Shown here: positions 1 through 64,000 of the stretch, one piece after another
How the letters are laid out: the number at the start of each line of letters is the position of its first letter
Numbering within the stretch: position 1 is the stretch's first letter
Origin: Mycetocola spongiae
GTDB lineage: Bacteria > Actinomycetota > Actinomycetes > Actinomycetales > Microbacteriaceae
Direction of reading: 5' to 3'
Assembly: GCF_020424085.1 (NCBI RefSeq)
Contig: NZ_CP080203.1
Span: 310,001-374,000, forward strand
DNA length: 64,000 nt
Notes under the pieces: generated by a model
What the model saw: only the letters and a program-made list of their open reading frames with translations
Database searches by the model: none
What the model was told of the DNA's origin: nothing
Position numbers and translations under genes: made by a program

Positions 1-6
1 CTCGGG

Positions 7-2310
7 GTGGGGGTGGCCGCGCTGCGCCGATACAGGCGCGGCGGGGCCCCTCCCCGCCTGGGCCGCCTGCTGATTGCCGCCCTGGCCCTCCTGCTCTGTG
101 CCGCGGCGGGGCACCTCGCCCTCATTCAGGACCAGCGCGGCGCGGATTCTCTCGCCCGGGCGCTGGATTCCGGGGAGCGTTCCACGATCCGCGGCACCTT
201 CGCCTCCGACCCCACCCCGGTGGGCGCCGATGCGCAACGGCCGGAGGACTCCGGGCGGCCCCGGCTCCGGGCCAGTATTCACATCGACGCGGTAGATCGC
301 GAGCCCGCATCGGGCACCGCGGTGCTCCTCTGGACGATGCCGACCACGGCTACGGGCACAGGCACGGGTTCGGCCACGGCCACGGAGGCGGGTGCGCTTG
401 CGCGCGGAGACCCGGTGGAGGTGGTGGCCGCGGCGCATCCCACGGGGGCTGGGGAGCGTCCCCGTGCGCTGCTTTCCGCGGTGGAGGCCCCGCGGCGAGC
501 CACGCCACACCCCGAGGCCTGCGCGGGGATGCTGCGCGCCGCGCAGTGCGCGGTCACACACCTGATCGCGCAGCTGCGGCAGGGCCTCGCACACCGGTCC
601 GCCCTGCTGCCCGGCGACGGCGGGGCGCTACTCCCGGGCCTGTCCATCGGTGATACCGCGGCGGTATCACCCGCGCTCAGCGAGGCGATGAACGGCACGG
701 GCCTGAGCCACCTCACCGCGGTGTCCGGGGCCAATTGTGCCGTGGTGGTCTCGGCGGTGTTCCTGCTGGTGGCCGCCCTGGGCGGCGGACGCGGCGCCAG
801 GGTGGTCTGCGCGGCCGCGGCCCTGGGCGGGTTTATTCTCCTGGTGGGCCCCGATGCCAGCGTATTGCGCGCGGCCGTGATGGGGCTGCTCTCGCTGCTC
901 TGCCTGATTCGCGGGCGACCCCGCCAGGGCCTGCCACTCCTGGCCGCCGCATGCTGTGTCCTACTCATCCTCGACCCCTGGCTCGCCCGCGACTACGGCT
1001 TTGCCCTCTCGGTAGCCGCCACCGCGGGGCTGCTCACCCTGGTGGAACCGATCGGGCGGCGGCTCGAATCACGGCTGGCCCCGCGCCTTGCCCGGCTGCT
1101 CGCGGTACCGCTGGCCGCGCAGCTCGCGTGCGGCCCCATCCTGATCCTGCTGCGCCCCGAGATCAGCCCACTCACCGTACCCGCCAATATGCTCGCCGAG
1201 CCCGCGGCCCCCCTCGCCACCGTGCTGGGTCTCCTCGCCTGCCTGAGCGCACCCCTCCTGCCCGCGGTGGCCGATATCCTGGCCCGCTGCGCCTGGCTCC
1301 CCGCGCAGTGGATCGCCGGAATCGCCCATACCCTCGCGGGAGTCCCCGGCACCCGCTGGCCCTGGCCCGAGGGCATCGGGGGAGCGCTGCTCCTCGCGGT
1401 GGCCACCGCGGCGCTGCTGGTGGCCATTCTGCGTGCCCGCCCGCGCCGCCGCGCACTGCTGTGCTGCGGCCTCTGTTGCCTGTTGGCCGGGAGCCTCACC
1501 GCCGGGCCCGGACTGATCGGGCGGCTCCTCACCCCACGCGCCTGGGTCATCGCCGCCTGCGATGTGGGGCAGGGGGACGCGCTGCTGCTGTCCTCTGCGG
1601 GGCGCGTTGCCCTGATCGATACCGGGCCCACCCCCGAGGTCCTGAGTAGCTGCCTAAAACGCCTGCACATCACCCGGATCGACCTGCTCATCCTCACCCA
1701 TTTTGACCTCGACCATTCCGGCGGAGTTCCCGCGATCGCCGGGCGCACCGAGGTTGCGCTGCTCGGGCCCTCCGCCACCCGGCGCGATCACCGCGTGCGC
1801 GAGGACCTCCGCCACGGCGGCGCCACCCTTATCGAGGCCCGGGGGAGCAGCGCGCTGCGCGGAACTCTCGGCAACCTCTCCTGGCGGCGCCTCTGGCCTC
1901 CCCGGGAAGACGCGGGCATACTCCCCGGAAATGCCTCCTCGGTGGCCGTGGAATTTCGTGGCGACGGGCTCACCTCCGTGTTTCTTGGTGATCTGGGGGC
2001 CGAACAGCTCAACCGGATCGCCCGCGGCACCCCCGGGATCGCCGCCCCCGGCCATGCGGACGTGGTGAAGGTGGCCCACCACGGCAGCGCCGATCAGGGT
2101 GACCTCCTCTACCGGCAGCTCTCTGCCACGATCGGGCTGATCTCGGTGGGCGCCCATAATAGCTACGGACACCCCACCCGCCGTGCGCTCACGCTTCTGC
2201 GCGAGGCGCATACCCGCGCGGTGCGCACCGACCAATCCGGGCTCCTCCTGGTCGGAATCTCCCCCGGGGGCCCCACCCTGTGGACCGAACGCGGGCCGCC
2301 CCGGTCCTAA
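7..2310 (+). CDS. comEC: ComEC/Rec2-type DNA uptake channel protein
   Basis: Polytopic inner-membrane channel that passes single-stranded DNA into the cytoplasm in natural transformation. Visible domains: a hydrophobic N-terminal stretch (residues about 20-40), a variable extracytoplasmic part, the ComEC/competence membrane core (about 205-500, with the LTAVSGANCAVV motif typical of the family) and a C-terminal metallo-beta-lactamase-like domain from about residue 515 that holds the metal motif THFDLDHSGG near residue 565. The GTG at 7 is the first start visible, but the gene reaches the window edge and may begin upstream. At 767 residues it is close to full family length. In actinobacteria comEC normally lies directly before holA. 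Here an islet of about 2.8 kb separates them. Whether this strain is competent cannot be judged from this gene alone. Confidence 0.93.
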   Translation: MGVAALRRYRRGGAPPRLGRLLIAALALLLCAAAGHLALIQDQRGADSLARALDSGERSTIRGTFASDPTPVGADAQRPEDSGRPRLRASIHIDAVDREPASGTAVLLWTMPTTATGTGTGSATATEAGALARGDPVEVVAAAHPTGAGERPRALLSAVEAPRRATPHPEACAGMLRAAQCAVTHLIAQLRQGLAHRSALLPGDGGALLPGLSIGDTAAVSPALSEAMNGTGLSHLTAVSGANCAVVVSAVFLLVAALGGGRGARVVCAAAALGGFILLVGPDASVLRAAVMGLLSLLCLIRGRPRQGLPLLAAACCVLLILDPWLARDYGFALSVAATAGLLTLVEPIGRRLESRLAPRLARLLAVPLAAQLACGPILILLRPEISPLTVPANMLAEPAAPLATVLGLLACLSAPLLPAVADILARCAWLPAQWIAGIAHTLAGVPGTRWPWPEGIGGALLLAVATAALLVAILRARPRRRALLCCGLCCLLAGSLTAGPGLIGRLLTPRAWVIAACDVGQGDALLLSSAGRVALIDTGPTPEVLSSCLKRLHITRIDLLILTHFDLDHSGGVPAIAGRTEVALLGPSATRRDHRVREDLRHGGATLIEARGSSALRGTLGNLSWRRLWPPREDAGILPGNASSVAVEFRGDGLTSVFLGDLGAEQLNRIARGTPGIAAPGHADVVKVAHHGSADQGDLLYRQLSATIGLISVGAHNSYGHPTRRALTLLREAHTRAVRTDQSGLLLVGISPGGPTLWTERGPPRS

Positions 2311-2330
2311 TAATGGGCGAGTGCGATACG

Positions 2331-2369
2331 GTGCTGTGCTGTGCTGTGCTGTGCTGTGCTGTGCTGTGC
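2331..2369. repeat. 5-bp microsatellite (GTGCT)7.8
   Basis: Seven perfect copies of GTGCT plus GTGC, 20 nt after the comEC stop codon. A pentanucleotide tract of this purity is prone to slipped-strand length change. It lies outside the coding region, so a length change would affect only the comEC 3' end or spacing. It also marks the left edge of the comEC-holA islet. Confidence 0.95.
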
Positions 2370-2805
2370 CGGGCCACCGCCTGAATAACCGCGCATTTTT
2401 CCGCTTCAGCCTTTTATCCAACCACACGCGGAACCGACAATAATGAGGAACCGTGGAACGGGTAATAAGCGTGCGGGCGAAGCCCATCGGTGAGAGCTTG
2501 GCCAGATTCACGCTGCCCACATGCCCCGACCCGTCCGCAATAGCAAGCGTCGTTTCTGCGGTGGGGTGGTGCATGCTACCTAATTCCCGGACCGCGGTAC
2601 GTCGCGGACGTAAATAAGCTCGCGGTCGAGGGGCGCCCGGCCATCTCAGCAGAAGGAGACGTGGTCAAATCCGGCGAGAACGCCTAGGACACAGATAGGA
2701 GAACAGACCGTCCAGGCGAGGCCGCCGAGACATACCGTTGCGCTGTTCGCAGGGTGATTCTCACGGCGCGTCTTCCCCGTGAGAGTCCCGGGCGATCACA
2801 ACTGC
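2370..2805. other. Gene-poor spacer at the left edge of the islet
   Basis: No convincing gene. A minus-strand frame starting near 2574 begins MHHPTAETTLAIADG, but it runs through the microsatellite and antisense to comEC and matches nothing I recognise. It could be a decayed gene start. No tRNA, transposase or inverted-repeat end was seen. Confidence 0.4.
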
Positions 2806-3669
2806 CTAAACCCGGGAAGAGCCGCCAGCGTGGGGACGAACTGGTGCTCCAACGATCGAGAGCAGTCGCAGCTTCTCTGCGCTTTCCGAGCCGGGGTGAG
2901 CCGTATATACAAGCAGCGAATGAGACTGCTGTGGATCGTAGAGAACCTGACAGTCCAGTTCAATTAGCCCCACTTGGGAATGAAAAAACCGCTTCGAACG
3001 ATCGGATTGGCCCTCGATAAGTTGAAGCTTCCAGAGCGCCCGGAACTCCGCGCTAATCGCTTCCAGAGATGCCGCAATAGTCCCCGCAGGGGAATCCACC
3101 CCGCGCGTTGCGGTCGCCATCCGCAGGCCCGAAACATAAAACCGTGACATATCCTCGTGGTCGGCCTCCGGAAAAAGGGAACGGGTTGACGGATCCGTGA
3201 ACCAGCGATATACAACGCTCCGGGCGAGGCCCAGGTACTTCGTTGTATCGCCGGTGAGGGCGATCCCGAGGGGCGTTTGTCGAAGCGTCTCGCCGAGTTC
3301 CGTGACGATCTCCGCCGGGGTATCGTCCAATCGATCGAATATGCGGAGCATTCCGGGGCTTATATGCCTACTTATCCCCCTACGCTTGGGCGCGCGATAG
3401 CCCGCCAACTCATATATATAGTCTCGCTCATTCAACGAGAGATGCAGCCCCTGCGCGATTGACGCGATCATCTGCTCCGAAGGCTGTGGGCCACGCTCTT
3501 GCTCGAGCCGACTGTAATAGTCGGTCGAGATATGGCAAAGAAGCGACACCTCTTCCCGCCGCAAACCGTTTGTGCGTCGGCGAGACCCGCGGGGCAACCC
3601 CACATCTTCGGGCTGTAGGCTCTCACGCCTGTTCCGCAGGAAGGCCGCGAGGCCCGCTCGATTAATCAC
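2806..3669 (-). CDS. MmyB-like XRE-family transcriptional regulator
   Basis: Helix-turn-helix DNA-binding protein of 287 residues. The N-terminal part (about 1-85) is the xenobiotic-response-element fold with the family signature GLPRGSRRRTNGLRREEVS followed by STDYYSRLEQERGPQPS. The C-terminal part (about 95-280) is the MmyB-like ligand-binding domain. The frame opens at TTG 3696, but GTG 3669 is preferred: AAGGAG lies 5 nt upstream, and the resulting start VINRAGLAAFLRNRR resembles relatives. It is divergent from a short-chain dehydrogenase, a pairing common in actinobacteria, where such regulators control the neighbouring oxidoreductase. Codon use is less GC-biased than in the flanking backbone genes, consistent with acquisition. 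The ligand is unknown. Confidence 0.85.
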   Translation of the reverse strand: MINRAGLAAFLRNRRESLQPEDVGLPRGSRRRTNGLRREEVSLLCHISTDYYSRLEQERGPQPSEQMIASIAQGLHLSLNERDYIYELAGYRAPKRRGISRHISPGMLRIFDRLDDTPAEIVTELGETLRQTPLGIALTGDTTKYLGLARSVVYRWFTDPSTRSLFPEADHEDMSRFYVSGLRMATATRGVDSPAGTIAASLEAISAEFRALWKLQLIEGQSDRSKRFFHSQVGLIELDCQVLYDPQQSHSLLVYTAHPGSESAEKLRLLSIVGAPVRPHAGGSSRV

Positions 3670-3681
3670 ACTGTCTCCTTC

Positions 3682-3717
3682 GCTAACCTCAGCCAATTTT
3701 CTCCGCTCTTGGTTAGC
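3682..3717. promoter_or_regulatory. Inverted repeat upstream of the MmyB-like regulator
   Basis: GCTAACC (3682-3688) and GGTTAGC (3711-3717) form a perfect 7-bp inverted repeat just upstream of the regulator start. CCAA/TTGG elements lie inside it. It is a candidate operator or autoregulatory site. No binding data exist and the arm spacing is long (22 nt). Confidence 0.35.
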
Positions 3718-4086
3718 CTATCCAGGGCCCGTTAGACCCCGGATACGCGCGGCGCGGCCTATATCGGTGGCCGTGCCACTCCTATTTTGCTCAACCGGGA
3801 ATCGTCGGCGGCCGGCACCTCTGCTCGACTCCGGTCCACCCGGAACTGACCTGGGAGAAAACGCCGGGCCATTCACCCACGAGAGCCCGCCGGGGCAGGT
3901 CCCGTCCGGGCGATTCCACCGGCCTCAACCAGACCCTGGTGGCGAGCCGTCAAACCGGCGGATGGGTGGCCGTTTCCCCGGGCGGAAGGTGGGATTGGAA
4001 GACCATGGATACCGCGGCCAGCGCCGATAAGAATGTATTTAGGCGCTTCTCTGGCGCCCGATTACCGCTCATTAAGGAGTAGCACT
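3718..4086. other. Divergent intergenic region, regulator / SDR
   Basis: About 370 nt between the regulator and the dehydrogenase. No gene was found. It should hold the SDR promoter. AAGGAG at 4074-4079 is the SDR ribosome binding site, 7 nt before ATG 4087. Confidence 0.5.
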
Positions 4087-4941
4087 ATGGCACGGTGGAC
4101 AACGGCAGAACTTCCGGATCTCACGGGGAAGCGCATCATCATTACCGGAGCGACCAGTGGAATCGGTGAGGTTACCGCTCGTGAATGTGCCCGAGCAGGG
4201 GCCACCGTGGTGCTTGCCGTACGCAACCTCTCCAAGGGGGAAATCACGGCGAAACGCATTGGTGGGCGCCTCGAGATCGCGGAGCTTGACGTAAGTAGCC
4301 TCTCCTCTGTGCGGGCCTTCGCCACGGCGCAGACACAGAACGTGGACATCCTAATCAATAATGCCGGCATCATGCAGGTCCCGGAATCGCGCACGGCTGA
4401 GGGCTTTGAGCTGCAGATGGCCACTAATTTTCTTGGCCCGTATCTCCTGACCCGAATATTGCTCCCTCGAATTAGAGAACGCATCGTCACCCTCTCCTCT
4501 CAACTGCATAGAATGGCCAGGCTTGATCTCACCGATCTGAACTGGGAACGTCGCCCCTATCGGGATCTTCGCGCATATTATGATTCAAAGCTCGCGGATA
4601 CACTGTTTGGCATCGAGTTGCAGCGTCGCCTGGAAGCAGCCAAGAGCCCGGTACGGTCCGTTCTCGCGCATCCCGGTATTGCTACGACGAATCTCGCCGC
4701 CGGGGCAAGCTCCAGTAATATAAACCGGTTCTCATGGTTCCTGAACGACGCTGAACGTGGTGCCCTGCCAACGCTCTATGCGGCCACCACCGATATTCCG
4801 GGGGGCTCCTATGTTGGACCAAACGGCCCGGGTGGAGTCTGGGGCTTTCCAAAGATCGGCACAGCGTCGCGGGCCGCTCGCGACCCTAAGACCGCACAGA
4901 CGCTCTGGGAGGCCGCGTCTGCCCTGGTAGCGCTGCCCTGA
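4087..4941 (+). CDS. Short-chain dehydrogenase/reductase (SDR) family oxidoreductase
   Basis: NAD(P)-dependent oxidoreductase of 284 residues; substrate not predictable. A Rossmann fold is shown by the cofactor motif ITGATSGIG near residue 18, the LINNAGIM motif, a Ser in the TLSSQLH segment and the catalytic YYDSK (Tyr-x-x-x-Lys). The C-terminal half resembles retinol-dehydrogenase/WW-oxidoreductase-like bacterial SDRs. The open frame reaches back to 4033, but ATG 4087 has AAGGAG 7 nt upstream and starts MARWTTAELPDLTGK as relatives do. It is probably controlled by the divergent MmyB-like regulator. Codon use is relaxed compared with the backbone, supporting recent arrival with the regulator. 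Confidence 0.9.
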   Translation: MARWTTAELPDLTGKRIIITGATSGIGEVTARECARAGATVVLAVRNLSKGEITAKRIGGRLEIAELDVSSLSSVRAFATAQTQNVDILINNAGIMQVPESRTAEGFELQMATNFLGPYLLTRILLPRIRERIVTLSSQLHRMARLDLTDLNWERRPYRDLRAYYDSKLADTLFGIELQRRLEAAKSPVRSVLAHPGIATTNLAAGASSSNINRFSWFLNDAERGALPTLYAATTDIPGGSYVGPNGPGGVWGFPKIGTASRAARDPKTAQTLWEAASALVALP

Positions 4942-5106
4942 GTGGGAGATGTGCCGTCCCGATCGGCTGCCCGAAATTTATATAAATGCGGGCGGGTTGG
5001 TGCTGTCTCCCGAGGGCTGGTCCCGGTCCCGGTGTCCGTTATGGTGATCGGCTCGCAGGAGCGCTCCATGCACCGAACGCGGGCCGCCGTAGTCGGAGCG
5101 ACGCGG

Positions 5107-5132
5107 TACGCTAGGGGATGACCTAGAGGAGG
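5107..5132 (+). promoter_or_regulatory. holA promoter -10 and ribosome binding site
   Basis: TACGCT (5107-5112) is a good actinobacterial -10. AGAGGAGG (5126-5132) is a strong Shine-Dalgarno sequence 7 nt before GTG 5140. The promoter lies just beyond the islet, so holA has its own transcription start. Confidence 0.5.
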
Positions 5133-5139
5133 CAACCCG

Positions 5140-6174
5140 GTGGCAGGTGCACGCGGAACCACGGCGGCAAAAACCAGCAAGGCGGCCATTGCGCAGCTCG
5201 GCTGGAACCAGATCCGTCCGGCCGCGGTGGTGCTTATCAGCGGCACCGAGGGTTTCCTTGCCGATCGCTCCATCCGGCTGCTGCGCGATCTGCTGCGCGC
5301 CGAGGATCCCAGCCTCGAAATCAACCAGGTTTTTGCCGACTCCTATGCGCCCGGCGAATTGGTCACCATGGCCAGCCCCTCGCTCTTTGGCGAGCCCCGC
5401 TTCATCCGGGTAGATAACGTCGAAAAATGCTCCGATAGCTTCCTCGCCGAGGCCATCGACTATCTGGCCAACCCCGCCGAGGGTGCCACCGTGGTCCTGC
5501 GTCACGCCGGAGGCGTGCGCGGTAAGCGTCTTCTCGACGCCATCCGCGCCGCCTCCGGCACCGCCATCGAGGTGGTCTGCACCGAGCTGAAAAAAGACGC
5601 CGAAAAATCCGAGTTCGCCGCCGCCGAGTTCGCCACCGCGGGCCGCCGCGTGCGCCCCGAGGCGCTGCGGGCCCTGGTCGCGGCCTTCTCCGGCGACCTC
5701 GCCGAACTCGCCGCGGCCTGCGCCCAGCTCATGGCCGATACCACCGGGGATATCACCGAAGACACCGTCACCACCTATTACGGCGGCCGCTCCGAGGTCA
5801 ACGCATTTGCCGTCGCCGACCTGGCCATTGCCGGCCGTCACGGCGAGGCCCTCCTCGGGCTGCGTCAGGCCCTGGCCTCGGGCACCGACCCGGTACCGCT
5901 CGTGGCGGCCTTCGCCATGAAACTGCGCACCATGGCCAAGGTCAGTTCCCCCACGGTCCCGCAGGGATCGATGGCCAAGGCCTTTGGGCTCGCGCCGTGG
6001 CAGGTGGATCGCGCCAAGCGCGACCTGCGCGGCTGGAACGATCAGGGCCTCGGCCGCTGCATCCAGCTCGTCGCCGAAACCGACGCCGCGGTTAAGGGTG
6101 CCGGCGGCGACCCGCTCTACGCCCTGGAAAACCTCGTCCACACCATCGCCTCGCGCGGCCGCATCCGCTCCTAG
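5140..6174 (+). CDS. holA: DNA polymerase III subunit delta
   Basis: Delta subunit of the clamp loader, which opens the beta sliding clamp for replication; cytoplasmic, 344 residues as usual for actinobacteria. The N-terminal AAA+-like domain begins near residue 20 with the LISGTEGFLADRSI segment. The C-terminal part carries the delta-type helical domain (FAVADLAIAGRHGEAL through LYALENLVHTIA). GTG 5140 is supported by AGAGGAGG upstream. The downstream neighbours rpsT and lepA are its conserved partners in this phylum. It is normally placed directly after comEC; here the islet intervenes. Confidence 0.95.
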   Translation: MAGARGTTAAKTSKAAIAQLGWNQIRPAAVVLISGTEGFLADRSIRLLRDLLRAEDPSLEINQVFADSYAPGELVTMASPSLFGEPRFIRVDNVEKCSDSFLAEAIDYLANPAEGATVVLRHAGGVRGKRLLDAIRAASGTAIEVVCTELKKDAEKSEFAAAEFATAGRRVRPEALRALVAAFSGDLAELAAACAQLMADTTGDITEDTVTTYYGGRSEVNAFAVADLAIAGRHGEALLGLRQALASGTDPVPLVAAFAMKLRTMAKVSSPTVPQGSMAKAFGLAPWQVDRAKRDLRGWNDQGLGRCIQLVAETDAAVKGAGGDPLYALENLVHTIASRGRIRS

Positions 6175-6332
6175 CCGCCCGCGCCGGCTCCCCTCAACCC
6201 GGCCGGAGGGTGGCGTCCCGAGACGTCGCCACCGCTTAGAGTCACAGAGCGTCCCAGCCCGCCGGGCAGAGCCTGACGTACCTAGGAGCGGTGTATCAGG
6301 CCCCGTCGGGCAGGAGGGTATATCCCGCGCCG

Positions 6333-6611
6333 CGGGCAGGGCACGGGAGTAACGTCTCCCGGGCCGCCGGGCGAAGTGCCTCGCGTCGCAGAACCGGGTC
6401 TTTTTCCGTCGGGCAGGGCATCCGGCGTCGTCGGCCAGGGTTTCGATTGCCGCCGGCAGGAGTGAAACTCGCGCCGCCGGGCAGGGTTCGGGAGGAACGT
6501 CTCCCGGGCCGCCGGGCGGAGTGCCTCGCGTCGCAGAACCGGGTCTTTTTCCGTCGGGCAGGGCATCCGGCGTCGTCGGCCAGGGTTTCGATTGCCACCG
6601 GCAGGAGTGAA
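6333..6611. repeat. 145-bp direct tandem duplication with internal CCGYCGGGCAGG motifs
   Basis: Copy A (about 6333-6466) and copy B (about 6478-6611) align at an offset of exactly 145 nt with only a few mismatches; both contain AACGTCTCCCGGGCCGCCGG and CGTCGTCGGCCAGGGTTTCG. Within and around them a short CCG(C/T)CGGGCAGG-like motif recurs about every 23-44 nt from 6258 to about 6710. There are no spacers of constant length and no cas genes. Confidence 0.85.
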
Positions 6612-6750
6612 TTTCGCGCCGCCGGTCCGTGGGGCATTGCCCGCAGCCGGGCCGATCGGCACGAGTGTCGGGCATCCTGCGCTGCCGGTCGGGCCTCCCG
6701 TGCCGCCGGTTGGGCCTCCCGTAGGAGGCATAGCCCGGTGGCCGCAAGCC

Positions 6751-6852
6751 ATCAACCACCAACCGCCAACCACCAACCGCCAACCGCGACACTCGCCAGC
6801 CGCGACTCGCCAGCCGCGAGCCACCAGCCGCCAACCGCCAGTCTCAAGCCGC
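6751..6852. repeat. Short-period CCAACCG/CCAGCCG tract
   Basis: Imperfect 7-bp units (ACCAACC, GCCAACC) pass into CGCCAGCCGCGA-type units. Low-complexity sequence with strong strand asymmetry (C and A on the plus strand). No gene seen. Confidence 0.75.
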
Positions 6853-6888
6853 GCGCAGGCATCCCGCGCCGCCAGCCGCGCGCGGCCC

Positions 6889-7398
6889 CTAGTGCGTGAG
6901 GAAGGCCTTCAGCCCGGCGATTCCGGCGAAGGCGACGGCAATCAGGATCCCGGTGAGAATCGAACGGAACGAGGACTTCTCCTTGCGCAGATGCCCCAGA
7001 ATCAACCCCAGGAGACCCATCCGGATCACGGTCACCAGCTGCGCGGTCAGGAGTGCGCCCGCCGGAGGCAGCCAGCCGAGGGCCGCGGCCACGAGCAGCA
7101 GAACCGGAATGGTGGTGGAGGACGCGATGGGCAGCGCATTACGCAGCTCGTGCTTGGCGAGGGTCCAGCTGGGCGGCTCATCGGTGCGCACCCGCTCACC
7201 CAGGGCCTCCGCGAAGGTATGCGCCAGATAGGTGGTGAGCCCCGTGGCAAAAACAATCAGCGCCGCGCGACCCGAGCTGGCATCCGTGGGATGCTGGCTG
7301 ATCAGGGCCGTCAGAATGAGGACGTTGCCATAAACATAGGCGGAGATGCGGGCCGCGGCATCGGCTCGGGAGGGTGCGGGCCGGGGCGTGGGGGTCAT
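6889..7398 (-). CDS. Hypothetical multi-pass membrane protein
   Basis: 169 residues with about four hydrophobic segments (near residues 25-45, 50-70, 95-125 and 145-167) and short charged loops, so probably an inner-membrane protein. No family motif that I recognise. The open frame begins at 7434, but ATG 7398 (MTPTPRPAPSRADAAARIS) is the first methionine followed by a typical actinobacterial N-terminus. It lies downstream of rpsT on the same strand, behind a good terminator, so it is probably transcribed separately. Confidence 0.65.
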   Translation of the reverse strand: MTPTPRPAPSRADAAARISAYVYGNVLILTALISQHPTDASSGRAALIVFATGLTTYLAHTFAEALGERVRTDEPPSWTLAKHELRNALPIASSTTIPVLLLVAAALGWLPPAGALLTAQLVTVIRMGLLGLILGHLRKEKSSFRSILTGILIAVAFAGIAGLKAFLTH

Positions 7399-7468
7399 CA
7401 CCCCATTATTTCCGACGCCGGGGAACCCCCACAAATCGGATGGTCATTCGCGTCGCAATATACACAAA

Positions 7469-7509
7469 ACACCCCTCGGAGTGCACTGGGTGCGATTCCC
7501 GAGGGGTGT
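7469..7509 (-). terminator. rpsT terminator
   Basis: ACACCCCTCGG and CCGAGGGGTGT form an 11-bp perfect stem with a loop of about 19 nt. Read on the minus strand it is followed by TTTTGTGTATA. It lies about 20 nt after the rpsT stop, the expected place for an intrinsic terminator. Confidence 0.85.
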
Positions 7510-7529
7510 GAAGTGAACGTCTGTGAAGA

Positions 7530-7796
7530 CTACTTGCCGAGGGCGTCAACCTGCTTGGCGAGCGAGGACTTGCGGTTAGCAGCCTGGTTCTTGTGCAGAA
7601 CACCCTTGCTCACGGCCTTGTCGAGCTTCTTCGATGCGGTGCGGAGGGCGACAACGGCCTGGTCCTTATCACCGGCAGCGATGGCTGCGAGGGTGTGACG
7701 GGTAACGGTACGCAGCTCGCTCTTTACGGCGCGGTTGCGGTCCTGGGCCTTCTTATTGGTGCCAATTCGCTTGATCTGCGACTTGATATTTGCCAC
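7530..7796 (-). CDS. rpsT: 30S ribosomal protein S20
   Basis: Primary 16S rRNA-binding protein of the small subunit, 88 residues, lysine/arginine-rich as expected. [18 protein letters not shown] at the N-terminus and [14 protein letters not shown] near the C-terminus are family-typical. It starts at GTG. It is antiparallel to holA and lepA, the usual arrangement in actinobacteria. A promoter about 105-135 nt upstream leaves a leader long enough for the autoregulation known for S20 in other bacteria, though I see no specific structure that proves it. Confidence 0.97.
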
Positions 7797-7900
7797 GTTA
7801 TATACGCTTTCGTTTGTTCCGAATGGTGAGGTGCCGGTTAGCGAGAGAGGGCGCCGTCCAGCGAATTCGTGTGGTTACTCCGCACGCAAGTCAAGACCCG

Positions 7901-7929
7901 ATCCTATCACCGGAAGTCCCCGCACCCAA
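7901..7929 (-). promoter_or_regulatory. rpsT promoter
   Basis: On the minus strand TTGGGT (7929-7924) and TAGGAT (7906-7901) are separated by exactly 17 nt, a good housekeeping-sigma promoter. A TTGACT at 7894-7889 lies just downstream but lacks a matching -10. Confidence 0.55.
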
Positions 7930-8643
7930 CCACGCGGGCCCCTGGCGCGTCGAATCCGCCCCTTTTTCCCGGAAAACCGGCGCTCCCGCGGGGGAGTGGG
8001 GTCCGGAAATTCCCTCCCGCGACCCCGTCCTACCGACCCTTCCCCGCCCGGTGCGCACTCTCGCCGCCCGGCCCGCGCTCTTCCCCGCCTGGCTCGCACC
8101 CTCTCGCGCGCGACTCGCTCTCTTCCGCGCCTGGCTCACGCCTTTCCGTGACCGACTCGCTCCCTTCCTCGCCTGGCTCACGCCTTTCCGTGACCGGCTC
8201 ACGCTCTCCCGCGCCCGGCACACACACCCTCGCCGCCTGGCTCGCTCCCTTCCGCGCCTGGCTCACGCCTTTCCGTGACCGGCTCGCGCTCTCCCGTGCC
8301 TGGCTCGCGCCCTTCTGCGCCCGGCTCGCTCCCTTCCGCGCCTGGCTCGCGCCCTTCCGTGCCTGGCTCGCGCCCTCTCGCGCCCGACTCGCATCCTTCT
8401 TCGCCCGGCTCGCACCCGCCCGCGCCTGGCTCGCGCCTGGCCCGCACTCTCCCGCGCCCGCCACACACCCTCCCGCGCCCGCCACCCCGGCCGGCCCGTC
8501 TCCTATGGCCCCCAAAACCCGCGCCCGCCCGCCGCCACCTCCGCAGTAATCCAGAGGAAACCGGCACGGGTTTCGGCGCGCGTTCGTCGCGAACCGCACC
8601 TTCATGGAAGAATGGGAGGTTAGGGCGCCCCTTGGGTCGCGCC
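7930..8643. other. Gene-free rpsT-lepA intergenic region
   Basis: Apart from the rpsT promoter at its left edge and the 21-bp array, I see no gene. The right part (8480-8643) is proline-codon-like low-complexity sequence leading into lepA; it must contain the lepA promoter but no clear box pair was found. Confidence 0.6.
8046..8480. repeat. About twenty degenerate 21-bp tandem repeats upstream of lepA
   Basis: Unit consensus begins GCCTGGCTCGCGCCC and ends TTCCGC (21 nt). Copies run head to tail from about 8046 to 8480, with one 22-nt unit near 8214-8235 that shifts frame. The period is divisible by three, so long open frames appear on both strands. In one plus frame the unit reads as the heptad A-W-L-A-P-F-R, with many third-position changes between copies. 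No start, ribosome site or known family supports a gene. Confidence 0.9.
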
Positions 8644-10533
8644 ATGTCAGTTTTTGTCGATCGAATCCCAGAGGAACGTGTGAGTCCCCAAGCTGTTAAG
8701 GCACTAGAGCCGGCAAGTACCCCGCCGGAGTTCATCCGCAATTTCTGCATCATTGCGCATATCGACCACGGTAAGTCCACCCTGGCCGACCGCATGCTCG
8801 GAATCACCGGAGTGGTGGCCAATCGCGATATGCGCGCGCAGTATCTCGACCGCATGGATATCGAGCGCGAGCGTGGCATCACCATTAAGAGCCAGGCCGT
8901 GCGTATGCCCTGGGCCGATGACGCCGGGCAGTCCTATGCCCTGAATATGATCGATACCCCCGGCCACGTCGACTTCTCCTATGAGGTCTCGCGTTCGCTG
9001 GCCGCCTGTGAGGGTGCCATCCTGCTCGTGGATGCCGCCCAGGGCATCGAGGCCCAGACCCTCGCCAACCTCTACCTGGCCATGGAAAACGATCTCACGA
9101 TCATCCCCGTGCTGAATAAGATCGACCTGCCCGCGGCCGATCCCGAAAAATATGCGCTGGAGCTCGCGAACCTCATCGGCGGCAAGCCCGAGGACGTGCT
9201 GCGCGTCTCGGGTAAAACCGGCATGGGCGTGGAGGACCTCCTCGACCGCGTGGTGCGCGATATTCCCGCCCCCGTGGGCAATGTGGATGCAGCCCCGCGC
9301 GCCATGATTTTTGACTCGGTCTACGATTCCTATCGCGGAGTGGTCACCTATGTGCGCATGGTAGACGGCACGCTGAAGCCGCGCGAGCGCCTCCAGATGA
9401 TGTCCACCGGCACCGTGCACGACCTCCTGGAGATCGGCGTATCCTCGCCCGAGCCCGTGCCCTCCAAGGGCCTGAGCGTGGGTGAGGTGGGCTATCTGAT
9501 CACCGGCGTGAAGGACGTGCGCCTGTCCAAGGTGGGCGATACCGTGACCCACGCCCAGAAGCCCGCCACCGAGGCGCTGCCCGGCTATACCGACCCCAAA
9601 CCCATGGTGTTCTCGGGGCTGTATCCGATCGATGGCTCGGATTATCCGATCCTGCGCGAGGCCCTCGATAAGCTTAAGCTCTCCGATGCCGCACTAAATT
9701 ATGAGCCCGAGACCTCCGTGGCCCTCGGCTTTGGTTTCCGCTGTGGATTCCTCGGCCTGCTGCACCTGGAGATCATCACCGAGCGCCTGGAGCGCGAGTT
9801 TGGCCTCGACCTGATCGCCACCGCCCCCAGCGTGATCTACGAGGTCACCACCGACGATAAAAAAACCGTCACCGTGACCAACCCGAGCGAGTTCCCCACT
9901 GGGAAGATCGCCGCGGTCTCCGAGCCCATGGTGCGCGTGGCCATCCTCGCGCCCAAGGACTATGTGGGCACCATCATGGAGCTGTGCCAGAGCCGCCGCG
10001 GAACCCTGCTGGGCATGGACTATCTGGGTGAGGACCGGGTGGAGCTGCGCTATAACATGCCTCTCGCCGAGATCGTTTTTGACTTCTTTGACCACCTCAA
10101 GAGCCGCACGCAGGGTTATGCATCGCTGGACTATGAGCCCTCGGGTGAGCAGGAAGCCGACCTCGTGAAGGTGGATATTCTGCTGCAGGGTGAGGCCGTG
10201 GACGCCTTCAGCGCCATCGTGCACCGCGATAACGCCTATGCCTATGGTGTGTTGATGACCGAGCGGCTTTCCAAGCTCATCCCGCGTCAGCAGTTTGAGG
10301 TGCCGATCCAGGCCGCAATCGGCGCCCGCATCATCGCCCGCGAATCCATCCGGGCCATCCGCAAGGATGTATTGGCCAAGTGCTATGGTGGCGATATTTC
10401 GCGTAAGCGTAAACTCTTGGAAAAGCAGAAGGAGGGAAAGAAGCGCATGAAGATGGTTGGTCGCGTGGAGGTCCCCCAGGAGGCATTCATTGCCGCGCTG
10501 TCCGGAGATACCGAAAAGAAGGAAAAGAAGTAG
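8644..10533 (+). CDS. lepA: Elongation factor 4 (LepA)
   Basis: Ribosome-associated translational GTPase (EF4). G1 motif [10 protein letters not shown]3 [17 protein letters not shown]4 NKIDLP, then the EF-G-like domains and the LepA C-terminal domain ending with [21 protein letters not shown], diagnostic of the family. The open frame extends back into the repeat array (to 8275). ATG 8644 ([15 protein letters not shown]) is used here. GTG 8680 ([11 protein letters not shown]), preceded by GAGGAA, matches the usual family start better and is a serious alternative. The gene following lepA by 4 nt (DUF1990) and hemW suggest a transcriptional unit. Confidence 0.96.
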
Positions 10534-10537
10534 GGCG

Positions 10538-11191
10538 ATGCGACGGAGCAATTTCGAGGATCAGCCCGTAGATTATGCCGCGGTGGGCGCCACACAGGCC
10601 GCCGATCTGATGCAGTATCCGCCGCAGGGCTATAGCCCCGCCGAGGACAGCATCCGCCTCGGCAGCGGTCGCGAGCGCTATGACGCCGCGGTGGCCACCC
10701 TGCTCAGCTGGGGTGCCCAGCGTGATGCCGGCCTGGAGATCCTCGAAATTCGCCCGGGCGACGGCAACGAGTATGCCGGAATCCAGTTTGACGATGAGGG
10801 CAATGCAATCGCGCCCAATCATCGCCCGGGGGAGCAGCGCTTCGCTCCCGATGGCAGCCCGTTCCTGGACGCCGGCACCACCGCGCGCCTGCGCGGACGG
10901 ATCGGCCGCTTTGGGGTGGACATGAAAATCCGGGTGGTATATCTGCTGGAATCGCCCAACCGCACGTCCTTCGCCTATGGCACCATCGGCAATGCCCAGC
11001 TCAGCGGCGAGGAATCCTTCACCGTGGAGATCCGCGAGGACGACTCGGTGTGGTTTATCACGCGCGCCTTCTGGCGTCCGGTCTCGCTGCGCTATCGCAC
11101 GTTCCCGCCGCTGGCCACGCGCCGCGCGCAGGTTCTGGCCACCGCGTATCTGCGTGCGCTCTCGCCCACCTGGGCGAGCCCCGCCTCCTGA
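10538..11191 (+). CDS. DUF1990 family protein
   Basis: 217-residue protein of the DUF1990 family (function unknown; members are small alpha/beta proteins often found between lepA and hemW in actinobacteria). The typical pattern is visible: YPPQGYSPAEDSIRLGSGRERYDAAVATLLSWG at the start, a central glycine-rich stretch with RVVYLLESPNRTSFAYGT near residue 130, and EESFTVEIREDDSVWF with SLRYRTFPPLATRRAQ at the end. ATG 10538 is 4 nt after the lepA stop; the stop overlaps the hemW start in TGATG. Cytoplasmic, no signal peptide. Confidence 0.85.
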   Translation: MRRSNFEDQPVDYAAVGATQAADLMQYPPQGYSPAEDSIRLGSGRERYDAAVATLLSWGAQRDAGLEILEIRPGDGNEYAGIQFDDEGNAIAPNHRPGEQRFAPDGSPFLDAGTTARLRGRIGRFGVDMKIRVVYLLESPNRTSFAYGTIGNAQLSGEESFTVEIREDDSVWFITRAFWRPVSLRYRTFPPLATRRAQVLATAYLRALSPTWASPAS

Positions 11192-12411
11192 TGGGTGCCC
11201 TGCCCCTCGGAGATCCGGCGCCCGCGGATGGTGCCCTGCCCGCCCATGTGGTGGAGGCCTCGCGCGATCGCGACCTGAGCTTTTATCTGCACGTCCCGTT
11301 TTGCCGGGTGCGCTGCGGATACTGCGATTTTAATACCTATACGGCCACCGAACTGCGCGGCGCAAAACAGGTGGACTATGCCGATGAGGCCATCGCCGAG
11401 GTGCACCTTTCAGCGCGCGTGCTGGAGGCCGCGGGGCTGCCCGCACGCGCGGTAAATACCGTGTTTTTTGGGGGCGGAACCCCCACGCTGCTGCCCGCGG
11501 AGAATCTGGCGCGGATGCTGCACGTGGTGCGCGATACCCACGGTATTCGCCCGGGCGCGGAGATCACCACCGAGGCCAATCCGGATTCCGTGGACCTCGC
11601 CTATCTGGAGGAGCTGGCCGCGGCCGGCTTCACCCGCGTCTCCTTTGGGATGCAATCGGCCGTGCCGGAGACCCTGCGCACGCTGGATCGCAGCCATACC
11701 CCGGAGCGCGTTCCGCTCGTGGTGGACTGGGCCAAGCGGGCGGGGTTGCAGGTGAGCGTGGACCTGATCTACGGTTCCCCGGGCGAAACCCTGGAGCAGT
11801 GGCAGACCAGCGTGGATGCCGCGCTGAGCTATGGTCCCGATCATCTCTCCGCCTATTCGCTGATCGTGGAACCGGGCACCAAGATGCACCGCCAGATTCG
11901 CAGCGGTGAGCTGGCGGAACCCGATGAGGACCTGCAGGCGGATATGTACGAATACGCCGATGCCACGCTCGCCGCCGCGGGCTTCCAATGGTATGAGGTG
12001 TCCAATTGGTCCCTCTCGGAGGCCACCCGCTCCCGGCATAACCTCGCCTATTGGCGCGGCGATGATTGGTGGGGCATCGGGCCGGGCGCCCATAGCCATA
12101 TCGGCGGGGTCCGCTGGTGGAACGTGAAGCATCCCGCGGCCTATGCGCAGCGCATGGCGGCGGGGGAGTCCCCGGCCATCGGCCGGGAAACCCTGGATGC
12201 CGAGACCCGCGAGATGGAGCGCATCCTCCTGGAATCGCGCACCCTGGAGGGGATTGCGCTCTCCGGCCTGGAGCCCGAGGCGCGGGAGGCGATTCCGCGC
12301 CTGATTGCCGATGGCCTGATCGAGGGCCGCGAGGCCATCGCGGGGCGGCTGCGGCTGACGCTGCGCGGGCGGCTCCTCGCCGATGCCGTGGTGCGTGCCC
12401 TGACCGTTTAA
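11191..12411 (+). CDS. hemW: Radical SAM heme chaperone HemW (coproporphyrinogen III oxidase-like)
   Basis: Radical SAM protein of 406 residues. The 4Fe-4S/SAM motif is visible as FCRVRCGYCDF (Cys-x3-Cys-x2-Cys with the extra HemW-type residues), followed by NTVFFGGGTPTLLP and TEANPDS. HemW-type proteins bind heme and are thought to deliver it to respiratory enzymes rather than act as HemN oxidases; annotation as coproporphyrinogen oxidase is a common error. The open frame extends back to 11050 inside DUF1990, but ATG 11191 overlaps its stop (TGATG) and gives a normal N-terminus. Distal gene of the lepA unit. Confidence 0.93.
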   Translation: MGALPLGDPAPADGALPAHVVEASRDRDLSFYLHVPFCRVRCGYCDFNTYTATELRGAKQVDYADEAIAEVHLSARVLEAAGLPARAVNTVFFGGGTPTLLPAENLARMLHVVRDTHGIRPGAEITTEANPDSVDLAYLEELAAAGFTRVSFGMQSAVPETLRTLDRSHTPERVPLVVDWAKRAGLQVSVDLIYGSPGETLEQWQTSVDAALSYGPDHLSAYSLIVEPGTKMHRQIRSGELAEPDEDLQADMYEYADATLAAAGFQWYEVSNWSLSEATRSRHNLAYWRGDDWWGIGPGAHSHIGGVRWWNVKHPAAYAQRMAAGESPAIGRETLDAETREMERILLESRTLEGIALSGLEPEAREAIPRLIADGLIEGREAIAGRLRLTLRGRLLADAVVRALTV

Positions 12412-12477
12412 CGCCGGATACCACTCGGGCCGGCCATCCCCGCGAGGAAATGGCAGGCCCGGGCCGGTGGGTATGGC

Positions 12478-12882
12478 CTATTTGATCATCCGCCAGCTGA
12501 GCGGATAGCGATACGGGGTGCCGACCAGTGCGGTGGACCCGCCGATGATCGCGAAGATCAGCGCGGCAAGCTCCAACAGCGGGACCAGCAGGAGCAGGAT
12601 CAGGCCGATGCCCAGAAAGAGCGTGCCGGTGCCGACAATTCCCAGGGCGATGATCACGATCAACGCGCTGAGCTGGAAGTTCAGCGCCTCCTTGCCCTCC
12701 TGATCCACAAAACGACCGCGGTCGCGGAAGATCAGCCAGATGATCAGCGCCGGCAGTGGGCTGAAGATTCCGCCGAAGTGGCACAGGGCGGCCCAGGTTT
12801 TATCCTGGCCGGGGGTCAGCGGCACGGGGCCGGCGGGCGCTGCGTTGTAATAGGGAGGCTGTCCCTGCTCGTATTGGCTCAT
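12478..12882 (-). CDS. DUF4870 domain membrane protein
   Basis: 134 residues. A Pro/Tyr/Gln-rich cytoplasmic N-terminus (MSQYEQGQPPYYNAAP) is followed by the DUF4870 core, DKTWAALCHFGGIFSPLPALIIWLIF then GRFVDQEGKEALNFQLS, and two more hydrophobic segments (about 78-125). Three to four membrane segments in total. Function unknown; such proteins are widespread small inner-membrane proteins. It is transcribed against hemW and divergent from hrcA. A TATACA-like -10 read on the minus strand at 12919-12914 may serve it. Confidence 0.85.
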   Translation of the reverse strand: MSQYEQGQPPYYNAAPAGPVPLTPGQDKTWAALCHFGGIFSPLPALIIWLIFRDRGRFVDQEGKEALNFQLSALIVIIALGIVGTGTLFLGIGLILLLLVPLLELAALIFAIIGGSTALVGTPYRYPLSWRMIK

Positions 12883-12967
12883 TATTTGGCCAGGATAGCG
12901 GCAGTACCGGTGTTGTATAACGGGGATGGCCGGGATGATTCGTGCCGCTGACGGAAGCGGGCTAAGA

Positions 12968-12994
12968 TTGGCACTCAGGGGCCCGGAGTGCCAG
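12968..12994. promoter_or_regulatory. CIRCE operator for HrcA
   Basis: TTGGCACTC-N9-GAGTGCCAG, close to the CIRCE consensus TTAGCACTC-N9-GAGTGCTAA with the exact 9-nt spacer. It lies 59 nt upstream of the hrcA start, with a TTATAC -10 candidate at 13014-13019 whose -35 would overlap the right arm. HrcA bound here would block transcription of hrcA-dnaJ and the genes behind them. Confidence 0.88.
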
Positions 12995-13053
12995 CGGCCC
13001 CGTGCCGGTAGCGTTATACCGGCGGTGCACAGATATGGGAGGGTGGTGAACGG

Positions 13054-14076
13054 ATGGTTTCCGAGCGTTCCCTCGCCGTCCTCCGCGCTATTGTGCAGGA
13101 CTACGTATCCAGCCGCGAACCCGTGGGTTCCAAGGCCATCGTGGAGCGACACTCCTTCGGGGTCTCCGCCGCGACCATTCGCAACGATATGGCGCAGCTC
13201 GAGGAGGAGGAGCTGATTCACGCCCCGCATACCTCCTCGGGACGCATCCCCACCGATAAGGGCTATCGCCTCTTTGTGGATCAACTGGCCGATCTGCGCC
13301 CGCTCAGCTCCGTGCAACGCGGGGCCATCGAGGAGTTCCTCGGCGATGGCGTGGGCCTGGACGATGTGCTCTCGCGCACCGTGCGCCTGCTCAGCCAGCT
13401 CACGAGCCAGGTGGCCATCGTGCAGTATCCGTCCTTCGCGCGCGCCCAGGTGCGCCATGTGGAGCTGGTCATGCTCGGCGAGCGTCGCCTGCTGGTGGTC
13501 CTCATCACCGATAACGGCCGGGTGGAGCAGCGCGAGATTGAGCTCACTCTTCCCCTCGGGATCGACGAGGTGGATACCCTCAAGGCGCGGATTAACCGCG
13601 AGCTGCACGGCCTGAGCGTGGCCGATGCCGCGCGCGGGCTCGCCCGGCTGCGCGCCGATCCCGTCGCCGAACACCCCGATCTGATGGAGCGGCTATGTGG
13701 CGCGCTTGAGGAGCAGATCACCGAGTATCGCCAGGATCGGCTGGTCATGAGCGGCACGGCCAACCTCGCGCGTTCCGAACACGATTTTGCCGGCAGCATC
13801 TATCCGGTGCTGGAGGCGCTGGAACAACAGGTGGTGCTGATGCGTCTTTTTGGTGAGATGCAGATCGACGCCCAGGGCGTCTCCGCGCGGATCGGGCGGG
13901 AGAATGCCCCCTTTGGGCTCTCCGAGACCTCGATCGTCGCCGGAAATTATTCTTCCTCTGCGGGCGAAATCGCCCGTCTTGGGGTGCTTGGACCCACAAG
14001 AATGGATTATTCAAGCAATATTGCCTCGGTTCGCGCCGTGGCGCGCTATCTCTCCCGCCAGCTCGGCGAGGGCTAG
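13054..14076 (+). CDS. hrcA: Heat-inducible transcription repressor HrcA
   Basis: Winged-helix repressor of class I heat-shock genes, 340 residues, acting at CIRCE operators and kept active by GroEL in other bacteria. The N-terminal DNA-binding domain shows SERSLAVLRAIVQDYVSSRE, PVGSKAIVERH and AATIRNDMAQLEEE; the sequence SSGRIPTDKGYRLFVD is diagnostic. The C-terminal ATTFGLSETS-like segment near residue 290 fits the GAF-like domain. ATG 13054 has GGGAGG about 17 nt upstream, a weak spacing. A CIRCE copy lies directly upstream, so it autoregulates. First gene of a long operon that reaches era. Confidence 0.97.
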   Translation: MVSERSLAVLRAIVQDYVSSREPVGSKAIVERHSFGVSAATIRNDMAQLEEEELIHAPHTSSGRIPTDKGYRLFVDQLADLRPLSSVQRGAIEEFLGDGVGLDDVLSRTVRLLSQLTSQVAIVQYPSFARAQVRHVELVMLGERRLLVVLITDNGRVEQREIELTLPLGIDEVDTLKARINRELHGLSVADAARGLARLRADPVAEHPDLMERLCGALEEQITEYRQDRLVMSGTANLARSEHDFAGSIYPVLEALEQQVVLMRLFGEMQIDAQGVSARIGRENAPFGLSETSIVAGNYSSSAGEIARLGVLGPTRMDYSSNIASVRAVARYLSRQLGEG

Positions 14077-14144
14077 CCCACAAAAATCGGTAAGAGTAAA
14101 CGGACCGCACCCCCGTCGGGGCGGCCATAAATGGAGGATCACGG

Positions 14145-15242
14145 GTGGCTGACCACTACGAGGTACTGGGTGTTGCGCAAGATGCCTCGGTAGAAGAGAT
14201 TAAGAAGGCGTACCGTAAGCTGGCGCGTCAGCTGCATCCCGACGTGAACCCCGCCGAGGACGCGCAGGAACGCTTTAAGGCCGTGACCCACGCCTATGAC
14301 GTGCTGAGCGATCCCGAGCAGCGTCGCCGCTATGACATGGGCGGTTCCGAGGGACAGGGCCAGGGCTTTGGTGGCTTCGGCGATATTTTTGAGCAGTTCT
14401 TTGGCGGCGGTGGCGGCCAGCAGCGCGGACCCAAATCCCGGCGCGAGCGCGGCCAGGACGCCCTGCTGCGCGTGGATATTGACCTGGACGAGGTCATCTT
14501 TGGTACCCACCGCGACCTCGAGGTGGATACCGCTGTGCTGTGTGAGACGTGTCAGGGCAGCTGTTGCCAGCCCGGCACCCACCCCGTCACCTGTGATATC
14601 TGTCACGGTTCGGGTTCGATCCAGCGCACCGTGCGCAGCCTGCTGGGCAATGTGATGACAGCCTCGCCCTGTGGCACATGCCGCGGCTATGGCACGATCA
14701 TCACCAACCCCTGCGCCACGTGCCAGGGCCAGGGCCGCGTGCGCGCCCGACGCACCGTGCCCGTGGACATCCCCGCGGGAGTGGACACCGGCCTGCGCCT
14801 GCAAATGCCCGGCTCGGGTGAGGTTGGCCAGGCCGGCGGCCCCAACGGCGACCTCTATCTGGAGATCAAGGTGCGCCACCACGATGTCTTCAGCCGCAGC
14901 GGCGACGACCTGCTGTGCACCCTGGAGGTGCCTATGACCGAGGCCATCCTGGGCACCACCACCACGATCCCGGCGCTGGATGGCGACCTCGAGATCGAGA
15001 TCCGCGCGGGAGTCCAGGCCTCCGATGTGATCACCATCCGCGATCGGGGAATCACCAAGCTGCGCGGCCACGGCCGCGGCGACCTCCGCATCGGCATCCA
15101 GGTGGTCACCCCCACCAAGCTGGACCATAAGGAACGCGAGCTGATCGAAAAATTCGCCGCGGGCCGCAAGGATAAAACCGCCGCTCTGGGCCAGTTCCAG
15201 CAGGGTCTCTTCTCCAAGCTGCGCGATAAGTTCAAGGGCTAA
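14145..15242 (+). CDS. dnaJ: Chaperone protein DnaJ
   Basis: Hsp40 co-chaperone, 365 residues, the hrcA-linked DnaJ2 form of actinobacteria. J domain at 1-70 with the HPD motif ([11 protein letters not shown]); Gly/Phe-rich linker about 75-105; four CxxCxG-type zinc repeats between residues 130 and 205 ([33 protein letters not shown]), the first one slightly altered; then the peptide-binding beta domains. GTG 14145 has GGAGG 9 nt upstream. Stop and rsmE start are 3 nt apart. Under CIRCE control by position. Confidence 0.96.
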
Positions 15243-15245
15243 GCC

Positions 15246-15986
15246 GTGTCCAGCCTGTTTCTGCGCGAGTTCCCCACGGTTCCGGCCGTGGGGGACTCGC
15301 TGACCCTGACCGGGCCCGAGGCCAAGCACGCGGTCACGGTGAACCGCGTGCGCGTGGGCGAGGAGCTTTTTCTCGGCGATGGCAAGGGCATCATGGTGGC
15401 CTGCACCGTGACCGCTGTATCCCCGCGCGAGCTCGTGGCCGAGGCCACCGCCGTGACCCTGAGCGAGCCCGATCGTCCCCGCCTGTACCTCGTGCAGGCC
15501 CTCGCCAAGGGCGACCGCGATGAGATGGCCGTGCAGGCGGCCACCGAGCTGGGCGTGGCCGGGGTCATTCCGTGGGCCGCCGAGCGCAGCATCTCGCGCT
15601 GGCAGGGAGATAAGGTCGCAAAGGGGCGCGCCCGCTGGGAGACCATCTCCCGCGAGGCCGCCAAGCAGTCGATCCGCGCGCACCTGCCCGAGGTGCGCGA
15701 GATTGTGGACCTCACCCGGCTGTGTGAACTCACCCAGGAATTTGAGATGCTGGTGCTTGATCCCACCGCCGAGGTCGCTCTCACCACGTATCTGGTGAAT
15801 CACAGCGAGCACACCCGGCCGATCGCGCTGGTGATCGGCCCGGAGGGCGGAATCTCGCCGCGGGAGCTGGCGCTCCTGGACAGCGCCGGCGCGCGGCGCG
15901 TGGTCCTGGGCAATACGATCCTGCGCACCTCCACGGCGGGACCCGCCGCAATGGCGGTTATCAATGCCGCACTGGGCCGCTGGTAG
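15246..15986 (+). CDS. rsmE: 16S rRNA (uracil(1498)-N(3))-methyltransferase
   Basis: SPOUT-class (trefoil knot) methyltransferase that methylates N3 of U1498 in 16S rRNA, using SAM. 246 residues. The N-terminal PUA-like domain is followed by the knot domain with LVIGPEGGISPRELALL and LGNTILRTSTAGPAAM, the characteristic SAM-site motifs. GTG 15246 lies 3 nt after dnaJ, so translation is probably coupled. The order dnaJ-rsmE-HIT-phoH-ybeY is conserved in the phylum. Confidence 0.94.
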   Translation: MSSLFLREFPTVPAVGDSLTLTGPEAKHAVTVNRVRVGEELFLGDGKGIMVACTVTAVSPRELVAEATAVTLSEPDRPRLYLVQALAKGDRDEMAVQAATELGVAGVIPWAAERSISRWQGDKVAKGRARWETISREAAKQSIRAHLPEVREIVDLTRLCELTQEFEMLVLDPTAEVALTTYLVNHSEHTRPIALVIGPEGGISPRELALLDSAGARRVVLGNTILRTSTAGPAAMAVINAALGRW

Positions 15987-15987
15987 C

Positions 15988-16002
15988 TAGGATAGGAACA
16001 TG
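15988..16002 (+). promoter_or_regulatory. Internal -10 box before the HIT gene
   Basis: TAGGAT (15988-15993) is followed 6 nt later by the ATG at 16000, the same geometry as at leuA leader, recO and dnaG. It could give a leaderless transcript of the HIT gene. AGGA within the same 6 nt could alternatively act as a ribosome site for operon mRNA. Confidence 0.35.
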
Positions 16003-16353
16003 ACCGAACACGAGCCGAGTATTTTTGCCCGCATCGTCTCCCGTGAAATCCCCGCGGATATCGTTGCCGAGACCGATCGCCTGATCGCCTTCACCGATAT
16101 CGCTCCCCAGGCGCCGGTACACATCCTGGTGGTACCCAAGACCGAAGCCTATGCCAATGTCACCGAGCTGGCCGCGGGCGACCCCGAGCTGCTCAGCGAA
16201 CTGGTGCTCTTTGCCCAGAACATCGCCTCGGAACACGCCGATGGTGACTACCGCCTCGTGTTTAATACCGGCCCCGCCGCCGGTCAGACCGTCTTCCACG
16301 TGCACGCCCACGTCCTCGCCGGTGGACTCACCGAGGCCTCCGTTGGCAGCTAA
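16000..16353 (+). CDS. HIT family protein (HinT-like nucleotide hydrolase)
   Basis: 117-residue histidine-triad protein, likely hydrolysing adenosine or guanosine phosphoramidates. SIFARIVSREIPADIV at the N-terminus and the triad VFHVHAHVLAG (His-x-His-x-His) near residue 100 identify it. Cytoplasmic. The phoH start overlaps its 3' end by 11 nt. Part of the hrcA-era operon, possibly with its own leaderless promoter. Confidence 0.92.
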   Translation: MTEHEPSIFARIVSREIPADIVAETDRLIAFTDIAPQAPVHILVVPKTEAYANVTELAAGDPELLSELVLFAQNIASEHADGDYRLVFNTGPAAGQTVFHVHAHVLAGGLTEASVGS

Positions 16354-17446
16354 CGCCCCGGGCGAGAACCCCGCGGCCGAGGGCTCCGTGGAATTGCGCA
16401 TCCCGCTGGAGGGCCTGCCGATGGTGGGCCTGCTGGGGGCCGAGGACCGACTCCTCGCCACCATCGAGAAGGAATATCCCGCCGTGGACGTCCACGTGCG
16501 CGGCAACGAGATCACCCTCACCGGTCCCGCCCTCGAGGTGGCGCGCGTGGAGGCCCTGATCGCACAGCTCGCCACGCTGGTCAAAAACGGACACGACCTC
16601 TCCTCGGGTGATGTCACCGAGGCCGTGCGCCTGCTCGCCACCGGCTCCGGCCGCGCCCCGAGCGATGTGCTGGGCCAGAATATCCTCAGCTCGCGCGGCA
16701 AGGTGGTGCGCCCCAAGACCGAGGGTCAGCGCGATTATGTGGACGCGATCGACGAAAACACCATTGTTTTTGGCATCGGTCCGGCCGGTTCCGGTAAAAC
16801 CTATCTGGCGATGGCCAAGGCCGTTCAGGCGCTCATGCGCAAGGAGGTCTCCCGGATCATCCTCACCCGTCCCGCGGTGGAGGCGGGGGAGCGGCTGGGC
16901 TTTTTGCCCGGTTCCCTGACCGATAAGATCGACCCCTATCTGCGCCCGCTCTATGACGCCCTCGGCGATATGATGGACCCGGAGATGGTGCCCAAGCTGC
17001 TCGCGGCCGGCACCGTGGAGGTTGCACCCCTGGCCTATATGCGCGGACGCACGCTTAACGATGCATTTGTCATCCTGGACGAGGCACAAAACACCACGCC
17101 CGAACAGATGAAGATGTTCCTGACCCGGCTGGGCTTCGGCTCCAAGATGGTCATCACGGGCGATGTCACCCAGGTGGATCTGCCCACCGGGGCGAGCGGG
17201 CTGCGCCTGGTCACCCGGGTATTGACCGATATCGACGATATCCACTTCGCGCAGCTCACGAGCGCCGACGTGGTGCGGCACTCGCTCGTGGGCAAGATCG
17301 TGGACGCCTATGGCGATTATGATGAGCGCCGCCTCGCGGATCGCTATGAACGCGATCGCGCCGCAGAATTTGCTAACCGCGCCGAACGGCGCACCGGAAC
17401 GGGCGGCCCCCAGGGCCGCAACCCCAGGAGGGGCACCAGCTCATGA
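16343..17446 (+). CDS. phoH: PhoH-like ATPase
   Basis: Cytoplasmic PhoH-family P-loop ATPase, 367 residues, often linked to YbeY and RNA metabolism. KH-like N-terminal region (about 15-80), then the ATPase with Walker A GPAGSGKTYLA near residue 155, RPAVEAGERLGFLPG, and Walker B VILDEAQNTT. The start is not obvious: TTG 16343 has GAGG 6 nt upstream and overlaps the HIT gene by 11 nt; GTG 16388 (VELRIPLEG) is the alternative. The 3' end overlaps ybeY in ATGA. Confidence 0.92.
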   Translation: MAANAPGENPAAEGSVELRIPLEGLPMVGLLGAEDRLLATIEKEYPAVDVHVRGNEITLTGPALEVARVEALIAQLATLVKNGHDLSSGDVTEAVRLLATGSGRAPSDVLGQNILSSRGKVVRPKTEGQRDYVDAIDENTIVFGIGPAGSGKTYLAMAKAVQALMRKEVSRIILTRPAVEAGERLGFLPGSLTDKIDPYLRPLYDALGDMMDPEMVPKLLAAGTVEVAPLAYMRGRTLNDAFVILDEAQNTTPEQMKMFLTRLGFGSKMVITGDVTQVDLPTGASGLRLVTRVLTDIDDIHFAQLTSADVVRHSLVGKIVDAYGDYDERRLADRYERDRAAEFANRAERRTGTGGPQGRNPRRGTSS

Positions 17447-17904
17447 GCATCGAAATAAATAACGAATCCGCCGTCCCGGTGGATGAGGCCGCGCTGCTGC
17501 GCCTGGCCGCCTACGCCCTCTCGGCCATGCACGTCAGCGCCGAGGCCGACCTCAATATCGTGGCGGTGGACGAGGCCGCGATGGAACAGCTGCACGTGCA
17601 GTGGATGGACGAGCCGGGCCCCACCGATGTGCTGAGCTTCCCGATGGACGAGCTGCGCCCGGGTACCCCGGATCAGCCGACCCCCGCCGGGCTGCTCGGC
17701 GATATTGTGCTGTGCCCCCAGGTGGCGCAGGGCCAGGCCGAGACCGCCGGCCACAGCGAGCTCGACGAGCTGCTGCTGCTGACCACCCACGGCATTCTGC
17801 ACCTGCTGGGTTACGATCACGCGGAGCCCGAGGAAAAGCGCGAGATGTTTGGGATTCAGCGCGATATCCTGCTCGGATTTCACGTCCAGGAGCGTCGAAA
17901 ATAG
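17443..17904 (+). CDS. ybeY: Endoribonuclease YbeY (rRNA maturation)
   Basis: Single-strand-specific metal-dependent RNase needed for 16S rRNA 3' maturation and ribosome quality control. 153 residues; the zinc motif HGILHLLGYDH (His-x3-His-x5-His) is complete and the upstream DVLSFPMDE segment is typical. It starts in the ATGA overlap with phoH, so translation is coupled. Confidence 0.95.
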   Translation: MSIEINNESAVPVDEAALLRLAAYALSAMHVSAEADLNIVAVDEAAMEQLHVQWMDEPGPTDVLSFPMDELRPGTPDQPTPAGLLGDIVLCPQVAQGQAETAGHSELDELLLLTTHGILHLLGYDHAEPEEKREMFGIQRDILLGFHVQERRK

Positions 17905-17919
17905 TCCCGGTAGCCCCGC

Positions 17920-19224
17920 ATGAGTGAATTTTTGGTGGCCGGTGTTGCCCTCCTCCTTGTGGCCTTTGCGGGTCTCATGGCGGCGGGTGATGCCGCGATC
18001 ACCGTGAAGAGCCGCAGCGATATCCTGGAGCTCTCGGAGACCTCGCGTTTTGCGCGCTCCCTGCGCGCCATCTCCGCCGATCCCGGCACCCACCTGAACG
18101 CGATTAACTTCATCAGGATTCTGGCGGAGTCCACCGCCGCGGTGCTGATTACCCTCGCGATCTCCTCGCGCCTGGATAATTTCTGGCTCGCCCTGCTGAT
18201 CTCGGCGTTTATCATGACCGTCGTCTCGTTTATCCTCGTGGGGGCCAGCCCGCGCAGCGTGGGCCGGGTGCATGCCGCGCAGGTGCTGCGCCTGACCGCG
18301 CCGCTGCTGCATGCCGTGCGCTGGCTGCTGGGGCCGCTCGCGGATGCGCTGGTTCACCTGGGCAACCGGGTGACCCCGGGCGTGGCCCGCGATGTCACGT
18401 TTAATAACGAGGAGCAGCTGCTCTCGATGGTGGACGAGGCCACGGAATACGATGTGCTCGAGGAGGATGACCGCGAGCTCATCCACTCGATCTTTGAATT
18501 TAACGACACGCTCGCGCGCGAGGTCATGGTGCCGCGCACCGATATGATCACGATCGACGCGGATTCCTCCGCGGGGCAGGCGATGGGTCTATTCCTGAGC
18601 ACCGGCGTCTCGCGTATCCCCGTGATCGACGGCTCGGCCGATCAGGTGGTGGGCATCCTCTACCTGCGCGATGTGGCCCGCCTTGCCTATGAGGGCTCCG
18701 AGCTGGCCCGCGCCGCCGAGGTGCGCACGCTTGTGCGCCCGGCCTCGTTTGTGCCCGATTCGGTCAAGGCCGATGCGCTGCTGCGCCGGATGCAGCTGGA
18801 ATCCAATCACCTCGCGATGGTGGTGGACGAATATGGCGGCATCGCCGGGTTGGTGACCCTCGAGGATCTCCTCGAGGAGCTGGTGGGCGATATCTCCGAT
18901 GAATACGATTCCGATACCGTGGAGGTCGAGGAGCTGGGGGAGGGCCGCTATCGGGTGAACGCCCGGCTGCCCATCGATGAGCTCGGGGAGCTCTACGATC
19001 TGGAACTTGAGGACGAGGACGTGGACACCGTGGGTGGCCTGCTCTCGAAGGCGCTGGGCAGGCTGCCCGTGGCCGGCTCGGTGGCAAAGGTGGACGGTCT
19101 CACCCTGCGTGCCGAGCGCACCGAGGGCCGCCGCAAGCGTGTTTCCACCATTATTGTGTCCCCGGATACCGGGGCCCAGGACATTTTAACGCCGCAGGAC
19201 GCGGCAGGAGAGGACCAGTCATGA
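17920..19224 (+). CDS. CBS-pair membrane protein of the CorC/HlyC (DUF21) family
   Basis: 434 residues. A DUF21 membrane domain (about 1-185, with three to four hydrophobic segments) is followed by a CBS pair (about 205-325; VMVPRTDMITIDADSSAGQA and DEYGGIAGLVTLEDLLEELVGDI) and a CorC/HlyC C-terminal domain (about 340-425). The family is usually called hemolysin-like but better evidence links it to magnesium/cobalt transport; the name hemolysin should not be read as toxin. Conserved between ybeY and era. The stop overlaps the era start by 4 nt. Confidence 0.9.
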   Translation: MSEFLVAGVALLLVAFAGLMAAGDAAITVKSRSDILELSETSRFARSLRAISADPGTHLNAINFIRILAESTAAVLITLAISSRLDNFWLALLISAFIMTVVSFILVGASPRSVGRVHAAQVLRLTAPLLHAVRWLLGPLADALVHLGNRVTPGVARDVTFNNEEQLLSMVDEATEYDVLEEDDRELIHSIFEFNDTLAREVMVPRTDMITIDADSSAGQAMGLFLSTGVSRIPVIDGSADQVVGILYLRDVARLAYEGSELARAAEVRTLVRPASFVPDSVKADALLRRMQLESNHLAMVVDEYGGIAGLVTLEDLLEELVGDISDEYDSDTVEVEELGEGRYRVNARLPIDELGELYDLELEDEDVDTVGGLLSKALGRLPVAGSVAKVDGLTLRAERTEGRRKRVSTIIVSPDTGAQDILTPQDAAGEDQS

Positions 19225-20162
19225 CCAATCAGGAGGAGCCCACGCCCCGCAAGCCGCGCGGCGGCGCCAAGGCCCCGGAGTTCCGCTCCGGCTTTGTGTC
19301 CTTTGTGGGACGCCCCAACGTGGGTAAGTCCACGCTGACCAATGCCCTGGTGGGGCAGAAGGTTGCGATCACCAGCGCCAAGCCGCAGACCACGCGTAAG
19401 GCGATCCGCGGAATTGTGCACCACAGCACCGGCCAGCTGGTGGTGGTGGATACCCCCGGTATCCACCGTCCGCGCACCCTGCTGGGCGAGCGCCTGAACG
19501 ACCTGGTGCAGAATACCCTGAGCGATGTGGACGTGATCGGGTTTTGCATGCCCGCCAACGAGAAGCTGGGCCCCGGTGACCGCTTCATCAACGAGCAGCT
19601 TGATCTCTACCCGCGGGCCAAGAAGGTCGCGATTGTCACCAAGATCGATACCGTGAATAACACCACCATCGCTAAGCAGCTGATGGCGGTGCAGGGCCTG
19701 CGCGAATGGGATGCGATCATTCCCGTCTCGGCCGTGACCGATGAGCAGCTGGATATCCTCTCCGCCGAGCTGATTAAGCTCATGCCGGTGGCCGAGGCCA
19801 TGTATCCGGAGGAGGCCATCACCGATGAAACCGATGAGGAGCGCATCTCCGAGTTCATCCGCGAGGCAGCCCTCGAGGGAGTTCACGATGAGCTGCCGCA
19901 CTCGCTCGCCGTGACCATCGACGAGATGGTTGAGCGCGAGGATAAAAACCTGCTGGAGATCTACGCCAACCTCTTTGTGGAGCGCGATAGCCAGAAGGGC
20001 ATCATCATCGGCCACCGCGGGGAGCGCCTGCGCGAGGTGGGCGAGACCGCCCGCGCGCAGATCGAGGACCTACTGGGTCGCCGCGTATTCCTCTCGCTCC
20101 GGGTGAAGGTCGCCAAGGAATGGCAGCGCGACCCGAACCAGCTGGGACGCCTCGGCTTCTAG
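19221..20162 (+). CDS. era: GTPase Era
   Basis: Ras-like GTPase with a KH domain that binds the 3' end of 16S rRNA during 30S assembly. 313 residues. G1 GRPNVGKST, G2/T-rich KPQTTRKA, G3 DTPGIHRP, G4 TKIDT, and the KH motif GIIIGHRGERLREVG near residue 265. Last gene of the hrcA-led operon. In related genomes leuA or recO usually follows closely; here about 13 kb of accessory genes intervene. Confidence 0.97.
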   Translation: MTNQEEPTPRKPRGGAKAPEFRSGFVSFVGRPNVGKSTLTNALVGQKVAITSAKPQTTRKAIRGIVHHSTGQLVVVDTPGIHRPRTLLGERLNDLVQNTLSDVDVIGFCMPANEKLGPGDRFINEQLDLYPRAKKVAIVTKIDTVNNTTIAKQLMAVQGLREWDAIIPVSAVTDEQLDILSAELIKLMPVAEAMYPEEAITDETDEERISEFIREAALEGVHDELPHSLAVTIDEMVEREDKNLLEIYANLFVERDSQKGIIIGHRGERLREVGETARAQIEDLLGRRVFLSLRVKVAKEWQRDPNQLGRLGF

Positions 20163-20262
20163 CCCGGAGGAATGCCCGCGGCCGGGGTGAGATACATCGG
20201 AAGAGTGATCTTTCCCCGGATGCGGGCCGGATAATACGGGTTTGGCCCCGGGGAGCGCTAGC

Positions 20263-21498
20263 GTGAGAGATATGTTCCGACCCCTGACCCGCGTGCAGCT
20301 TGTCAGCGACCTGATTATCGCTGTGGCCTTTGGCGCGCTCATGGTACCCATCAACTATCACGATGGGCTCCCGGGGATGCTGGTGCTGCTCGCGATGGCG
20401 GCCGCGCTTGCGCTGCGCCGGCTCTCGCCCGGGCTCTCGCTGATCATCGCCTGGCTGGGAATCGCGGTGCAACTGGGCAGCAGCATGCCCGCGATCCTCG
20501 CCAATGCCGCGATCCTCGGGGTGCTCTATTCCTCGGGGGCCTATGGCGAAAAACGTTCCAAGTGGATGGGCCTGGTCTCGGCGATCATCGGCGGGCTGCT
20601 CGCCGGATACTATACGGCCTTCCATCTCACCCGCACGATGAACGGCCCGCTCACGGTCGAGAGCCTGCCCTCCACGATGGTGCTGGGCACGGTGGCCGCG
20701 GTGGCCGCGGTATTTGTTCTCACGCTGTCCTGGACCGTGGGCCTGCTGATCCGCACCGGGCGCGAGGCGCGCGCCGAGGGACATCAGCGCTATCTGGCCG
20801 AGCGGGAGCAGTTTGCCGCGCAGCAGGCCATGTTTGCGCTGGAGGAGCGCAACCGCATCGCCCGCGATATGCACGATGTGGTTGCCCATTCGCTCGCGGT
20901 GATCATCGCGCAATCCGATGGCTCGCGCTATGTGCACCGGGATAATCCGCAGGCCCTGGACGGCACGCTGCGCACGGTCTCGGATACCGCCCGCGAGGCG
21001 CTGACCGATGTGCGCCTGCTGCTCTCGGAGCTGCGCCATAGCCAGGGGGACGGCCCGCAGCCGGTGCTCAGCGACCTCGGCCACCTGATCGAGCAGATGC
21101 GCGCCACGGGCCTGGATATCCACTTCACCGAGACCGGCTCGATGGTGCCCCTGCCCACCGGGCAACAGATCGCCCTCTATCGCATCGTGCAGGAATCGCT
21201 GACCAATGCGCTGCGCCACGGCGACCGCTCGCGCCCCGTGATGCTGCATTTTTTCTGGCGCCCCGACTCCCTCACCGTGCAGATCGATAACACCACGCTT
21301 CCGGTGGCCCCCGGCGCGGCCCCGCGCTCGCCCGGGCACGGCCTGCCGGGCATGCAGGAGCGTGCAGCGCTAGCCGGCGGAAGCATAACCTTTGACCGAC
21401 CGCGGCCGCTCTCGGGAGGTTCGGGCGCACAACATTTTGTGGTCACCGTGCATATGCCGGTGGGCGGCACGGGTGCGATTGCGCTCGGCCGGCCCTAA
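20263..21498 (+). CDS. NarL-type sensor histidine kinase
   Basis: 411 residues. About five to six membrane segments in the first 170 residues with very short loops, so the signal is probably sensed in the membrane. A coiled linker (REARAEGHQRYLAEREQ) leads to the HisKA_3 dimerisation/phosphoacceptor box ERNRIARDMHDVVAHSLAVI (His near residue 205) and an HATPase_c domain with IVQESLTNALRHG and GHGLPGMQERAALAGG. The open frame begins at 20242, but GTG 20263 has GGGGAG 7 nt upstream; ATG 20272 is possible. It pairs with the response regulator that follows; together with the ABC exporter next to them this resembles envelope- or antibiotic-sensing modules. Confidence 0.9.
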   Translation: MRDMFRPLTRVQLVSDLIIAVAFGALMVPINYHDGLPGMLVLLAMAAALALRRLSPGLSLIIAWLGIAVQLGSSMPAILANAAILGVLYSSGAYGEKRSKWMGLVSAIIGGLLAGYYTAFHLTRTMNGPLTVESLPSTMVLGTVAAVAAVFVLTLSWTVGLLIRTGREARAEGHQRYLAEREQFAAQQAMFALEERNRIARDMHDVVAHSLAVIIAQSDGSRYVHRDNPQALDGTLRTVSDTAREALTDVRLLLSELRHSQGDGPQPVLSDLGHLIEQMRATGLDIHFTETGSMVPLPTGQQIALYRIVQESLTNALRHGDRSRPVMLHFFWRPDSLTVQIDNTTLPVAPGAAPRSPGHGLPGMQERAALAGGSITFDRPRPLSGGSGAQHFVVTVHMPVGGTGAIALGRP

Positions 21499-21557
21499 AC
21501 TCAACTCACCCGGTGGTAGCGTGACATCGGGACCCCTATCCAAAGGAACAACACAGC

Positions 21558-22250
21558 ATGAGCGTAATTCGCGTGGGACTTGTGGACGACCAGGCGCTGT
21601 TTCGGGCCGGCATTAAGATGCTGATTGATTCCCAGGACGACCTGGAATTTGTGGGGGAGGCGGCCAATGGCCGCGAGGGTCTGGAACTCGTGCGCGAGCG
21701 CACCCCCGATGTGGTGCTGATGGACGTGCGCATGCCCGTGATGGACGGCATCGCCGCCACCGCCGCCATCCTGGAGGAGGCCGATCGCCTCGGCACCCCG
21801 CCCCCGAAGATCGTGGTGCTCACCACGTTTGACCTGGACGAGGGCGCGGCCCGGGCCCTCCGGATCGGGGCCAGCGGATTTTTGCTGAAGGATACCCAGC
21901 CGGAGTTTTTGCTCGCCGCGATCCGCACGGTTTATGCCGGCAGCGCGGTGATTGCCCCGGGTGCCGTGCACGACCTGTTCAGCTCCGTGTCCTCGCGCCC
22001 CGCGGCGCGTCCCGTGCCGGAGAGCTTCCGCAGCCTGACTGGGCGCGAGGAGGAAATCTTCAGGCTCGCGGCCGCGGGCCTGAGCAATACCGAGATTGCG
22101 GGCCACGAATTCCTGAGCGAGGCCACCGTGAAAACCCATATCAGCCGGGTGCTCTCCAAGCTCTCGCTGCGCGACCGCGTGCAACTCGTGGTTTTTGCCT
22201 ATGAGCACGGCCTGAACGCGAGCGAAAACGATGGCGCGCCGCGCGCCTGA
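21558..22250 (+). CDS. LuxR/NarL-family response regulator
   Basis: 230 residues. Receiver domain 1-125 with the acidic pocket VDDQ, phosphoacceptor Asp in VVLMDVRMPVMDG (near residue 56), Thr in VVLTTFD and Lys in GFLLKDTQ. The C-terminal LuxR helix-turn-helix has SLTGREEEIFRLAAAGLSNTEIA and SEATVKTHISRVLSKL. ATG 21558 has AAAGGAA 12 nt upstream. It is the cognate partner of the kinase and probably regulates the ABC genes downstream. Confidence 0.95.
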   Translation: MSVIRVGLVDDQALFRAGIKMLIDSQDDLEFVGEAANGREGLELVRERTPDVVLMDVRMPVMDGIAATAAILEEADRLGTPPPKIVVLTTFDLDEGAARALRIGASGFLLKDTQPEFLLAAIRTVYAGSAVIAPGAVHDLFSSVSSRPAARPVPESFRSLTGREEEIFRLAAAGLSNTEIAGHEFLSEATVKTHISRVLSKLSLRDRVQLVVFAYEHGLNASENDGAPRA

Positions 22251-22356
22251 GCCGCGCGGATGATCACAACCGGGTGGGGGATACCTCGCCCGGATGACGC
22301 GGGATAGCCCGCGGTGGCGATGACGGGCCCACCGCCGCGGCCATAGCGTCGGAGGC

Positions 22357-23118
22357 ATGACCACTTCTTCCCCCACGCCGGCCCTCGCGGCCCGCGTTAT
22401 TCATGTTCAGAAGCATTTTGGCAGCGGCAGCGGGGCGGTGAGCGCCCTCAGCGATATATCGCTGGGGATCCGGCGCGGCGAGTTCACCGCGATCATGGGC
22501 CCCTCGGGCTCGGGCAAGTCCACGCTGATGCACATCATGGCCGGGCTGGACACCCCCTCCTCGGGCGAGGTCTGGCTCGGCGATACCGAGATCAGCGGGC
22601 TAGACGACCGGGAGCTGACCCGCCTGCGCCGCACCCGCATCGGCTTCGTTTTTCAATCCTTTAACCTGGTGCCCACCCTGACCGCGGCGCAGAATATTGA
22701 GCTTCCGTTTGAGCTCGGCGGCACCCCCGTGGACGCGGAGCGCCGCGAGTTCATCGACGGTCTCTGCGCCGCGCTGGGGCTCCAGGACAGGCTGGGGCAT
22801 CGCCCGAGCCAGCTCTCGGGCGGGCAACAGCAGCGGGTCGCCATCGTGCGTGCCCTCGCCACCCGGCCCGATCTGATCTTCGCGGATGAGCCAACGGGTG
22901 CGCTGGATAGCCGCACGGGTCGCGAGGTGCTGGGGCTGCTCGCGGATGCCTGTGCCCGCTATGGCCAGTCGATAGCGATGGTCACCCACGATCCGATTGC
23001 CGCGAGCTTTGCCGATCGGATCCTGGTTCTCCAGGACGGCGTGATCCGGCGCGATGTGGGGCGGCAGACGCCCGAGCAGATCTCGGCACTGATGCTGGGC
23101 CTCGAGGAGGCGGCGTGA
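22357..23118 (+). CDS. ABC transporter ATP-binding protein (MacB/LolD-like)
   Basis: 253-residue ATPase. Walker [11 protein letters not shown]-loop in [17 protein letters not shown], signature [16 protein letters not shown], Walker [14 protein letters not shown], switch His in MVTHDP. The FVFQSFNL and EPTGALD patterns are characteristic of the MacB/FtsE/LolD group that works with FtsX-type permeases. It overlaps the permease gene that follows. Likely role: lipoprotein or antimicrobial-compound export under the adjacent two-component system. Confidence 0.92.
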
Positions 23119-24506
23119 TGCCCGCGGCGCTGCGTGAGCGCGGTTCGGCGATCCTGGTCGCGGCGCTCGCGAGTGCGTTTGGTGTTGCGCTCTTGCAGGG
23201 CACCTCGATCCTGAGCACGGTGATCGACGGCGAGAGTGTGGGCCAGTCTCCCACCACGCGGATTATGGTGGGGCTGGTCGCGGTGGTCTTTTTTGCGATC
23301 GCCGTTTATGTCTCGGCGGTGGTGACCAGCAATACCGTGAGCACCGTGGTGGCCGGGCGGATCCGGGAGCTGGCGCTCTATCGGCTGATCGGCGCGGATG
23401 GTGCGAGCCTGCGCGCGGGGATCGCCCGTGATGGCCTGCTGGCCGGCACCATCGGTGCGGTGCTGGGTGGGCTGGCCGCCGTGGGGCTGGTCTTTGCGGG
23501 GGTTGCCGGGGCCGTGGCCGCCGGGGCGCTCCCGGACCACCACTATGTGCTGCTGGAGCCGCTCCTGATTCTCCCGGTGATCGTGACCATCCTGATGGGC
23601 TGGGCCGCGAGCTGGGCGGGTTCGCGGCGGGTGCTGGCCGTCACCCCGATCCAGGCGCTCGGCGTGGACAGCGCCGACGCGGGGGAGCGCGGGGCCGGCC
23701 CGGCACGCACCACATGGGGATGGGTGCTCCTGGCGGTGGGCGTGCTGCTGCTTGCCGCGGGGGTGGCCGCGGGTGCGGTATCGGGGGCCGCCGTGCTGAT
23801 CGGTGTGCTCGGGGGGATCCTGTCCTTCAGCGGCATCGTGGCGCTGTCCCCGAGCCTGATGCCGGCGCTGCTCCGGCTCACCGGCGGGCTACTGGGCTCG
23901 GGCCCCGCGGGGCGAATCGCCGCGGCCAATGCCGTGCGCTATCCGGCGCGCAGCGCCCGCAGCATGATTGGGCTGGTGATCGGGATCACGCTGATCTCGA
24001 TGTTCTCCGTGGCGAGCCAGACCCTGGTGGCCGCGGTGGGCGTGCTGGGGGAGGCAAACCCGGGGGTCGCCCCGGCCCTGGACGAGGCGGTCACGATTGT
24101 CATGACGATATTTGGGGTTCTTTTTGGTTTTTCCGCCTTGATCGCAGCGGTCGGGCTGATTAATAATCTCTCGCTCAGCGTGATCCAGCGCCGTCGCGAG
24201 CTGGGCCTGCTGCGTGCGCTGGGCTTCGGGCGGGGGCAGTTGCGTCGGATGATACTGGCCGAGGCCACCCAGATGTCGCTCGTGGCGGTGCTTTTTGGGG
24301 TGCTGCTGGGCACTGCCTATGGCTGGGCCGGGGCCCAATCGCTGCTCGGCGGGACGATCCCGGGCTTTTGGATCGCGCCGGTCTTTCCCCTGCCGATGCT
24401 GCTGGGCATTCTCCTGCTTGCGCTTCTGCTCGCGGCGGGAGCCTCGCTCGCGCCGAGCCGCGCGGCCACGCGGCTCTCGCCGGTGCGGGCACTCGCGGTG
24501 GATTAG
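23118..24506 (+). CDS. FtsX-type ABC transporter permease
   Basis: About 462 residues with the paired FtsX permease architecture: membrane segments near 15-35, 50-75, 110-145, 155-175, 200-245, then the second half with segments near 325-350, 385-410 and 420-450, the last two in the conserved RRRELGLLRALGFGRGQLRRM context. The large extracytoplasmic domain of true MacB is absent; this is the shorter actinobacterial form. ATG 23118 overlaps the upstream TGA by one base, with GGAGG 7 nt before it; GTG 23115 is possible. The frame stays open for 33 codons after the TAG stop (see findings). Confidence 0.88.
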   Translation: MPAALRERGSAILVAALASAFGVALLQGTSILSTVIDGESVGQSPTTRIMVGLVAVVFFAIAVYVSAVVTSNTVSTVVAGRIRELALYRLIGADGASLRAGIARDGLLAGTIGAVLGGLAAVGLVFAGVAGAVAAGALPDHHYVLLEPLLILPVIVTILMGWAASWAGSRRVLAVTPIQALGVDSADAGERGAGPARTTWGWVLLAVGVLLLAAGVAAGAVSGAAVLIGVLGGILSFSGIVALSPSLMPALLRLTGGLLGSGPAGRIAAANAVRYPARSARSMIGLVIGITLISMFSVASQTLVAAVGVLGEANPGVAPALDEAVTIVMTIFGVLFGFSALIAAVGLINNLSLSVIQRRRELGLLRALGFGRGQLRRMILAEATQMSLVAVLFGVLLGTAYGWAGAQSLLGGTIPGFWIAPVFPLPMLLGILLLALLLAAGASLAPSRAATRLSPVRALAVD

Positions 24507-24647
24507 ACCCCCGGCGCTTCCGCTGCGGGGCGTGTCTTCGGGGCCGCGGCCGCGCCCGAAGTCGGCCCCACCGGGGAGGCCCCGAGCGCTACCGAGGTGC
24601 CGGTCTGAGGTGATCACACGGCGCACGCCGCGGCCGCGGACCGGCCG

Positions 24648-24696
24648 GCCCGCGCGGCCCCGCCCGCCGAGGCCGGAGGGCCGGGGCCGCGCGGGC
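24648..24696. terminator. 15-bp hairpin between convergent genes
   Basis: GCCCGCGCGGCCCCG (24648-24662) and its perfect complement (24682-24696) enclose a 19-nt loop. It lies 9 nt beyond the stop of the minus-strand binding-protein gene. No T tract follows on either strand, so it may block read-through or stabilise mRNA ends rather than act as a classical intrinsic terminator. Confidence 0.6.
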
Positions 24697-24705
24697 ATAT
24701 TCGGG

Positions 24706-26370
24706 CTATTTGAGCCAGCCCACCGTGGTCCAATCGGGCCCAAAATTACCCGCAAAGGCCCCATAATTGGCGATTCCGGGGCGGATGGCCACCACCCGCG
24801 GGGTCTGCGCGATCGGCAGCGAGTGGCCCTCCTCCCAGACGAGCCTATCGGCCTGATTGGTGAGGTCGGCGAGTTTTTTGGGGTCCAGCTCGGCATTGGC
24901 CTGGGTGAGCAGGTCGGTGATCTTCTCGGTACTGATCTTTCCGTAGTTCTGGGTTTTGTCACCGGCCTGGTAGATGCTCACGCTATCGGCCAGGAACCCC
25001 GTGCTGGCCCAGGAAAAAATGGTCAGGTCGAAATTTCCGGGAGTAACGTTATCGCGGAAAAACGCCTCGGAGGGCACCGTGACGATCTCCACCTTCACCT
25101 GGACCGCCGCGAGCTGAGCCTGTACCAGCTCGGCGAGCTGCTGCGAGGTGGGGGTGGCCGCGGGGATCACCAGGCGTGGCGCGAGCGTCACGCCGTCCTT
25201 CACGCGCGCGTCACCCGAGACCTTCCAGCCCGCGTGATCCAGCGCCTCCGCCGCCCGCTGCGGATCGGGCTCGCCCGCGGGCGCATTATCGGTATAGCCG
25301 CGATCGGTATTCAAATAGAAGTGATTATTCAGCGGCTCGACGCGATACGGGAGGCTGGAATAAATCGAGGCGGCCAGCGCCCGGCGATCGATCGCCGCCT
25401 GCAGGGCGCGGCGGGTATCGGTATCGGCCAGGAGCCCTCCGGACCCAAACGTGATGTGGCTAAAGGCGCTCCCGGAGGCCACCCGGATCTCGCTGGACGG
25501 GGCATCCTTCACCCGCCCAAAGCGCGTGCCGGAGGAGGTGAGCACCACGTCGAGCTCGTTATTCAAATAGGCGTCGATATCGGCATTTCCCTCCAGGGAG
25601 CGCAAGACCACCGAATCGAGCACGGGTTTTTCGCCCCACCAGCCGGGATCGGGCACGAGCGTCACGGTCTGGGCGGTTTGGCTAATATTCTCGATTGAGA
25701 GGCGGAAGGGGCCCGCGCTCACCGGAATTTTTTCGAGCCAGCCGGTATTAAAATCGGCGCTGCTGGAGTAATACTGCGCGGGGTAGAGCACCACAAAGAG
25801 CTTTTTCCAATCGGCAAAGGGTGTGGAAAACGTGACCACCACCTCGCGGTCATCGGCCCCCGCGGTCACGCTTGAGATCGAGCTATAGCCGGTGATATTC
25901 CCGGAGAGATAGGCGGGATCGGCCCCGCTATTGCCGCGCCATACGGCCTCAAAATCGCGCCACGTGATCGGTGTGCCATCGCTCCAGGCCGCCCGCTCGT
26001 TAATGCGATAGGTGACCCGCTGGGTATCGCCGGTCTCGAGCCGCGCATCGGTGACATAGTTGCGGTCCAGCTCGGGTTCATTGCGCTCATTAAACCGAAA
26101 TACCTGGGGGAACGTGGCGCCGAGGATGCTGGAGGTGACCGCGAGGGTGCCGTCAACCTGATAAAAATTCCACTGCTGGGGGATCTGCGGGATGGCCGCG
26201 CGCAGGGTGCCGCCGGGTTGTAGATCCTCCACCGGATGCGGATTAATCTGGCTCGCACCCGCCTCCACCTCGTCCTTGGACTCCGGGGCCGCGCCGCCCG
26301 CGCATGCGGAGAGTGCGAGGCCCGCGAGGGCGAGAATAATTATTAATCGGTTCCGTGTGCTGCCGTTCAT
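24706..26370 (-). CDS. Oligopeptide ABC transporter substrate-binding lipoprotein (copy 1)
   Basis: Family-5 extracellular solute-binding protein, 554 residues. Signal peptide RLIIILALAGLALSAC with a lipobox LSAC puts the protein on the outer face of the membrane. The frame extends to 26586, but ATG 26370 (MNGSTRNRL) has GGGAGG 4 nt upstream and gives a proper lipoprotein signal. The mature part carries SBP_bac_5 features (YRINERAAWSDGTPITWRDFE, FSTPFADWKKLF, TVGWLK at the end). It is a clear paralogue of the next gene; the last 120 residues are almost identical. It probably serves the divergent Opp permeases. Confidence 0.93.
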   Translation of the reverse strand: MNGSTRNRLIIILALAGLALSACAGGAAPESKDEVEAGASQINPHPVEDLQPGGTLRAAIPQIPQQWNFYQVDGTLAVTSSILGATFPQVFRFNERNEPELDRNYVTDARLETGDTQRVTYRINERAAWSDGTPITWRDFEAVWRGNSGADPAYLSGNITGYSSISSVTAGADDREVVVTFSTPFADWKKLFVVLYPAQYYSSSADFNTGWLEKIPVSAGPFRLSIENISQTAQTVTLVPDPGWWGEKPVLDSVVLRSLEGNADIDAYLNNELDVVLTSSGTRFGRVKDAPSSEIRVASGSAFSHITFGSGGLLADTDTRRALQAAIDRRALAASIYSSLPYRVEPLNNHFYLNTDRGYTDNAPAGEPDPQRAAEALDHAGWKVSGDARVKDGVTLAPRLVIPAATPTSQQLAELVQAQLAAVQVKVEIVTVPSEAFFRDNVTPGNFDLTIFSWASTGFLADSVSIYQAGDKTQNYGKISTEKITDLLTQANAELDPKKLADLTNQADRLVWEEGHSLPIAQTPRVVAIRPGIANYGAFAGNFGPDWTTVGWLK

Positions 26371-26709
26371 GATTCCTCCCGTGCCGTAATGGCGCGACGG
26401 GCGGGGCGTATCGTCCCCGCCCGTCGCGCAGAGCCTTGCCCACATCCTGGCAACCACCCCCATTGGGGGCAAGTGGTTTTTGGGGTGCAGATCCCGAAGA
26501 GACGGCCGGGGGAGTGGCATAAACGGGTGGGGAGGGCGCGTGCTTCCCCGTGATTGCGCGGCGCGTGGCGAGCGACGATGTGTCATAGAGACACGCGATT
26601 TGGGCGGTCATAATTCGTCATTAGGTGCCGGGTATGGCCGACTGGCGCCGCAACGCACGCGGCCCCGCCTCCCGGAGGGGAGACGGGGCCGCGGGTGATA
26701 CCGGTGGGG
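26371..26709. other. Spacer between the two binding-protein genes
   Basis: No gene. A GC-rich hairpin, GCGGCCCCG (26659-26667) with CGGGGCCGC (26684-26692), follows the upstream paralogue; no T run. Regions near 26575-26620 are AT-richer and could carry the promoter of copy 1, but I find no convincing -35/-10 pair. Confidence 0.45.
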
Positions 26710-28389
26710 CTACTTTAGCCAGCCCACCGTGGTCCAGTCGGTGGCATAATTGCCGGCGAAGGAACCGTAGTTGGCGATCTCGGGGCGGATGGCCGTCACG
26801 AGCGGGGCCTGGGCGATGGGCAGCGAGTGGCCCTCCTCCCAGACGAGCTTATCGGCCTCATTGGTGAGGTCGGCGAGCTTCTTGGGGTCCAGCTCGGCGT
26901 TTGCCTGGTTGAGCAGATCGGTGATCTTCTCGGTGCTGATCTTTCCGTAGTTCTGCGTGTTCTCACCGGTCTGGTAGATGCTCACGCTATCGGCCAGGAA
27001 GCCGGTGCTGGACCAGACAAAGATGGTCATATCGAAGTTGCCGGGAATGATGTTATCGCGGAAGAAGGTCTCGGAGGGGACCGAGACGATCTCCACCTTG
27101 GCCTGCACGGCGGCGAGCTGAGCCTGTACCAGCTCGGCGAGCTGCTGCGACACGGGGGTCGCGGCGGGGATAACGATGCGCGGGGCAAGCTTCACGCCGT
27201 CCTTCACGCGCACGTCTCCCTCGACCTTCCAGCCGGCCTTATCCAGCGCGGCCGCGGCGGCCTCGGGGTTATAGTCCACGACGCCCTTTGCGTTGTCCTC
27301 ATAGGCCTCGTCGGTATTCACATACATGTGGTTATTCAGCAGCTTCACGTCATAGGGAATGCCGTTGAAGAGCGTATCGGCCAGGGCCTGGCGGTTGATG
27401 GCCTGCTGCACACCGAGGCGGGTATCGGCATCGGCGAGTACCGAACCGGAACCAAACGTGATGTGGGTATAGCGGCTACTCGGGGAGACCCGGATATCGT
27501 TTTTCGGGGCATCCTTCACGCGGGCAAAACGCGTGGTGCTGGAGGCCAGCACGGCGTCGAGCTCATCGTTGAGGTAGGCATCGATATCGGCGTTGCCGCT
27601 CAGCGCGCGGAAGACCACGGAGTCCAGCAGCGGCTTCTCACCCCACCACGTGGGGTTCGGGGTCAGCGTGACGGTCTGGGCGGTCTTATTGATGCTGTCG
27701 GTGGTGAGCTGGAAGGGGCCGGCGGTTGCGGGCACCTTCTCCAGCCATCCCTCGTTATAGTCCGCGGCCGTGGCGTAGAACTGCGCGGGGTAGAGGAACG
27801 TGAACAGCTTCTTCCAGTCGGCAAACGGGGTCGAGAACGTGACGATGACGTCCTGATCGGTCTCGCCCTTCTCCACGCTGGCTACGTCCTGGTAGCCGGT
27901 CGGGTCGCCCATGAGGAACTCCTCATTGCTGCCGTTATTGGCCTTCCAGACGCCCTCGAAGTCCTTCCAGGTGATGGGGGTTCCATCGCTCCAGACGGCC
28001 TTTTCGTTGATCTTATAGGTGACCTTCTGGTCGCCCTCGGTGCTCAGCTCGGCCGAGGTCACATAGTCCTCGTTGATCACGGGCTCGTTCTCCGCGTTGA
28101 TGCGGAAGGCACCCGGCATCACGGCGCGCAGGATCGTTGCGGTGTCCAGGAGGGAACCATCGGTCTGATAGTAGTTCCACTGCTCGGGCAGCTGGCTCAG
28201 GGCCAGGCGGAGCGAGCCGCCCTGCTTGAGGTCCGAGACGGGGTGCGGGTTGATCTGGCTCGCGCCGACCTTAACTTCTTCCTTGGGGCCGCTGCTTCCG
28301 CCATCGCTCGGGCTACCCGAGCAGGCGGAGAGTGCCAGGGTCAGTGCCGCGACGGCGGCAATGGATCCGGTCCACGATTTCACTCTCAT
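26710..28389 (-). CDS. Oligopeptide ABC transporter substrate-binding lipoprotein (copy 2)
   Basis: 559-residue family-5 binding protein, paralogue of copy 1. Lipoprotein signal SIAAVAALTLALSAC with Cys as first mature residue; the linker SGSPSDGGSSGP is longer and Ser/Gly-rich. ATG 28389 (MRVKSW) has GAGGAG 9 nt upstream; ATG 28404 is in frame but lacks a site. The core shares long identical blocks with copy 1, for example the segment WEEGHSLPIAQ and the C-terminal DWTTVGWLK, while the middle has diverged. This suggests a tandem duplication followed by specialisation in ligand range. Confidence 0.93.
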   Translation of the reverse strand: MRVKSWTGSIAAVAALTLALSACSGSPSDGGSSGPKEEVKVGASQINPHPVSDLKQGGSLRLALSQLPEQWNYYQTDGSLLDTATILRAVMPGAFRINAENEPVINEDYVTSAELSTEGDQKVTYKINEKAVWSDGTPITWKDFEGVWKANNGSNEEFLMGDPTGYQDVASVEKGETDQDVIVTFSTPFADWKKLFTFLYPAQFYATAADYNEGWLEKVPATAGPFQLTTDSINKTAQTVTLTPNPTWWGEKPLLDSVVFRALSGNADIDAYLNDELDAVLASSTTRFARVKDAPKNDIRVSPSSRYTHITFGSGSVLADADTRLGVQQAINRQALADTLFNGIPYDVKLLNNHMYVNTDEAYEDNAKGVVDYNPEAAAAALDKAGWKVEGDVRVKDGVKLAPRIVIPAATPVSQQLAELVQAQLAAVQAKVEIVSVPSETFFRDNIIPGNFDMTIFVWSSTGFLADSVSIYQTGENTQNYGKISTEKITDLLNQANAELDPKKLADLTNEADKLVWEEGHSLPIAQAPLVTAIRPEIANYGSFAGNYATDWTTVGWLK

Positions 28390-28880
28390 TGGAGTTCTCC
28401 TCATTCACGATGCGGACGGGCCCCCCGCTAAAAAACGATATCCCCGCCGCGTCACTTCGTTGTGTGATTGCATAATCCGCGCGGCCAAACCGGTGCGACT
28501 ATGTTGGACAGCCTCACACGGAGATGAGGCCTCGTCAAGGATTCTAAGCGCCCGATAGGGGCCGCATTTGTCCACGCGCCCGGCAGGAATTTTGGCCGTA
28601 TTTTTTTTGACGCCATACGATGATGGCCTACTCCCGCGAGATCACGCGGTATTCAGTACATAAAATTACAACCCTAATGTATTCAAAATAACGATTTTTT
28701 ACATCGTCATAATTTGACATCGTTATTGTCGTGTTACCGTAAAAACGAACCTCGGTGTGGCGCGCGTTCTGGTAGGGCAGGCGGCGGCGCATCGTTCCAA
28801 AAATTACGGCGAGAGTGTGTCGGCGACGGGTCAATGAAGCCCGTATTTGGCCATCTCGCGGACGGGCAAATGGAATCGTT
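28390..28880. other. Divergent intergenic region with an AT-rich core
   Basis: Between the binding-protein and permease genes, 28640-28760 is strikingly AT-rich against a GC-rich genome. It contains the inverted repeat and TTGACA listed separately. No gene is supported; a minus-strand frame near 28900-28628 has no family features. Confidence 0.6.
28687..28727. promoter_or_regulatory. Operator-like inverted repeat with a consensus -35
   Basis: AATAACGAT (28687-28695) and ATCGTTATT (28719-28727) are a perfect 9-bp inverted repeat separated by 23 nt. TTGACA (28714-28719), a consensus -35 on the plus strand, touches the right arm; ACATCGT also occurs as a direct repeat (28701-28707 and 28718-28724 approximately). 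A matching -10 is weak. It probably governs the opp permease operon and perhaps the binding proteins. Confidence 0.5.
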
Positions 28881-29861
28881 TTGATCAGATTTCTTGGCAA
28901 AAGACTCGTATATTACGTGCTTTTGATCTTCATCAGCACCTCGGCGGCCTATCTCCTGGCCTCCGCCTCGATGAATCCGCGCAGCGCCTTTGAGGGGCGC
29001 AACCCGCGGCCGCCGCAGGGCACCATCGAGGCCACACTCACCTCGCTTGGCGTGAACGATAACGAGCCGCTGCTGTCTCGCTATGTGACGTGGCTCGGCA
29101 AGGTCCTCACCGGCGATTTTGGCCAGACCATTACAAACCTCTCGGTGAACGCGCAGTTCGCGGAGCGGATCGGCTCGAGCCTGCGCCTGCTGATCATCGG
29201 CTCCGTGCTGGGCGCGGTATTTGGCGTGCTGATCGGCGTCTGGAACGCACTGCGCCAGTACAAGCCCTCCGACCGCATCATCTCGGCGCTGTCCTTTTTG
29301 ATCATGTCGATTCCGGTGTTTATCCTCGCGGTCCTGCTGAAGATGGGGGCCACGTGGCTGAACCAGACGGTGGGTGTGCAGCTCATCAACTTCACGGGCG
29401 CGTCCACGCCGGGGATCACGGGCGGCTTTTGGCCCGAACTCTGGGACGCGCTCAACCATATGCTGCTGCCCACCATCGCGATTGTGCTCGGCGGTGTGGC
29501 CTCCTATAGCCGCTATCAGCGGGCCACGATGCTGGATACCCTTAACGCCGATTATCTGCGCACCGCGCGCGCCAAGGGCCTCACCCGCGGCAAGGCCACC
29601 TATAAGCACGCCCTGCGGATGGCCATCATCCCGATGACCACGCTGTTTTCCTACGGCATGATCGGTGTGGTCACCGGGGCCACCATGACGGAACAGATCT
29701 ACGGCTGGAACGGCCTCGGAAAATGGTTCATCGACTCGGTGAACTCCCAGGACATCAACTCGGTCACGGCCTTCTGTGCCTTTGCCGCCGTGGTGGTTCT
29801 CATTTCCGGATTCCTCGCCGACCTATTACACGCGGCCCTCGATCCGCGGGTACGGAGCTAA
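28881..29861 (+). CDS. Oligopeptide ABC transporter permease (OppB/DppB type)
   Basis: Integral membrane permease of about 326 residues. Binding-protein-dependent transport domain with about six membrane segments; the EAA-type loop is visible as YLRTARAKGLTRGKATYKHALRMAIIP near residue 235. The N-terminal MIRFLGKRLVYYVLL pattern is typical. The start is a TTG at 28881, giving that N-terminus; the frame is open back to 28815 but the upstream residues are charged and atypical. First gene of a three-gene unit with the second permease and the double ATPase. Confidence 0.9.
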   Translation: MIRFLGKRLVYYVLLIFISTSAAYLLASASMNPRSAFEGRNPRPPQGTIEATLTSLGVNDNEPLLSRYVTWLGKVLTGDFGQTITNLSVNAQFAERIGSSLRLLIIGSVLGAVFGVLIGVWNALRQYKPSDRIISALSFLIMSIPVFILAVLLKMGATWLNQTVGVQLINFTGASTPGITGGFWPELWDALNHMLLPTIAIVLGGVASYSRYQRATMLDTLNADYLRTARAKGLTRGKATYKHALRMAIIPMTTLFSYGMIGVVTGATMTEQIYGWNGLGKWFIDSVNSQDINSVTAFCAFAAVVVLISGFLADLLHAALDPRVRS

Positions 29862-29870
29862 GGCAGCATC

Positions 29871-30890
29871 ATGACGATTCCCGTACAGAAGCAACTGGCC
29901 GCCGAAACGGCCCAGGACTCCTCCGAGCACAACGTCTCCGCCTCGCGCGGAGCCCTCGTGGTGCGACGCCTGTTCTCCAACCGCGGCACCATCGTGGGGC
30001 TCGTGATCATCGCGCTGCTCTTTGTCTATGCGTTCCTCGGGCCGGTGCTGAGCCCGGTGAAATATACCGATATCGACTATATGGCGCTCAGTCAGCCGCC
30101 GAGCTGGCAGCATCTTTTTGGCACAAATAATATCGGCCAAGACATGTTTGTGCGCACGGCCGTGGGCCTGCAAAAATCCCTCATCATCGGTATCCTCGTG
30201 GCGCTGGTTTCGGCCGTGCTGGCCGGGTTCCTCGGCGCCGCCGCCGGCTATTTTGGGGGCTGGGTCGAGCGCATCATTATGTTCCTGATCGACCTGCTGC
30301 TGACCCTGCCGTCCTTCCTGTTTATCGCGATCATGTCGCCGCGCCTGCGCGAGTTCGGCTGGCTCATGCTTGTGGTCATGATCGCCGCATTTGGCTGGAT
30401 GATCACGGCGCGCGTGGTGCGCTCGATGACCCTCTCGCTGCGCGAACAGGAATATGTGCGCGCCGCCCGCTATATGGGCATCGGCCACTTCACGATCATT
30501 CGCCGGCATATTGTGCCGCAGGTGATGTCGTTTATCATCATCGATGCCACGATCACCGCGGGTGCCGCCGTGATGACCGAGACCGGCCTGAGCTATTTTG
30601 GCTTTGGTGTGCAGCCCCCGGACGTCTCGATCGGAAACCTGATCGCCGCGGGCCAGGACGGCGCGTTCCAGTCCGCCTGGCTCTGGGGCTTTGCGCTCCT
30701 CGCCCTGATCATCTTTGTGCTCGCCGCCAACCTCGTTGGCGACGGCCTGCGTGATGCCTTTGACCCGACCTCCTCGGCGGGCAAGCGCAAGCCCCGCGTC
30801 TCGCGCCGCGAGAAGAAGCTGGCCCGGACCACGGAAACCTCAACGCCCACCGATCCCGGTGAGCAGCAGAAAGGCGGTGCGTCCGCATGA
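29871..30890 (+). CDS. Oligopeptide ABC transporter permease (OppC/DppC type)
   Basis: 339 residues. A cytoplasmic N-terminus of about 40 residues, a membrane segment (about 42-62), then the OppC N-terminal domain with HLFGTNNIGQDMFVR, and four to five further segments. The EAA loop is EYVRAARYMGIGHFTIIRRHIVPQ near residue 200. A Lys/Arg-rich cytoplasmic tail follows (KRKPRVSRREKKLAR). It begins 9 nt after the OppB stop and overlaps the ATPase start by 4 nt. Confidence 0.93.
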   Translation: MTIPVQKQLAAETAQDSSEHNVSASRGALVVRRLFSNRGTIVGLVIIALLFVYAFLGPVLSPVKYTDIDYMALSQPPSWQHLFGTNNIGQDMFVRTAVGLQKSLIIGILVALVSAVLAGFLGAAAGYFGGWVERIIMFLIDLLLTLPSFLFIAIMSPRLREFGWLMLVVMIAAFGWMITARVVRSMTLSLREQEYVRAARYMGIGHFTIIRRHIVPQVMSFIIIDATITAGAAVMTETGLSYFGFGVQPPDVSIGNLIAAGQDGAFQSAWLWGFALLALIIFVLAANLVGDGLRDAFDPTSSAGKRKPRVSRREKKLARTTETSTPTDPGEQQKGGASA

Positions 30891-33019
30891 CTAACGACGC
30901 CCTAATGCAGCGCGAGTCGGCCCCCACCGAGACCGCCCCGCTCCTCGAGGTCAGCGACCTCAACGTTCGATTCCCCACCCCCAATGGCATCATGCACGCG
31001 GTGCGCGGCGTGAGCTTCACGCTGCGCCGCGGCGAGGTATTTGGCATCGTGGGGGAGTCCGGGTCCGGAAAATCCGTGACCTCGATGGCCGCGATGGGCC
31101 TGCTGCCCACCACAAGCATGATCACCGGGTCGATTAAGATCGACGGCACCGAGGTTCTGGGCGCGAGCGATCGCACCATGAGCAAGATCCGCGGGGCGAA
31201 GATCGCGATGGTCTTCCAGGACCCGCTGTCGGCGTTTACGCCGGTATATAAGATCGGCGAGCAGATCGCCGAGGCGGTATTGGCCCACCGCAAGGTCAGC
31301 AAATCCGAGGCCTGGGCGCGCGCCGTGGAACTGCTCTCGATCGTGGGGATCCCCGATCCCGAGCGCCGCGCCAATTCCTTCCCGCACGAGTTCTCGGGCG
31401 GAATGCGTCAGCGCGCGATGATCGCCATGGCCATCGCAAATGATCCCGATATCATCATGGCCGATGAGCCCACCACCGCGCTGGATGTCACGATTCAGGC
31501 GCAGATCCTCGACGTGCTGCGCACCGCGCAGCGCGAGACCGGCGCCGCGCTGGTTTTTGTCAGCCATGACCTCGGCGTGATCGCCGGCTTTGCCGACCGC
31601 GTGGCCGTGATGTATGCGGGCCGTATCGTGGAGACCGGCACCGTGGACGAGATTTTCGCCCGCCCGCGGATGCCCTATACCCTCGGCCTGATCGGCGCGG
31701 TTCCGCGCATCGACCGCGAACGTAATGCGCCGCTGGTGCCGATTCCCGGCACGCCCCCGGCCATGCTGAACTTCGCGGGTGGCTGCCCGTTTGCCGATCG
31801 CTGCCCGCTGGTGCAGGATGCCTGCCGCACCCAGGAGCCGCCGCTGGCCGAGATCCCGGTGGCCCCGGGGGAGGCCGCCCACCGGGTGGCCTGCCGCCGC
31901 GTGGACGAGGTGATCGAGATGGATGCCGCGCCCGAGGATATCTTCCCGCTTCCGGTCATTCCCGAGGCCGCGATCGAGAGCGCCGACCGCGATACCCTGC
32001 CCACCGTCCTGGACGTGCGGGGAATGGTCAAGACCTTCCCGCTCACCCGCGGTGCACTCTATAAGCGCCGCGTGGGCAGCGTATATGCGGTGGACGGCGT
32101 GGATCTTGATATCCGTGCCGGGGAAACCCTGGGGCTCGTGGGAGAGTCGGGCTCGGGAAAGAGCACGGCGCTGCATCAGATCCTCGATCTGGTGGCCCCG
32201 GAGGAGGGCAGCATCTCGATCCTCGGCCGCTCCCTGGACACGGTGTCCCGCGACCGCAAGGATCTGCGGGCCCTGCGCCAGGAAATCTCGATGGTCTTCC
32301 AGGACCCGATGGCCAGCCTCGATCCGCGCATGCCGATCCACGATATCCTCGCCGAGCCGCTCGCGGCGCACGGCTGGACGCGGGACCGCATCAACGCGCG
32401 GGTGCCCGAGCTGCTGGGCCTGGTGGGTCTGAAATCCAGCGATGCCTCCCGCTATCCGCACGAGTTCTCGGGCGGGCAGCGCCAGCGTATCTCGATCGCG
32501 CGATCGCTCGCGGTGGATCCCAAAATGATCGTGCTGGACGAGCCCGTCTCCGCCCTGGACGTGTCGATCCAGGCGGGGGTACTAAACCTCCTCGCGGATC
32601 TCAAGGCGCGCCTGGGCCTGGCCTATCTTTTTGTCTCGCATGACCTCTCGGTGGTGCGCTATATCGCCGATCGTGTCTCGGTGATGTATCTGGGGCGCAC
32701 GATGGAGACCGGCCCCGTGGCCGATGTTTTTGAGAACCCCCTGCACCCCTATACGCAGGCCCTGCTGGCCGCTGTGCCGATCCCCGATCCGGTGCGCGAG
32801 CGCCAGCGCGAACGCATCCTGCTGCAGGGAGACCCGCCCAATCCCACCCAGAAGCAGGTGGGGTGCCGCTTCCGCACCCGCTGTGCCGTTTTTGCGGCGC
32901 TGCCCGAGAAGGACCGCGCGCGCTGCGAGAGCGAGGTTCCGGTGGCCTCCAACCACGGGCGTCCCGTGCTGGACCACACCGTGGCGTGCCATTTCCCGCG
33001 CGAGCGGAGCGTGATCTAG
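30887..33019 (+). CDS. Dual-ATPase oligopeptide ABC transporter protein (fused OppD-OppF)
   Basis: 710 residues with two complete nucleotide-binding domains in one chain. Domain 1 (about 15-335): Walker A GESGSGKS, HEFSGGMRQRAMIAMA, Walker B IIMADEPTTALDV. Domain 2 (about 365-690): GESGSGKS, HEFSGGQRQRISIARSLA, IVLDEPVSALDV. Each domain ends in the oligopeptide/dipeptide C-terminal motif with four cysteines (CPFADRCPLVQDAC in the first; CRFRTRCAVFAA in the second), typical of OppD/OppF. ATG 30887 overlaps the OppC stop. It completes the importer served by the divergent binding proteins. Confidence 0.95.
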   Translation: MTNDALMQRESAPTETAPLLEVSDLNVRFPTPNGIMHAVRGVSFTLRRGEVFGIVGESGSGKSVTSMAAMGLLPTTSMITGSIKIDGTEVLGASDRTMSKIRGAKIAMVFQDPLSAFTPVYKIGEQIAEAVLAHRKVSKSEAWARAVELLSIVGIPDPERRANSFPHEFSGGMRQRAMIAMAIANDPDIIMADEPTTALDVTIQAQILDVLRTAQRETGAALVFVSHDLGVIAGFADRVAVMYAGRIVETGTVDEIFARPRMPYTLGLIGAVPRIDRERNAPLVPIPGTPPAMLNFAGGCPFADRCPLVQDACRTQEPPLAEIPVAPGEAAHRVACRRVDEVIEMDAAPEDIFPLPVIPEAAIESADRDTLPTVLDVRGMVKTFPLTRGALYKRRVGSVYAVDGVDLDIRAGETLGLVGESGSGKSTALHQILDLVAPEEGSISILGRSLDTVSRDRKDLRALRQEISMVFQDPMASLDPRMPIHDILAEPLAAHGWTRDRINARVPELLGLVGLKSSDASRYPHEFSGGQRQRISIARSLAVDPKMIVLDEPVSALDVSIQAGVLNLLADLKARLGLAYLFVSHDLSVVRYIADRVSVMYLGRTMETGPVADVFENPLHPYTQALLAAVPIPDPVRERQRERILLQGDPPNPTQKQVGCRFRTRCAVFAALPEKDRARCESEVPVASNHGRPVLDHTVACHFPRERSVI

Positions 33020-33040
33020 GCCCGCCCGGGCAACACTCCC

Positions 33041-33086
33041 GACCCGCCTGCCGCCCGCTGATAGTGGGTGGCAGGCGGGTCTTTTC
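33041..33086 (+). terminator. Terminator of the opp operon
   Basis: GACCCGCCTGCC (33041-33052) and GGCAGGCGGGTC (33070-33081) form a 12-bp perfect stem, followed by TTTTCT. It lies 22 nt after the ATPase stop. A smaller internal stem (CCCGC/GTGGG) is also possible. Confidence 0.88.
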
Positions 33087-33276
33087 TATCTGGGCGGGAA
33101 AAACCGGCCCCGCCCCGCATAAGGCACCGGGTTTCCCCGGATCGGCGTGGGTAGCCGCCGCGACGGGCGCACCCGCCTCGACCCGCGGGATTATCGTGCG
33201 CCGGTATGGCCGCGGAAAAGCCCCCCGCGTGGATACCGGGCGCGGTCACGGGGAACGCGGCACGGAGTTTTGGTGC

Positions 33277-33291
33277 TACGCTAAATCTGTG
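33277..33291 (+). promoter_or_regulatory. leuA leader promoter (-10)
   Basis: TACGCT (33277-33282) ends 6 nt before the GTG of the leader peptide, so transcription should start at or within a base of that codon. No recognisable -35 in the GC-rich sequence upstream, which is common for actinobacterial promoters. Confidence 0.5.
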
Positions 33292-33317
33292 TTCTTAGCT
33301 GCGCTGCTCCTTAGCTG

Positions 33318-33333
<16 letters not shown>
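33289..33333 (+). CDS. leuA leader peptide (leucine-rich, 14 residues)
   Basis: GTG to TAG encodes MFLAALLLSCRDEA: four leucines in 14 residues, three consecutive, using four different codons (TTA, CTG, CTC, CTT). Its stop codon lies inside the base of a strong hairpin, and leuA begins 70 nt downstream. Leucine starvation would stall ribosomes in the Leu codons and change RNA folding, as in classical attenuation or translational control. Actinobacterial leuA genes are known to have conserved upstream RNA structures (LEU element); this fits that class. The transcript probably starts on the GTG itself, so the leader would be translated without a ribosome site. Confidence 0.75.
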
Positions 33334-35160
<1,827 letters not shown>

Positions 35161-35178
35161 GTTCACCGCTTTATTCAC

Positions 35179-35217
35179 CCATCGGGGTGGGGCCCCACGG
35201 GGCCCACACCCCGATGG
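35179..35217 (+). terminator. leuA terminator hairpin
   Basis: CCATCGGGGTG...CACCCCGATGG with an inner GGCCCC/GGGGCC gives a near-continuous stem of about 16 bp, 19 nt after the leuA stop. The following bases (CGTTAACGGG) lack a clear T run. Confidence 0.7.
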
Positions 35218-35344
35218 CGTTAACGGGAAATTATTTATCGAGACCCGCGCGGGACCCCCGCAGCGTGACACAATCACGGCTAATATTGGGCGGTCCCGCG
35301 CCAACCGGCGCCCCGTATCGCACACCCGCCGTGAAAGGCCCCTT

Positions 35345-35929
35345 ATGAGCTATCCTCCCGCACCTCCCGCCCCCTCCAATCCCTATGCCTCCGGTTTTGC
35401 GGCGCCCCGCGGCGCGAGCGACCCCGCCGATATCTCCCTGCCGCTCTACGGGGCCAAATTTGGTCAGGCCGTGAGCCGCTATTTCCGGCAGTATGTGAAC
35501 TTCACAGGTCGCGCCTCGCGCAGCGAATACTGGTGGGTTGCGCTGTTCCGCTTTTTCCTGTTCCTGATTCCCACGATCCTGCTGAGCGTGGGCGTGGGCA
35601 TCGGTGCGGCCTGGGCCGTGGCCAACCCCACCGAGACCCTGATCGGATATGACCAGGGAACGGGGGAGGAGGTTTATGCACAGACCGGCGCGGGAATCCT
35701 GAACTACGCCCCCGCCGCCGCGCTGATCCTGATCGGCGGAATCCTCTTTATTGTGATCGGGCTGGGCCTGATCCTGCCGGATCTTGCCCTGATCTGGCGC
35801 CGCCTGCACGATATCAACCTGCCCGGTGCCTTTGCGCTGCTGAAGCTGGTGCCCTCGGTGGGCGAGCTGATCGTCTTTATCTTTGCCCTGATGCCCTCGC
35901 GACCCGAGGGTCAGCGCTTCGACGTTTAA
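35345..35929 (+). CDS. DUF805 domain membrane protein
   Basis: 194 residues. A Pro/Ala-rich N-terminus (about 1-45) is followed by the DUF805 core: YFRQYVNFTGRASRSEYWWVALFRFF, then membrane segments near 72-95, 120-150 and 165-185, with the LALIWRRLHDINLPG motif characteristic of the family. Function unknown; inner membrane. It is convergent with the TRIC-type gene: both stop codons share the 4-bp sequence TTAA at 35926-35929, an extreme compaction. Confidence 0.88.
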   Translation: MSYPPAPPAPSNPYASGFAAPRGASDPADISLPLYGAKFGQAVSRYFRQYVNFTGRASRSEYWWVALFRFFLFLIPTILLSVGVGIGAAWAVANPTETLIGYDQGTGEEVYAQTGAGILNYAPAAALILIGGILFIVIGLGLILPDLALIWRRLHDINLPGAFALLKLVPSVGELIVFIFALMPSRPEGQRFDV

Positions 35930-36696
35930 TCGTCGCGCAGGCGACGACGCGGCACCCAGCGGCGGGGACCTCCACGGTCCCCGCCGTTTATTATTCCCGA
36001 CTGTCGGCGCCGCCAGCGCGGCCAGGAGCTGAGCGCGCGCTGCTCGGGCAGGCTCCAGCCATAGCGCACCGAGAGGAGCCGCACCACGGTGGTGAGGATC
36101 ACGCAGCCGATGGCGGCGGTGACCACGGGCACCTCCAGGCGCACCGCGGTGGCCATCGCGATCGTTCCCGCCGCGGCGGCAGCCGCATAGAGCGAGCCCA
36201 CATGCATCAGCGCGACCGGGAGATTCAGCATAATATCGCGCACCACCGAGCCGCCCACCGCGGCCACCACGCCGATAAAAATCGCGGGAACCTCGGGCAG
36301 CCCCACCGAGAGGGCCTTGGCGGTTCCGATTGCGGCAAATAGCCCAATCGTGAGCGCATCCAGCGCGATGATCAGCGGGTTTAGCCGGTCGAAGAGCCGC
36401 AAGAGAAGCATGCCCATCAGCGCGGCCCCGATCGCCGTGATCAGATACCAGTTATTTTGCATGGAGGCGGGAACCTGGTTGATCAAGATATCGCGCGCAA
36501 GACCGCCGCCGAGGCCAATCACCAGGCCGATGATCGCCACCCCCAGCAGATCCAGGCGGTTCTCGCGGAAACGCGAGGCAAACATTGCGCCCTGAATCGC
36601 GCCGACGGCGACGGCGGTGAGATCAAGCCATAGGGGAATCGTAAACAGAGGAGCCACGAGTCCATCTAACACGCCACCGATGCGCCACACCAGCAC
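35926..36696 (-). CDS. TRIC-like (UPF0126/YicG) cation channel family protein
   Basis: 256 residues with about seven membrane segments in two repeated halves, each with the glycine-rich motif of the family ([16 protein letters not shown] near residue 70 and [18 protein letters not shown] near residue 155). Members form trimeric potassium-conducting channels in archaea and bacteria. The C-terminal 45 residues are Arg/Gly-rich and cytoplasmic. Start uncertain: GTG 36696 gives the longest form; GTG 36672 or 36657 would begin closer to the first membrane segment. Divergent from recO. Confidence 0.85.
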
Positions 36697-36705
36697 ATCC
36701 TGGCG

Positions 36706-36720
36706 GATAATGGATGTGTG
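36706..36720 (+). promoter_or_regulatory. recO promoter (-10) with leaderless geometry
   Basis: GATAAT (36706-36711) ends 6 nt before the recO GTG at 36718. No ribosome site lies in front of the GTG, so the mRNA is probably leaderless. Confidence 0.5.
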
Positions 36721-37482
36721 CCGCTATATCGAGATGAAGCCGTGGTCCTCCGCACCCATAAACTGGGTGAGGCCGACCGCATCGTCACGATGCTCACGCG
36801 TCGCAACGGCAAGATCCGCGCCGTGGCCAAGGGCGTGCGCCGCACCGGATCAAAATTTGGTGCCCGGCTGGAACCGTTTATGGTGGCCGACGTGCAGCTC
36901 TATGAGGGGCGCACCCTGGACACCATAAACCAGGTCGAATCGCTCGGGGCCTATGGCTCCGATATCGCCAGCGATTATGGCCGCTATACCGCCGCCAATG
37001 CGATGGTCGAGACCGCCGACCGGCTCACCGAATCCGAGTCCTCGCTGCAACAGTATCTGCTGCTGGTGGGGGCCCTGCGCTCGCTCTCGCGCGGCGAACA
37101 CGAGCCCTCGCTCACCCTGGACTCCTATCTGCTGCGCGCCCTGTCCATCGCCGGCTGGGCCCCGAGTTTTTATGATTGCGCGCGCTGCGGGGCCCCGGGC
37201 CCGCACGGACGCATCGTGGTGCAGGTGGGCGGGGCCGTATGCCCCGATTGTGCACCTCCCGGCGCCCCCTCGCTGCAACCCGATACCATCGAGCTGCTGA
37301 TCGCGCTGCTGGCGGGCCGCTGGGATATGGCCGAGAGCGCCACGGGCCTGGCCCGGGATCGCGCAAGCGCCGTGGTGGCCGCCTATACCCAGTGGCATCT
37401 TGAGCGCGGCCTGCGCTCGCTCGCCCACCTGGATAAGCGCAAACCGTTTACCCCCCGAATCGAAGGAAACCCACCCGCATGA
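36718..37482 (+). CDS. recO: DNA repair protein RecO
   Basis: Recombination mediator that helps load RecA onto SSB-coated gaps together with RecR. 254 residues. OB-fold N-terminal domain ([41 protein letters not shown]) and a helical domain with a complete zinc-type Cys4 (CARCGAP near residue 155 and CPDCAPP near 178). GTG 36718 immediately follows a -10 box. Its last 4 nt overlap the uppS start, so the two are translationally coupled. Confidence 0.95.
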
Positions 37483-38285
37483 GCCCCAAGCCCCTGACCC
37501 ATCGCGATGCCGTGGCCTATCGTCCCCTGGACTGGACCGGAATCTACCCCCCGGCCTTCCCCCGGGCGGGAGTACCCGAGCATGTTGCGATTGTCATGGA
37601 TGGCAACGGCCGCTGGGCCAACCGGCAGGGCCTGCCGCGCGTGGAGGGACATAAGGCGGGCGAGAGCGCCCTGCTGGACGTGGTGGCCGGGGCCATTCAG
37701 GCCGGCGTAAAACACCTCTCGGTTTACGCCTTCTCCACCGAAAACTGGCGGCGTTCCCCCGATGAGGTGCGCTTCCTGATGGGGTTTAACCGGGACGTGC
37801 TGCACCGCCGCCGCGATCAGCTGAACGAGTGGGGCGTACGCGTGCGCTGGGCCGGACGCACCCCAAAGCTCTGGGGCTCGGTGATTAAAGAGCTGCGCTT
37901 TGCCGAGGAACTGACCCGGGATAACTCGGTACTCACCCTCACCATGTGTGTGAATTATGGTGGACGCACCGAGATCGCCGATGCCGTGCGGGAGATCGCC
38001 GAGAAGGTGCGCGAGGGCAAGATCAAGCCCTCCGCGATCTCCGAAAAGACCATCGCCAAGCATCTATATCTGCCGGATATGCCGGATGTGGATCTTTTTG
38101 TGCGCAGCTCGGGGGAGCAGCGCACCAGCAATTTCCTGCTCTGGCAGAGCGCCTATGCGGAGATGGTTTTCCTGGATACGCTGTGGCCCGATTTTGGTCG
38201 CACCCAGCTCTGGGAGGCCATCGGCATCTATATCGGCCGCGACCGTCGCTTCGGCGGGGCCGTGGATACCCCCGGCGCGAGCTAG
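37479..38285 (+). CDS. uppS: Isoprenyl transferase (undecaprenyl/decaprenyl diphosphate synthase)
   Basis: Cis-prenyltransferase making the lipid carrier for cell-wall synthesis. 268 residues. Catalytic Asp in [14 protein letters not shown] near residue 41, FSTENWRR, and the C-terminal [20 protein letters not shown] motif are all present. The chain length of the product (C50 or C55) cannot be read from the sequence. It overlaps recO by 4 nt, an arrangement conserved in the phylum. Confidence 0.95.
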
Positions 38286-38304
38286 CCGCGCTCGGGGCGC
38301 GCCG

Positions 38305-39258
38305 CTACGGGGTGATCGGGCCGATCGCGAGCATGAGGCTCAGCGCGAGGATGATCACCAGCGAGAAGCGGAACATGCGGTGGGCCCAGGCGTCGTCATC
38401 GGTGGCGCGCAGGCCCACGATGCCGATCCAGATCCAGTACAGGCCCAGCGCACCCATCACCACGGTATAAACGATGCCCACGTCGCCAAAGATCGGCAGC
38501 AGGAGCGTGCTGATGACAAAGAGGATCGTATAGATCAGGATCTGGGTCTTGGTGTTCTTAATGCCGTTGACCACCGAGATCACGGGAATACCGGCGCGTG
38601 CATACTCATCGCGACGATAGATCGCGATCGAATAAAACTCGGGCATCTGCCACAGGAAGAGCATCAGGAAAACCAGGATCGCCGAGGCGTCAAACGCACC
38701 CGTGACCCCCACATAACCCGCAAGAACCGGGGCGGCCCCGGAGATGCTTCCCACGAGCGTGCCGTGGATGGAGAGCCGCTTGGAGAGCATCCCATAAAAC
38801 ACCACGTAGACAAGGAAGCCACCAAGGCCCACATACACCACAAGCGGATTGGTCCAGGCGATCAGGATGCCCATGCCGATCACAAAGAGCAGGATCGAGA
38901 AGATCACGGCATTACGCACGCCGATGCCGCCGGTGACCGTGACCCGCTTTTTGGTGCGCTCCATCTTGGTATCGATATCGCGGTCGAGCACGTTATTCAG
39001 CACGCAGGCCGAGGCGATCACCAGCGTGGTACCGAGGATCAGCGCAATAAAGAGGAACCAGTCGAAGTTTCCGCGGGCCGCGAGCCAAAAACCCGCGGCG
39101 GCCGTGAGTACGTTGCCATAGAGCACACCGGGCTTGGTCAGCGAGTAATAGCGCGTGAAGCGGTCACGCAGCGAGGTCCCCTCGGCGCGGGACGCGAGAG
39201 CCCCGTCGGTTCCATCGGAACCGGGATGAAAGGCCGGGGTGGGTCCGTGCGAGGTCAT
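38305..39258 (-). CDS. Heme o synthase, CyoE-like (protoheme IX farnesyltransferase)
   Basis: UbiA-superfamily membrane prenyltransferase that farnesylates heme b to heme o. 317 residues with about nine membrane segments after a 33-residue cytoplasmic N-terminus. The first Asp-rich motif is NNVLDRDIDTKMERTKKR; the second loop carries YRRDEYARAGIPV. The sequence follows the E. coli CyoE pattern throughout (SLTKPGVLYGN, YGMLSKRLSIHGTLVGSISGAAP, LWQMPEFYSIAIYRRDEY) more closely than the actinobacterial CtaB pattern (TKPRVIELLLVTTVP). No terminal oxidase or heme a synthase gene lies in the window. It stands alone between uppS and dusB on the other strand. Confidence 0.9.
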   Translation of the reverse strand: MTSHGPTPAFHPGSDGTDGALASRAEGTSLRDRFTRYYSLTKPGVLYGNVLTAAAGFWLAARGNFDWFLFIALILGTTLVIASACVLNNVLDRDIDTKMERTKKRVTVTGGIGVRNAVIFSILLFVIGMGILIAWTNPLVVYVGLGGFLVYVVFYGMLSKRLSIHGTLVGSISGAAPVLAGYVGVTGAFDASAILVFLMLFLWQMPEFYSIAIYRRDEYARAGIPVISVVNGIKNTKTQILIYTILFVISTLLLPIFGDVGIVYTVVMGALGLYWIWIGIVGLRATDDDAWAHRMFRFSLVIILALSLMLAIGPITP

Positions 39259-39469
39259 ACGAGAAAAGCTCCGATCGGCGCGTTAAGCAAGCTCCAGTAT
39301 ATCGGCGCGCGGCGGTGCTCAGGACCCCGCGGGTATTGCCCCGGGTGCCCCCGCGGGAGCGCGCGGGGGCCCGTCGCGGCGGCCCGGGCGATTCCCCCGG
39401 TGGGTATTGCCCGGGAAACCCACGCCGCCGTGTTCGACCGGAGCCGGTTTCTCTGGGAGAATTGAGTCG

Positions 39470-40624
39470 ATGTCCACTACAGTTACCGCACCCGCCGCGC
39501 CGCTTCAGATCGGCAACCTCACGCTCGACGTGCCCGTGGTTTTGGCCCCCATGGCCGGAATCACCAATACCGCCTTCCGCCGCCTGTGCCGCGAATACGG
39601 TGCCGGACTCTATGTCAGCGAGATGATCACGGCCCGCGCCCTCGTGGAGCGCACCACCGAAACCATGCGGCTGATCACGCATCACCCCTCCGAGAAGACC
39701 CGCAGCATCCAGCTCTATGGCGTGGATGCCCCCACCGTGTATCGCGCGGTAAAGATGCTCGCCGAGGAAAACCTCGCCGATCATGTGGACCTCAACTTCG
39801 GCTGCCCCGTGCCCAAGGTCACCCGCAAGGGTGGCGGCTCGGCCCTGCCGTGGAAGCTGGACCTCTTCCAGGACATCGTGGAATCCGCGGTGCGCGCGGC
39901 GGGCGATCTGCCGCTCACAGTGAAGATGCGCAAGGGAATCGACGCCGATCACCTCACCTATCTGGAGGCGGGCCGCATCGCCGAGGGAGCCGGCGCCTCC
40001 GCGATTGCCCTGCACGGGCGCACCGCGAGCGAGTTTTATTCGGGTCAGGCCGACTGGTCCGCGATTGCCACGCTGAAAGAAACGGTCACCACGGTTCCCG
40101 TGCTGGGCAACGGCGATATCTGGAGCGGCGAGGACGCCCTGCGGATGATGAGCGAGACCGGCTGCGATGGCGTGGTGGTGGGCCGCGGCTGCCTCGGCCG
40201 GCCGTGGCTCTTTGGCGACCTGGCCGCCGCGTTCTCCGGGAGCGATGAGCGGCACCGCCCGCGCCTGGCCCAGGTGGCCACGGCGTTCCGCCGGCATGCC
40301 GAGCTACTGGCCGAGTTTTTTGAGAGCGAGGAGCGCGGCTGCCGCGATATTCGCAAGCATGTCGCCTGGTACTTTAAGGGCTATCCGGTGGGTAGCGAGC
40401 TGCGCAGCGGCCTGGCCCTGGTCCAGAATCTGGAGCAGCTCGACGAGCTGCTCGCGAGCCTGGGGGATGCCGATTATCCCACCGATGGCATCGAGGGTCA
40501 GCGCGGCCGCGCGGGCACCCCGAAGCGGCCCGTGCTGCCCGAGAACTGGCTGAACTCGCGGGTACTCGAGGGTGACCAGCGCGAGCGCCTGACCGAGGGC
40601 GCCGGTGATACCAGTGGCGGATAG
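39470..40624 (+). CDS. dusB: tRNA-dihydrouridine synthase
   Basis: FMN-dependent enzyme reducing uridine in the tRNA D-loop. 384 residues. TIM barrel with PMAGITNTAFRRLCREYGA at the N-terminus, the catalytic Cys in VDLNFGCPVPKVTRKGGGSA (about residue 108), HGRTASEFYSGQADW and GNGDIWSGEDAL. A C-terminal helical domain has RKHVAWYFKG. The frame extends back to 39407; ATG 39470 with GGGAGA about 10 nt upstream is preferred. It overlaps the dgt start by about 20 nt. Confidence 0.93.
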   Translation: MSTTVTAPAAPLQIGNLTLDVPVVLAPMAGITNTAFRRLCREYGAGLYVSEMITARALVERTTETMRLITHHPSEKTRSIQLYGVDAPTVYRAVKMLAEENLADHVDLNFGCPVPKVTRKGGGSALPWKLDLFQDIVESAVRAAGDLPLTVKMRKGIDADHLTYLEAGRIAEGAGASAIALHGRTASEFYSGQADWSAIATLKETVTTVPVLGNGDIWSGEDALRMMSETGCDGVVVGRGCLGRPWLFGDLAAAFSGSDERHRPRLAQVATAFRRHAELLAEFFESEERGCRDIRKHVAWYFKGYPVGSELRSGLALVQNLEQLDELLASLGDADYPTDGIEGQRGRAGTPKRPVLPENWLNSRVLEGDQRERLTEGAGDTSGG

Positions 40625-41855
40625 CGGCTATACCGAGGCCGATAATCAGCGCTGGCTTCCCGAGACCCACGCCTCACACCGCAGCAATTTTGCGCGCGAT
40701 CGGGCGCGCCTGCTGCACTCCAGCGCGCTGCGCCGCCTGGCCGCCAAGACCCAGGTGCTCAGCCCCACCGCGGGAATGGACTTTGCCCGCAACCGGCTCA
40801 CCCACTCCCTCGAGGTGGCGCAGGTGGGGCGCGAGCTTGGCCTGAGCCTGGGGCTGGACCCCGATGTGGTGGATACCGCCTGTCTCGCCCACGATCTGGG
40901 GCATCCGCCGTTTGGGCATAACGGTGAGCGGGCGCTGAATGATTGGGCCGAGCCCATCGGCGGCTTTGAGGGCAACGCGCAGACCCTACGCATCCTCACC
41001 CGCCTGGAGCCCAAGGTTTTTGGCGCGGACGGCGCGCCCTATGGTCTGAACCTCACCCGGGCGAGCCTCGACGCGAGCTGCAAATATCCCTGGCCCGCGG
41101 CGCAGGCCGTGGCCGATCCCGGGGGGCGCGCCAAATACGGATTTTTTGATGCCGATTCGGCCGCGTTTGAGTGGCTGCGCGCGCAGGCCCCCGAGCGCCG
41201 GCGCTGCATCGAGGCGCAGGTCATGGACCTCTCCGATGACATCGCCTATTCGGTGCACGATTTTGAGGATGCCATCGTGGGCGAATATATCGATCCCGCG
41301 CTGCTGGGGCATCGCGCGGGCCATGCCGGTGTGCTGGCCAAGGCACACGAGTGGGTGGGGGATGAGTTCACGATCGACGACCTGGGGGCCGCCTTTGATC
41401 GGCTCTCCGCCGTGCCCAGCTGGCTGGGGTCCTGGGATGGTTCGCGGCGCGATCTGGCCCGACTTAAAAACCTCACCAGCGATCTGATCGGCCGCTTCGC
41501 CGGGGCGGCCACCGCCGCCACGCGCGCCGCCTATCCGGCACATTCGCTGATCCGCTTTTCCGCCGACGTGATTGTGCCGCATGAGATTGCGTCCGAGATC
41601 GCGGTGCTCAAGGGCATTGTGGCGGCGTTTGTGATGAGCCGGGACAGCCGCCAGCCGCTCTACCGTAATCAGCGCGAAATCCTCACGGCCCTCGCCGCCA
41701 CCGCCTATGAGGCGGGCCCGGCCGCGCTGGATGTGGGCTTCGCGGCCGATTGGAACGAGGCCGCGGATGATGCCGCGCGGCGCCGGGTGGTGGTGGACCA
41801 GATCGCGAGCCTGACCGATCAGGCGGCGATGACCCGCTTTGAAGCCCTGCGCTAG
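40605..41855 (+). CDS. dgt: Deoxyguanosinetriphosphate triphosphohydrolase-like protein
   Basis: HD-domain dNTP triphosphohydrolase, 416 residues, releasing tripolyphosphate from dNTPs. HD motif residues are visible in NRLTHSLEVAQ, CLAHDLGHPPFGHNGE and MDLSDDIAYSVHDFEDA. GTG 40605 has GAGGG 5 nt upstream and overlaps dusB by 20 nt; GTG 40614 is the alternative. The order dusB-dgt-dnaG is the standard actinobacterial arrangement and suggests a shared transcript. Confidence 0.94.
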   Translation: MIPVADSGYTEADNQRWLPETHASHRSNFARDRARLLHSSALRRLAAKTQVLSPTAGMDFARNRLTHSLEVAQVGRELGLSLGLDPDVVDTACLAHDLGHPPFGHNGERALNDWAEPIGGFEGNAQTLRILTRLEPKVFGADGAPYGLNLTRASLDASCKYPWPAAQAVADPGGRAKYGFFDADSAAFEWLRAQAPERRRCIEAQVMDLSDDIAYSVHDFEDAIVGEYIDPALLGHRAGHAGVLAKAHEWVGDEFTIDDLGAAFDRLSAVPSWLGSWDGSRRDLARLKNLTSDLIGRFAGAATAATRAAYPAHSLIRFSADVIVPHEIASEIAVLKGIVAAFVMSRDSRQPLYRNQREILTALAATAYEAGPAALDVGFAADWNEAADDAARRRVVVDQIASLTDQAAMTRFEALR

Positions 41856-41956
41856 CGGCGGGTTGCGCGGCATTGGCCCGTGTGGAGGCAGGTCGAGGGG
41901 GCGGGGTTGGCCGTGACGGGGCGGTATTCGGCAGCCATCTCGGGGCGGCAACCGGG

Positions 41957-41971
41957 TAGACTGCAGTAATG
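41957..41971 (+). promoter_or_regulatory. dnaG promoter (-10) with leaderless geometry
   Basis: TAGACT (41957-41962) ends 6 nt before ATG 41969, and no ribosome site precedes the ATG. The dnaG mRNA is probably leaderless. Confidence 0.45.
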
Positions 41972-43825
41972 GCAGGACTCATTCGACAAAGCGACATCGA
42001 CGAGGTGAAGTCACGCACAAATATCGCCGATATCATCGGCGATTACGTCACGTTAAAATCGGCGGGTGTGGGCTCCATGAAGGGCCTTTGCCCCTTCCAC
42101 GATGAGCGCAGCCCCAGTTTTCACGTGCGCCCCCAGCTGGGCTTTTATCACTGCTTCGGCTGCGGCGAGAGCGGCGATGCCATCTCGTTCCTGCAAAAAA
42201 TGGACCATGTGAGCTTCACCGATGCGGTGGAGCGTCTGGCGCAGCGCTGCGGTGTCATCCTGCAATATGAGGAGGGTGGCTCGGGCGGCCCGCGCACCGA
42301 TCACGGTGTGCGCGCGCGGCTGCTCGCGGCCAATCAGGCGGCGGGCGATTTTTTCCGCGCCCAGCTGGGTACACCCGGCGCCGATCCGGGGCGCAAATTT
42401 CTGGGGGAGCGCGGCTTTGATGCCGCGGCAGCGGAACATTTTGGTGTGGGCTATGCCCCCAAGAGCTGGGATGCCCTGACCGATGAGCTTAAGGGCCAGG
42501 GCTTTAGTACCGAGGAGCTGGTGGCCGCGGGCCTGGTCAGCTCGGGTGATCGTGGGGTTTACGACCGCTTCCGCGGCCGCCTGGTATGGCCCATCCGCGA
42601 TGTCACCGGCCAGACCATCGGTTTTGGTGCGCGCCGCCTCCTGGAGGACGATAAGGGCCCCAAATATCTGAATACCCCGGAGACAACGGTCTACCGCAAA
42701 AACCAGGTGCTTTACGGCCTCGACCTGGCCAAGCGCGATATCTCCCGTAACGGCCAGGTGGTGGTGGTTGAGGGCTATACCGATGTGATGGCCGCGCACC
42801 TCGCCGGCATCACCACCGCGGTGGCCACGTGTGGCACGGCATTTGGTGTGGAACATATTAAGGTGATCCGCCGGATCATGGGCGACGATAAGGGCACCGG
42901 GGAGGTCATCTTCACGTTTGACCCCGATGCCGCCGGGCAGAAAGCCGCGATGCGCGCGTTTGCCGAGGAGAAGCGTTTCTCCGCGCAAACCTATGTGGCG
43001 GTGGCCCCCGATGGCCTCGACCCGTGTGATCTGCGGCTCGCCCGCGGCGATGACGCGGTGCGCCGGCTGATCGATAATAAAGAGCCCATGTTTGAGTTTG
43101 TGATTAAGCAGCAGCTCGCGGGTTATGACCTGGAGACGGTGGAGGGTCGCGTGGGCGCCCTGCGCGTCTCGGCCCCCGTGATCGCCGAGATCCGGGATCC
43201 CGCGATCCGCCCGGGCTATACCCGGGTATTGGCGCGCCAGCTGGGAATGGATCTGCCCGAGGTGCAGGCAGCGGTCTCCCGGGCGCGCCCGGGGCAGCAG
43301 GCGTCCGCGCCGCATACGCTGGTCTTGGAGGGTGCGGAGCCCGAGGAGCGTCCGGTATCGCTCATGGATCTGCCGCGCGATCCGTCCACCCGCCTGGAGC
43401 GCGACGCCCTGATGGCGGTCCTGCAGCATCCCGAGGCGGTGGATCGTTCGCTTGTGGAGCGCGCGATGCATACCTCGTTTGTGAATCCCTCGCTGGCCGT
43501 GGTGCGCGATGGTATCGCGGCGACGTTTGCGAGTTTTGGGCAGCCGGGCTGGTTCCAGGCGGTGGCCGAGATTGTGCCGGGACCGATCCGTTCGCTGGTG
43601 GAGCAGCTGGCCGTGGCCCCGATCCCGCAGCGCAACGGCGATGAGCTCTCCGGCTATGTGGTGGATATCACGGTTTCGCTGATCGATCGCGATCTATTGC
43701 GTCGCTCGCATGATCTGCGCGGCAGATTACAGCGCGCCGATCCGCAGGATCGCGACGGCTATCGGGCCGTGCAATCGGAGCTGCTGGAGCTGGAGGCCGA
43801 GCGGCGCACGCTGCGCGGCGGATAG
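41969..43825 (+). CDS. dnaG: DNA primase
   Basis: Synthesises RNA primers at the replication fork. 618 residues. CHC2 zinc domain at 35-65 (CPFHDERSP then FYHCFGCGESGD), catalytic TOPRIM core about 255-340 with VVVEGYTDVMAAH and FTFDPDAAGQKAA, and a C-terminal DnaB-interacting region about 465-618. Full length and intact. Followed by an orphan ABC ATPase and tRNA-Asn. Confidence 0.97.
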   Translation: MAGLIRQSDIDEVKSRTNIADIIGDYVTLKSAGVGSMKGLCPFHDERSPSFHVRPQLGFYHCFGCGESGDAISFLQKMDHVSFTDAVERLAQRCGVILQYEEGGSGGPRTDHGVRARLLAANQAAGDFFRAQLGTPGADPGRKFLGERGFDAAAAEHFGVGYAPKSWDALTDELKGQGFSTEELVAAGLVSSGDRGVYDRFRGRLVWPIRDVTGQTIGFGARRLLEDDKGPKYLNTPETTVYRKNQVLYGLDLAKRDISRNGQVVVVEGYTDVMAAHLAGITTAVATCGTAFGVEHIKVIRRIMGDDKGTGEVIFTFDPDAAGQKAAMRAFAEEKRFSAQTYVAVAPDGLDPCDLRLARGDDAVRRLIDNKEPMFEFVIKQQLAGYDLETVEGRVGALRVSAPVIAEIRDPAIRPGYTRVLARQLGMDLPEVQAAVSRARPGQQASAPHTLVLEGAEPEERPVSLMDLPRDPSTRLERDALMAVLQHPEAVDRSLVERAMHTSFVNPSLAVVRDGIAATFASFGQPGWFQAVAEIVPGPIRSLVEQLAVAPIPQRNGDELSGYVVDITVSLIDRDLLRRSHDLRGRLQRADPQDRDGYRAVQSELLELEAERRTLRGG

Positions 43826-43895
43826 CGAAGAAATATTCCCGGGCCCCGAGCGTCGTGCTTCGGGTATGTGGATCGGATGCGGCAGTATTGGCGTT

Positions 43896-44693
43896 ATGAC
43901 TTCCGCCGCGGTGATCCAGCTTGACGATCTTTCGATCCTGTATCCGCGGCGCCGACATTCTCCCGAATATCGTGCCGTCTCCGGCGTGAGCCTGGAGCTG
44001 AACCCGGGGGAGACGCTGGGCATTGCGGGGCCCTCGGGCTCGGGAAAATCCACGCTATTGCGGGTCCTGGCCGGGCGCGAAAACGAGTCAGCACGCTCCG
44101 AGGGCCGCGCCCGCGTGGGCGGCGGCCGCGGCCGCGTGCTGGGCCGGGAGCTGCGCGGATTGCGGGGGCGCGCCCGCCGCGAACTGCACTCCGGGATCGG
44201 CTGGTTTCCGCAGGATGCGGGCGCGGCCCTGCGTCCCGAGGACACGATTTTTGATGCGCTTGCGGAGCCGCTGCTGGCGCGAGATCGCGATTATGATCGG
44301 CGGGAGCTTGCGGCCCGCGTGGCCGTGGTGCTGGACGGTGTGCAGCTTTCGCTGGCCTCGCTGGAGCGCTTTCCCTATGAGCTGAGTAAGGGGGAGCGGC
44401 AGCGCGCGGCGCTTGCCCGGGCGATGATCCTGGGCCCGCGCCTGCTGGTGGCGGATGAGCCCACGGTGGGTATTGACGCCACGGTGCGCGGGGTGGTGAC
44501 CGATATGGTGTTGGCGCTGCGCTCCACGGGGGCTGCCGCGGTGATTGTGACCCATGATGCCGATCTGCTGACCGATGTTTGTGATCGGGTGGCCGTCCTG
44601 GAGCGAGGTTCCCTGGTGGGGTTGGCCCCCTATCGGCAGCTTGCCGCGGAATCCCGGCACCCGTTTATCCGGGGGCTATGCCGCGAAATCTAG
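43896..44693 (+). CDS. Orphan ABC transporter ATP-binding protein
   Basis: 265 residues. Walker [13 protein letters not shown]-loop region GWFPQDAGAALRPEDT, signature LSKGERQRAALARAM (LSKGE instead of LSGGQ), Walker B LLVADEPTVGID and switch His VTHDAD. It resembles the peptide/nickel DppF group. Between Walker A and the Q-loop it carries an Arg/Gly-rich insert (SARSEGRARVGGGRGRVLGRELRGLRG spread over about 30 residues). There is no permease or binding protein nearby, so its partner must lie elsewhere. ATG 43896; the open frame starts earlier inside dnaG. Confidence 0.82.
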   Translation: MTSAAVIQLDDLSILYPRRRHSPEYRAVSGVSLELNPGETLGIAGPSGSGKSTLLRVLAGRENESARSEGRARVGGGRGRVLGRELRGLRGRARRELHSGIGWFPQDAGAALRPEDTIFDALAEPLLARDRDYDRRELAARVAVVLDGVQLSLASLERFPYELSKGERQRAALARAMILGPRLLVADEPTVGIDATVRGVVTDMVLALRSTGAAAVIVTHDADLLTDVCDRVAVLERGSLVGLAPYRQLAAESRHPFIRGLCREI

Positions 44694-44802
44694 CGGCCGG
44701 ATCCGGGGCGAAGTGGAAGAAACGCCCGGAAGCGTCGGCGGATTTTTTTCCGCGCCCCGACCCCTGCTAGAGTGGAGATATTGCAACACCGCCAAGATGT
44801 AA

Positions 44803-44875
44803 TCCCCGATAGCTCAATTGGCAGAGCAGCCGGCTGTTAACCGGCAGGTTGTTGGTTCGAGTCCAACTCGGGGAG
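44803..44875 (+). tRNA. tRNA-Asn (GTT), copy 1
   Basis: 73 nt cloverleaf: acceptor TCCCCGA/TCGGGGA, D arm with AGCTCAATTGGCAGAGC, anticodon stem CCGGC/GCCGG with loop TGTTAAC (anticodon GTT), T arm TTGGTTCGAGTCCAA, discriminator G. CCA is not encoded. A TAGAGT -10 at 44768-44773 lies upstream. Confidence 0.98.
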
Positions 44876-44877
44876 CT

Positions 44878-44910
44878 AGGCCCGGAAAGCTCCACCTTTC
44901 CGGGCCTTTC
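44878..44910 (+). terminator. Terminator after tRNA-Asn copy 1
   Basis: AGGCCCGGAAAG (44878-44889) pairs with CTTTCCGGGCCT (44896-44907), 12 bp, loop CTCCAC minus one base pair, followed by TTC. It ends the first tRNA transcript only 3 nt after the mature 3' end. Confidence 0.85.
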
Positions 44911-44961
44911 ACGTTTAACGCCCGTGGTTTTAAGCCGCGACGCGCGGGGGAAACGGCATAA

Positions 44962-44991
44962 TTGTCTCCGGGCCGCGGGCTGTAGTACAGT
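44962..44991 (+). promoter_or_regulatory. Promoter of tRNA-Asn copy 2
   Basis: TTGTCT (44962-44967) and TACAGT (44986-44991), 18-nt spacer. Predicted start near 44998, 37 nt before the mature tRNA. It makes copy 2 independent of copy 1. Confidence 0.6.
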
Positions 44992-45034
44992 AATTCCCGT
45001 GCCAAGGAATACCGCAGGGTAATCCGAGACGTCA

Positions 45035-45107
45035 TCCCCGATAGCTCAATTGGCAGAGCAGCCGGCTGTTAACCGGCAGGTTGTTGGTTCGAGTCCAACT
45101 CGGGGAG
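45035..45107 (+). tRNA. tRNA-Asn (GTT), copy 2
   Basis: Identical in all 73 positions to copy 1, 232 nt downstream. Only the tRNA itself is duplicated; promoters and terminators differ. Confidence 0.98.
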
Positions 45108-45112
45108 CGGTT

Positions 45113-45149
45113 GCCCCGCGGAGAGATCCGCGGGGCTTATTTTTTTTAA
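45113..45149 (+). terminator. Terminator after tRNA-Asn copy 2
   Basis: GCCCCGCGGA (45113-45122), loop GAGA, TCCGCGGGGC (45127-45136), then TTATTTTTTTT: a textbook intrinsic terminator. Confidence 0.95.
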
Positions 45150-45263
45150 CCGTAGGAGTCGGCTGGCCCGCCGACCGGAGCGGTGTTCCGGTTGCGCCAC
45201 GCGCCCGCGCGAATAGGCCCCGGCGGCGGCAAAGTCAAGCTACCCCCGGGGGAGTACATATCA

Positions 45264-45350
45264 TACGCTATGTATCGCGGGGTGCTAATCCGGTGCCGTC
45301 GAGACGTTTTATGCAAGAGCCCTCATCGCGGAAGGCAGTCACATATGATG
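45264..45350 (+). promoter_or_regulatory. Candidate promoter and start region of the DUF11-repeat protein
   Basis: TACGCT (45264-45269) is a -10 candidate; GGAAGG (45330-45335) is the ribosome site 9 nt before ATG 45345 (a second ATG follows directly). A near-palindrome around CCCCCGGGGG (45243-45252) lies about 12 nt upstream of the -10 and could be an operator. Confidence 0.35.
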
Positions 45351-48300
45351 GGTAATTTTTCCGGCCCCCCGAGCGCCTCGGTGGCTCGAATACTCCCCGA
45401 GAAGCGCGGGAGAACGCTCCTGGCCCTCCTGCTGGCCCTTGTGCTCCTGATTCCCGCGGGCGCGGCACTCGGGGGACTCCTGAGTTCCCCCGCCGCGGCA
45501 GCCCCCGCCGTGGCCCCATCGATCCCCGCCAGCGGGGATATCACGCTCCCCGCGTGTAACGGCACCACATCCACCTATCGGGGTGTGCTGAATACCCCCG
45601 GGGACATCGTTCTGCGCGGGGAGGCCGCCGAGGATCTGCGCGCGGGCCTCGCGGTTTTCCTCTTTGACGCCAAGGGCCAGATAGTTGTTCAGCCGGACGG
45701 CAGCTATGAGGGTGTGGGTGCCCGCCTCGCCTATTGTGGCGCCCAGCTAAACCCGGACACGGGATCGGTCACCGTGGACTGGCGCTTCTGCACGGACGAG
45801 GGCCTCACGGGCTGTGCCGCGCAGCCGCCCGAGAGCGTCGAGGGCAATACCAAGCTCAGCGAGGAGCAGGAGGAGGCCATCGCGGTCCTGCTGCACGAGG
45901 GGGATACCTCCTCGAAGCGCAGCCGCACCCTGCTGCAATTGCAGGTTTGGTGTGTGACCGAATACGGCACGACCTACGATGGTGTGACCATCCAGCCCGG
46001 AAACGTGGAGCGCCGCGCGCAGGACTACTTTAATAATAATCTTTTTGCGGGCGGCAATAGCCCCGAAAACGCACGCATCAACGATGCCGAGGCCACGTGT
46101 GAGGAGTGGGCAGTTGCGCCCGATAGCCCCACGCTGGAGGTCACCTCCCTCAACTCGCCGCTGACCGCCGGAGAGGTGGCCCGCTTCTCGGTGCTGCCCA
46201 ATTTCACCGGCGACGTGCGCCTCTCCGCCTCCCGCGGTCTTGCCGTGGCGCTGTGCCCCGGAAACCAAAACCACGTGCAGCTGCGCGGTTCGATCCTGGA
46301 CTTCAGCCAGCCACGCGCCGCCCTGATCTGTATCACCTCGGACCTGGGCGGAGACATCACCCTGAGCGCCTTTGGTGATGATATTCCCGTCTCGGGGGGC
46401 CTCACCTATCTCTGGAATGGCAACCCCGGATGTCAGGTCTTCGCCGATTATGCACTCGGTCGCACCGAGAGCACCTCGGATCGTGCGCGCGCCGCGGTGC
46501 GCGTTCCCGCCCCCGGGCTGGAACTGGGGAAGACCTCGGTGCCCGCAAGCGGATCCGATGTGAACCCCGGCACCGTGATCGGCTATACCCTGACCGCCAG
46601 CAATACGGGGGAGGTCCTCCTGGAGGACGTGCTCCTGAGTGATAACCTGCGTGGCCTGAACGAGTTTGTGGAATATAACAACGACGCGGCGGCCACGATT
46701 AACGGGCAGGACCCGGCCGGCGAGCTGGACATGGACTTCGCCGCGGGCACCGCGACCTGGACGGGTACGCTCGCCCCGGGCGAGACCGTCACGATCACCT
46801 ATTCGGTCACCGTGGCCGATAACGCGGTGGGGCAGCTCCTGGAAAACCGCGTCTCGGGCAGCGCACATCCCCCGGGATATCCGCCGCTGAACCCGCCCGA
46901 TCAGGAGACCGAACACCCGGTACCCACCCCCGGATTCTCTCTCTCGAAGGTCTCCAATCCGCCCGAGTACACCACGGTGAGTCCCGGCGATGAGATCGCC
47001 TATCTGGTGACCGGCGTGAATACCGGACAGACGGTACTGGACCCCGTGGTCATCACCGATGACCTCTCCGATGTGCTGCCGCATGCCACCTTTATCGAGG
47101 GATCCGCCACCGCACGCATCGACGGCCGGCCCGCCGCCGATCCCGAACTCCGCGGCACCCAGCTGGTCTGGGAGGGCGTGCTGGAGGCGGGTGAGACGGT
47201 AGTGATCGGGTATAGCGTTCGGGTGAAGCCCGAGGCCGCCGGGGTGACCATCCGAAACGTGGTGACCGGGCAGGGCACCCCGCCCGGGGGCGACCCGATA
47301 ATCCCGCCCGAGACCGATACCGAACATCCGGTACCCACCCCCGGTTTTGTGACCACCAAGGTGGCCGATCCCGGGAGCGGGGACACGGTGAACCCGGGCG
47401 ACGTGATCGTCTATACCGTGACCGGCGAAAATACCGGAGAGACCCTCCTGGACCCCGTGAAACTCACGGATGACCTGACCGGCCTGAACGGGCTCGCACG
47501 CTATAACGGGGATGCCTTCGCCACGATTAACGGGGTGGACCCCGCCGGAACATTCGGCTTTGATTTTGCCGCGGGGGAGGCCTCCTGGTCGGGGGCACTC
47601 GCCGAGGGCGAAACGGTCACGATCACCTATTCGGTCACGGTGCGCGATACGGCCGTGGGACAGACCCTGCGCAACCGCGTCACCGGCGAGGCCACCCCGC
47701 CGGGTGCCCCGCCGATTAAGCCGCCGCCCGGGGATACCGAGCATCCGGTACCCACCCCCGGGTTCTCCACGGCCAAGAGCGCGGACCCCGCCTCGGGCAC
47801 CGAGGTCCACCCCGGGGATAACATCGAATACGCGGTCACGGGTAATAACACCGGAGAGACCGTGCTTGACCCGGTGATTCTGACCGATGATCTCGGCGGG
47901 GTACTCGATTTTGCCCGCTATAACGGCGATGTTTTTGCCACCATCAACGGGACCGACCCGGCCGGGGACATCGAGATCGACGCGGATGCGCGTATCGCCA
48001 CCTGGACCGGTGTTTTGCAGCCGGGCGAAACGGTCACGATCACCTATTCGGTGACCGTCTCCGCGGGGGCGGCGGGCGAGCTCCTGCAGAACCGCCTGAC
48101 CGGGGCCGCAACACCCCCGGGCGGGGATCCCCTGATCCCTCCGGGCACGGAAACCGAACACCCCGTGCCGACCCCCGGCTTTGAGCTGATCAAGGGATCC
48201 GCTCCGGCCAGCGGCAGCACCGTAAAACCCGGAGACGTGATCACCTATACGCTCACGGGCGAGAATACCGGTGAAACGGTACTCGACCCGGTGCTGATCA

Positions 48301-48761
48301 GCGATGACCTCTCCGGGGTGCTGCCCTATGCCACGCTCGTGGAGGATTCGCCGGCCGCCCGCGTGGACGGCGAGCCCGTGAACGATCCCGAGCTGCGCGA
48401 GGAACTCCTGGTCTGGGAGGGCAGCCTCGAGAGCGGGCAGATCGTCGTCATCGAATATCAGGTGCTGGTCCAGGCCTCGGCCGTGGGGCACACCCTGAAA
48501 AATGTGGTGCTCGGTGAGGCCACCCCGCCCGGCGGCGAGCCGATCACCCCGCCGGAATCCGGAACCGAGCACCCCGGCCCGCCGCCCGTGGCCGATCCTC
48601 CGGTACCGGAAACCGTGGTGCCCCCGCGTCCGCAACCGGGGCTCGGCGAGACCGGCCTCGGCGGGGGCTGGATGGCGGCCCTGCCCGCCGCGCTCCTGGC
48701 CATTGCGCTGGGTTACGGCCTCCTGCGCACCGCACGCCGGCGGGATGAGGTATCGGGCTAG
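45345..48761 (+). CDS. Large cell-surface protein with five DUF11-type repeats
   Basis: About 1138 residues, secreted and probably wall- or membrane-anchored. Signal peptide about 22-52 (RTLLALLLALVLLIPAGAAL, then AAAAPA). A unique N-terminal region (about 55-385) with cysteines is followed by five repeats of about 135-140 residues (near 390-525, 526-664, 665-803, 804-941 and 942-1075), each built on PGDxIxYxVTGxNTGETxLDPVxxxDDL and ending in PPxxxTEHPVPTPGF linkers. This is the DUF11/isopeptide-type beta-sandwich common in actinobacterial adhesins. The C-terminus has a sortase-like LGETG (near 1099), a hydrophobic segment and RTARRR. Start ATG 45345; the frame opens earlier but without a signal. 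Role: probably a surface stalk or adhesin. Confidence 0.85.
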   Translation: MMGNFSGPPSASVARILPEKRGRTLLALLLALVLLIPAGAALGGLLSSPAAAAPAVAPSIPASGDITLPACNGTTSTYRGVLNTPGDIVLRGEAAEDLRAGLAVFLFDAKGQIVVQPDGSYEGVGARLAYCGAQLNPDTGSVTVDWRFCTDEGLTGCAAQPPESVEGNTKLSEEQEEAIAVLLHEGDTSSKRSRTLLQLQVWCVTEYGTTYDGVTIQPGNVERRAQDYFNNNLFAGGNSPENARINDAEATCEEWAVAPDSPTLEVTSLNSPLTAGEVARFSVLPNFTGDVRLSASRGLAVALCPGNQNHVQLRGSILDFSQPRAALICITSDLGGDITLSAFGDDIPVSGGLTYLWNGNPGCQVFADYALGRTESTSDRARAAVRVPAPGLELGKTSVPASGSDVNPGTVIGYTLTASNTGEVLLEDVLLSDNLRGLNEFVEYNNDAAATINGQDPAGELDMDFAAGTATWTGTLAPGETVTITYSVTVADNAVGQLLENRVSGSAHPPGYPPLNPPDQETEHPVPTPGFSLSKVSNPPEYTTVSPGDEIAYLVTGVNTGQTVLDPVVITDDLSDVLPHATFIEGSATARIDGRPAADPELRGTQLVWEGVLEAGETVVIGYSVRVKPEAAGVTIRNVVTGQGTPPGGDPIIPPETDTEHPVPTPGFVTTKVADPGSGDTVNPGDVIVYTVTGENTGETLLDPVKLTDDLTGLNGLARYNGDAFATINGVDPAGTFGFDFAAGEASWSGALAEGETVTITYSVTVRDTAVGQTLRNRVTGEATPPGAPPIKPPPGDTEHPVPTPGFSTAKSADPASGTEVHPGDNIEYAVTGNNTGETVLDPVILTDDLGGVLDFARYNGDVFATINGTDPAGDIEIDADARIATWTGVLQPGETVTITYSVTVSAGAAGELLQNRLTGAATPPGGDPLIPPGTETEHPVPTPGFELIKGSAPASGSTVKPGDVITYTLTGENTGETVLDPVLISDDLSGVLPYATLVEDSPAARVDGEPVNDPELREELLVWEGSLESGQIVVIEYQVLVQASAVGHTLKNVVLGEATPPGGEPITPPESGTEHPGPPPVADPPVPETVVPPRPQPGLGETGLGGGWMAALPAALLAIALGYGLLRTARRRDEVSG

Positions 48762-48778
48762 CCCCCGGTAAAACCGCG

Positions 48779-48835
48779 AGGCCCGTCCCGGCGCGGGGGA
48801 TTTTCTTCGGAAAACCCCCGTGCCGGGACGGGCCT
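48779..48835. terminator. Bidirectional terminator with a UUCG tetraloop
   Basis: AGGCCCGTCCCGGC (48779-48792) pairs with its exact complement (48822-48835). The stem continues through a G-U/C-G step, GGGGG/CCCCC and TTTTC/GAAAA to a TTCG loop at 48806-48809, giving about 26 pairs with a single bulged A. It separates the convergent surface-protein gene and the GH1-fusion operon and should stop transcription from both sides. Confidence 0.88.
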
Positions 48836-48856
48836 GTGTCGTGCCGGGCGTGAACC

Positions 48857-51001
48857 CTAGCCGCGGAAGTGCGCGCGCAGCGCCGCGAGCTCCTGCTCAC
48901 CGAGGCCGTGCGCGAGCAGATACGCCCAGGTGGAGCCATAGTCGCGGCGCACCTGGGCGAGCGTGTCCACGATATATTCGGCGGGGGAGGCGAGCAGGTG
49001 ATCGCGCATATCCTCGGGGATCAGCACCCCACCAAAATGGGCCTGCACCTCCTCGGCAAAGGGCTGTCCCAGCCGCTGTGCGGACTCGGCATAACTCGCG
49101 ATCACATCCTCATCGCAGACACCCACCGCGGAGAGCAGCAGCGCGATAAACACCCCGGTGCGGTCCTTGCCCGCGGTGCAGTGCACCAGCACGGTTCCGT
49201 CACCCGCGGCGAGAATCTCGCGGATACCCGCCACGATATCCGCGCCGCGGTGCTCGATGATCTCCCGATAGATCGCGGGCAGGCTCGGGAGCGTGCCGGA
49301 ACCGGCGCCGGGCTCGTGTAGGGGCAGCGAGACCAGCGTGGGCCCAAAGCTCGGATCGGGCGCGGCGGAGGACTCGGCCCGGCCGCGCAGATCGATGATT
49401 GTGCACACGCCCTGGGCGAGCAGCGCGTCCCTGCCCGCGGGCTCCAGCGCGTGCAGGCCCGCGGTGCGCAGCAGGGCACCATCGCGCACGGTTCCGCCCT
49501 CGGTCAGCCGCAGACCACCGACGCCGCGGGCATTACGCACACCCTGCACCGTGATCCCCGCATGGTCTCCCGTGGCGGGGGCTCCCGTGGAGCCCGCGGC
49601 CACGGCGGGCACGGAACCCCGGCGAATGACCTCGCGGAACCAGTGGAACGAGTCCTTGGGGGTGCGCTTCAGCGTGTGGGCATCCACATGGATCAGGCCA
49701 AAGCGGTGCGTGAACCCGGCCATCCACTGCAGATTATCGATGCTGGACCACGCGTGATAACCGCGCACCCGCGCGCCATCGGTGATGGCCTGGGCCAGCT
49801 CGGCAAGCGCCCAGCCGAGGAAATCGATGCGCTCGCTATCGTGCACAATGCCGTCCTCGCCCGGCAGATCCGCGCCGCCCACCCCGTTCTCGGTGATGAT
49901 GATATCGGGGTGCTCGGGATAGGTGGCCGCGAGCCAGTCCAGCATGCGCCGGAAACCACCCGGGGTGAGCTGGCGGTGCGCCCCGCCCCAGCGCGCGCCC
50001 GGGGTGGGCACCACGGCAAAGCCCAGCGGGGCCGTGGCCCGGGCCAGGCCGAGCATCGCGGCGCCGCGCTCGGGAACACCAAACGCATGGGTGTCCGCGC
50101 GCTCGGGGGAGGATGCCGCATACTGCGAATACCAGTTCAGGCCAAATATATCCAGCGGTTGCGCGATGGTCTCCAGGTCGCCCTCGTGGATCGCGTCACC
50201 CAGCACCGCGGCAACCTCGGGCAGATGGCCGCGCCCAAAGAGCGGGTCCAGGAAGAGGCGGCTCTCAAAATACTCGGCCCGCTCGGCGGCGCGCAGATCC
50301 TCCGGATGCTCGGTCGCGGGCACCACGCCGCCGAGGCTCAGGATGCTGCCGATCTCCCCGGATACGCCCGCGGCGCGCAGCGCCTGTACCGAGCGGCCGT
50401 GGGCCAGCAGCAGGTGGTGCGCGGCCAGCAGGCCGCCGCGCACACCCTCCGTGCGATAGGGCGGCAGGCCGCCCGCCAGATAGCCGCCGAGGGTGGGGTT
50501 CACGGGCTCGTTGAGCGTATACCACTGCGCCACGCGGTCACCCAGGCGCTCGCCCAGATGCCCGGCATATTCCGCAAAACGGTCGGCAAAATCGCGCGTG
50601 AGCATTCCGCCCAGGTCCTCCATCCACTGCGGGGTATCCCAGTGGAATAGGCAGAGCGCGGGGTCGATGCCGCGGGTCAGGAGCGCGTCCACGACCCGGT
50701 CATAATGATCCAGCCCGGCGGGGTTGACGGTGCCCGCGGCATCCACCACGATCCGCGGCCAGGACGTGGAAAAACGGTGTGCGGTGCCGCCCAGCTCGCG
50801 CAGCAGATCAAAATCCTCCTCGAAGCAGTGATACTGGTCGATCGCGCGATCGCCCGTGCTGCCATCCGGGGTGACCAGCGTGCTGTGCATCGCGGTATCC
50901 CAGATCGAGGGGACCTTGCCCTCGGCATCCCAGGCCCCCTCAACCTGATACGCGGAGGTGGCCGATCCCCAGACGAAGCCCTGCGGGAATAGATGAGTCA
51001 T
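48857..51001 (-). CDS. Fusion protein: GH1 beta-glucosidase + tyrosine-phosphatase-like domain
   Basis: 714 residues in one uninterrupted frame. Residues 1-465 are a complete GH1 glycosidase: FPQGFVWGSATSAYQVEGAW at the start, acid/base Glu165 in TLNEP, nucleophile Glu371 in ITENG, and the aglycone-side motif DNLQWMAGFTHRFGL near 423-435. A Ala/Gly/Thr linker (about 466-482) joins a Y_phosphatase3-type domain (483-714) with VRNARGVGGL, the DLRG motif near 537 and the active loop HCTAGKDRTG (Cys608, Arg614). Both catalytic sets are intact, and no signal peptide is present, so it acts in the cytoplasm. It is the last gene of the ABC importer operon and overlaps the preceding ATPase by 4 nt. Substrates unknown; a glycoside imported by the transporter is likely for the first domain. 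Confidence 0.9.
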   Translation of the reverse strand: MTHLFPQGFVWGSATSAYQVEGAWDAEGKVPSIWDTAMHSTLVTPDGSTGDRAIDQYHCFEEDFDLLRELGGTAHRFSTSWPRIVVDAAGTVNPAGLDHYDRVVDALLTRGIDPALCLFHWDTPQWMEDLGGMLTRDFADRFAEYAGHLGERLGDRVAQWYTLNEPVNPTLGGYLAGGLPPYRTEGVRGGLLAAHHLLLAHGRSVQALRAAGVSGEIGSILSLGGVVPATEHPEDLRAAERAEYFESRLFLDPLFGRGHLPEVAAVLGDAIHEGDLETIAQPLDIFGLNWYSQYAASSPERADTHAFGVPERGAAMLGLARATAPLGFAVVPTPGARWGGAHRQLTPGGFRRMLDWLAATYPEHPDIIITENGVGGADLPGEDGIVHDSERIDFLGWALAELAQAITDGARVRGYHAWSSIDNLQWMAGFTHRFGLIHVDAHTLKRTPKDSFHWFREVIRRGSVPAVAAGSTGAPATGDHAGITVQGVRNARGVGGLRLTEGGTVRDGALLRTAGLHALEPAGRDALLAQGVCTIIDLRGRAESSAAPDPSFGPTLVSLPLHEPGAGSGTLPSLPAIYREIIEHRGADIVAGIREILAAGDGTVLVHCTAGKDRTGVFIALLLSAVGVCDEDVIASYAESAQRLGQPFAEEVQAHFGGVLIPEDMRDHLLASPAEYIVDTLAQVRRDYGSTWAYLLAHGLGEQELAALRAHFRG

Positions 51002-51771
51002 GATGCTGACCTTTCGGAAACGGAGGGGGACTCGGCGCGCGGCAGGCGGGGTGCCGCCGCGAGGAGTTCCCGGGTATAGGGGTGGTTGGGGTGGGAAATA
51101 ACGCTCTCGGTGGGGCCGTGCTCCACGATGCGGCCCTCGCTTAACACGCAGACCTCCTCGGAGATCATCCGCACCACCGCGAGGTCATGGGTCACAAAAA
51201 GCATGCTCAGGCCGGTATCCTCGCGCAGATCGGCAAAGAGGTTGAGGACGCGCGCCTGCACCGAAACATCCAGCGAGGACACCGGCTCATCACAGAGCAA
51301 CAGTTGCGGCTCGGCCGCGAGGGCGCGCGCGATGGCCACGCGCTGGGCCTGGCCGCCGGAGAGATTGCCGGGCTTCACCTCGCCAAAACGCACGGGGTCC
51401 AGGCCCACCCGGTCGAGCAGCTCGCGTGCAGCCTCGCGCCGCGCGGCCCGCGGCACGCCGCCGCGGATGGCCTGCGGCTCGGCCACAATATCCACGACCC
51501 GGCGGTGCGGGTTAAGCGAGGAGATCGGGTCCTGGAAGATCATCTGCACGGGATGCGGGGAGCCGTCCTCGGCGAGGGTGATGCTGCCCGAGCGCGGGGT
51601 ATGCAGGCCCAGGACGGTGCGGGCGAGGGTGGATTTACCCGAGCCTGACTCGCCCACGAGGCCCACGCAGCCGCCGCGCGGCACCGTGAGGCTCACGCCG
51701 TGCAGCACGGTGCGATCGCCATAGCCCACCACCAGATCGCGCACGTCCAGGGCGGGGGTATCGGGGCTCAT
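50998..51771 (-). CDS. ABC transporter ATP-binding protein (OppF/DppF type)
   Basis: 257 residues. Walker [13 protein letters not shown]-loop MIFQDPISSLNPHRR, signature LSGGQAQRVAIARALA, Walker B LLLCDEPVSSLDV, switch His VTHDLA. The SSLNP and HPYTRELLAA motifs mark the peptide/glycan family-5 importer group. The usual OppF C-terminal cysteine motif is absent. It overlaps both neighbours by 4 nt, so the operon is translationally coupled throughout. It is the second ATPase of the heterodimer. Confidence 0.93.
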   Translation of the reverse strand: MSPDTPALDVRDLVVGYGDRTVLHGVSLTVPRGGCVGLVGESGSGKSTLARTVLGLHTPRSGSITLAEDGSPHPVQMIFQDPISSLNPHRRVVDIVAEPQAIRGGVPRAARREAARELLDRVGLDPVRFGEVKPGNLSGGQAQRVAIARALAAEPQLLLCDEPVSSLDVSVQARVLNLFADLREDTGLSMLFVTHDLAVVRMISEEVCVLSEGRIVEHGPTESVISHPNHPYTRELLAAAPRLPRAESPSVSERSAS

Positions 51772-52619
51772 GACTGGGTTCCTTCCGAGGGGGTGCGCAG
51801 GCGGCGCGGGCGCGGCCCGTCCAGGCGCGGGATCGCATCGATCAGCGAGCGGGTATAGGGATGGGCGGGGTGGGTCAGGAGGCGGGCCGCGGGCCCAGCC
51901 TCCACCACGCGTCCAGCGCGCATCACGATCAGGTCATCGCAGCGCTCGGCGGCCACACCCAGGTCGTGGGTGATCAGCAGCAGGCTGGCCCCGGTGCGGG
52001 CGCGCATTTCGTCGATCAGATCCAGGACGCGCTTTTGCACCGTGACATCCAGCGCGGTGGTGGGTTCATCGCCGATCAGCAGCGCGGGCTCGTTGAGCGT
52101 GGCCGCGGCAATCCCGATCCGCTGGCGCTGACCGCCCGAGAGCTCATGCGGGAAGCGGCGCGATTCGCGTTCGGGATCCCGGAAACCCACGGCGGACATT
52201 GCCGCGATGGCCCGGGCGCGCAGCCGCGAGCGCGGCGGCGGGTTTTTCCGGAACGTGAGCGATTCGGTGAGCTGCGTGCCCACCCGATAGGTGGGGTTCA
52301 GGGAACGCAGCGGGTCCTGATGGATCATGCCCACGCTCTCGCGCAGCACGCGCCGCCGCGCGCGGTCGCCGGCGGAGACCATATCCACGCCCGCGATCAG
52401 GGCGCTGCCCGAGACGCGCGCGTCCACGCCCGGGGCGTGCAGGCCCAGCAGCGAGCGGATCAGCATGGATTTTCCGGCGCCGGATTCGCCCACCACGGCG
52501 AGGGAGCGGCCCGGGGCCAGGTCAAAGGAGACGTCCTCCACCACGGTGCGTTCGCCCTCGCGGCCGTGGATCACGGTGGCCAGACCACGCACGCTCAGGA
52601 CGGGGGCGGGAATATTCAT
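51768..52619 (-). CDS. ABC transporter ATP-binding protein (OppD/DppD type)
   Basis: 283 residues. Walker A GESGAGKSMLI, MIHQDPLRSLNPTYRVG, signature LSGGQRQRIGIAAATL, Walker B LLIGDEPTTALDV, switch His ITHDLG, and HPAHPYTRSLIDAIPRL near the end. The first ATPase of the pair. It overlaps the permease upstream and the second ATPase downstream by 4 nt each. Confidence 0.93.
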   Translation of the reverse strand: MNIPAPVLSVRGLATVIHGREGERTVVEDVSFDLAPGRSLAVVGESGAGKSMLIRSLLGLHAPGVDARVSGSALIAGVDMVSAGDRARRRVLRESVGMIHQDPLRSLNPTYRVGTQLTESLTFRKNPPPRSRLRARAIAAMSAVGFRDPERESRRFPHELSGGQRQRIGIAAATLNEPALLIGDEPTTALDVTVQKRVLDLIDEMRARTGASLLLITHDLGVAAERCDDLIVMRAGRVVEAGPAARLLTHPAHPYTRSLIDAIPRLDGPRPRRLRTPSEGTQS

Positions 52620-53464
52620 CGGCTTGCCTCTCGGAAGTGCTCACCGAGCACGTTGACACACAGGATGGTGGAGCAGATCATCAGCGCGGGAAAAAGCGTG
52701 AGCCAGGGCGCGGTGGTGAGTTCGGCGCGGCCCTGCGCGATCAGCGCACCCCAGGAGGGCTCGGGCGGGCGCACACCAAATCCCAGGAAGCTCAGCGCAC
52801 CCTCCGCCACGATGGCCCCGGCGATCGTGGTCATCAGCACGGGCATCATCATCGGAATCACCCCGGGCAGGACCTCGCGGGTGAGGATCCGCCAGCGGCT
52901 CGCGCCGAGGGTGCGGGCCACCAGGACATGGTTTTCGGTGGCGATGGACAGGGTCGCGGCGCGGGCGAGCCGGGCGAAGACCGGAATGGTGAACGCCGAG
53001 ATGATCAGCGCAATCGTGAGGATCGAGGGCCCGGCGAGGGTCACCACGGTCGAGACGATGATCAGCGAGGGCAGCGCGATGGTGACATCGGTCAGGAAGC
53101 CCACGGCCGCCTCCACCACCCCGCGCATCAGGCCCGCGAGCACCCCGAGCAGGATTCCGATCCCGCCGCCGAGGATCACCGTCATCAGCGCCACAAAACC
53201 GCTGGCCCCGGCGCCATGCAGCGAGCGGGAGAGAATATCCCGGCCCAGGCTATCGGTGCCAAAGGGATGGGCGAGGCTGGGCGCCTGGTTCAGCGCGGCA
53301 TAGTCATTGGCCAGCGGGTCGGCCCCCGCCCCGAGCAGCGCGGCGATGGTCGCGAGGGCCAGAAGGATAAGCCAGCCCGAGGCGAGATAGAGGCCGAGTC
53401 GGGGGACCCGCGGCCGGGGCCGGCGCGCGGGGGCCGCGGCGAGGGTGAGTTCAGGGGCGGACAC
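52616..53464 (-). CDS. ABC transporter permease (DppC type)
   Basis: 282 residues with an Arg/Pro-rich cytoplasmic start and about six membrane segments. HPFGTDSLGRDILSRSLHGA is the DppC/OppC N-terminal signature; the EAA loop is HVLVARTLGASRWRILTREVLP near residue 185; FLGFGVRPPEPSWGALIAQGR is typical of the second half. It overlaps the first permease by 14 nt. Confidence 0.93.
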   Translation of the reverse strand: MSAPELTLAAAPARRPRPRVPRLGLYLASGWLILLALATIAALLGAGADPLANDYAALNQAPSLAHPFGTDSLGRDILSRSLHGAGASGFVALMTVILGGGIGILLGVLAGLMRGVVEAAVGFLTDVTIALPSLIIVSTVVTLAGPSILTIALIISAFTIPVFARLARAATLSIATENHVLVARTLGASRWRILTREVLPGVIPMMMPVLMTTIAGAIVAEGALSFLGFGVRPPEPSWGALIAQGRAELTTAPWLTLFPALMICSTILCVNVLGEHFREASR

Positions 53465-54401
53465 GGGCGGTTCTCCGATCGATGAGGGTGAGGCTGATAT
53501 CGGTCAGGATTCCGGCGATGACCACGATGATGGCGGAGAAAAACACCACTCCCTGGATCAGCGGGAGATCCCGGGAGCCGAGTGCGCCCACCGTGAGGCG
53601 GCCGAGGCCGGGCAGGGCAAAGAGCTGCTCCACGAGGAGCGATCCGCCCAGCGCCGTGGCGATCGTGATGCCGAGCATGGCCACAAGCGTGGGGGAGGCG
53701 GGGCGCAGGATGCGCCGCCAGAGCAGGTCACGATCGCTCGCGCCGCGCACCAGGGTGGCATAGGCATAGGGAGAGCGCACCGCCTCGATTGCGGAACCGC
53801 GCAGCGCCCGGGTATAAACCGCGGCCTCCGCGATCCCGAGGGTCAGCGCGGGCAGGATCATCCGGCGCAGATTTTCCAGCGGGCTCTCCCCGAAGGGCAC
53901 AAACCCGGTTGCGGGCAGCCAGCCGAGGTTCACGGCGAAGAGATAAATGAGCAGGACACCCACCACAAAGGACGGGATGGCCAGCGTGATGAAGGTGGCA
54001 CCCGAGACCACGCGGTCAAACGTGCCGTTGACCCGGCGGGCGCTGGCCAGCGCCAGCGGGATGATGATTGCGAGGGCCAGGATCTGGCTCAGCAGCACCA
54101 GCTCAAATGTCACGGGGAGGCGCTCGATGATCTCGGTGAGCACGGGCCGCCCCGAGGTAAAGGACGTGCCCCAGTCTCCCGTGAGGATCCCGCGCATCCA
54201 GTCGAAGAAGCGCACGGGGAAACTCTGATCCAGGCCCAGCGTGCGGCGCAGTTCCGCGCGCTGGGCCTCGCTGGACTCTGGGCCCAGCAGGATGAGTGCC
54301 GGGTCGCCGGGCATCAGGAACGCCAGTTGGCAGGTGAGGGCCGCGATGACGATCAGCACCCCGAGGGAGCGCAGCAGCCGCGGCAACCCGGCGCGGATCA
54401 C
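53451..54401 (-). CDS. ABC transporter permease (DppB type)
   Basis: 316 residues, about six membrane segments. Typical DppB features: FLMPGDPALILLG near residue 28, GDWGTSFTSGRPVLTEI, and the EAA loop YAYATLVRGASDRDLLWRRILRPA near residue 220. GTG start overlapping the binding-protein stop in GTGA. Confidence 0.92.
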   Translation of the reverse strand: MIRAGLPRLLRSLGVLIVIAALTCQLAFLMPGDPALILLGPESSEAQRAELRRTLGLDQSFPVRFFDWMRGILTGDWGTSFTSGRPVLTEIIERLPVTFELVLLSQILALAIIIPLALASARRVNGTFDRVVSGATFITLAIPSFVVGVLLIYLFAVNLGWLPATGFVPFGESPLENLRRMILPALTLGIAEAAVYTRALRGSAIEAVRSPYAYATLVRGASDRDLLWRRILRPASPTLVAMLGITIATALGGSLLVEQLFALPGLGRLTVGALGSRDLPLIQGVVFFSAIIVVIAGILTDISLTLIDRRTARVRP

Positions 54402-55948
54402 TTCCCGGCCTCGGACCAGCCGATTCCGGCGGGCTGCACGGAGATCAGCGAATAGCCGGCGAGGTCGGGCATGCCCGCCACGCCCGCCTTGGCGATGAAG
54501 CCGGCGTTATTGGCGGTGAGCCACAGCGTGGGCAGGGCCGCGGCGAGGTTCTGTGCCACGGTGTCCAGGAGTGCGGCGCGGGCGGCCGGATCGGTCTCGG
54601 CGGCGGCCGCATCCAGTGCGGCATCGGTTGCGGGATCGGAATAGCCACCGAAGTTATACGGCGATCCGGTGCGGGCCGTGAGGCGGCCGCCCGAGGCATC
54701 GGCATAGATCGAGGTGACAAAATCCACGGCCTGGAAATCGTGGGCACCCAGCATCGACCCAAATTCGGCGGGGTCCACGGGCTTCAGCGTGACGGTCACG
54801 CCCACCTCGGCGAGCATATCCTTGAGCACGGTTCCGCGCTGCACGGTCTCGGTGCGGTTATTCACGGTGAGCTCAAATGCGAGGTTGCGGCCCTCCAGGA
54901 CCTTTTTCGCGGCGTCCACATCATAGGTGGCGTAGCCGATGCTCGGGGCCAGATCGCCCAGCAGCGCATAGGGGTTATCCACGGGGGTGCCCTCGCCGAG
55001 GTTGATCACGGTATTCACGGCATCGCGGTCGATGGCCTGGGCGAGCGCCTCGCGCACCTCCAGATCGGCAAAGGCAGGGTCCTGCAGGTTGAGGATGATG
55101 GAGCTCATCGCGGCGGGTGCGGCGTGAACGGCGAGCGAGGAGTCATCGCGGGCCTGCTTAAACTGGCTGGTGACCTCGGTCCACATCAGGTCCACGTCAC
55201 CTGCCTGCAGGCTCTGCAGGCGGGATTCGGCATCGGGCATCATACGGTAGGTGATCGAGTCCAGATAGGCGGGCTCGGAGCCGCCATAGTTTTCGCTGCG
55301 GGTCACGGTGAGGGAGTCGCCTCCCACAAACTTCTCCACGCGATAGGCGCCGGCTCCCAGCGGGAAGCCAAAGGCATCCTGGGCGGTGGTGGAGGTGATC
55401 ATGCCGAGGGCGCGGGCGAACTGGGCGTTAAAATCGGCGTTGGGGCTCTTCAACGTGAGCACGAGCACGGTATCTCCCTGCACGTCCATGCCCTCGATCT
55501 GCCCGGTCTGGGCGGCGGCAGCGGATTTGGTGGCGGGATCGTTGAGGCGCTCCAGGTGCAGGCGCACGGAGTCGGCGGTGAGCGGGCTGCCATCGGAGAA
55601 GGTCAGGCCCTCGGGCAGCGTGATGGTCCAGACGCTGCCGGCGGCATCGGAGGTCACGGAGGTGGCCAGTCCCGGGACCACGGTGCCGCCCGGGCCGGGC
55701 TTAAGCAGCGGCTCGTAGAGCGCATTGGCCACGATAAACAGCGGCTGCTGGGCGAGTGCGCCGGCGGCGGGGTCGAGGCTCGGGACCTCGCGGTCGAGGC
55801 CCACCGCGAGGGTGCCGCCCTCGGTCGGGGTCGTCGGTGCGGTCGCGCCGGGCGCCGCCTCTCCTGCGGGGGTGCTACACGCCGAGAGCGTGAGGGCACC
55901 GATGACGGCTACGGCGGCGAGGCCGCGTGTGGCCCAATTGCGAGACAT
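54398..55948 (-). CDS. ABC transporter substrate-binding lipoprotein (family 5)
   Basis: 516 residues. Signal AAVAVIGALTLSAC with lipobox, then a Pro/Thr/Glu linker (PAGEAAPGATAPTTPTEGG) and the SBP_bac_5 fold (LYEPLLKPGPGGTVVPGLATS, LTFSDGSPLTADSV). ATG 55948 has AGGAGG 5 nt upstream; the frame extends to 56008 without a signal. The fold binds peptides in most cases but also beta-glucosides, nickel or opines; the GH1 gene in this operon favours a glycoside-containing ligand. It is distinct from the two binding proteins at 24706-28389. Confidence 0.92.
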   Translation of the reverse strand: MSRNWATRGLAAVAVIGALTLSACSTPAGEAAPGATAPTTPTEGGTLAVGLDREVPSLDPAAGALAQQPLFIVANALYEPLLKPGPGGTVVPGLATSVTSDAAGSVWTITLPEGLTFSDGSPLTADSVRLHLERLNDPATKSAAAAQTGQIEGMDVQGDTVLVLTLKSPNADFNAQFARALGMITSTTAQDAFGFPLGAGAYRVEKFVGGDSLTVTRSENYGGSEPAYLDSITYRMMPDAESRLQSLQAGDVDLMWTEVTSQFKQARDDSSLAVHAAPAAMSSIILNLQDPAFADLEVREALAQAIDRDAVNTVINLGEGTPVDNPYALLGDLAPSIGYATYDVDAAKKVLEGRNLAFELTVNNRTETVQRGTVLKDMLAEVGVTVTLKPVDPAEFGSMLGAHDFQAVDFVTSIYADASGGRLTARTGSPYNFGGYSDPATDAALDAAAAETDPAARAALLDTVAQNLAAALPTLWLTANNAGFIAKAGVAGMPDLAGYSLISVQPAGIGWSEAGK

Positions 55949-56015
55949 GGATCCTCCTGGTTCGTGGCGGCCGTGCGCCGGCCACGTCATGAAAGCTACG
56001 GAGCACACATGAATC

Positions 56016-56031
56016 GTGGCACTAGTGCCAC
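56016..56031. promoter_or_regulatory. Perfect 16-bp palindrome, candidate TetR operator
   Basis: GTGGCACTAGTGCCAC reads the same on both strands. It lies between the divergent importer operon (68 nt from its first start) and the TetR gene (about 100 nt from its start), the size and position expected for a TetR dimer site controlling both. Confidence 0.72.
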
Positions 56032-56132
56032 TTTCCTGGAGGTGAACGGATGGACAATAGCCGGTTAAAAAGCGGCCTCCCCCCGGGGGTGGTCATGGGA
56101 GGATATGGCAAGACCTAAGGAGAACACACCGG

Positions 56133-56756
56133 ATGAGCACTGCCCCCGACCCGCTGCGGCCCCCCGCGCCGATACCGGAAGCGCCGCGCAGCCGCGAGGA
56201 TCAGAAGCTGCGCACGGGCGCGCTGATCCGCGCCGCCGCCCTGGACCTCATCGAGGAGGTGGGCTTTGAGCGCGCGTCCATCGACGAGATTGCCGCGCGC
56301 GCCGGCGTTGGACGACGCACGTTTTTCCGCTATTTCCCGTGCAAGGAGGCCGTGCTTTTTGAGGGCACCGTACTGCCGGGCATCCCGCAGAATATCGACG
56401 CCTGCCTGGCCCGCGGGGAGTCCCCGCTGCACGCGGCATTCTCCTCGCTGCGCGGCAGCATCGCCTATCCCACGCCGCCCACCCAACGCGATGTCAGGCG
56501 GCGTCGGCTGCGCCTCTCGCTGCTCTCGGTGCCCTCGGTGAGCGCCTATTACCGCACTGCAATCGCCGAGTTGGCGCGCGAAATCACCGAGACGGTGCGC
56601 CGCCATCCGCAACACGCTGCCGTGCCGATGCTCCCCGAAATCACGGGTGGGCTGATCCAGATTGTGCTCCTGGAGCACGTGGACAGCGGCGAGATCGCGC
56701 ACCTGCGGGTGGATGAGGCGGTCTGGCGGCGGGCGCTGACCGCCGCGCTCGGCTAG
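56133..56756 (+). CDS. TetR family transcriptional regulator
   Basis: 207 residues. The N-terminal TetR helix-turn-helix is clear (LIRAAALDLIEEVGFERASIDEIAARAGVGRRTFFRYFPCKEAVLF, residues about 30-75, quoted in pieces: ASIDEIAARAGVG and RRTFFRYFPCKE). The C-terminal ligand domain is not assignable; it has an RRRRLRLSLLSVPSV segment like MftR-type regulators. Divergent from the importer operon, with the palindrome in between, so probably its local repressor. Confidence 0.9.
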   Translation: MSTAPDPLRPPAPIPEAPRSREDQKLRTGALIRAAALDLIEEVGFERASIDEIAARAGVGRRTFFRYFPCKEAVLFEGTVLPGIPQNIDACLARGESPLHAAFSSLRGSIAYPTPPTQRDVRRRRLRLSLLSVPSVSAYYRTAIAELAREITETVRRHPQHAAVPMLPEITGGLIQIVLLEHVDSGEIAHLRVDEAVWRRALTAALG

Positions 56757-56789
56757 CCCGGCAGCGGCGCGGGGTGGGCCCGCCGAGTG

Positions 56790-57689
56790 CTAGGTATCCA
56801 GGCCCTCGGCGGTCTCGGCCCGCGCCAGCTTGAGGACGCCGTAAAACGCGATTGCCCCGGCAAAAACCAGGATAAAAATCGACCAGATCGGGGCGCCCGC
56901 CGCCTCCTGCAAGATCGTAATCCCCAGCAGCACGGCCACCGCGGGGTCCACGATGGTGAGCCCGGCGATCACCACGTCCGGCGAATTGCAGGTATGCGAG
57001 TACTGCACATAGTAGATCGAGAGCGCCGAGGCGATACTGATGCCCACGATGCACACCACGGTGAGCCAGTTCTCGGAGGCCGAACCCACGTTATGCCCGC
57101 GCAGGAGGTCCTCCACGCGCAGGATCACGGTCTTGCCCAGGGTCGCGATAAAGCCCGAGTAGATGCCGCCGAGCAGCACATACATGATCGGGCGCGGGCT
57201 GGACTTTTTCCCCGCGATCCAGAGCGCAAGCGAGACGAGCAGCATCGCGGTTAATACGCTCAGGATCGCGATCAGCTGGCCGTCGCCGATGGACTTCTGC
57301 TTCCCCACCATCGAGGCAACAACCACGTAGAGAATCACGCCGCCGAGGATGATGATGATCGCGTTTTTGATCTCGGGGGAGAGCTTTTTCTTCGAGATGC
57401 GGGTGGTGAAGATCACCGTAAATACCAGGGCCGCGACGCCCAGGGGCTGCACCAGGATCAGCGGCGCGAGCGCGAGGCTGCCCATCTGCAGGATGATCGC
57501 GAGCCCAATCAGGACGGTTCCGCCGCGCCAGGTGCGCACCCGGAGGAGTTTCATCACGGGCGAGCCGCCGCCCTTTTCCTCGGCGGCGAGCCGCACCCCG
57601 CGGCTCTGCCCCAGGTTTCCGAGGGCAAGAATGGCGGCGGAGAGCAGGGCCAGGAGCACTCCGAGGGCGGGGAGGGAACCAGTAAACAC
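56790..57689 (-). CDS. DMT/NIPA-like transporter
   Basis: 299 residues with nine to ten membrane segments in two halves. LALLSAAILALGNLGQSRGVRLAAEE at the start and LAPLILVQPLGVAALVFTVI are typical of the NIPA-like branch of the drug/metabolite transporter superfamily, some of which carry magnesium. The substrate is not predictable. GTG 57689 with AAAGGA upstream. Same strand as the hydrolase upstream, behind a hairpin, so transcription may be separate. Confidence 0.85.
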   Translation of the reverse strand: MFTGSLPALGVLLALLSAAILALGNLGQSRGVRLAAEEKGGGSPVMKLLRVRTWRGGTVLIGLAIILQMGSLALAPLILVQPLGVAALVFTVIFTTRISKKKLSPEIKNAIIIILGGVILYVVVASMVGKQKSIGDGQLIAILSVLTAMLLVSLALWIAGKKSSPRPIMYVLLGGIYSGFIATLGKTVILRVEDLLRGHNVGSASENWLTVVCIVGISIASALSIYYVQYSHTCNSPDVVIAGLTIVDPAVAVLLGITILQEAAGAPIWSIFILVFAGAIAFYGVLKLARAETAEGLDT

Positions 57690-57764
57690 GGGGAGTCCTT
57701 TGCGAGTGGATGCCGTTCGGCGCGGGCCGAACGGGGTGGGGGCGGGCTATCCGCCGATAATAGG

Positions 57765-57797
57765 CGTATGGGCGCCCCGCTGCGGGACGCCCATACG
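57765..57797 (-). terminator. Hairpin after the choloylglycine-hydrolase-type gene
   Basis: CGTATGGGCG and CGCCCATACG close a stem of about 15 bp with one internal mismatch (CCCGC/GCGGG in the top part), 9 nt after the stop of the hydrolase gene. T-rich sequence following on the minus strand is poor. Confidence 0.55.
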
Positions 57798-57805
57798 GTA
57801 TTGCG

Positions 57806-58885
57806 TTATTTCTTTTTGCCCACCATCTGCTGGACCTTCTTCTGGATGATCTTAAACTCATCCTGCATATTGGCCACGCGCTCCAGCGCGGTCAGGCCGG
57901 CCGCGAGTGCGTCCGTGGTCAGCTCGTCCACCGCGGCGAATTTGCGGCTCACGTTGCCGGCGAGGCCACCCTCGAGGGCCAGCTCGCTCACCAGGTCCAG
58001 CTTCAGAACCTTGCTGCCCTCGGAGAAGCTCACGTCGTTCAGATCCACCCAGACGATGCCTGGGCGGGTCGTGGACTCAAATACATAGAGCTTATTGGTG
58101 AGGTCCAGCACCACCTGCCAGATGGTCTGCGAGGCATCGGGCTTGCCCTCCTCGGGGGTGCGGAACGGCTGGGCCGCGTTGCGGATGATGCTGAACATCG
58201 CCGCGATGGCCTCCAGCTGGGTCTTGGGCTGCACCTGGTGGTCCACATAATAGGACGCGCGGGCGAAGCGATCGCTCGCGAGGGTCGAGCCGGGGAGGGG
58301 CTTATCGCCGCCCAGGCCCTGGATCTCCTTCACCAGTTCCAGCTGCTTATCGTAGGTGGGGGAGTTGGTCATGACGCGGTAGTCGCGGCTGTGATACACG
58401 GTGGGCTTGCCATCGGTATATTCGATGATTGCCGAATCGCCCGAGGCGTCGTTAATCGCGAGGTGCAGCGTGGGAACCAGGTGACCGGTGGGGTCAAATA
58501 GCTGCGCAATCTGCACCTGGGTCTTATTGGTCCACTCCACGGCCTCGGCGACGGTGGCGAAGTTATCCAGGTAGTACTGGAGCCAGACGGCCTGGCTCAG
58601 CTGCACGTCCGAGGGGGCGGGCTTGCCATAATCGGACTCGGCGAGCCAGAGGATATGTCCCGCGAAGCCCTCCTCGTTCACGCCATCGCAAGCCACCAGG
58701 TCAAAGGCGGTGGCGACGATGCTGCCGTATTTTGCGGTCCAGGTGAGGTCTCCGTTCACCCCGTCGGCACGCTCGATGCCGCGCGGGAACTTCCAGAGGT
58801 TGGTGAGGAGATCCATGTGGAAATCCATGTTTCTTCCCACAATGACCGATCCATTGGCGTCGGGCCAGACAACTCGTGTACACAT
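57806..58885 (-). CDS. Choloylglycine hydrolase family protein (linear amide C-N hydrolase)
   Basis: 359-residue Ntn-hydrolase of the bile-salt hydrolase/penicillin V acylase family. The start is fixed by chemistry: MCTR places Cys at position 2, the nucleophile exposed after Met removal. Arg18 and Asp21 in the VGRNMDF segment match the catalytic Arg and Asp of characterised members. An Asn in VMTNSPTYDKQ and an Arg in LASDRFARASYY fit the remaining catalytic positions. Cytoplasmic, no signal peptide. Substrates may be conjugated bile salts, penicillin V or acyl-homoserine lactones; sequence alone cannot decide. Next to glutamate decarboxylase on the same strand. Confidence 0.9.
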   Translation of the reverse strand: MCTRVVWPDANGSVIVGRNMDFHMDLLTNLWKFPRGIERADGVNGDLTWTAKYGSIVATAFDLVACDGVNEEGFAGHILWLAESDYGKPAPSDVQLSQAVWLQYYLDNFATVAEAVEWTNKTQVQIAQLFDPTGHLVPTLHLAINDASGDSAIIEYTDGKPTVYHSRDYRVMTNSPTYDKQLELVKEIQGLGGDKPLPGSTLASDRFARASYYVDHQVQPKTQLEAIAAMFSIIRNAAQPFRTPEEGKPDASQTIWQVVLDLTNKLYVFESTTRPGIVWVDLNDVSFSEGSKVLKLDLVSELALEGGLAGNVSRKFAAVDELTTDALAAGLTALERVANMQDEFKIIQKKVQQMVGKKK

Positions 58886-58977
58886 GGCGTTACGTCCTTT
58901 CGTAGTGAAGCAATTGCGATTGAATGACACTGCTGCGAGGGGCCTGCTGCTCGCCGCCTCGGGTCCGCCCCGCGGTT

Positions 58978-59664
58978 CTAGGGAGTGACGGTTGTGCGGC
59001 GGGGAAGCGCGATCGCGGAGCCGGCAAAAAAGCACAGCGCCCCGATAAACGTTCCCCAGTTGGCCAGGGCGAGGTCCTTGGCCGATCCATCGGGAAGCAC
59101 AAACGCCCCGATGGCCGAGAATCCAAATGCCAGGCAGCCGATCATATTGATATGGGCCCCCCACCATCCGGAGCTTGAGGGATCCCAGAGCGTGCCCTCG
59201 GATCGGAGGAAGGCCACATAGACAAATACGGCGCTGGCCAAAAAGGCCACCGACCCGCCCGCATCGGGTGTCCATACCAGGCGGTCCTCGGCATGCGCCG
59301 TCTTGGCGGTGAGCGCCGCGCTGGTGCTCACGTTAAAGAGGATCGTGCCGATGGTTTGGATGGCCGCGGCCAGCCAGACCGCGCGAAACATCTTGCCGGT
59401 GCCGTAGCTCACCCGGGTTGTGGCATCACCACTGAGGATGAGCTGCATGAGGCCCGCCGCGGTGAAAAACCAGGCCCCAAAAAAACACAGCAGGTTGGTG
59501 ATATTGGAGTTATTGCTATCCAGCATCCCGATCAGGGTCCCCACGGCAAACAGGGCCGAGCCGATCATAAACGACCAGCTCTGCTTGCTCAGCGTGGGCA
59601 CCAGGGCGGGCACTCGCTCGCGATCGGGCGCTGAGCCCGATGCTGCTAGCGGGGAGTTATTCAT
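58978..59664 (-). CDS. Hypothetical six-segment membrane protein (YrhK-like pattern)
   Basis: 228 residues with hydrophobic segments near 30-48, 55-78, 90-112, 133-152, 165-188 and 198-218. The WSFMIGSALFAVGTLIG and CFFGAWFFTAAGLMQLIL segments resemble YrhK-domain proteins, but I am not certain of the family. It sits between glutamate decarboxylase and the choloylglycine-hydrolase-type gene with gaps of about 90 nt on each side, so a functional link with acid or membrane stress is plausible. It is not a GadC antiporter (too short, wrong pattern). Confidence 0.6.
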   Translation of the reverse strand: MNNSPLAASGSAPDRERVPALVPTLSKQSWSFMIGSALFAVGTLIGMLDSNNSNITNLLCFFGAWFFTAAGLMQLILSGDATTRVSYGTGKMFRAVWLAAAIQTIGTILFNVSTSAALTAKTAHAEDRLVWTPDAGGSVAFLASAVFVYVAFLRSEGTLWDPSSSGWWGAHINMIGCLAFGFSAIGAFVLPDGSAKDLALANWGTFIGALCFFAGSAIALPRRTTVTP

Positions 59665-59710
59665 GCGGGTCTTTCGGTTGGTCTGGGCAAGCGGGTTGCC
59701 GGGGTGGGGC

Positions 59711-59736
59711 GGAGGGGCGCCGGAGCGCGCCCCTCC
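59711..59736 (-). terminator. GC-rich hairpin after glutamate decarboxylase
   Basis: GGAGGGGCGC (59711-59720) pairs perfectly with GCGCCCCTCC (59727-59736), loop of 6. It lies 15 nt after the gadB stop, with no T tract. Confidence 0.5.
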
Positions 59737-59750
59737 GCGGCCGCGCGAGC

Positions 59751-61151
59751 CTAGTGCGCGAAGGTGTGGCGCTTCTTTTCGCGCGGGATCGGGGCGTCCA
59801 GGTTTTCCAGGAACTCCACCTCTTCCTTCAGCGCGTCCAGGAGCAGGGCCGCGAGGTCCTGGCTTAGGCCCAGGCGGACCACGATGCGCTGGACCACCAT
59901 ATTGCTGAGGTCATCGGGCATCGGATAGGCCGGGACGAGCCAGCCGCGCATGCGCAGCCGGTCGGCCAGGTCGTAGAGGTCCCAGTTGCGGTGGGCCTTG
60001 GTCATCCGCCACGCAAATACGGGGATCGTATCTCCGCGGCTGACCAGCTCAAACGGTGCCATTGCGCCGATTGCGGAGGACAGATAGGTGGCCACATCGA
60101 TCGAGCCCTGCTGCACCATGCGGTAGCCCTCGCGGCCGAGGCGGAGGAACTGGTAGTACTGCAGGAGGACCTGCGAGCCGGGGCGCGAGAAGTTCAGCGC
60201 GAGGGTGGGCATATCGCCACCCAGATAGCTCACGTGGAAGATCAGGCTCTCGGGGCACACGGCCTTGGTGCGCCAGACAACCCAGCCCACACCGGGATAG
60301 ACCAGGCCGTATTTATGCCCGGAGGTGCTGATCGAGTTCACGCGCTTGACCTTGAAGTCCCACTCCAGATCGGGCTGGCAGAACGGGGCGACCATTCCGC
60401 CCGAGGCGCCGTCCACGTGGATCTTCACGTCGAAGCCGGTGGCCTCCTGGATCTCGTCGAGCTTGGCGGCGATCTCCTTGACCGGCTCATAGAGACCGGT
60501 ATAGGTCTGGCCGAGGATGGCGACCACACCGATGGTGTTTTCGTCCACATAGTTTTCCAGCTCAAAGCCGTCCAGGACCAGGTGGTCCTCGGTCACGGGC
60601 ACATAGCGCGCCTCGACGTCCCAGTAGTTGCAGAACTTCTCCCAGACCACCTGAACGCCGGCGGAGAGGATGAGGTTGGGCTTTTCGGTGCTCTTGCCCT
60701 CGGCGCGGCGACGCTCCTGCCACAGGCGCTTCAGCGCGAGCCCGCCGAGCATACAGGCCTCGGAGGAGCCGATCGTGGAGGTACCGATGGTATCCGCGGG
60801 GTCCGGTACGTTCCAGAGATCCGCGATCATCCGCCAGCAGCGATCCTCGATGGTCGCGGTGGCCGGATACTCGTCCTTATCGATCATGTTCTTATCGGCG
60901 CTCTCGGCATAGAGCTTCTGCGCGTTATCGTCCATCCAGGTGGAGACAAACGTCGCGAGGTTCAGGCGGGAGTTGCCGTCCAGCATCGCCTCATCGTGCA
61001 CGATCTGATACGCGGTATCGCCGGACATCATATTCTGCGGGATCGAGAACTTGGGCAGGCTGGTCGCCTCCCCGGGCTGCGCAAAAACGGGAGAGATCTG
61101 AAGCTCATCCGAGGACGGCTTCTCTACTGCGTTTCGGTACATTTCAGACAT
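59751..61151 (-). CDS. gadB: Glutamate decarboxylase
   Basis: PLP-dependent enzyme converting glutamate to GABA with proton consumption; 466 residues, the size of bacterial GadA/B. The PLP lysine is in SISTSGHKYGLVYPGVGWVVWR (near residue 278, quoted as SGHKYG). IGSSEACMLGGLALKRLW and HVDGASGGMVAPFCQPDLEWDF (in pieces HVDGASGG) are typical. The C-terminus ends with KKRHTFAH; a His close to the end recalls the GadB residue that closes the active site at neutral pH, which would give pH control. ATG 61151. No antiporter gene lies in the window. Confidence 0.96.
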   Translation of the reverse strand: MSEMYRNAVEKPSSDELQISPVFAQPGEATSLPKFSIPQNMMSGDTAYQIVHDEAMLDGNSRLNLATFVSTWMDDNAQKLYAESADKNMIDKDEYPATATIEDRCWRMIADLWNVPDPADTIGTSTIGSSEACMLGGLALKRLWQERRRAEGKSTEKPNLILSAGVQVVWEKFCNYWDVEARYVPVTEDHLVLDGFELENYVDENTIGVVAILGQTYTGLYEPVKEIAAKLDEIQEATGFDVKIHVDGASGGMVAPFCQPDLEWDFKVKRVNSISTSGHKYGLVYPGVGWVVWRTKAVCPESLIFHVSYLGGDMPTLALNFSRPGSQVLLQYYQFLRLGREGYRMVQQGSIDVATYLSSAIGAMAPFELVSRGDTIPVFAWRMTKAHRNWDLYDLADRLRMRGWLVPAYPMPDDLSNMVVQRIVVRLGLSQDLAALLLDALKEEVEFLENLDAPIPREKKRHTFAH

Positions 61152-61220
61152 CGTGACTCGTTTCTTTATCGAAGGTACTGACGTGCATTATCGAGGGGTG
61201 GACGGGGGAAAATCGGGGCA

Positions 61221-63167
61221 TTAGACCTCCACGGGTGGGTAGAGGCGATCCATGTTGTACTGCCGGTTTCTGCGGGCAGCCCAGGTGGAGACCGCGAGGA
61301 ACACGGCGGTCAGCCCGGCGATGACGGCGATTGCGATCCAGAGGCGGTAATCGATCCCGCCCATGATCAGCTGCCGCAGGCCGGTCACCGTATAGGTCAT
61401 CGGGTCATAGGGGTGGATCCACTGGAAGAGCGGGCTGGTGGTGGGCACCGGATAGATTCCCCCGGCGGAGGTCAGCATCACCATCAGGAAGGCCAGCGTG
61501 ATCACGCGGCCCACCGCCGCCCCAAATAGCGCGTTGAACATCTGGATCATGGCCATAAACATCGCGACCATCAGCCACATAAAGAACAGCGTGGGTATCG
61601 GGAACGCGGGTTTCAGCCCGAGGCCAAAATAGATCACGAGGAACAGGATGGTGCCCTGGGTGATCCCCACCGCGAGGGTGGGCATAAAGGAGGCAAAGAC
61701 CGTGCGCAGCGAGCCCAGACCCTGGGCGAGCGGGCGGGCCTGCAGCGGGGTAAAGAGCATCCAGGCGATGATGCTGCCCACAAATAGTGCCAGCCCGAGG
61801 AAGAACGGCGCGAAGCCATAGGCGAAGGTCTTGGCCTCGTTTTCGGTCTTCTCGATCAGCTTCACCGGCTGGGCGAGCGTCTTAATGAAGCTCTCCTGCT
61901 GGTCGTTATCCCAGTGCGGGAGCAGCTTCATTCCCTGGGTGACTCCCTCGGCCAGCTGCGAGGTTCCGGCCGCCAGCTTGGGGGTGCCCGCGGCGAGCGT
62001 ATTGGCCCCGTCGCTGAGCTCCACGAGTCCCGAGCTGAGCGAGTTTGCCCCGCCGCGCAGCTGATCGGAGGCGGCATGGGCGGCGGCCAGATCCTGGACC
62101 ACCTTGCCGTCCTCGACCGCGCGCATCACCACGTTGATCTGGCTGCTGGGATCGCCCAGCTGGGCGGCGAGCAGCGAGGAATCGGTGCGCACGGCATCCA
62201 GCACACCGTTGATCTGCACGATCGCGGGGGTCGAGGCGATGTCATCGCGGATCTTCTGGATGCGGTCGGCCATCGCGCCGTCGCCGGCCTGGCGGATATC
62301 GGCGATCACGGCGTCCAGCGCGGCGGCATTGCGGGCCTGGGCGGCGGCGATGTCATTGGAGAGTGTTGCCACCTGATCCACATTGGCCTCGATGCGCTGC
62401 GCGGCGGCACGCACCTCGGCCCCGGTGATGCCGGAGCCGGCGATGAGCTTATCGGCATCGCCGATCACGGAGTCCAGACGGGTCGTGATCTCGTTGATTC
62501 CCCCGGCGAGGGTGGCAGCGCCGTCCTTTGCGGTCACCAGGTTGGTGGCCAGCAGCTGTGCGCCCTCATCGGCCTGCTGCATACCGGTATTCAGCTGTTC
62601 CACTCCCGCAGCGGCGGTCTTGAGCTTGGGGAGGGTGGAGTCGATTCCGGTGATGACGGCCTGGAAGACCTGCTCCCCGACCTGCGCACTCACCTGGTTG
62701 ATGACCTCCTCGGCGGCGTCCTGACCGATCACGGTGGAAAGGTAGTTATTGGACTCGTCATACGTGAAGATCAGTTCCGCGGAGTGCGGGTTTCCCGTGG
62801 CCGCGGAGACCACGGAATCGGAGAAGTTTTTGGGAATGGTGATGGTGAAATCGTATTTTCCATGCGAAAGCCCGGCCGCGGCGTCCTCCTCGGAGGCCTT
62901 AATCAGGTTGAGCTGCTTGGACTCGATCAGCCCGCTGACCACCTGATCGCCTGCGTGGAAGTCCTTGCCGTGCATCGAGGCGCCGGTATCCAGGTTCACG
63001 ATGGCCACGGGAACCTTATCCACATTGCCAAACGGGTTCCAGAATGCCCAGAGATACAGTGCGCCATACATCAGCGGCATCAGCAGGATCACCACAAACG
63101 CGAGGCGCGGCATCTTGCCGCGGTAATATCTCTTAAAATCGCTCCCGGGGGAGAATGCGGCAATCAC
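61221..63167 (-). CDS. YhgE/Pip domain membrane protein
   Basis: 648 residues with the YhgE/Pip architecture: one N-terminal membrane segment (about 20-42), a long extracytoplasmic helical domain (about 55-420) rich in Ala/Asp/Gln and coiled-coil-like, then five to six C-terminal membrane segments of ABC-2 permease type (about 445-640). FWNPFGNVDKVPVAIVNLDTG is the family hallmark near residue 45. Relatives include the phage-infection protein of Lactococcus and ESX-type secretion or lipid-export accessory proteins. It overlaps the ATPase gene by 4 nt, so the two form one transporter. Confidence 0.9.
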   Translation of the reverse strand: MIAAFSPGSDFKRYYRGKMPRLAFVVILLMPLMYGALYLWAFWNPFGNVDKVPVAIVNLDTGASMHGKDFHAGDQVVSGLIESKQLNLIKASEEDAAAGLSHGKYDFTITIPKNFSDSVVSAATGNPHSAELIFTYDESNNYLSTVIGQDAAEEVINQVSAQVGEQVFQAVITGIDSTLPKLKTAAAGVEQLNTGMQQADEGAQLLATNLVTAKDGAATLAGGINEITTRLDSVIGDADKLIAGSGITGAEVRAAAQRIEANVDQVATLSNDIAAAQARNAAALDAVIADIRQAGDGAMADRIQKIRDDIASTPAIVQINGVLDAVRTDSSLLAAQLGDPSSQINVVMRAVEDGKVVQDLAAAHAASDQLRGGANSLSSGLVELSDGANTLAAGTPKLAAGTSQLAEGVTQGMKLLPHWDNDQQESFIKTLAQPVKLIEKTENEAKTFAYGFAPFFLGLALFVGSIIAWMLFTPLQARPLAQGLGSLRTVFASFMPTLAVGITQGTILFLVIYFGLGLKPAFPIPTLFFMWLMVAMFMAMIQMFNALFGAAVGRVITLAFLMVMLTSAGGIYPVPTTSPLFQWIHPYDPMTYTVTGLRQLIMGGIDYRLWIAIAVIAGLTAVFLAVSTWAARRNRQYNMDRLYPPVEV

Positions 63168-63904
63168 CGATCGGTCCTTCCTGATACCAGCTGCGTGTCG
63201 ACAAATTCCCGGTTGGTGAGGTTGGGCACATCGATGTACTCGCGCACATCGAGATCGTTCTGCCTTCCGTTCACATCCGCGGTGATGATGGTTTGCTCCC
63301 GGCCGAGCACCACGAGGCGTTCAAGAAGCTTCGCGGAGGCCCGAACGCTGGTGAGGTTATCGATCCCGCCCACCACGAGGATCTCGGGGCGGCGGGCATT
63401 GGCCGCGGCAATCCGAAATAGGGCCGCGGTCAGCTCGGGCAGTTCCTCCACCATCGAGTTCAGCTCGGGCAGCTCCAGGTCACCAAATACGGGGCGGCAG
63501 AGCTCCTCGAGGTGCTCCTGGCGCGCGGGGGCAACCCAGCGATACCAGCGGTCCTGCCAGCGCAGCTGCTCGGTGACGATATCGCGCACCCGGATGGCCT
63601 GCGGGATCTCGTCCACCTCGTTGATAAAGCACACATTGGAGCGCTTAAATAGCTCGTGTGGTGCGTTCAGTTCGCCAAATGAAGTCACGCTGCCGGTGGA
63701 GGGTTTCATTCTTCCGGCGAGGGTCAGGAGCAGTGCCGTGCGGCCGCGCCCACCCTCGCCCACGAGGACGGTCACGCCGCCGCGCTGCACGGTGAGACTC
63801 ACGGGGCCATAAATATGACCCCAGGATGCCTCAACATTCACCTCGTCCAGGGCCAGGATGACCTCGTTGCCGTGCTGGATGGGAGGGGAGAGCTCCGCGG
63901 TCAC
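63164..63904 (-). CDS. ABC-type ATP-binding protein with degenerate catalytic motifs (possibly incomplete 5' end)
   Basis: At least 246 residues. The ABC fold is recognisable (LTVQRGGVTVLVGEGG, then an RVRDIVTEQL helical region), but the key motifs are altered. Walker A is GEGGRGRT with Arg55 in place of Lys; the signature reads LPELT where LSGGQ belongs; the Walker B Asp-Glu is replaced in ILVVGGID. ATP hydrolysis is therefore doubtful. The GTG at 63904 is used here, but the frame stays open to the window end (64000), so the gene may start further out. It is coupled to YhgE/Pip and is likely a structural or regulatory partner. Confidence 0.75.
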   Translation of the reverse strand: MTAELSPPIQHGNEVILALDEVNVEASWGHIYGPVSLTVQRGGVTVLVGEGGRGRTALLLTLAGRMKPSTGSVTSFGELNAPHELFKRSNVCFINEVDEIPQAIRVRDIVTEQLRWQDRWYRWVAPARQEHLEELCRPVFGDLELPELNSMVEELPELTAALFRIAAANARRPEILVVGGIDNLTSVRASAKLLERLVVLGREQTIITADVNGRQNDLDVREYIDVPNLTNREFVDTQLVSGRTDR

Positions 63905-64000
63905 GGTATCGGCGGTGGGCTCGGAGGGGGTGTGTTCCGTGCCGGGTGCGGCGATCGGGCTGGTGGTGGCCTCGTGCCGGGGGACATGTGCGGCATGTGT

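Follow-up and report, generated by a model that had tools for sequence, protein, structure and literature searches.

What can a glycosidase and a phosphatase do together when they share one polypeptide at the end of an importer operon? The question is raised by a gene of Mycetocola spongiae, which we analyzed within a window of 64,000 nucleotides (contig NZ_CP080203.1, positions 310,001 to 374,000) and in which one frame joins a glycoside hydrolase family 1 (GH1) domain to a Y_phosphatase3 domain (Table 1). The preliminary description of this DNA had reported an unbroken frame, and the ORF list and translation confirmed a product of 714 amino acids without an internal stop. Full-length homologues were found in Leucobacter komagatae (L004), Glaciihabitans tibetensis (L005), Agreia sp. 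VKM Ac-1783 (L006), Agreia pratensis (L007), and genome G039 (L025/L029), all of them Microbacteriaceae and 59 to 78% identical to the window fusion. Three further loci (L026-L028) are repeats of L005-L007 and were counted once; the L004 row ends at 8133, and the stop of L004 lies at 8163. An assembly error or a frameshift, already doubted in the preliminary description, is thus ruled out by five further species in which a single open frame likewise encodes the fusion, and its proviso that all relatives might carry two separate genes does not apply to these five. The genome itself is a single 3.2-Mb contig. The fusion is a real, retained gene, neither chance nor artefact.

Table 1. Features of the fusion gene and its operon (coordinates are positions in the window)
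Feature	Coordinates	Strand	Basis or remark
GH1-Y_phosphatase3 fusion gene	48857..51001	-	714 codons, ATG start; ATG overlaps oppF stop (ATGA)
Y_phosphatase3 domain, residues 483-712	48866..49555	-	Pfam PF13350
P-loop HCTAGKDRTG, residues 607-616	49154..49183	-	Identical in 6/6 fusions
Linker, residues 462-482	49556..49618	-	Gap between Pfam domains
GH1 domain, residues 3-461	49619..50995	-	Pfam PF00232; Glu165 and Glu371 catalytic
Gln425 codon	49727..49729	-	Glu in canonical GH1 beta-glucosidases (FEW motif)
oppF-like ATP-binding subunit	50998..51771	-	ORF list, Pfam, NCBIfam
oppD-like ATP-binding subunit	51768..52619	-	ORF list, Pfam, NCBIfam
oppC-like permease	52616..53464	-	ORF list, Pfam, NCBIfam
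oppB-like permease	53451..54401	-	ORF list, Pfam, NCBIfam
oppA-like solute-binding protein (SBP_bac_5)	54398..56008	-	Pfam; LSAC lipobox visible after Met21
Divergent TetR-family regulator	56133..56756	+	Pfam

The residues singled out in the preliminary description, Glu165 (in NEP), Glu371 (in TENG), and Cys608 and Arg614 of the P-loop, are all present, and the catalytic residues of both halves are invariant in the alignment of the six fusions. The linker measures 21 residues between the Pfam domains, and not 17 as first described; the other five fusions have 4 fewer than the window protein, and the linker is poorly conserved, its stretch 468-472 being one of three segments with a pLDDT below 50 in the structure model. 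A first model built from the six fusions alone was poor (mean pLDDT, 58.0), and a model with a 28-row alignment reached a mean pLDDT of 85.2 over the whole protein and a pTM of 0.84. No signal peptide is visible by eye at the N-terminus. We also considered whether the frame yields two proteins by an internal start and rejected this, as no ribosome-binding site common to the six fusions was seen by eye. Candidate internal starts around the junction comprise GTG (valine) codons in all six fusions and a TTG in L. komagatae; an ATG at codon 495 in the two Agreia fusions falls inside the phosphatase domain.

The N-terminal half is a GH1 member by the Pfam scan (PF00232, Glyco_hydro_1; 8.4e-124, 413.9 bits against a cut-off of 22.6, profile positions 3 to 450 of 453), and it has the two glutamates typical of the family, presumably as acid/base (Glu165) and nucleophile (Glu371). 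In a fold search, the model of this half matched the beta-glucosidase Cba3 of Cellulomonas biazotea (8znw) with a Z score of 46.4 and an rmsd of 2.1 A over 421 aligned residues, and the matches listed were GH1 structures only. The fusion shares the fold, both catalytic glutamates, and 42 to 44% identity with Cba3 (8znv/8znw), but differs from such beta-glucosidases in Gln425, in an insertion, in its NCBIfam score, and in the attached phosphatase. Indeed, the "catalytically complete beta-glucosidase" first described has to be qualified: position 425 holds Gln instead of Glu, and the score of 423.2 bits falls short of the 478.5-bit cut-off of TIGR03356 (GH1 beta-glucosidase BGL, equivalog). In GH1 enzymes, the FEW-motif Glu contacts glucose O4 and O6; the fusion lacks the Glu of the WS..DN(F/L)EW motif that marks a glucose-type -1 subsite. 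All six fusions have Gln425, whereas all five solved beta-glucosidases among the PDB alignments printed have Glu, as do four of eight GH1-bearing loci, namely, the four with a script-readable motif. This placement is by sequence alignment only, the model being unsure there (mean pLDDT of 62 for residues 421 to 430). Because of the Gln in 6/6 fusions and the missed beta-glucosidase cut-off, glucose as the glycone is not assured, and Gln425 would fit a changed glycone.

The insertion lies around residues 335 to 344 (window 49970-49999) relative to three of the five PDB alignments printed, and within it Trp338-Gly-Gly-Ala-His-Arg-Gln344 (WGGAHRQ) is invariant in the six fusions; as a speculation, its His-Arg pair could contact phosphate. 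A PF00232 profile search found no second GH1 in the genome.

Assignment as a 6-phospho-beta-glycosidase was tried and rejected: PRK13511 scored 280.6 bits against 610 and lacG 233.1 against 561.2, and four 6-phospho-beta-glucosidase models of NCBIfam were likewise under their cut-offs. Furthermore, 6-phospho-glycosidases bind phosphate by a Ser-Lys-Tyr triad, which is absent at Gln425, His432, and Phe434 of the window protein. These results bear on an alternative in which the glycosidase acts first and the phosphatase half works on its product, either an aglycone bearing phosphate or a sugar phosphate of no direct use to the cell. A Glu at position 425 would be expected to repel an anionic sugar, so that the neutral Gln may let the GH1 half take a phosphorylated or acidic glycone; the 6-phospho-glycosidase models, however, were missed by far and the triad is lacking, and the sequence gives no order of steps. 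We regard this order of events as possible though unlikely.

The C-terminal half matched PF13350 (Y_phosphatase3; 3.4e-47, profile positions 1 to 238 of 240), and its closest solved sequences are those of Mycobacterium tuberculosis PtpB (1ywf, 2.2e-15; 8dhi, 7e-12). MptpB-type phosphatases also act on phosphoproteins. The P-loop agrees with HCXXGKDR[TA]G, which excerpted passages of PMC3091653 give as the signature of MptpB-like "atypical lipid phosphatases." The preliminary description of a complete HC(x)5R tyrosine phosphatase is therefore right as to the domain and the P-loop, which are complete, but "tyrosine" names the fold and not the substrate. PF13350 and this P-loop are shared with MptpB, with Lmo1800 and Lmo1935 of Listeria, and with Pho16B, from which the fusion differs in being joined to a GH1 domain within an importer operon. 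Pho16B, a soil-metagenome enzyme with this type of P-loop, accepted 10 of 10 phosphates tested, including glucose-6-phosphate, and has a signal peptide (excerpts of PMC6409689), in contrast to the fusion, where none is visible. Two further places in the genome match the phosphatase half of the fusion query.

The same half could instead be regulatory, with the GH1 half serving an ordinary imported beta-glycoside and the phosphatase acting on a phosphoprotein, inositol lipids, or inositol phosphates, so that uptake would be coupled to signalling. MptpB-type phosphatases have phosphoinositide activity, and Actinobacteria are singled out as exceptional in their synthesis of inositols or phosphoinositides (both in excerpts of PMC3091653). 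We consider this improbable, as a Pfam scan of the six operon genes found no kinase gene (and no PTS or phosphodiesterase gene), and a regulatory role alone leaves the recurrence of the phosphatase with an importer and a GH3 glycosidase in other lineages, described below, unexplained.

The fusion is rare. Among 398 genomes drawn from the family, own genome included, it occurs in five (E <= 1e-150), L. komagatae lying outside those matches. Within the genus it is present in one of four genomes (the own), the other three having no full-length match and separate matches to GH1 and phosphatase. Only the own genome has it among 396 drawn from the order (1e-110), where G472 matches query residues 4 to 492, the GH1 half, and no record in a collection of 72,556 plasmid records covers 80% of the fusion. 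In a tree of 44 phosphatase domains the six fusions form one group (97/94), so that one fusion event suffices. A single origin, together with the poorly conserved linker, would suit a mere accident in which neighbours were joined once and the halves work alone in no common pathway. An accident is nevertheless very improbable in our estimate, given that the fusion persists among homologues as distant as 59% identity, without change in either active site, and that the matching pair of functions stands unfused beside related importers in all five such loci found.

The genes before the fusion encode an importer of the Opp/Dpp/Nik type, with a solute-binding protein, two permeases, two ATPases, and overlapping gene ends, from which we infer that oppABCDF and the fusion are one transcript. 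In the window, the fusion is last in the operon, and there as in L004, L005, L006, and L007 it is preceded by oppABCDF, the genes of the latter four being 57 to 85% identical to those of the window. The preliminary description had noted neither this operon nor the TetR and esterase-like genes treated below. Besides, a TetR gene is present in all six fusion loci (in the window, and by a tblastn match in the five others). The nearest PDB relatives of OppA include AapF, a nickel-binding protein, and AgaA, and indicate no single ligand; NCBIfam names near OppA are mostly those of nickel and peptide carriers, all under cut-off, and a search of open-licence papers for AapF found nothing. In G039 (L029), oppD, oppF, and a truncated oppC precede the fusion, oppA, oppB, and the 5' part of oppC being gone, and that genome has no OppA above 30% identity. 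There (L029 11473-16407), TetR abuts the oppC stump, and the fusion and an esterase-like gene remain open. This layout points either to a function independent of the importer or to decay in the recent past.

The esterase-like alpha/beta-hydrolase gene follows the fusion in four of the six loci (L005, L006, L007, and L029), its start overlapping the fusion stop or lying within a few bases of it. It was recognized by Pfam (Abhydrolase_3) in L007 and L029 and named in L005 and L006 by the likeness of their starts to those. No match to it was found in the window, and the only one in L004, some 4 kb further along, is weak (36% over 221 residues).

We then looked for the importer apart from the fusion. 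OppA scans matched 4 of 396 genomes drawn from the order (1e-70) and 2 of 394 drawn from the class (1e-90), own genome included in each count. The others were three genomes of one other genus (L035-L037) and a 10-Mb genome (L074), and a single plasmid record was added at 1e-50, the 1.6-Mb plasmid of Streptomyces sp. NBC_01237 (L094). All five unfused loci have in common with the fusion loci oppABCDF (OppA 37 to 41% identical), a TetR match, a Y_phosphatase3 gene, and a glycosidase gene, here of GH3. The genes of L035-L037 and L074 were assigned by Pfam and those of L094 by tblastn only, where the GH3 gene rests on a match to the L036 GH3 query (9.8e-15) and an in-frame ORF start. The order is phosphatase-oppABCDF-GH3 with a divergent TetR gene in L035-L037, and TetR-phosphatase-GH3 divergent from oppABCDF in L074 and L094. 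The five loci represent about two lineages, three from one genus and two of one layout.

These loci differ from the fusion loci in having separate genes, GH3 in place of GH1, and phosphatases of other branches, three of them with an altered P-loop. The P-loop reads ACAGGRDRTG in L035-L037 and HCAAGKDRTG in L074 and L094; judged by this sequence, the phosphatases of the former three (3/5 loci) may be weak or altered. In the 44-row tree, long branches set the phosphatases of the unfused loci apart from the fusion group, the tree neither joining nor separating the two sets with confidence; the association may be old or may have arisen in parallel. Because GH3 also includes beta-N-acetylglucosaminidases, beta-glucosides are not necessarily the substrates of the GH3 enzymes, which may also differ from the GH1 half in what they cleave.

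For a control, we took 19 of 53 family genomes with a stand-alone phosphatase (L075-L093), drawn from the better though not strictly the top 19 matches; the source was 58 phosphatase-matching family genomes, five of which have the fusion. GH1 or GH3 was found in none of the 19 neighbourhoods (tblastn at 1e-8, which a distant GH3 could escape), and another Opp-type operon lay near the phosphatase, with neither glycosidase, in two (L089 and L092). At the fusion, unfused, and control loci alike, genes were picked by a rough codon-position script, which skips some genes or misplaces their starts, and named from Pfam or tblastn. One control locus (L085 4986-11107, genome G176) has a Y_phosphatase3 gene and a calcineurin-type metallophosphoesterase gene within an ABC operon of the sugar type (SBP_bac_1), followed at some distance by a GH38 gene; this is a further hint that the Y_phosphatase3 family serves imported organophosphates.

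In the three sister genomes of the genus, the stretches fetched at the same place gave no match to the fusion, oppA, oppB, oppC, or the TetR gene; the other end of the L101 stretch has a single weak match to oppD, of ATPase type (39% over 98 residues). Beyond TetR (window 56790-63904) follow genes for a NIPA-like protein, a CBAH-type hydrolase, a PLP-dependent decarboxylase, an ABC-2 membrane protein, and an ABC ATPase, and this order is kept in the operon-less genomes, with five genes in L101 and L102 and two in L103 before the contig end. As the flank is kept and the operon absent there in all three, the block was gained in the window genome or lost in the sisters. On the other side, a 1192-codon surface-protein-like frame (45183-48761, + strand) with five stretches each of DUF7927 plus DUF7507 adjoins the operon convergently.

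Such a distribution raises the question of detoxification or self-resistance, in which a glycosylated, phosphorylated antibiotic or signal would be taken in and dismantled. The patchy spread in the family, the lack of a match at the same place in the sisters, the TetR gene, and the one unfused case on a megaplasmid would all suit it. On the other hand, resistance by import before destruction is unusual, and no biosynthetic or efflux genes are found among the operon genes, which makes this explanation quite improbable, even with the precedent of agrocin 84, which enters via AccA (excerpts of PMC4526662).

AccA belongs to the agrocinopine (acc) operon of Agrobacterium, in which an ABC importer is combined with the putative phosphodiesterase AccF and the putative phosphatase AccG for a sugar phosphodiester, and the diester is cleaved first, leaving arabinose-2-phosphate (excerpts of PMC4526662). 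The likeness to the fusion operon consists of the ABC importer, with AccA distantly related to OppA (about 45 bits), a cytoplasmic phosphatase gene, and, as we propose for the fusion operon, a phosphate-bearing sugar compound. In an acc-type operon, the binding protein recognises a pyranose phosphate. The acc order, with diester cleavage first, also lends some weight to the glycosidase-first alternative. The excerpts mention AccF and AccG and no glycosidase, whereas the fusion operon has a TetR gene and a fusion of a beta-glycosidase with an MptpB-type phosphatase; it is not acc-type, the six operon genes scanned including no phosphodiesterase and the phosphatase being fused to GH1.

Our preferred reading, to which we give a probability of roughly 0.5, is that the operon imports an organophosphate beta-glycoside, which the fusion dephosphorylates and cleaves, somewhat in the manner of the agrocinopine operon. 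The OppA lipoprotein and OppBCDF would bring in a small beta-glycoside with a phosphate group and, in some hosts, possibly an acyl group as well, and the fusion would be a cytoplasmic bifunctional catabolic enzyme. Its C-terminal MptpB-type cysteine phosphatase would take off the phosphate inside the cell, and its N-terminal GH1 retaining glycosidase would split the beta-glycoside, the products being free sugar, phosphate, and aglycone. The product of the esterase-like gene, where present, may remove the acyl group, and TetR would keep the operon repressed in the absence of the ligand and of its breakdown products. The chemistry of the two halves (retaining glycosidase and phosphomonoesterase) is assumed from family knowledge; what we infer is a common imported substrate for both, the sequence of the steps, and the role of TetR.

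This reading is supported by the recurrence of importer, phosphatase, and glycosidase together in the six fusions and in 5/5 unfused loci, as against 0/19 controls. Against it, the OppA relatives indicate no single ligand, and G039 keeps the fusion without oppA and oppB. The unfused loci, moreover, come from about two lineages, with phosphatases apart from that of the fusion and three altered P-loops, and two of the 19 controls pair an Opp-type operon and a phosphatase without GH1 or GH3. The earlier proposal that the phosphatase serves a phosphorylated sugar has thus gained ground from the importer operon and the unfused importer-phosphatase-GH3 loci, support that is contextual in kind. Cellobiose-6-phosphate, suggested there as a substrate, is not a first choice, since it is a PTS product and the operon genes scanned include no PTS gene.

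Both halves come from known families, and the novelty lies in their pairing and in the module that recurs. As the preliminary description supposed, the papers listed by full-text searches of open-licence PMC literature include no described protein with the GH1-phosphatase pair, nor a description of a glycosidase-phosphatase pair or operon, although a bare listing of the architecture elsewhere is possible. The matching parts, unfused in related operons, suggest an undescribed route for phosphate-bearing glycosides. More broadly, and more tentatively, there may be an actinobacterial module for Opp-type uptake of whole phosphorylated beta-glycosides, unmasked by a phosphatase-glycosidase pair drawn from GH1 or GH3 and perhaps assembled more than once, which the Microbacteriaceae would have fused, with a glycone pocket retuned from Glu to Gln.

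Most known glycosidases for phosphorylated sugars belong to the PTS route, in which the cell itself adds the phosphate. If our reading is true, phosphate-bearing glycosides would exist in the environment and enter cells as such via an ABC importer, and a phosphatase family discussed mainly for virulence would have a metabolic role. Taken together, the fused and the unfused sets indicate a single pathway, the substrate of which may be searched for directly with OppA as bait.
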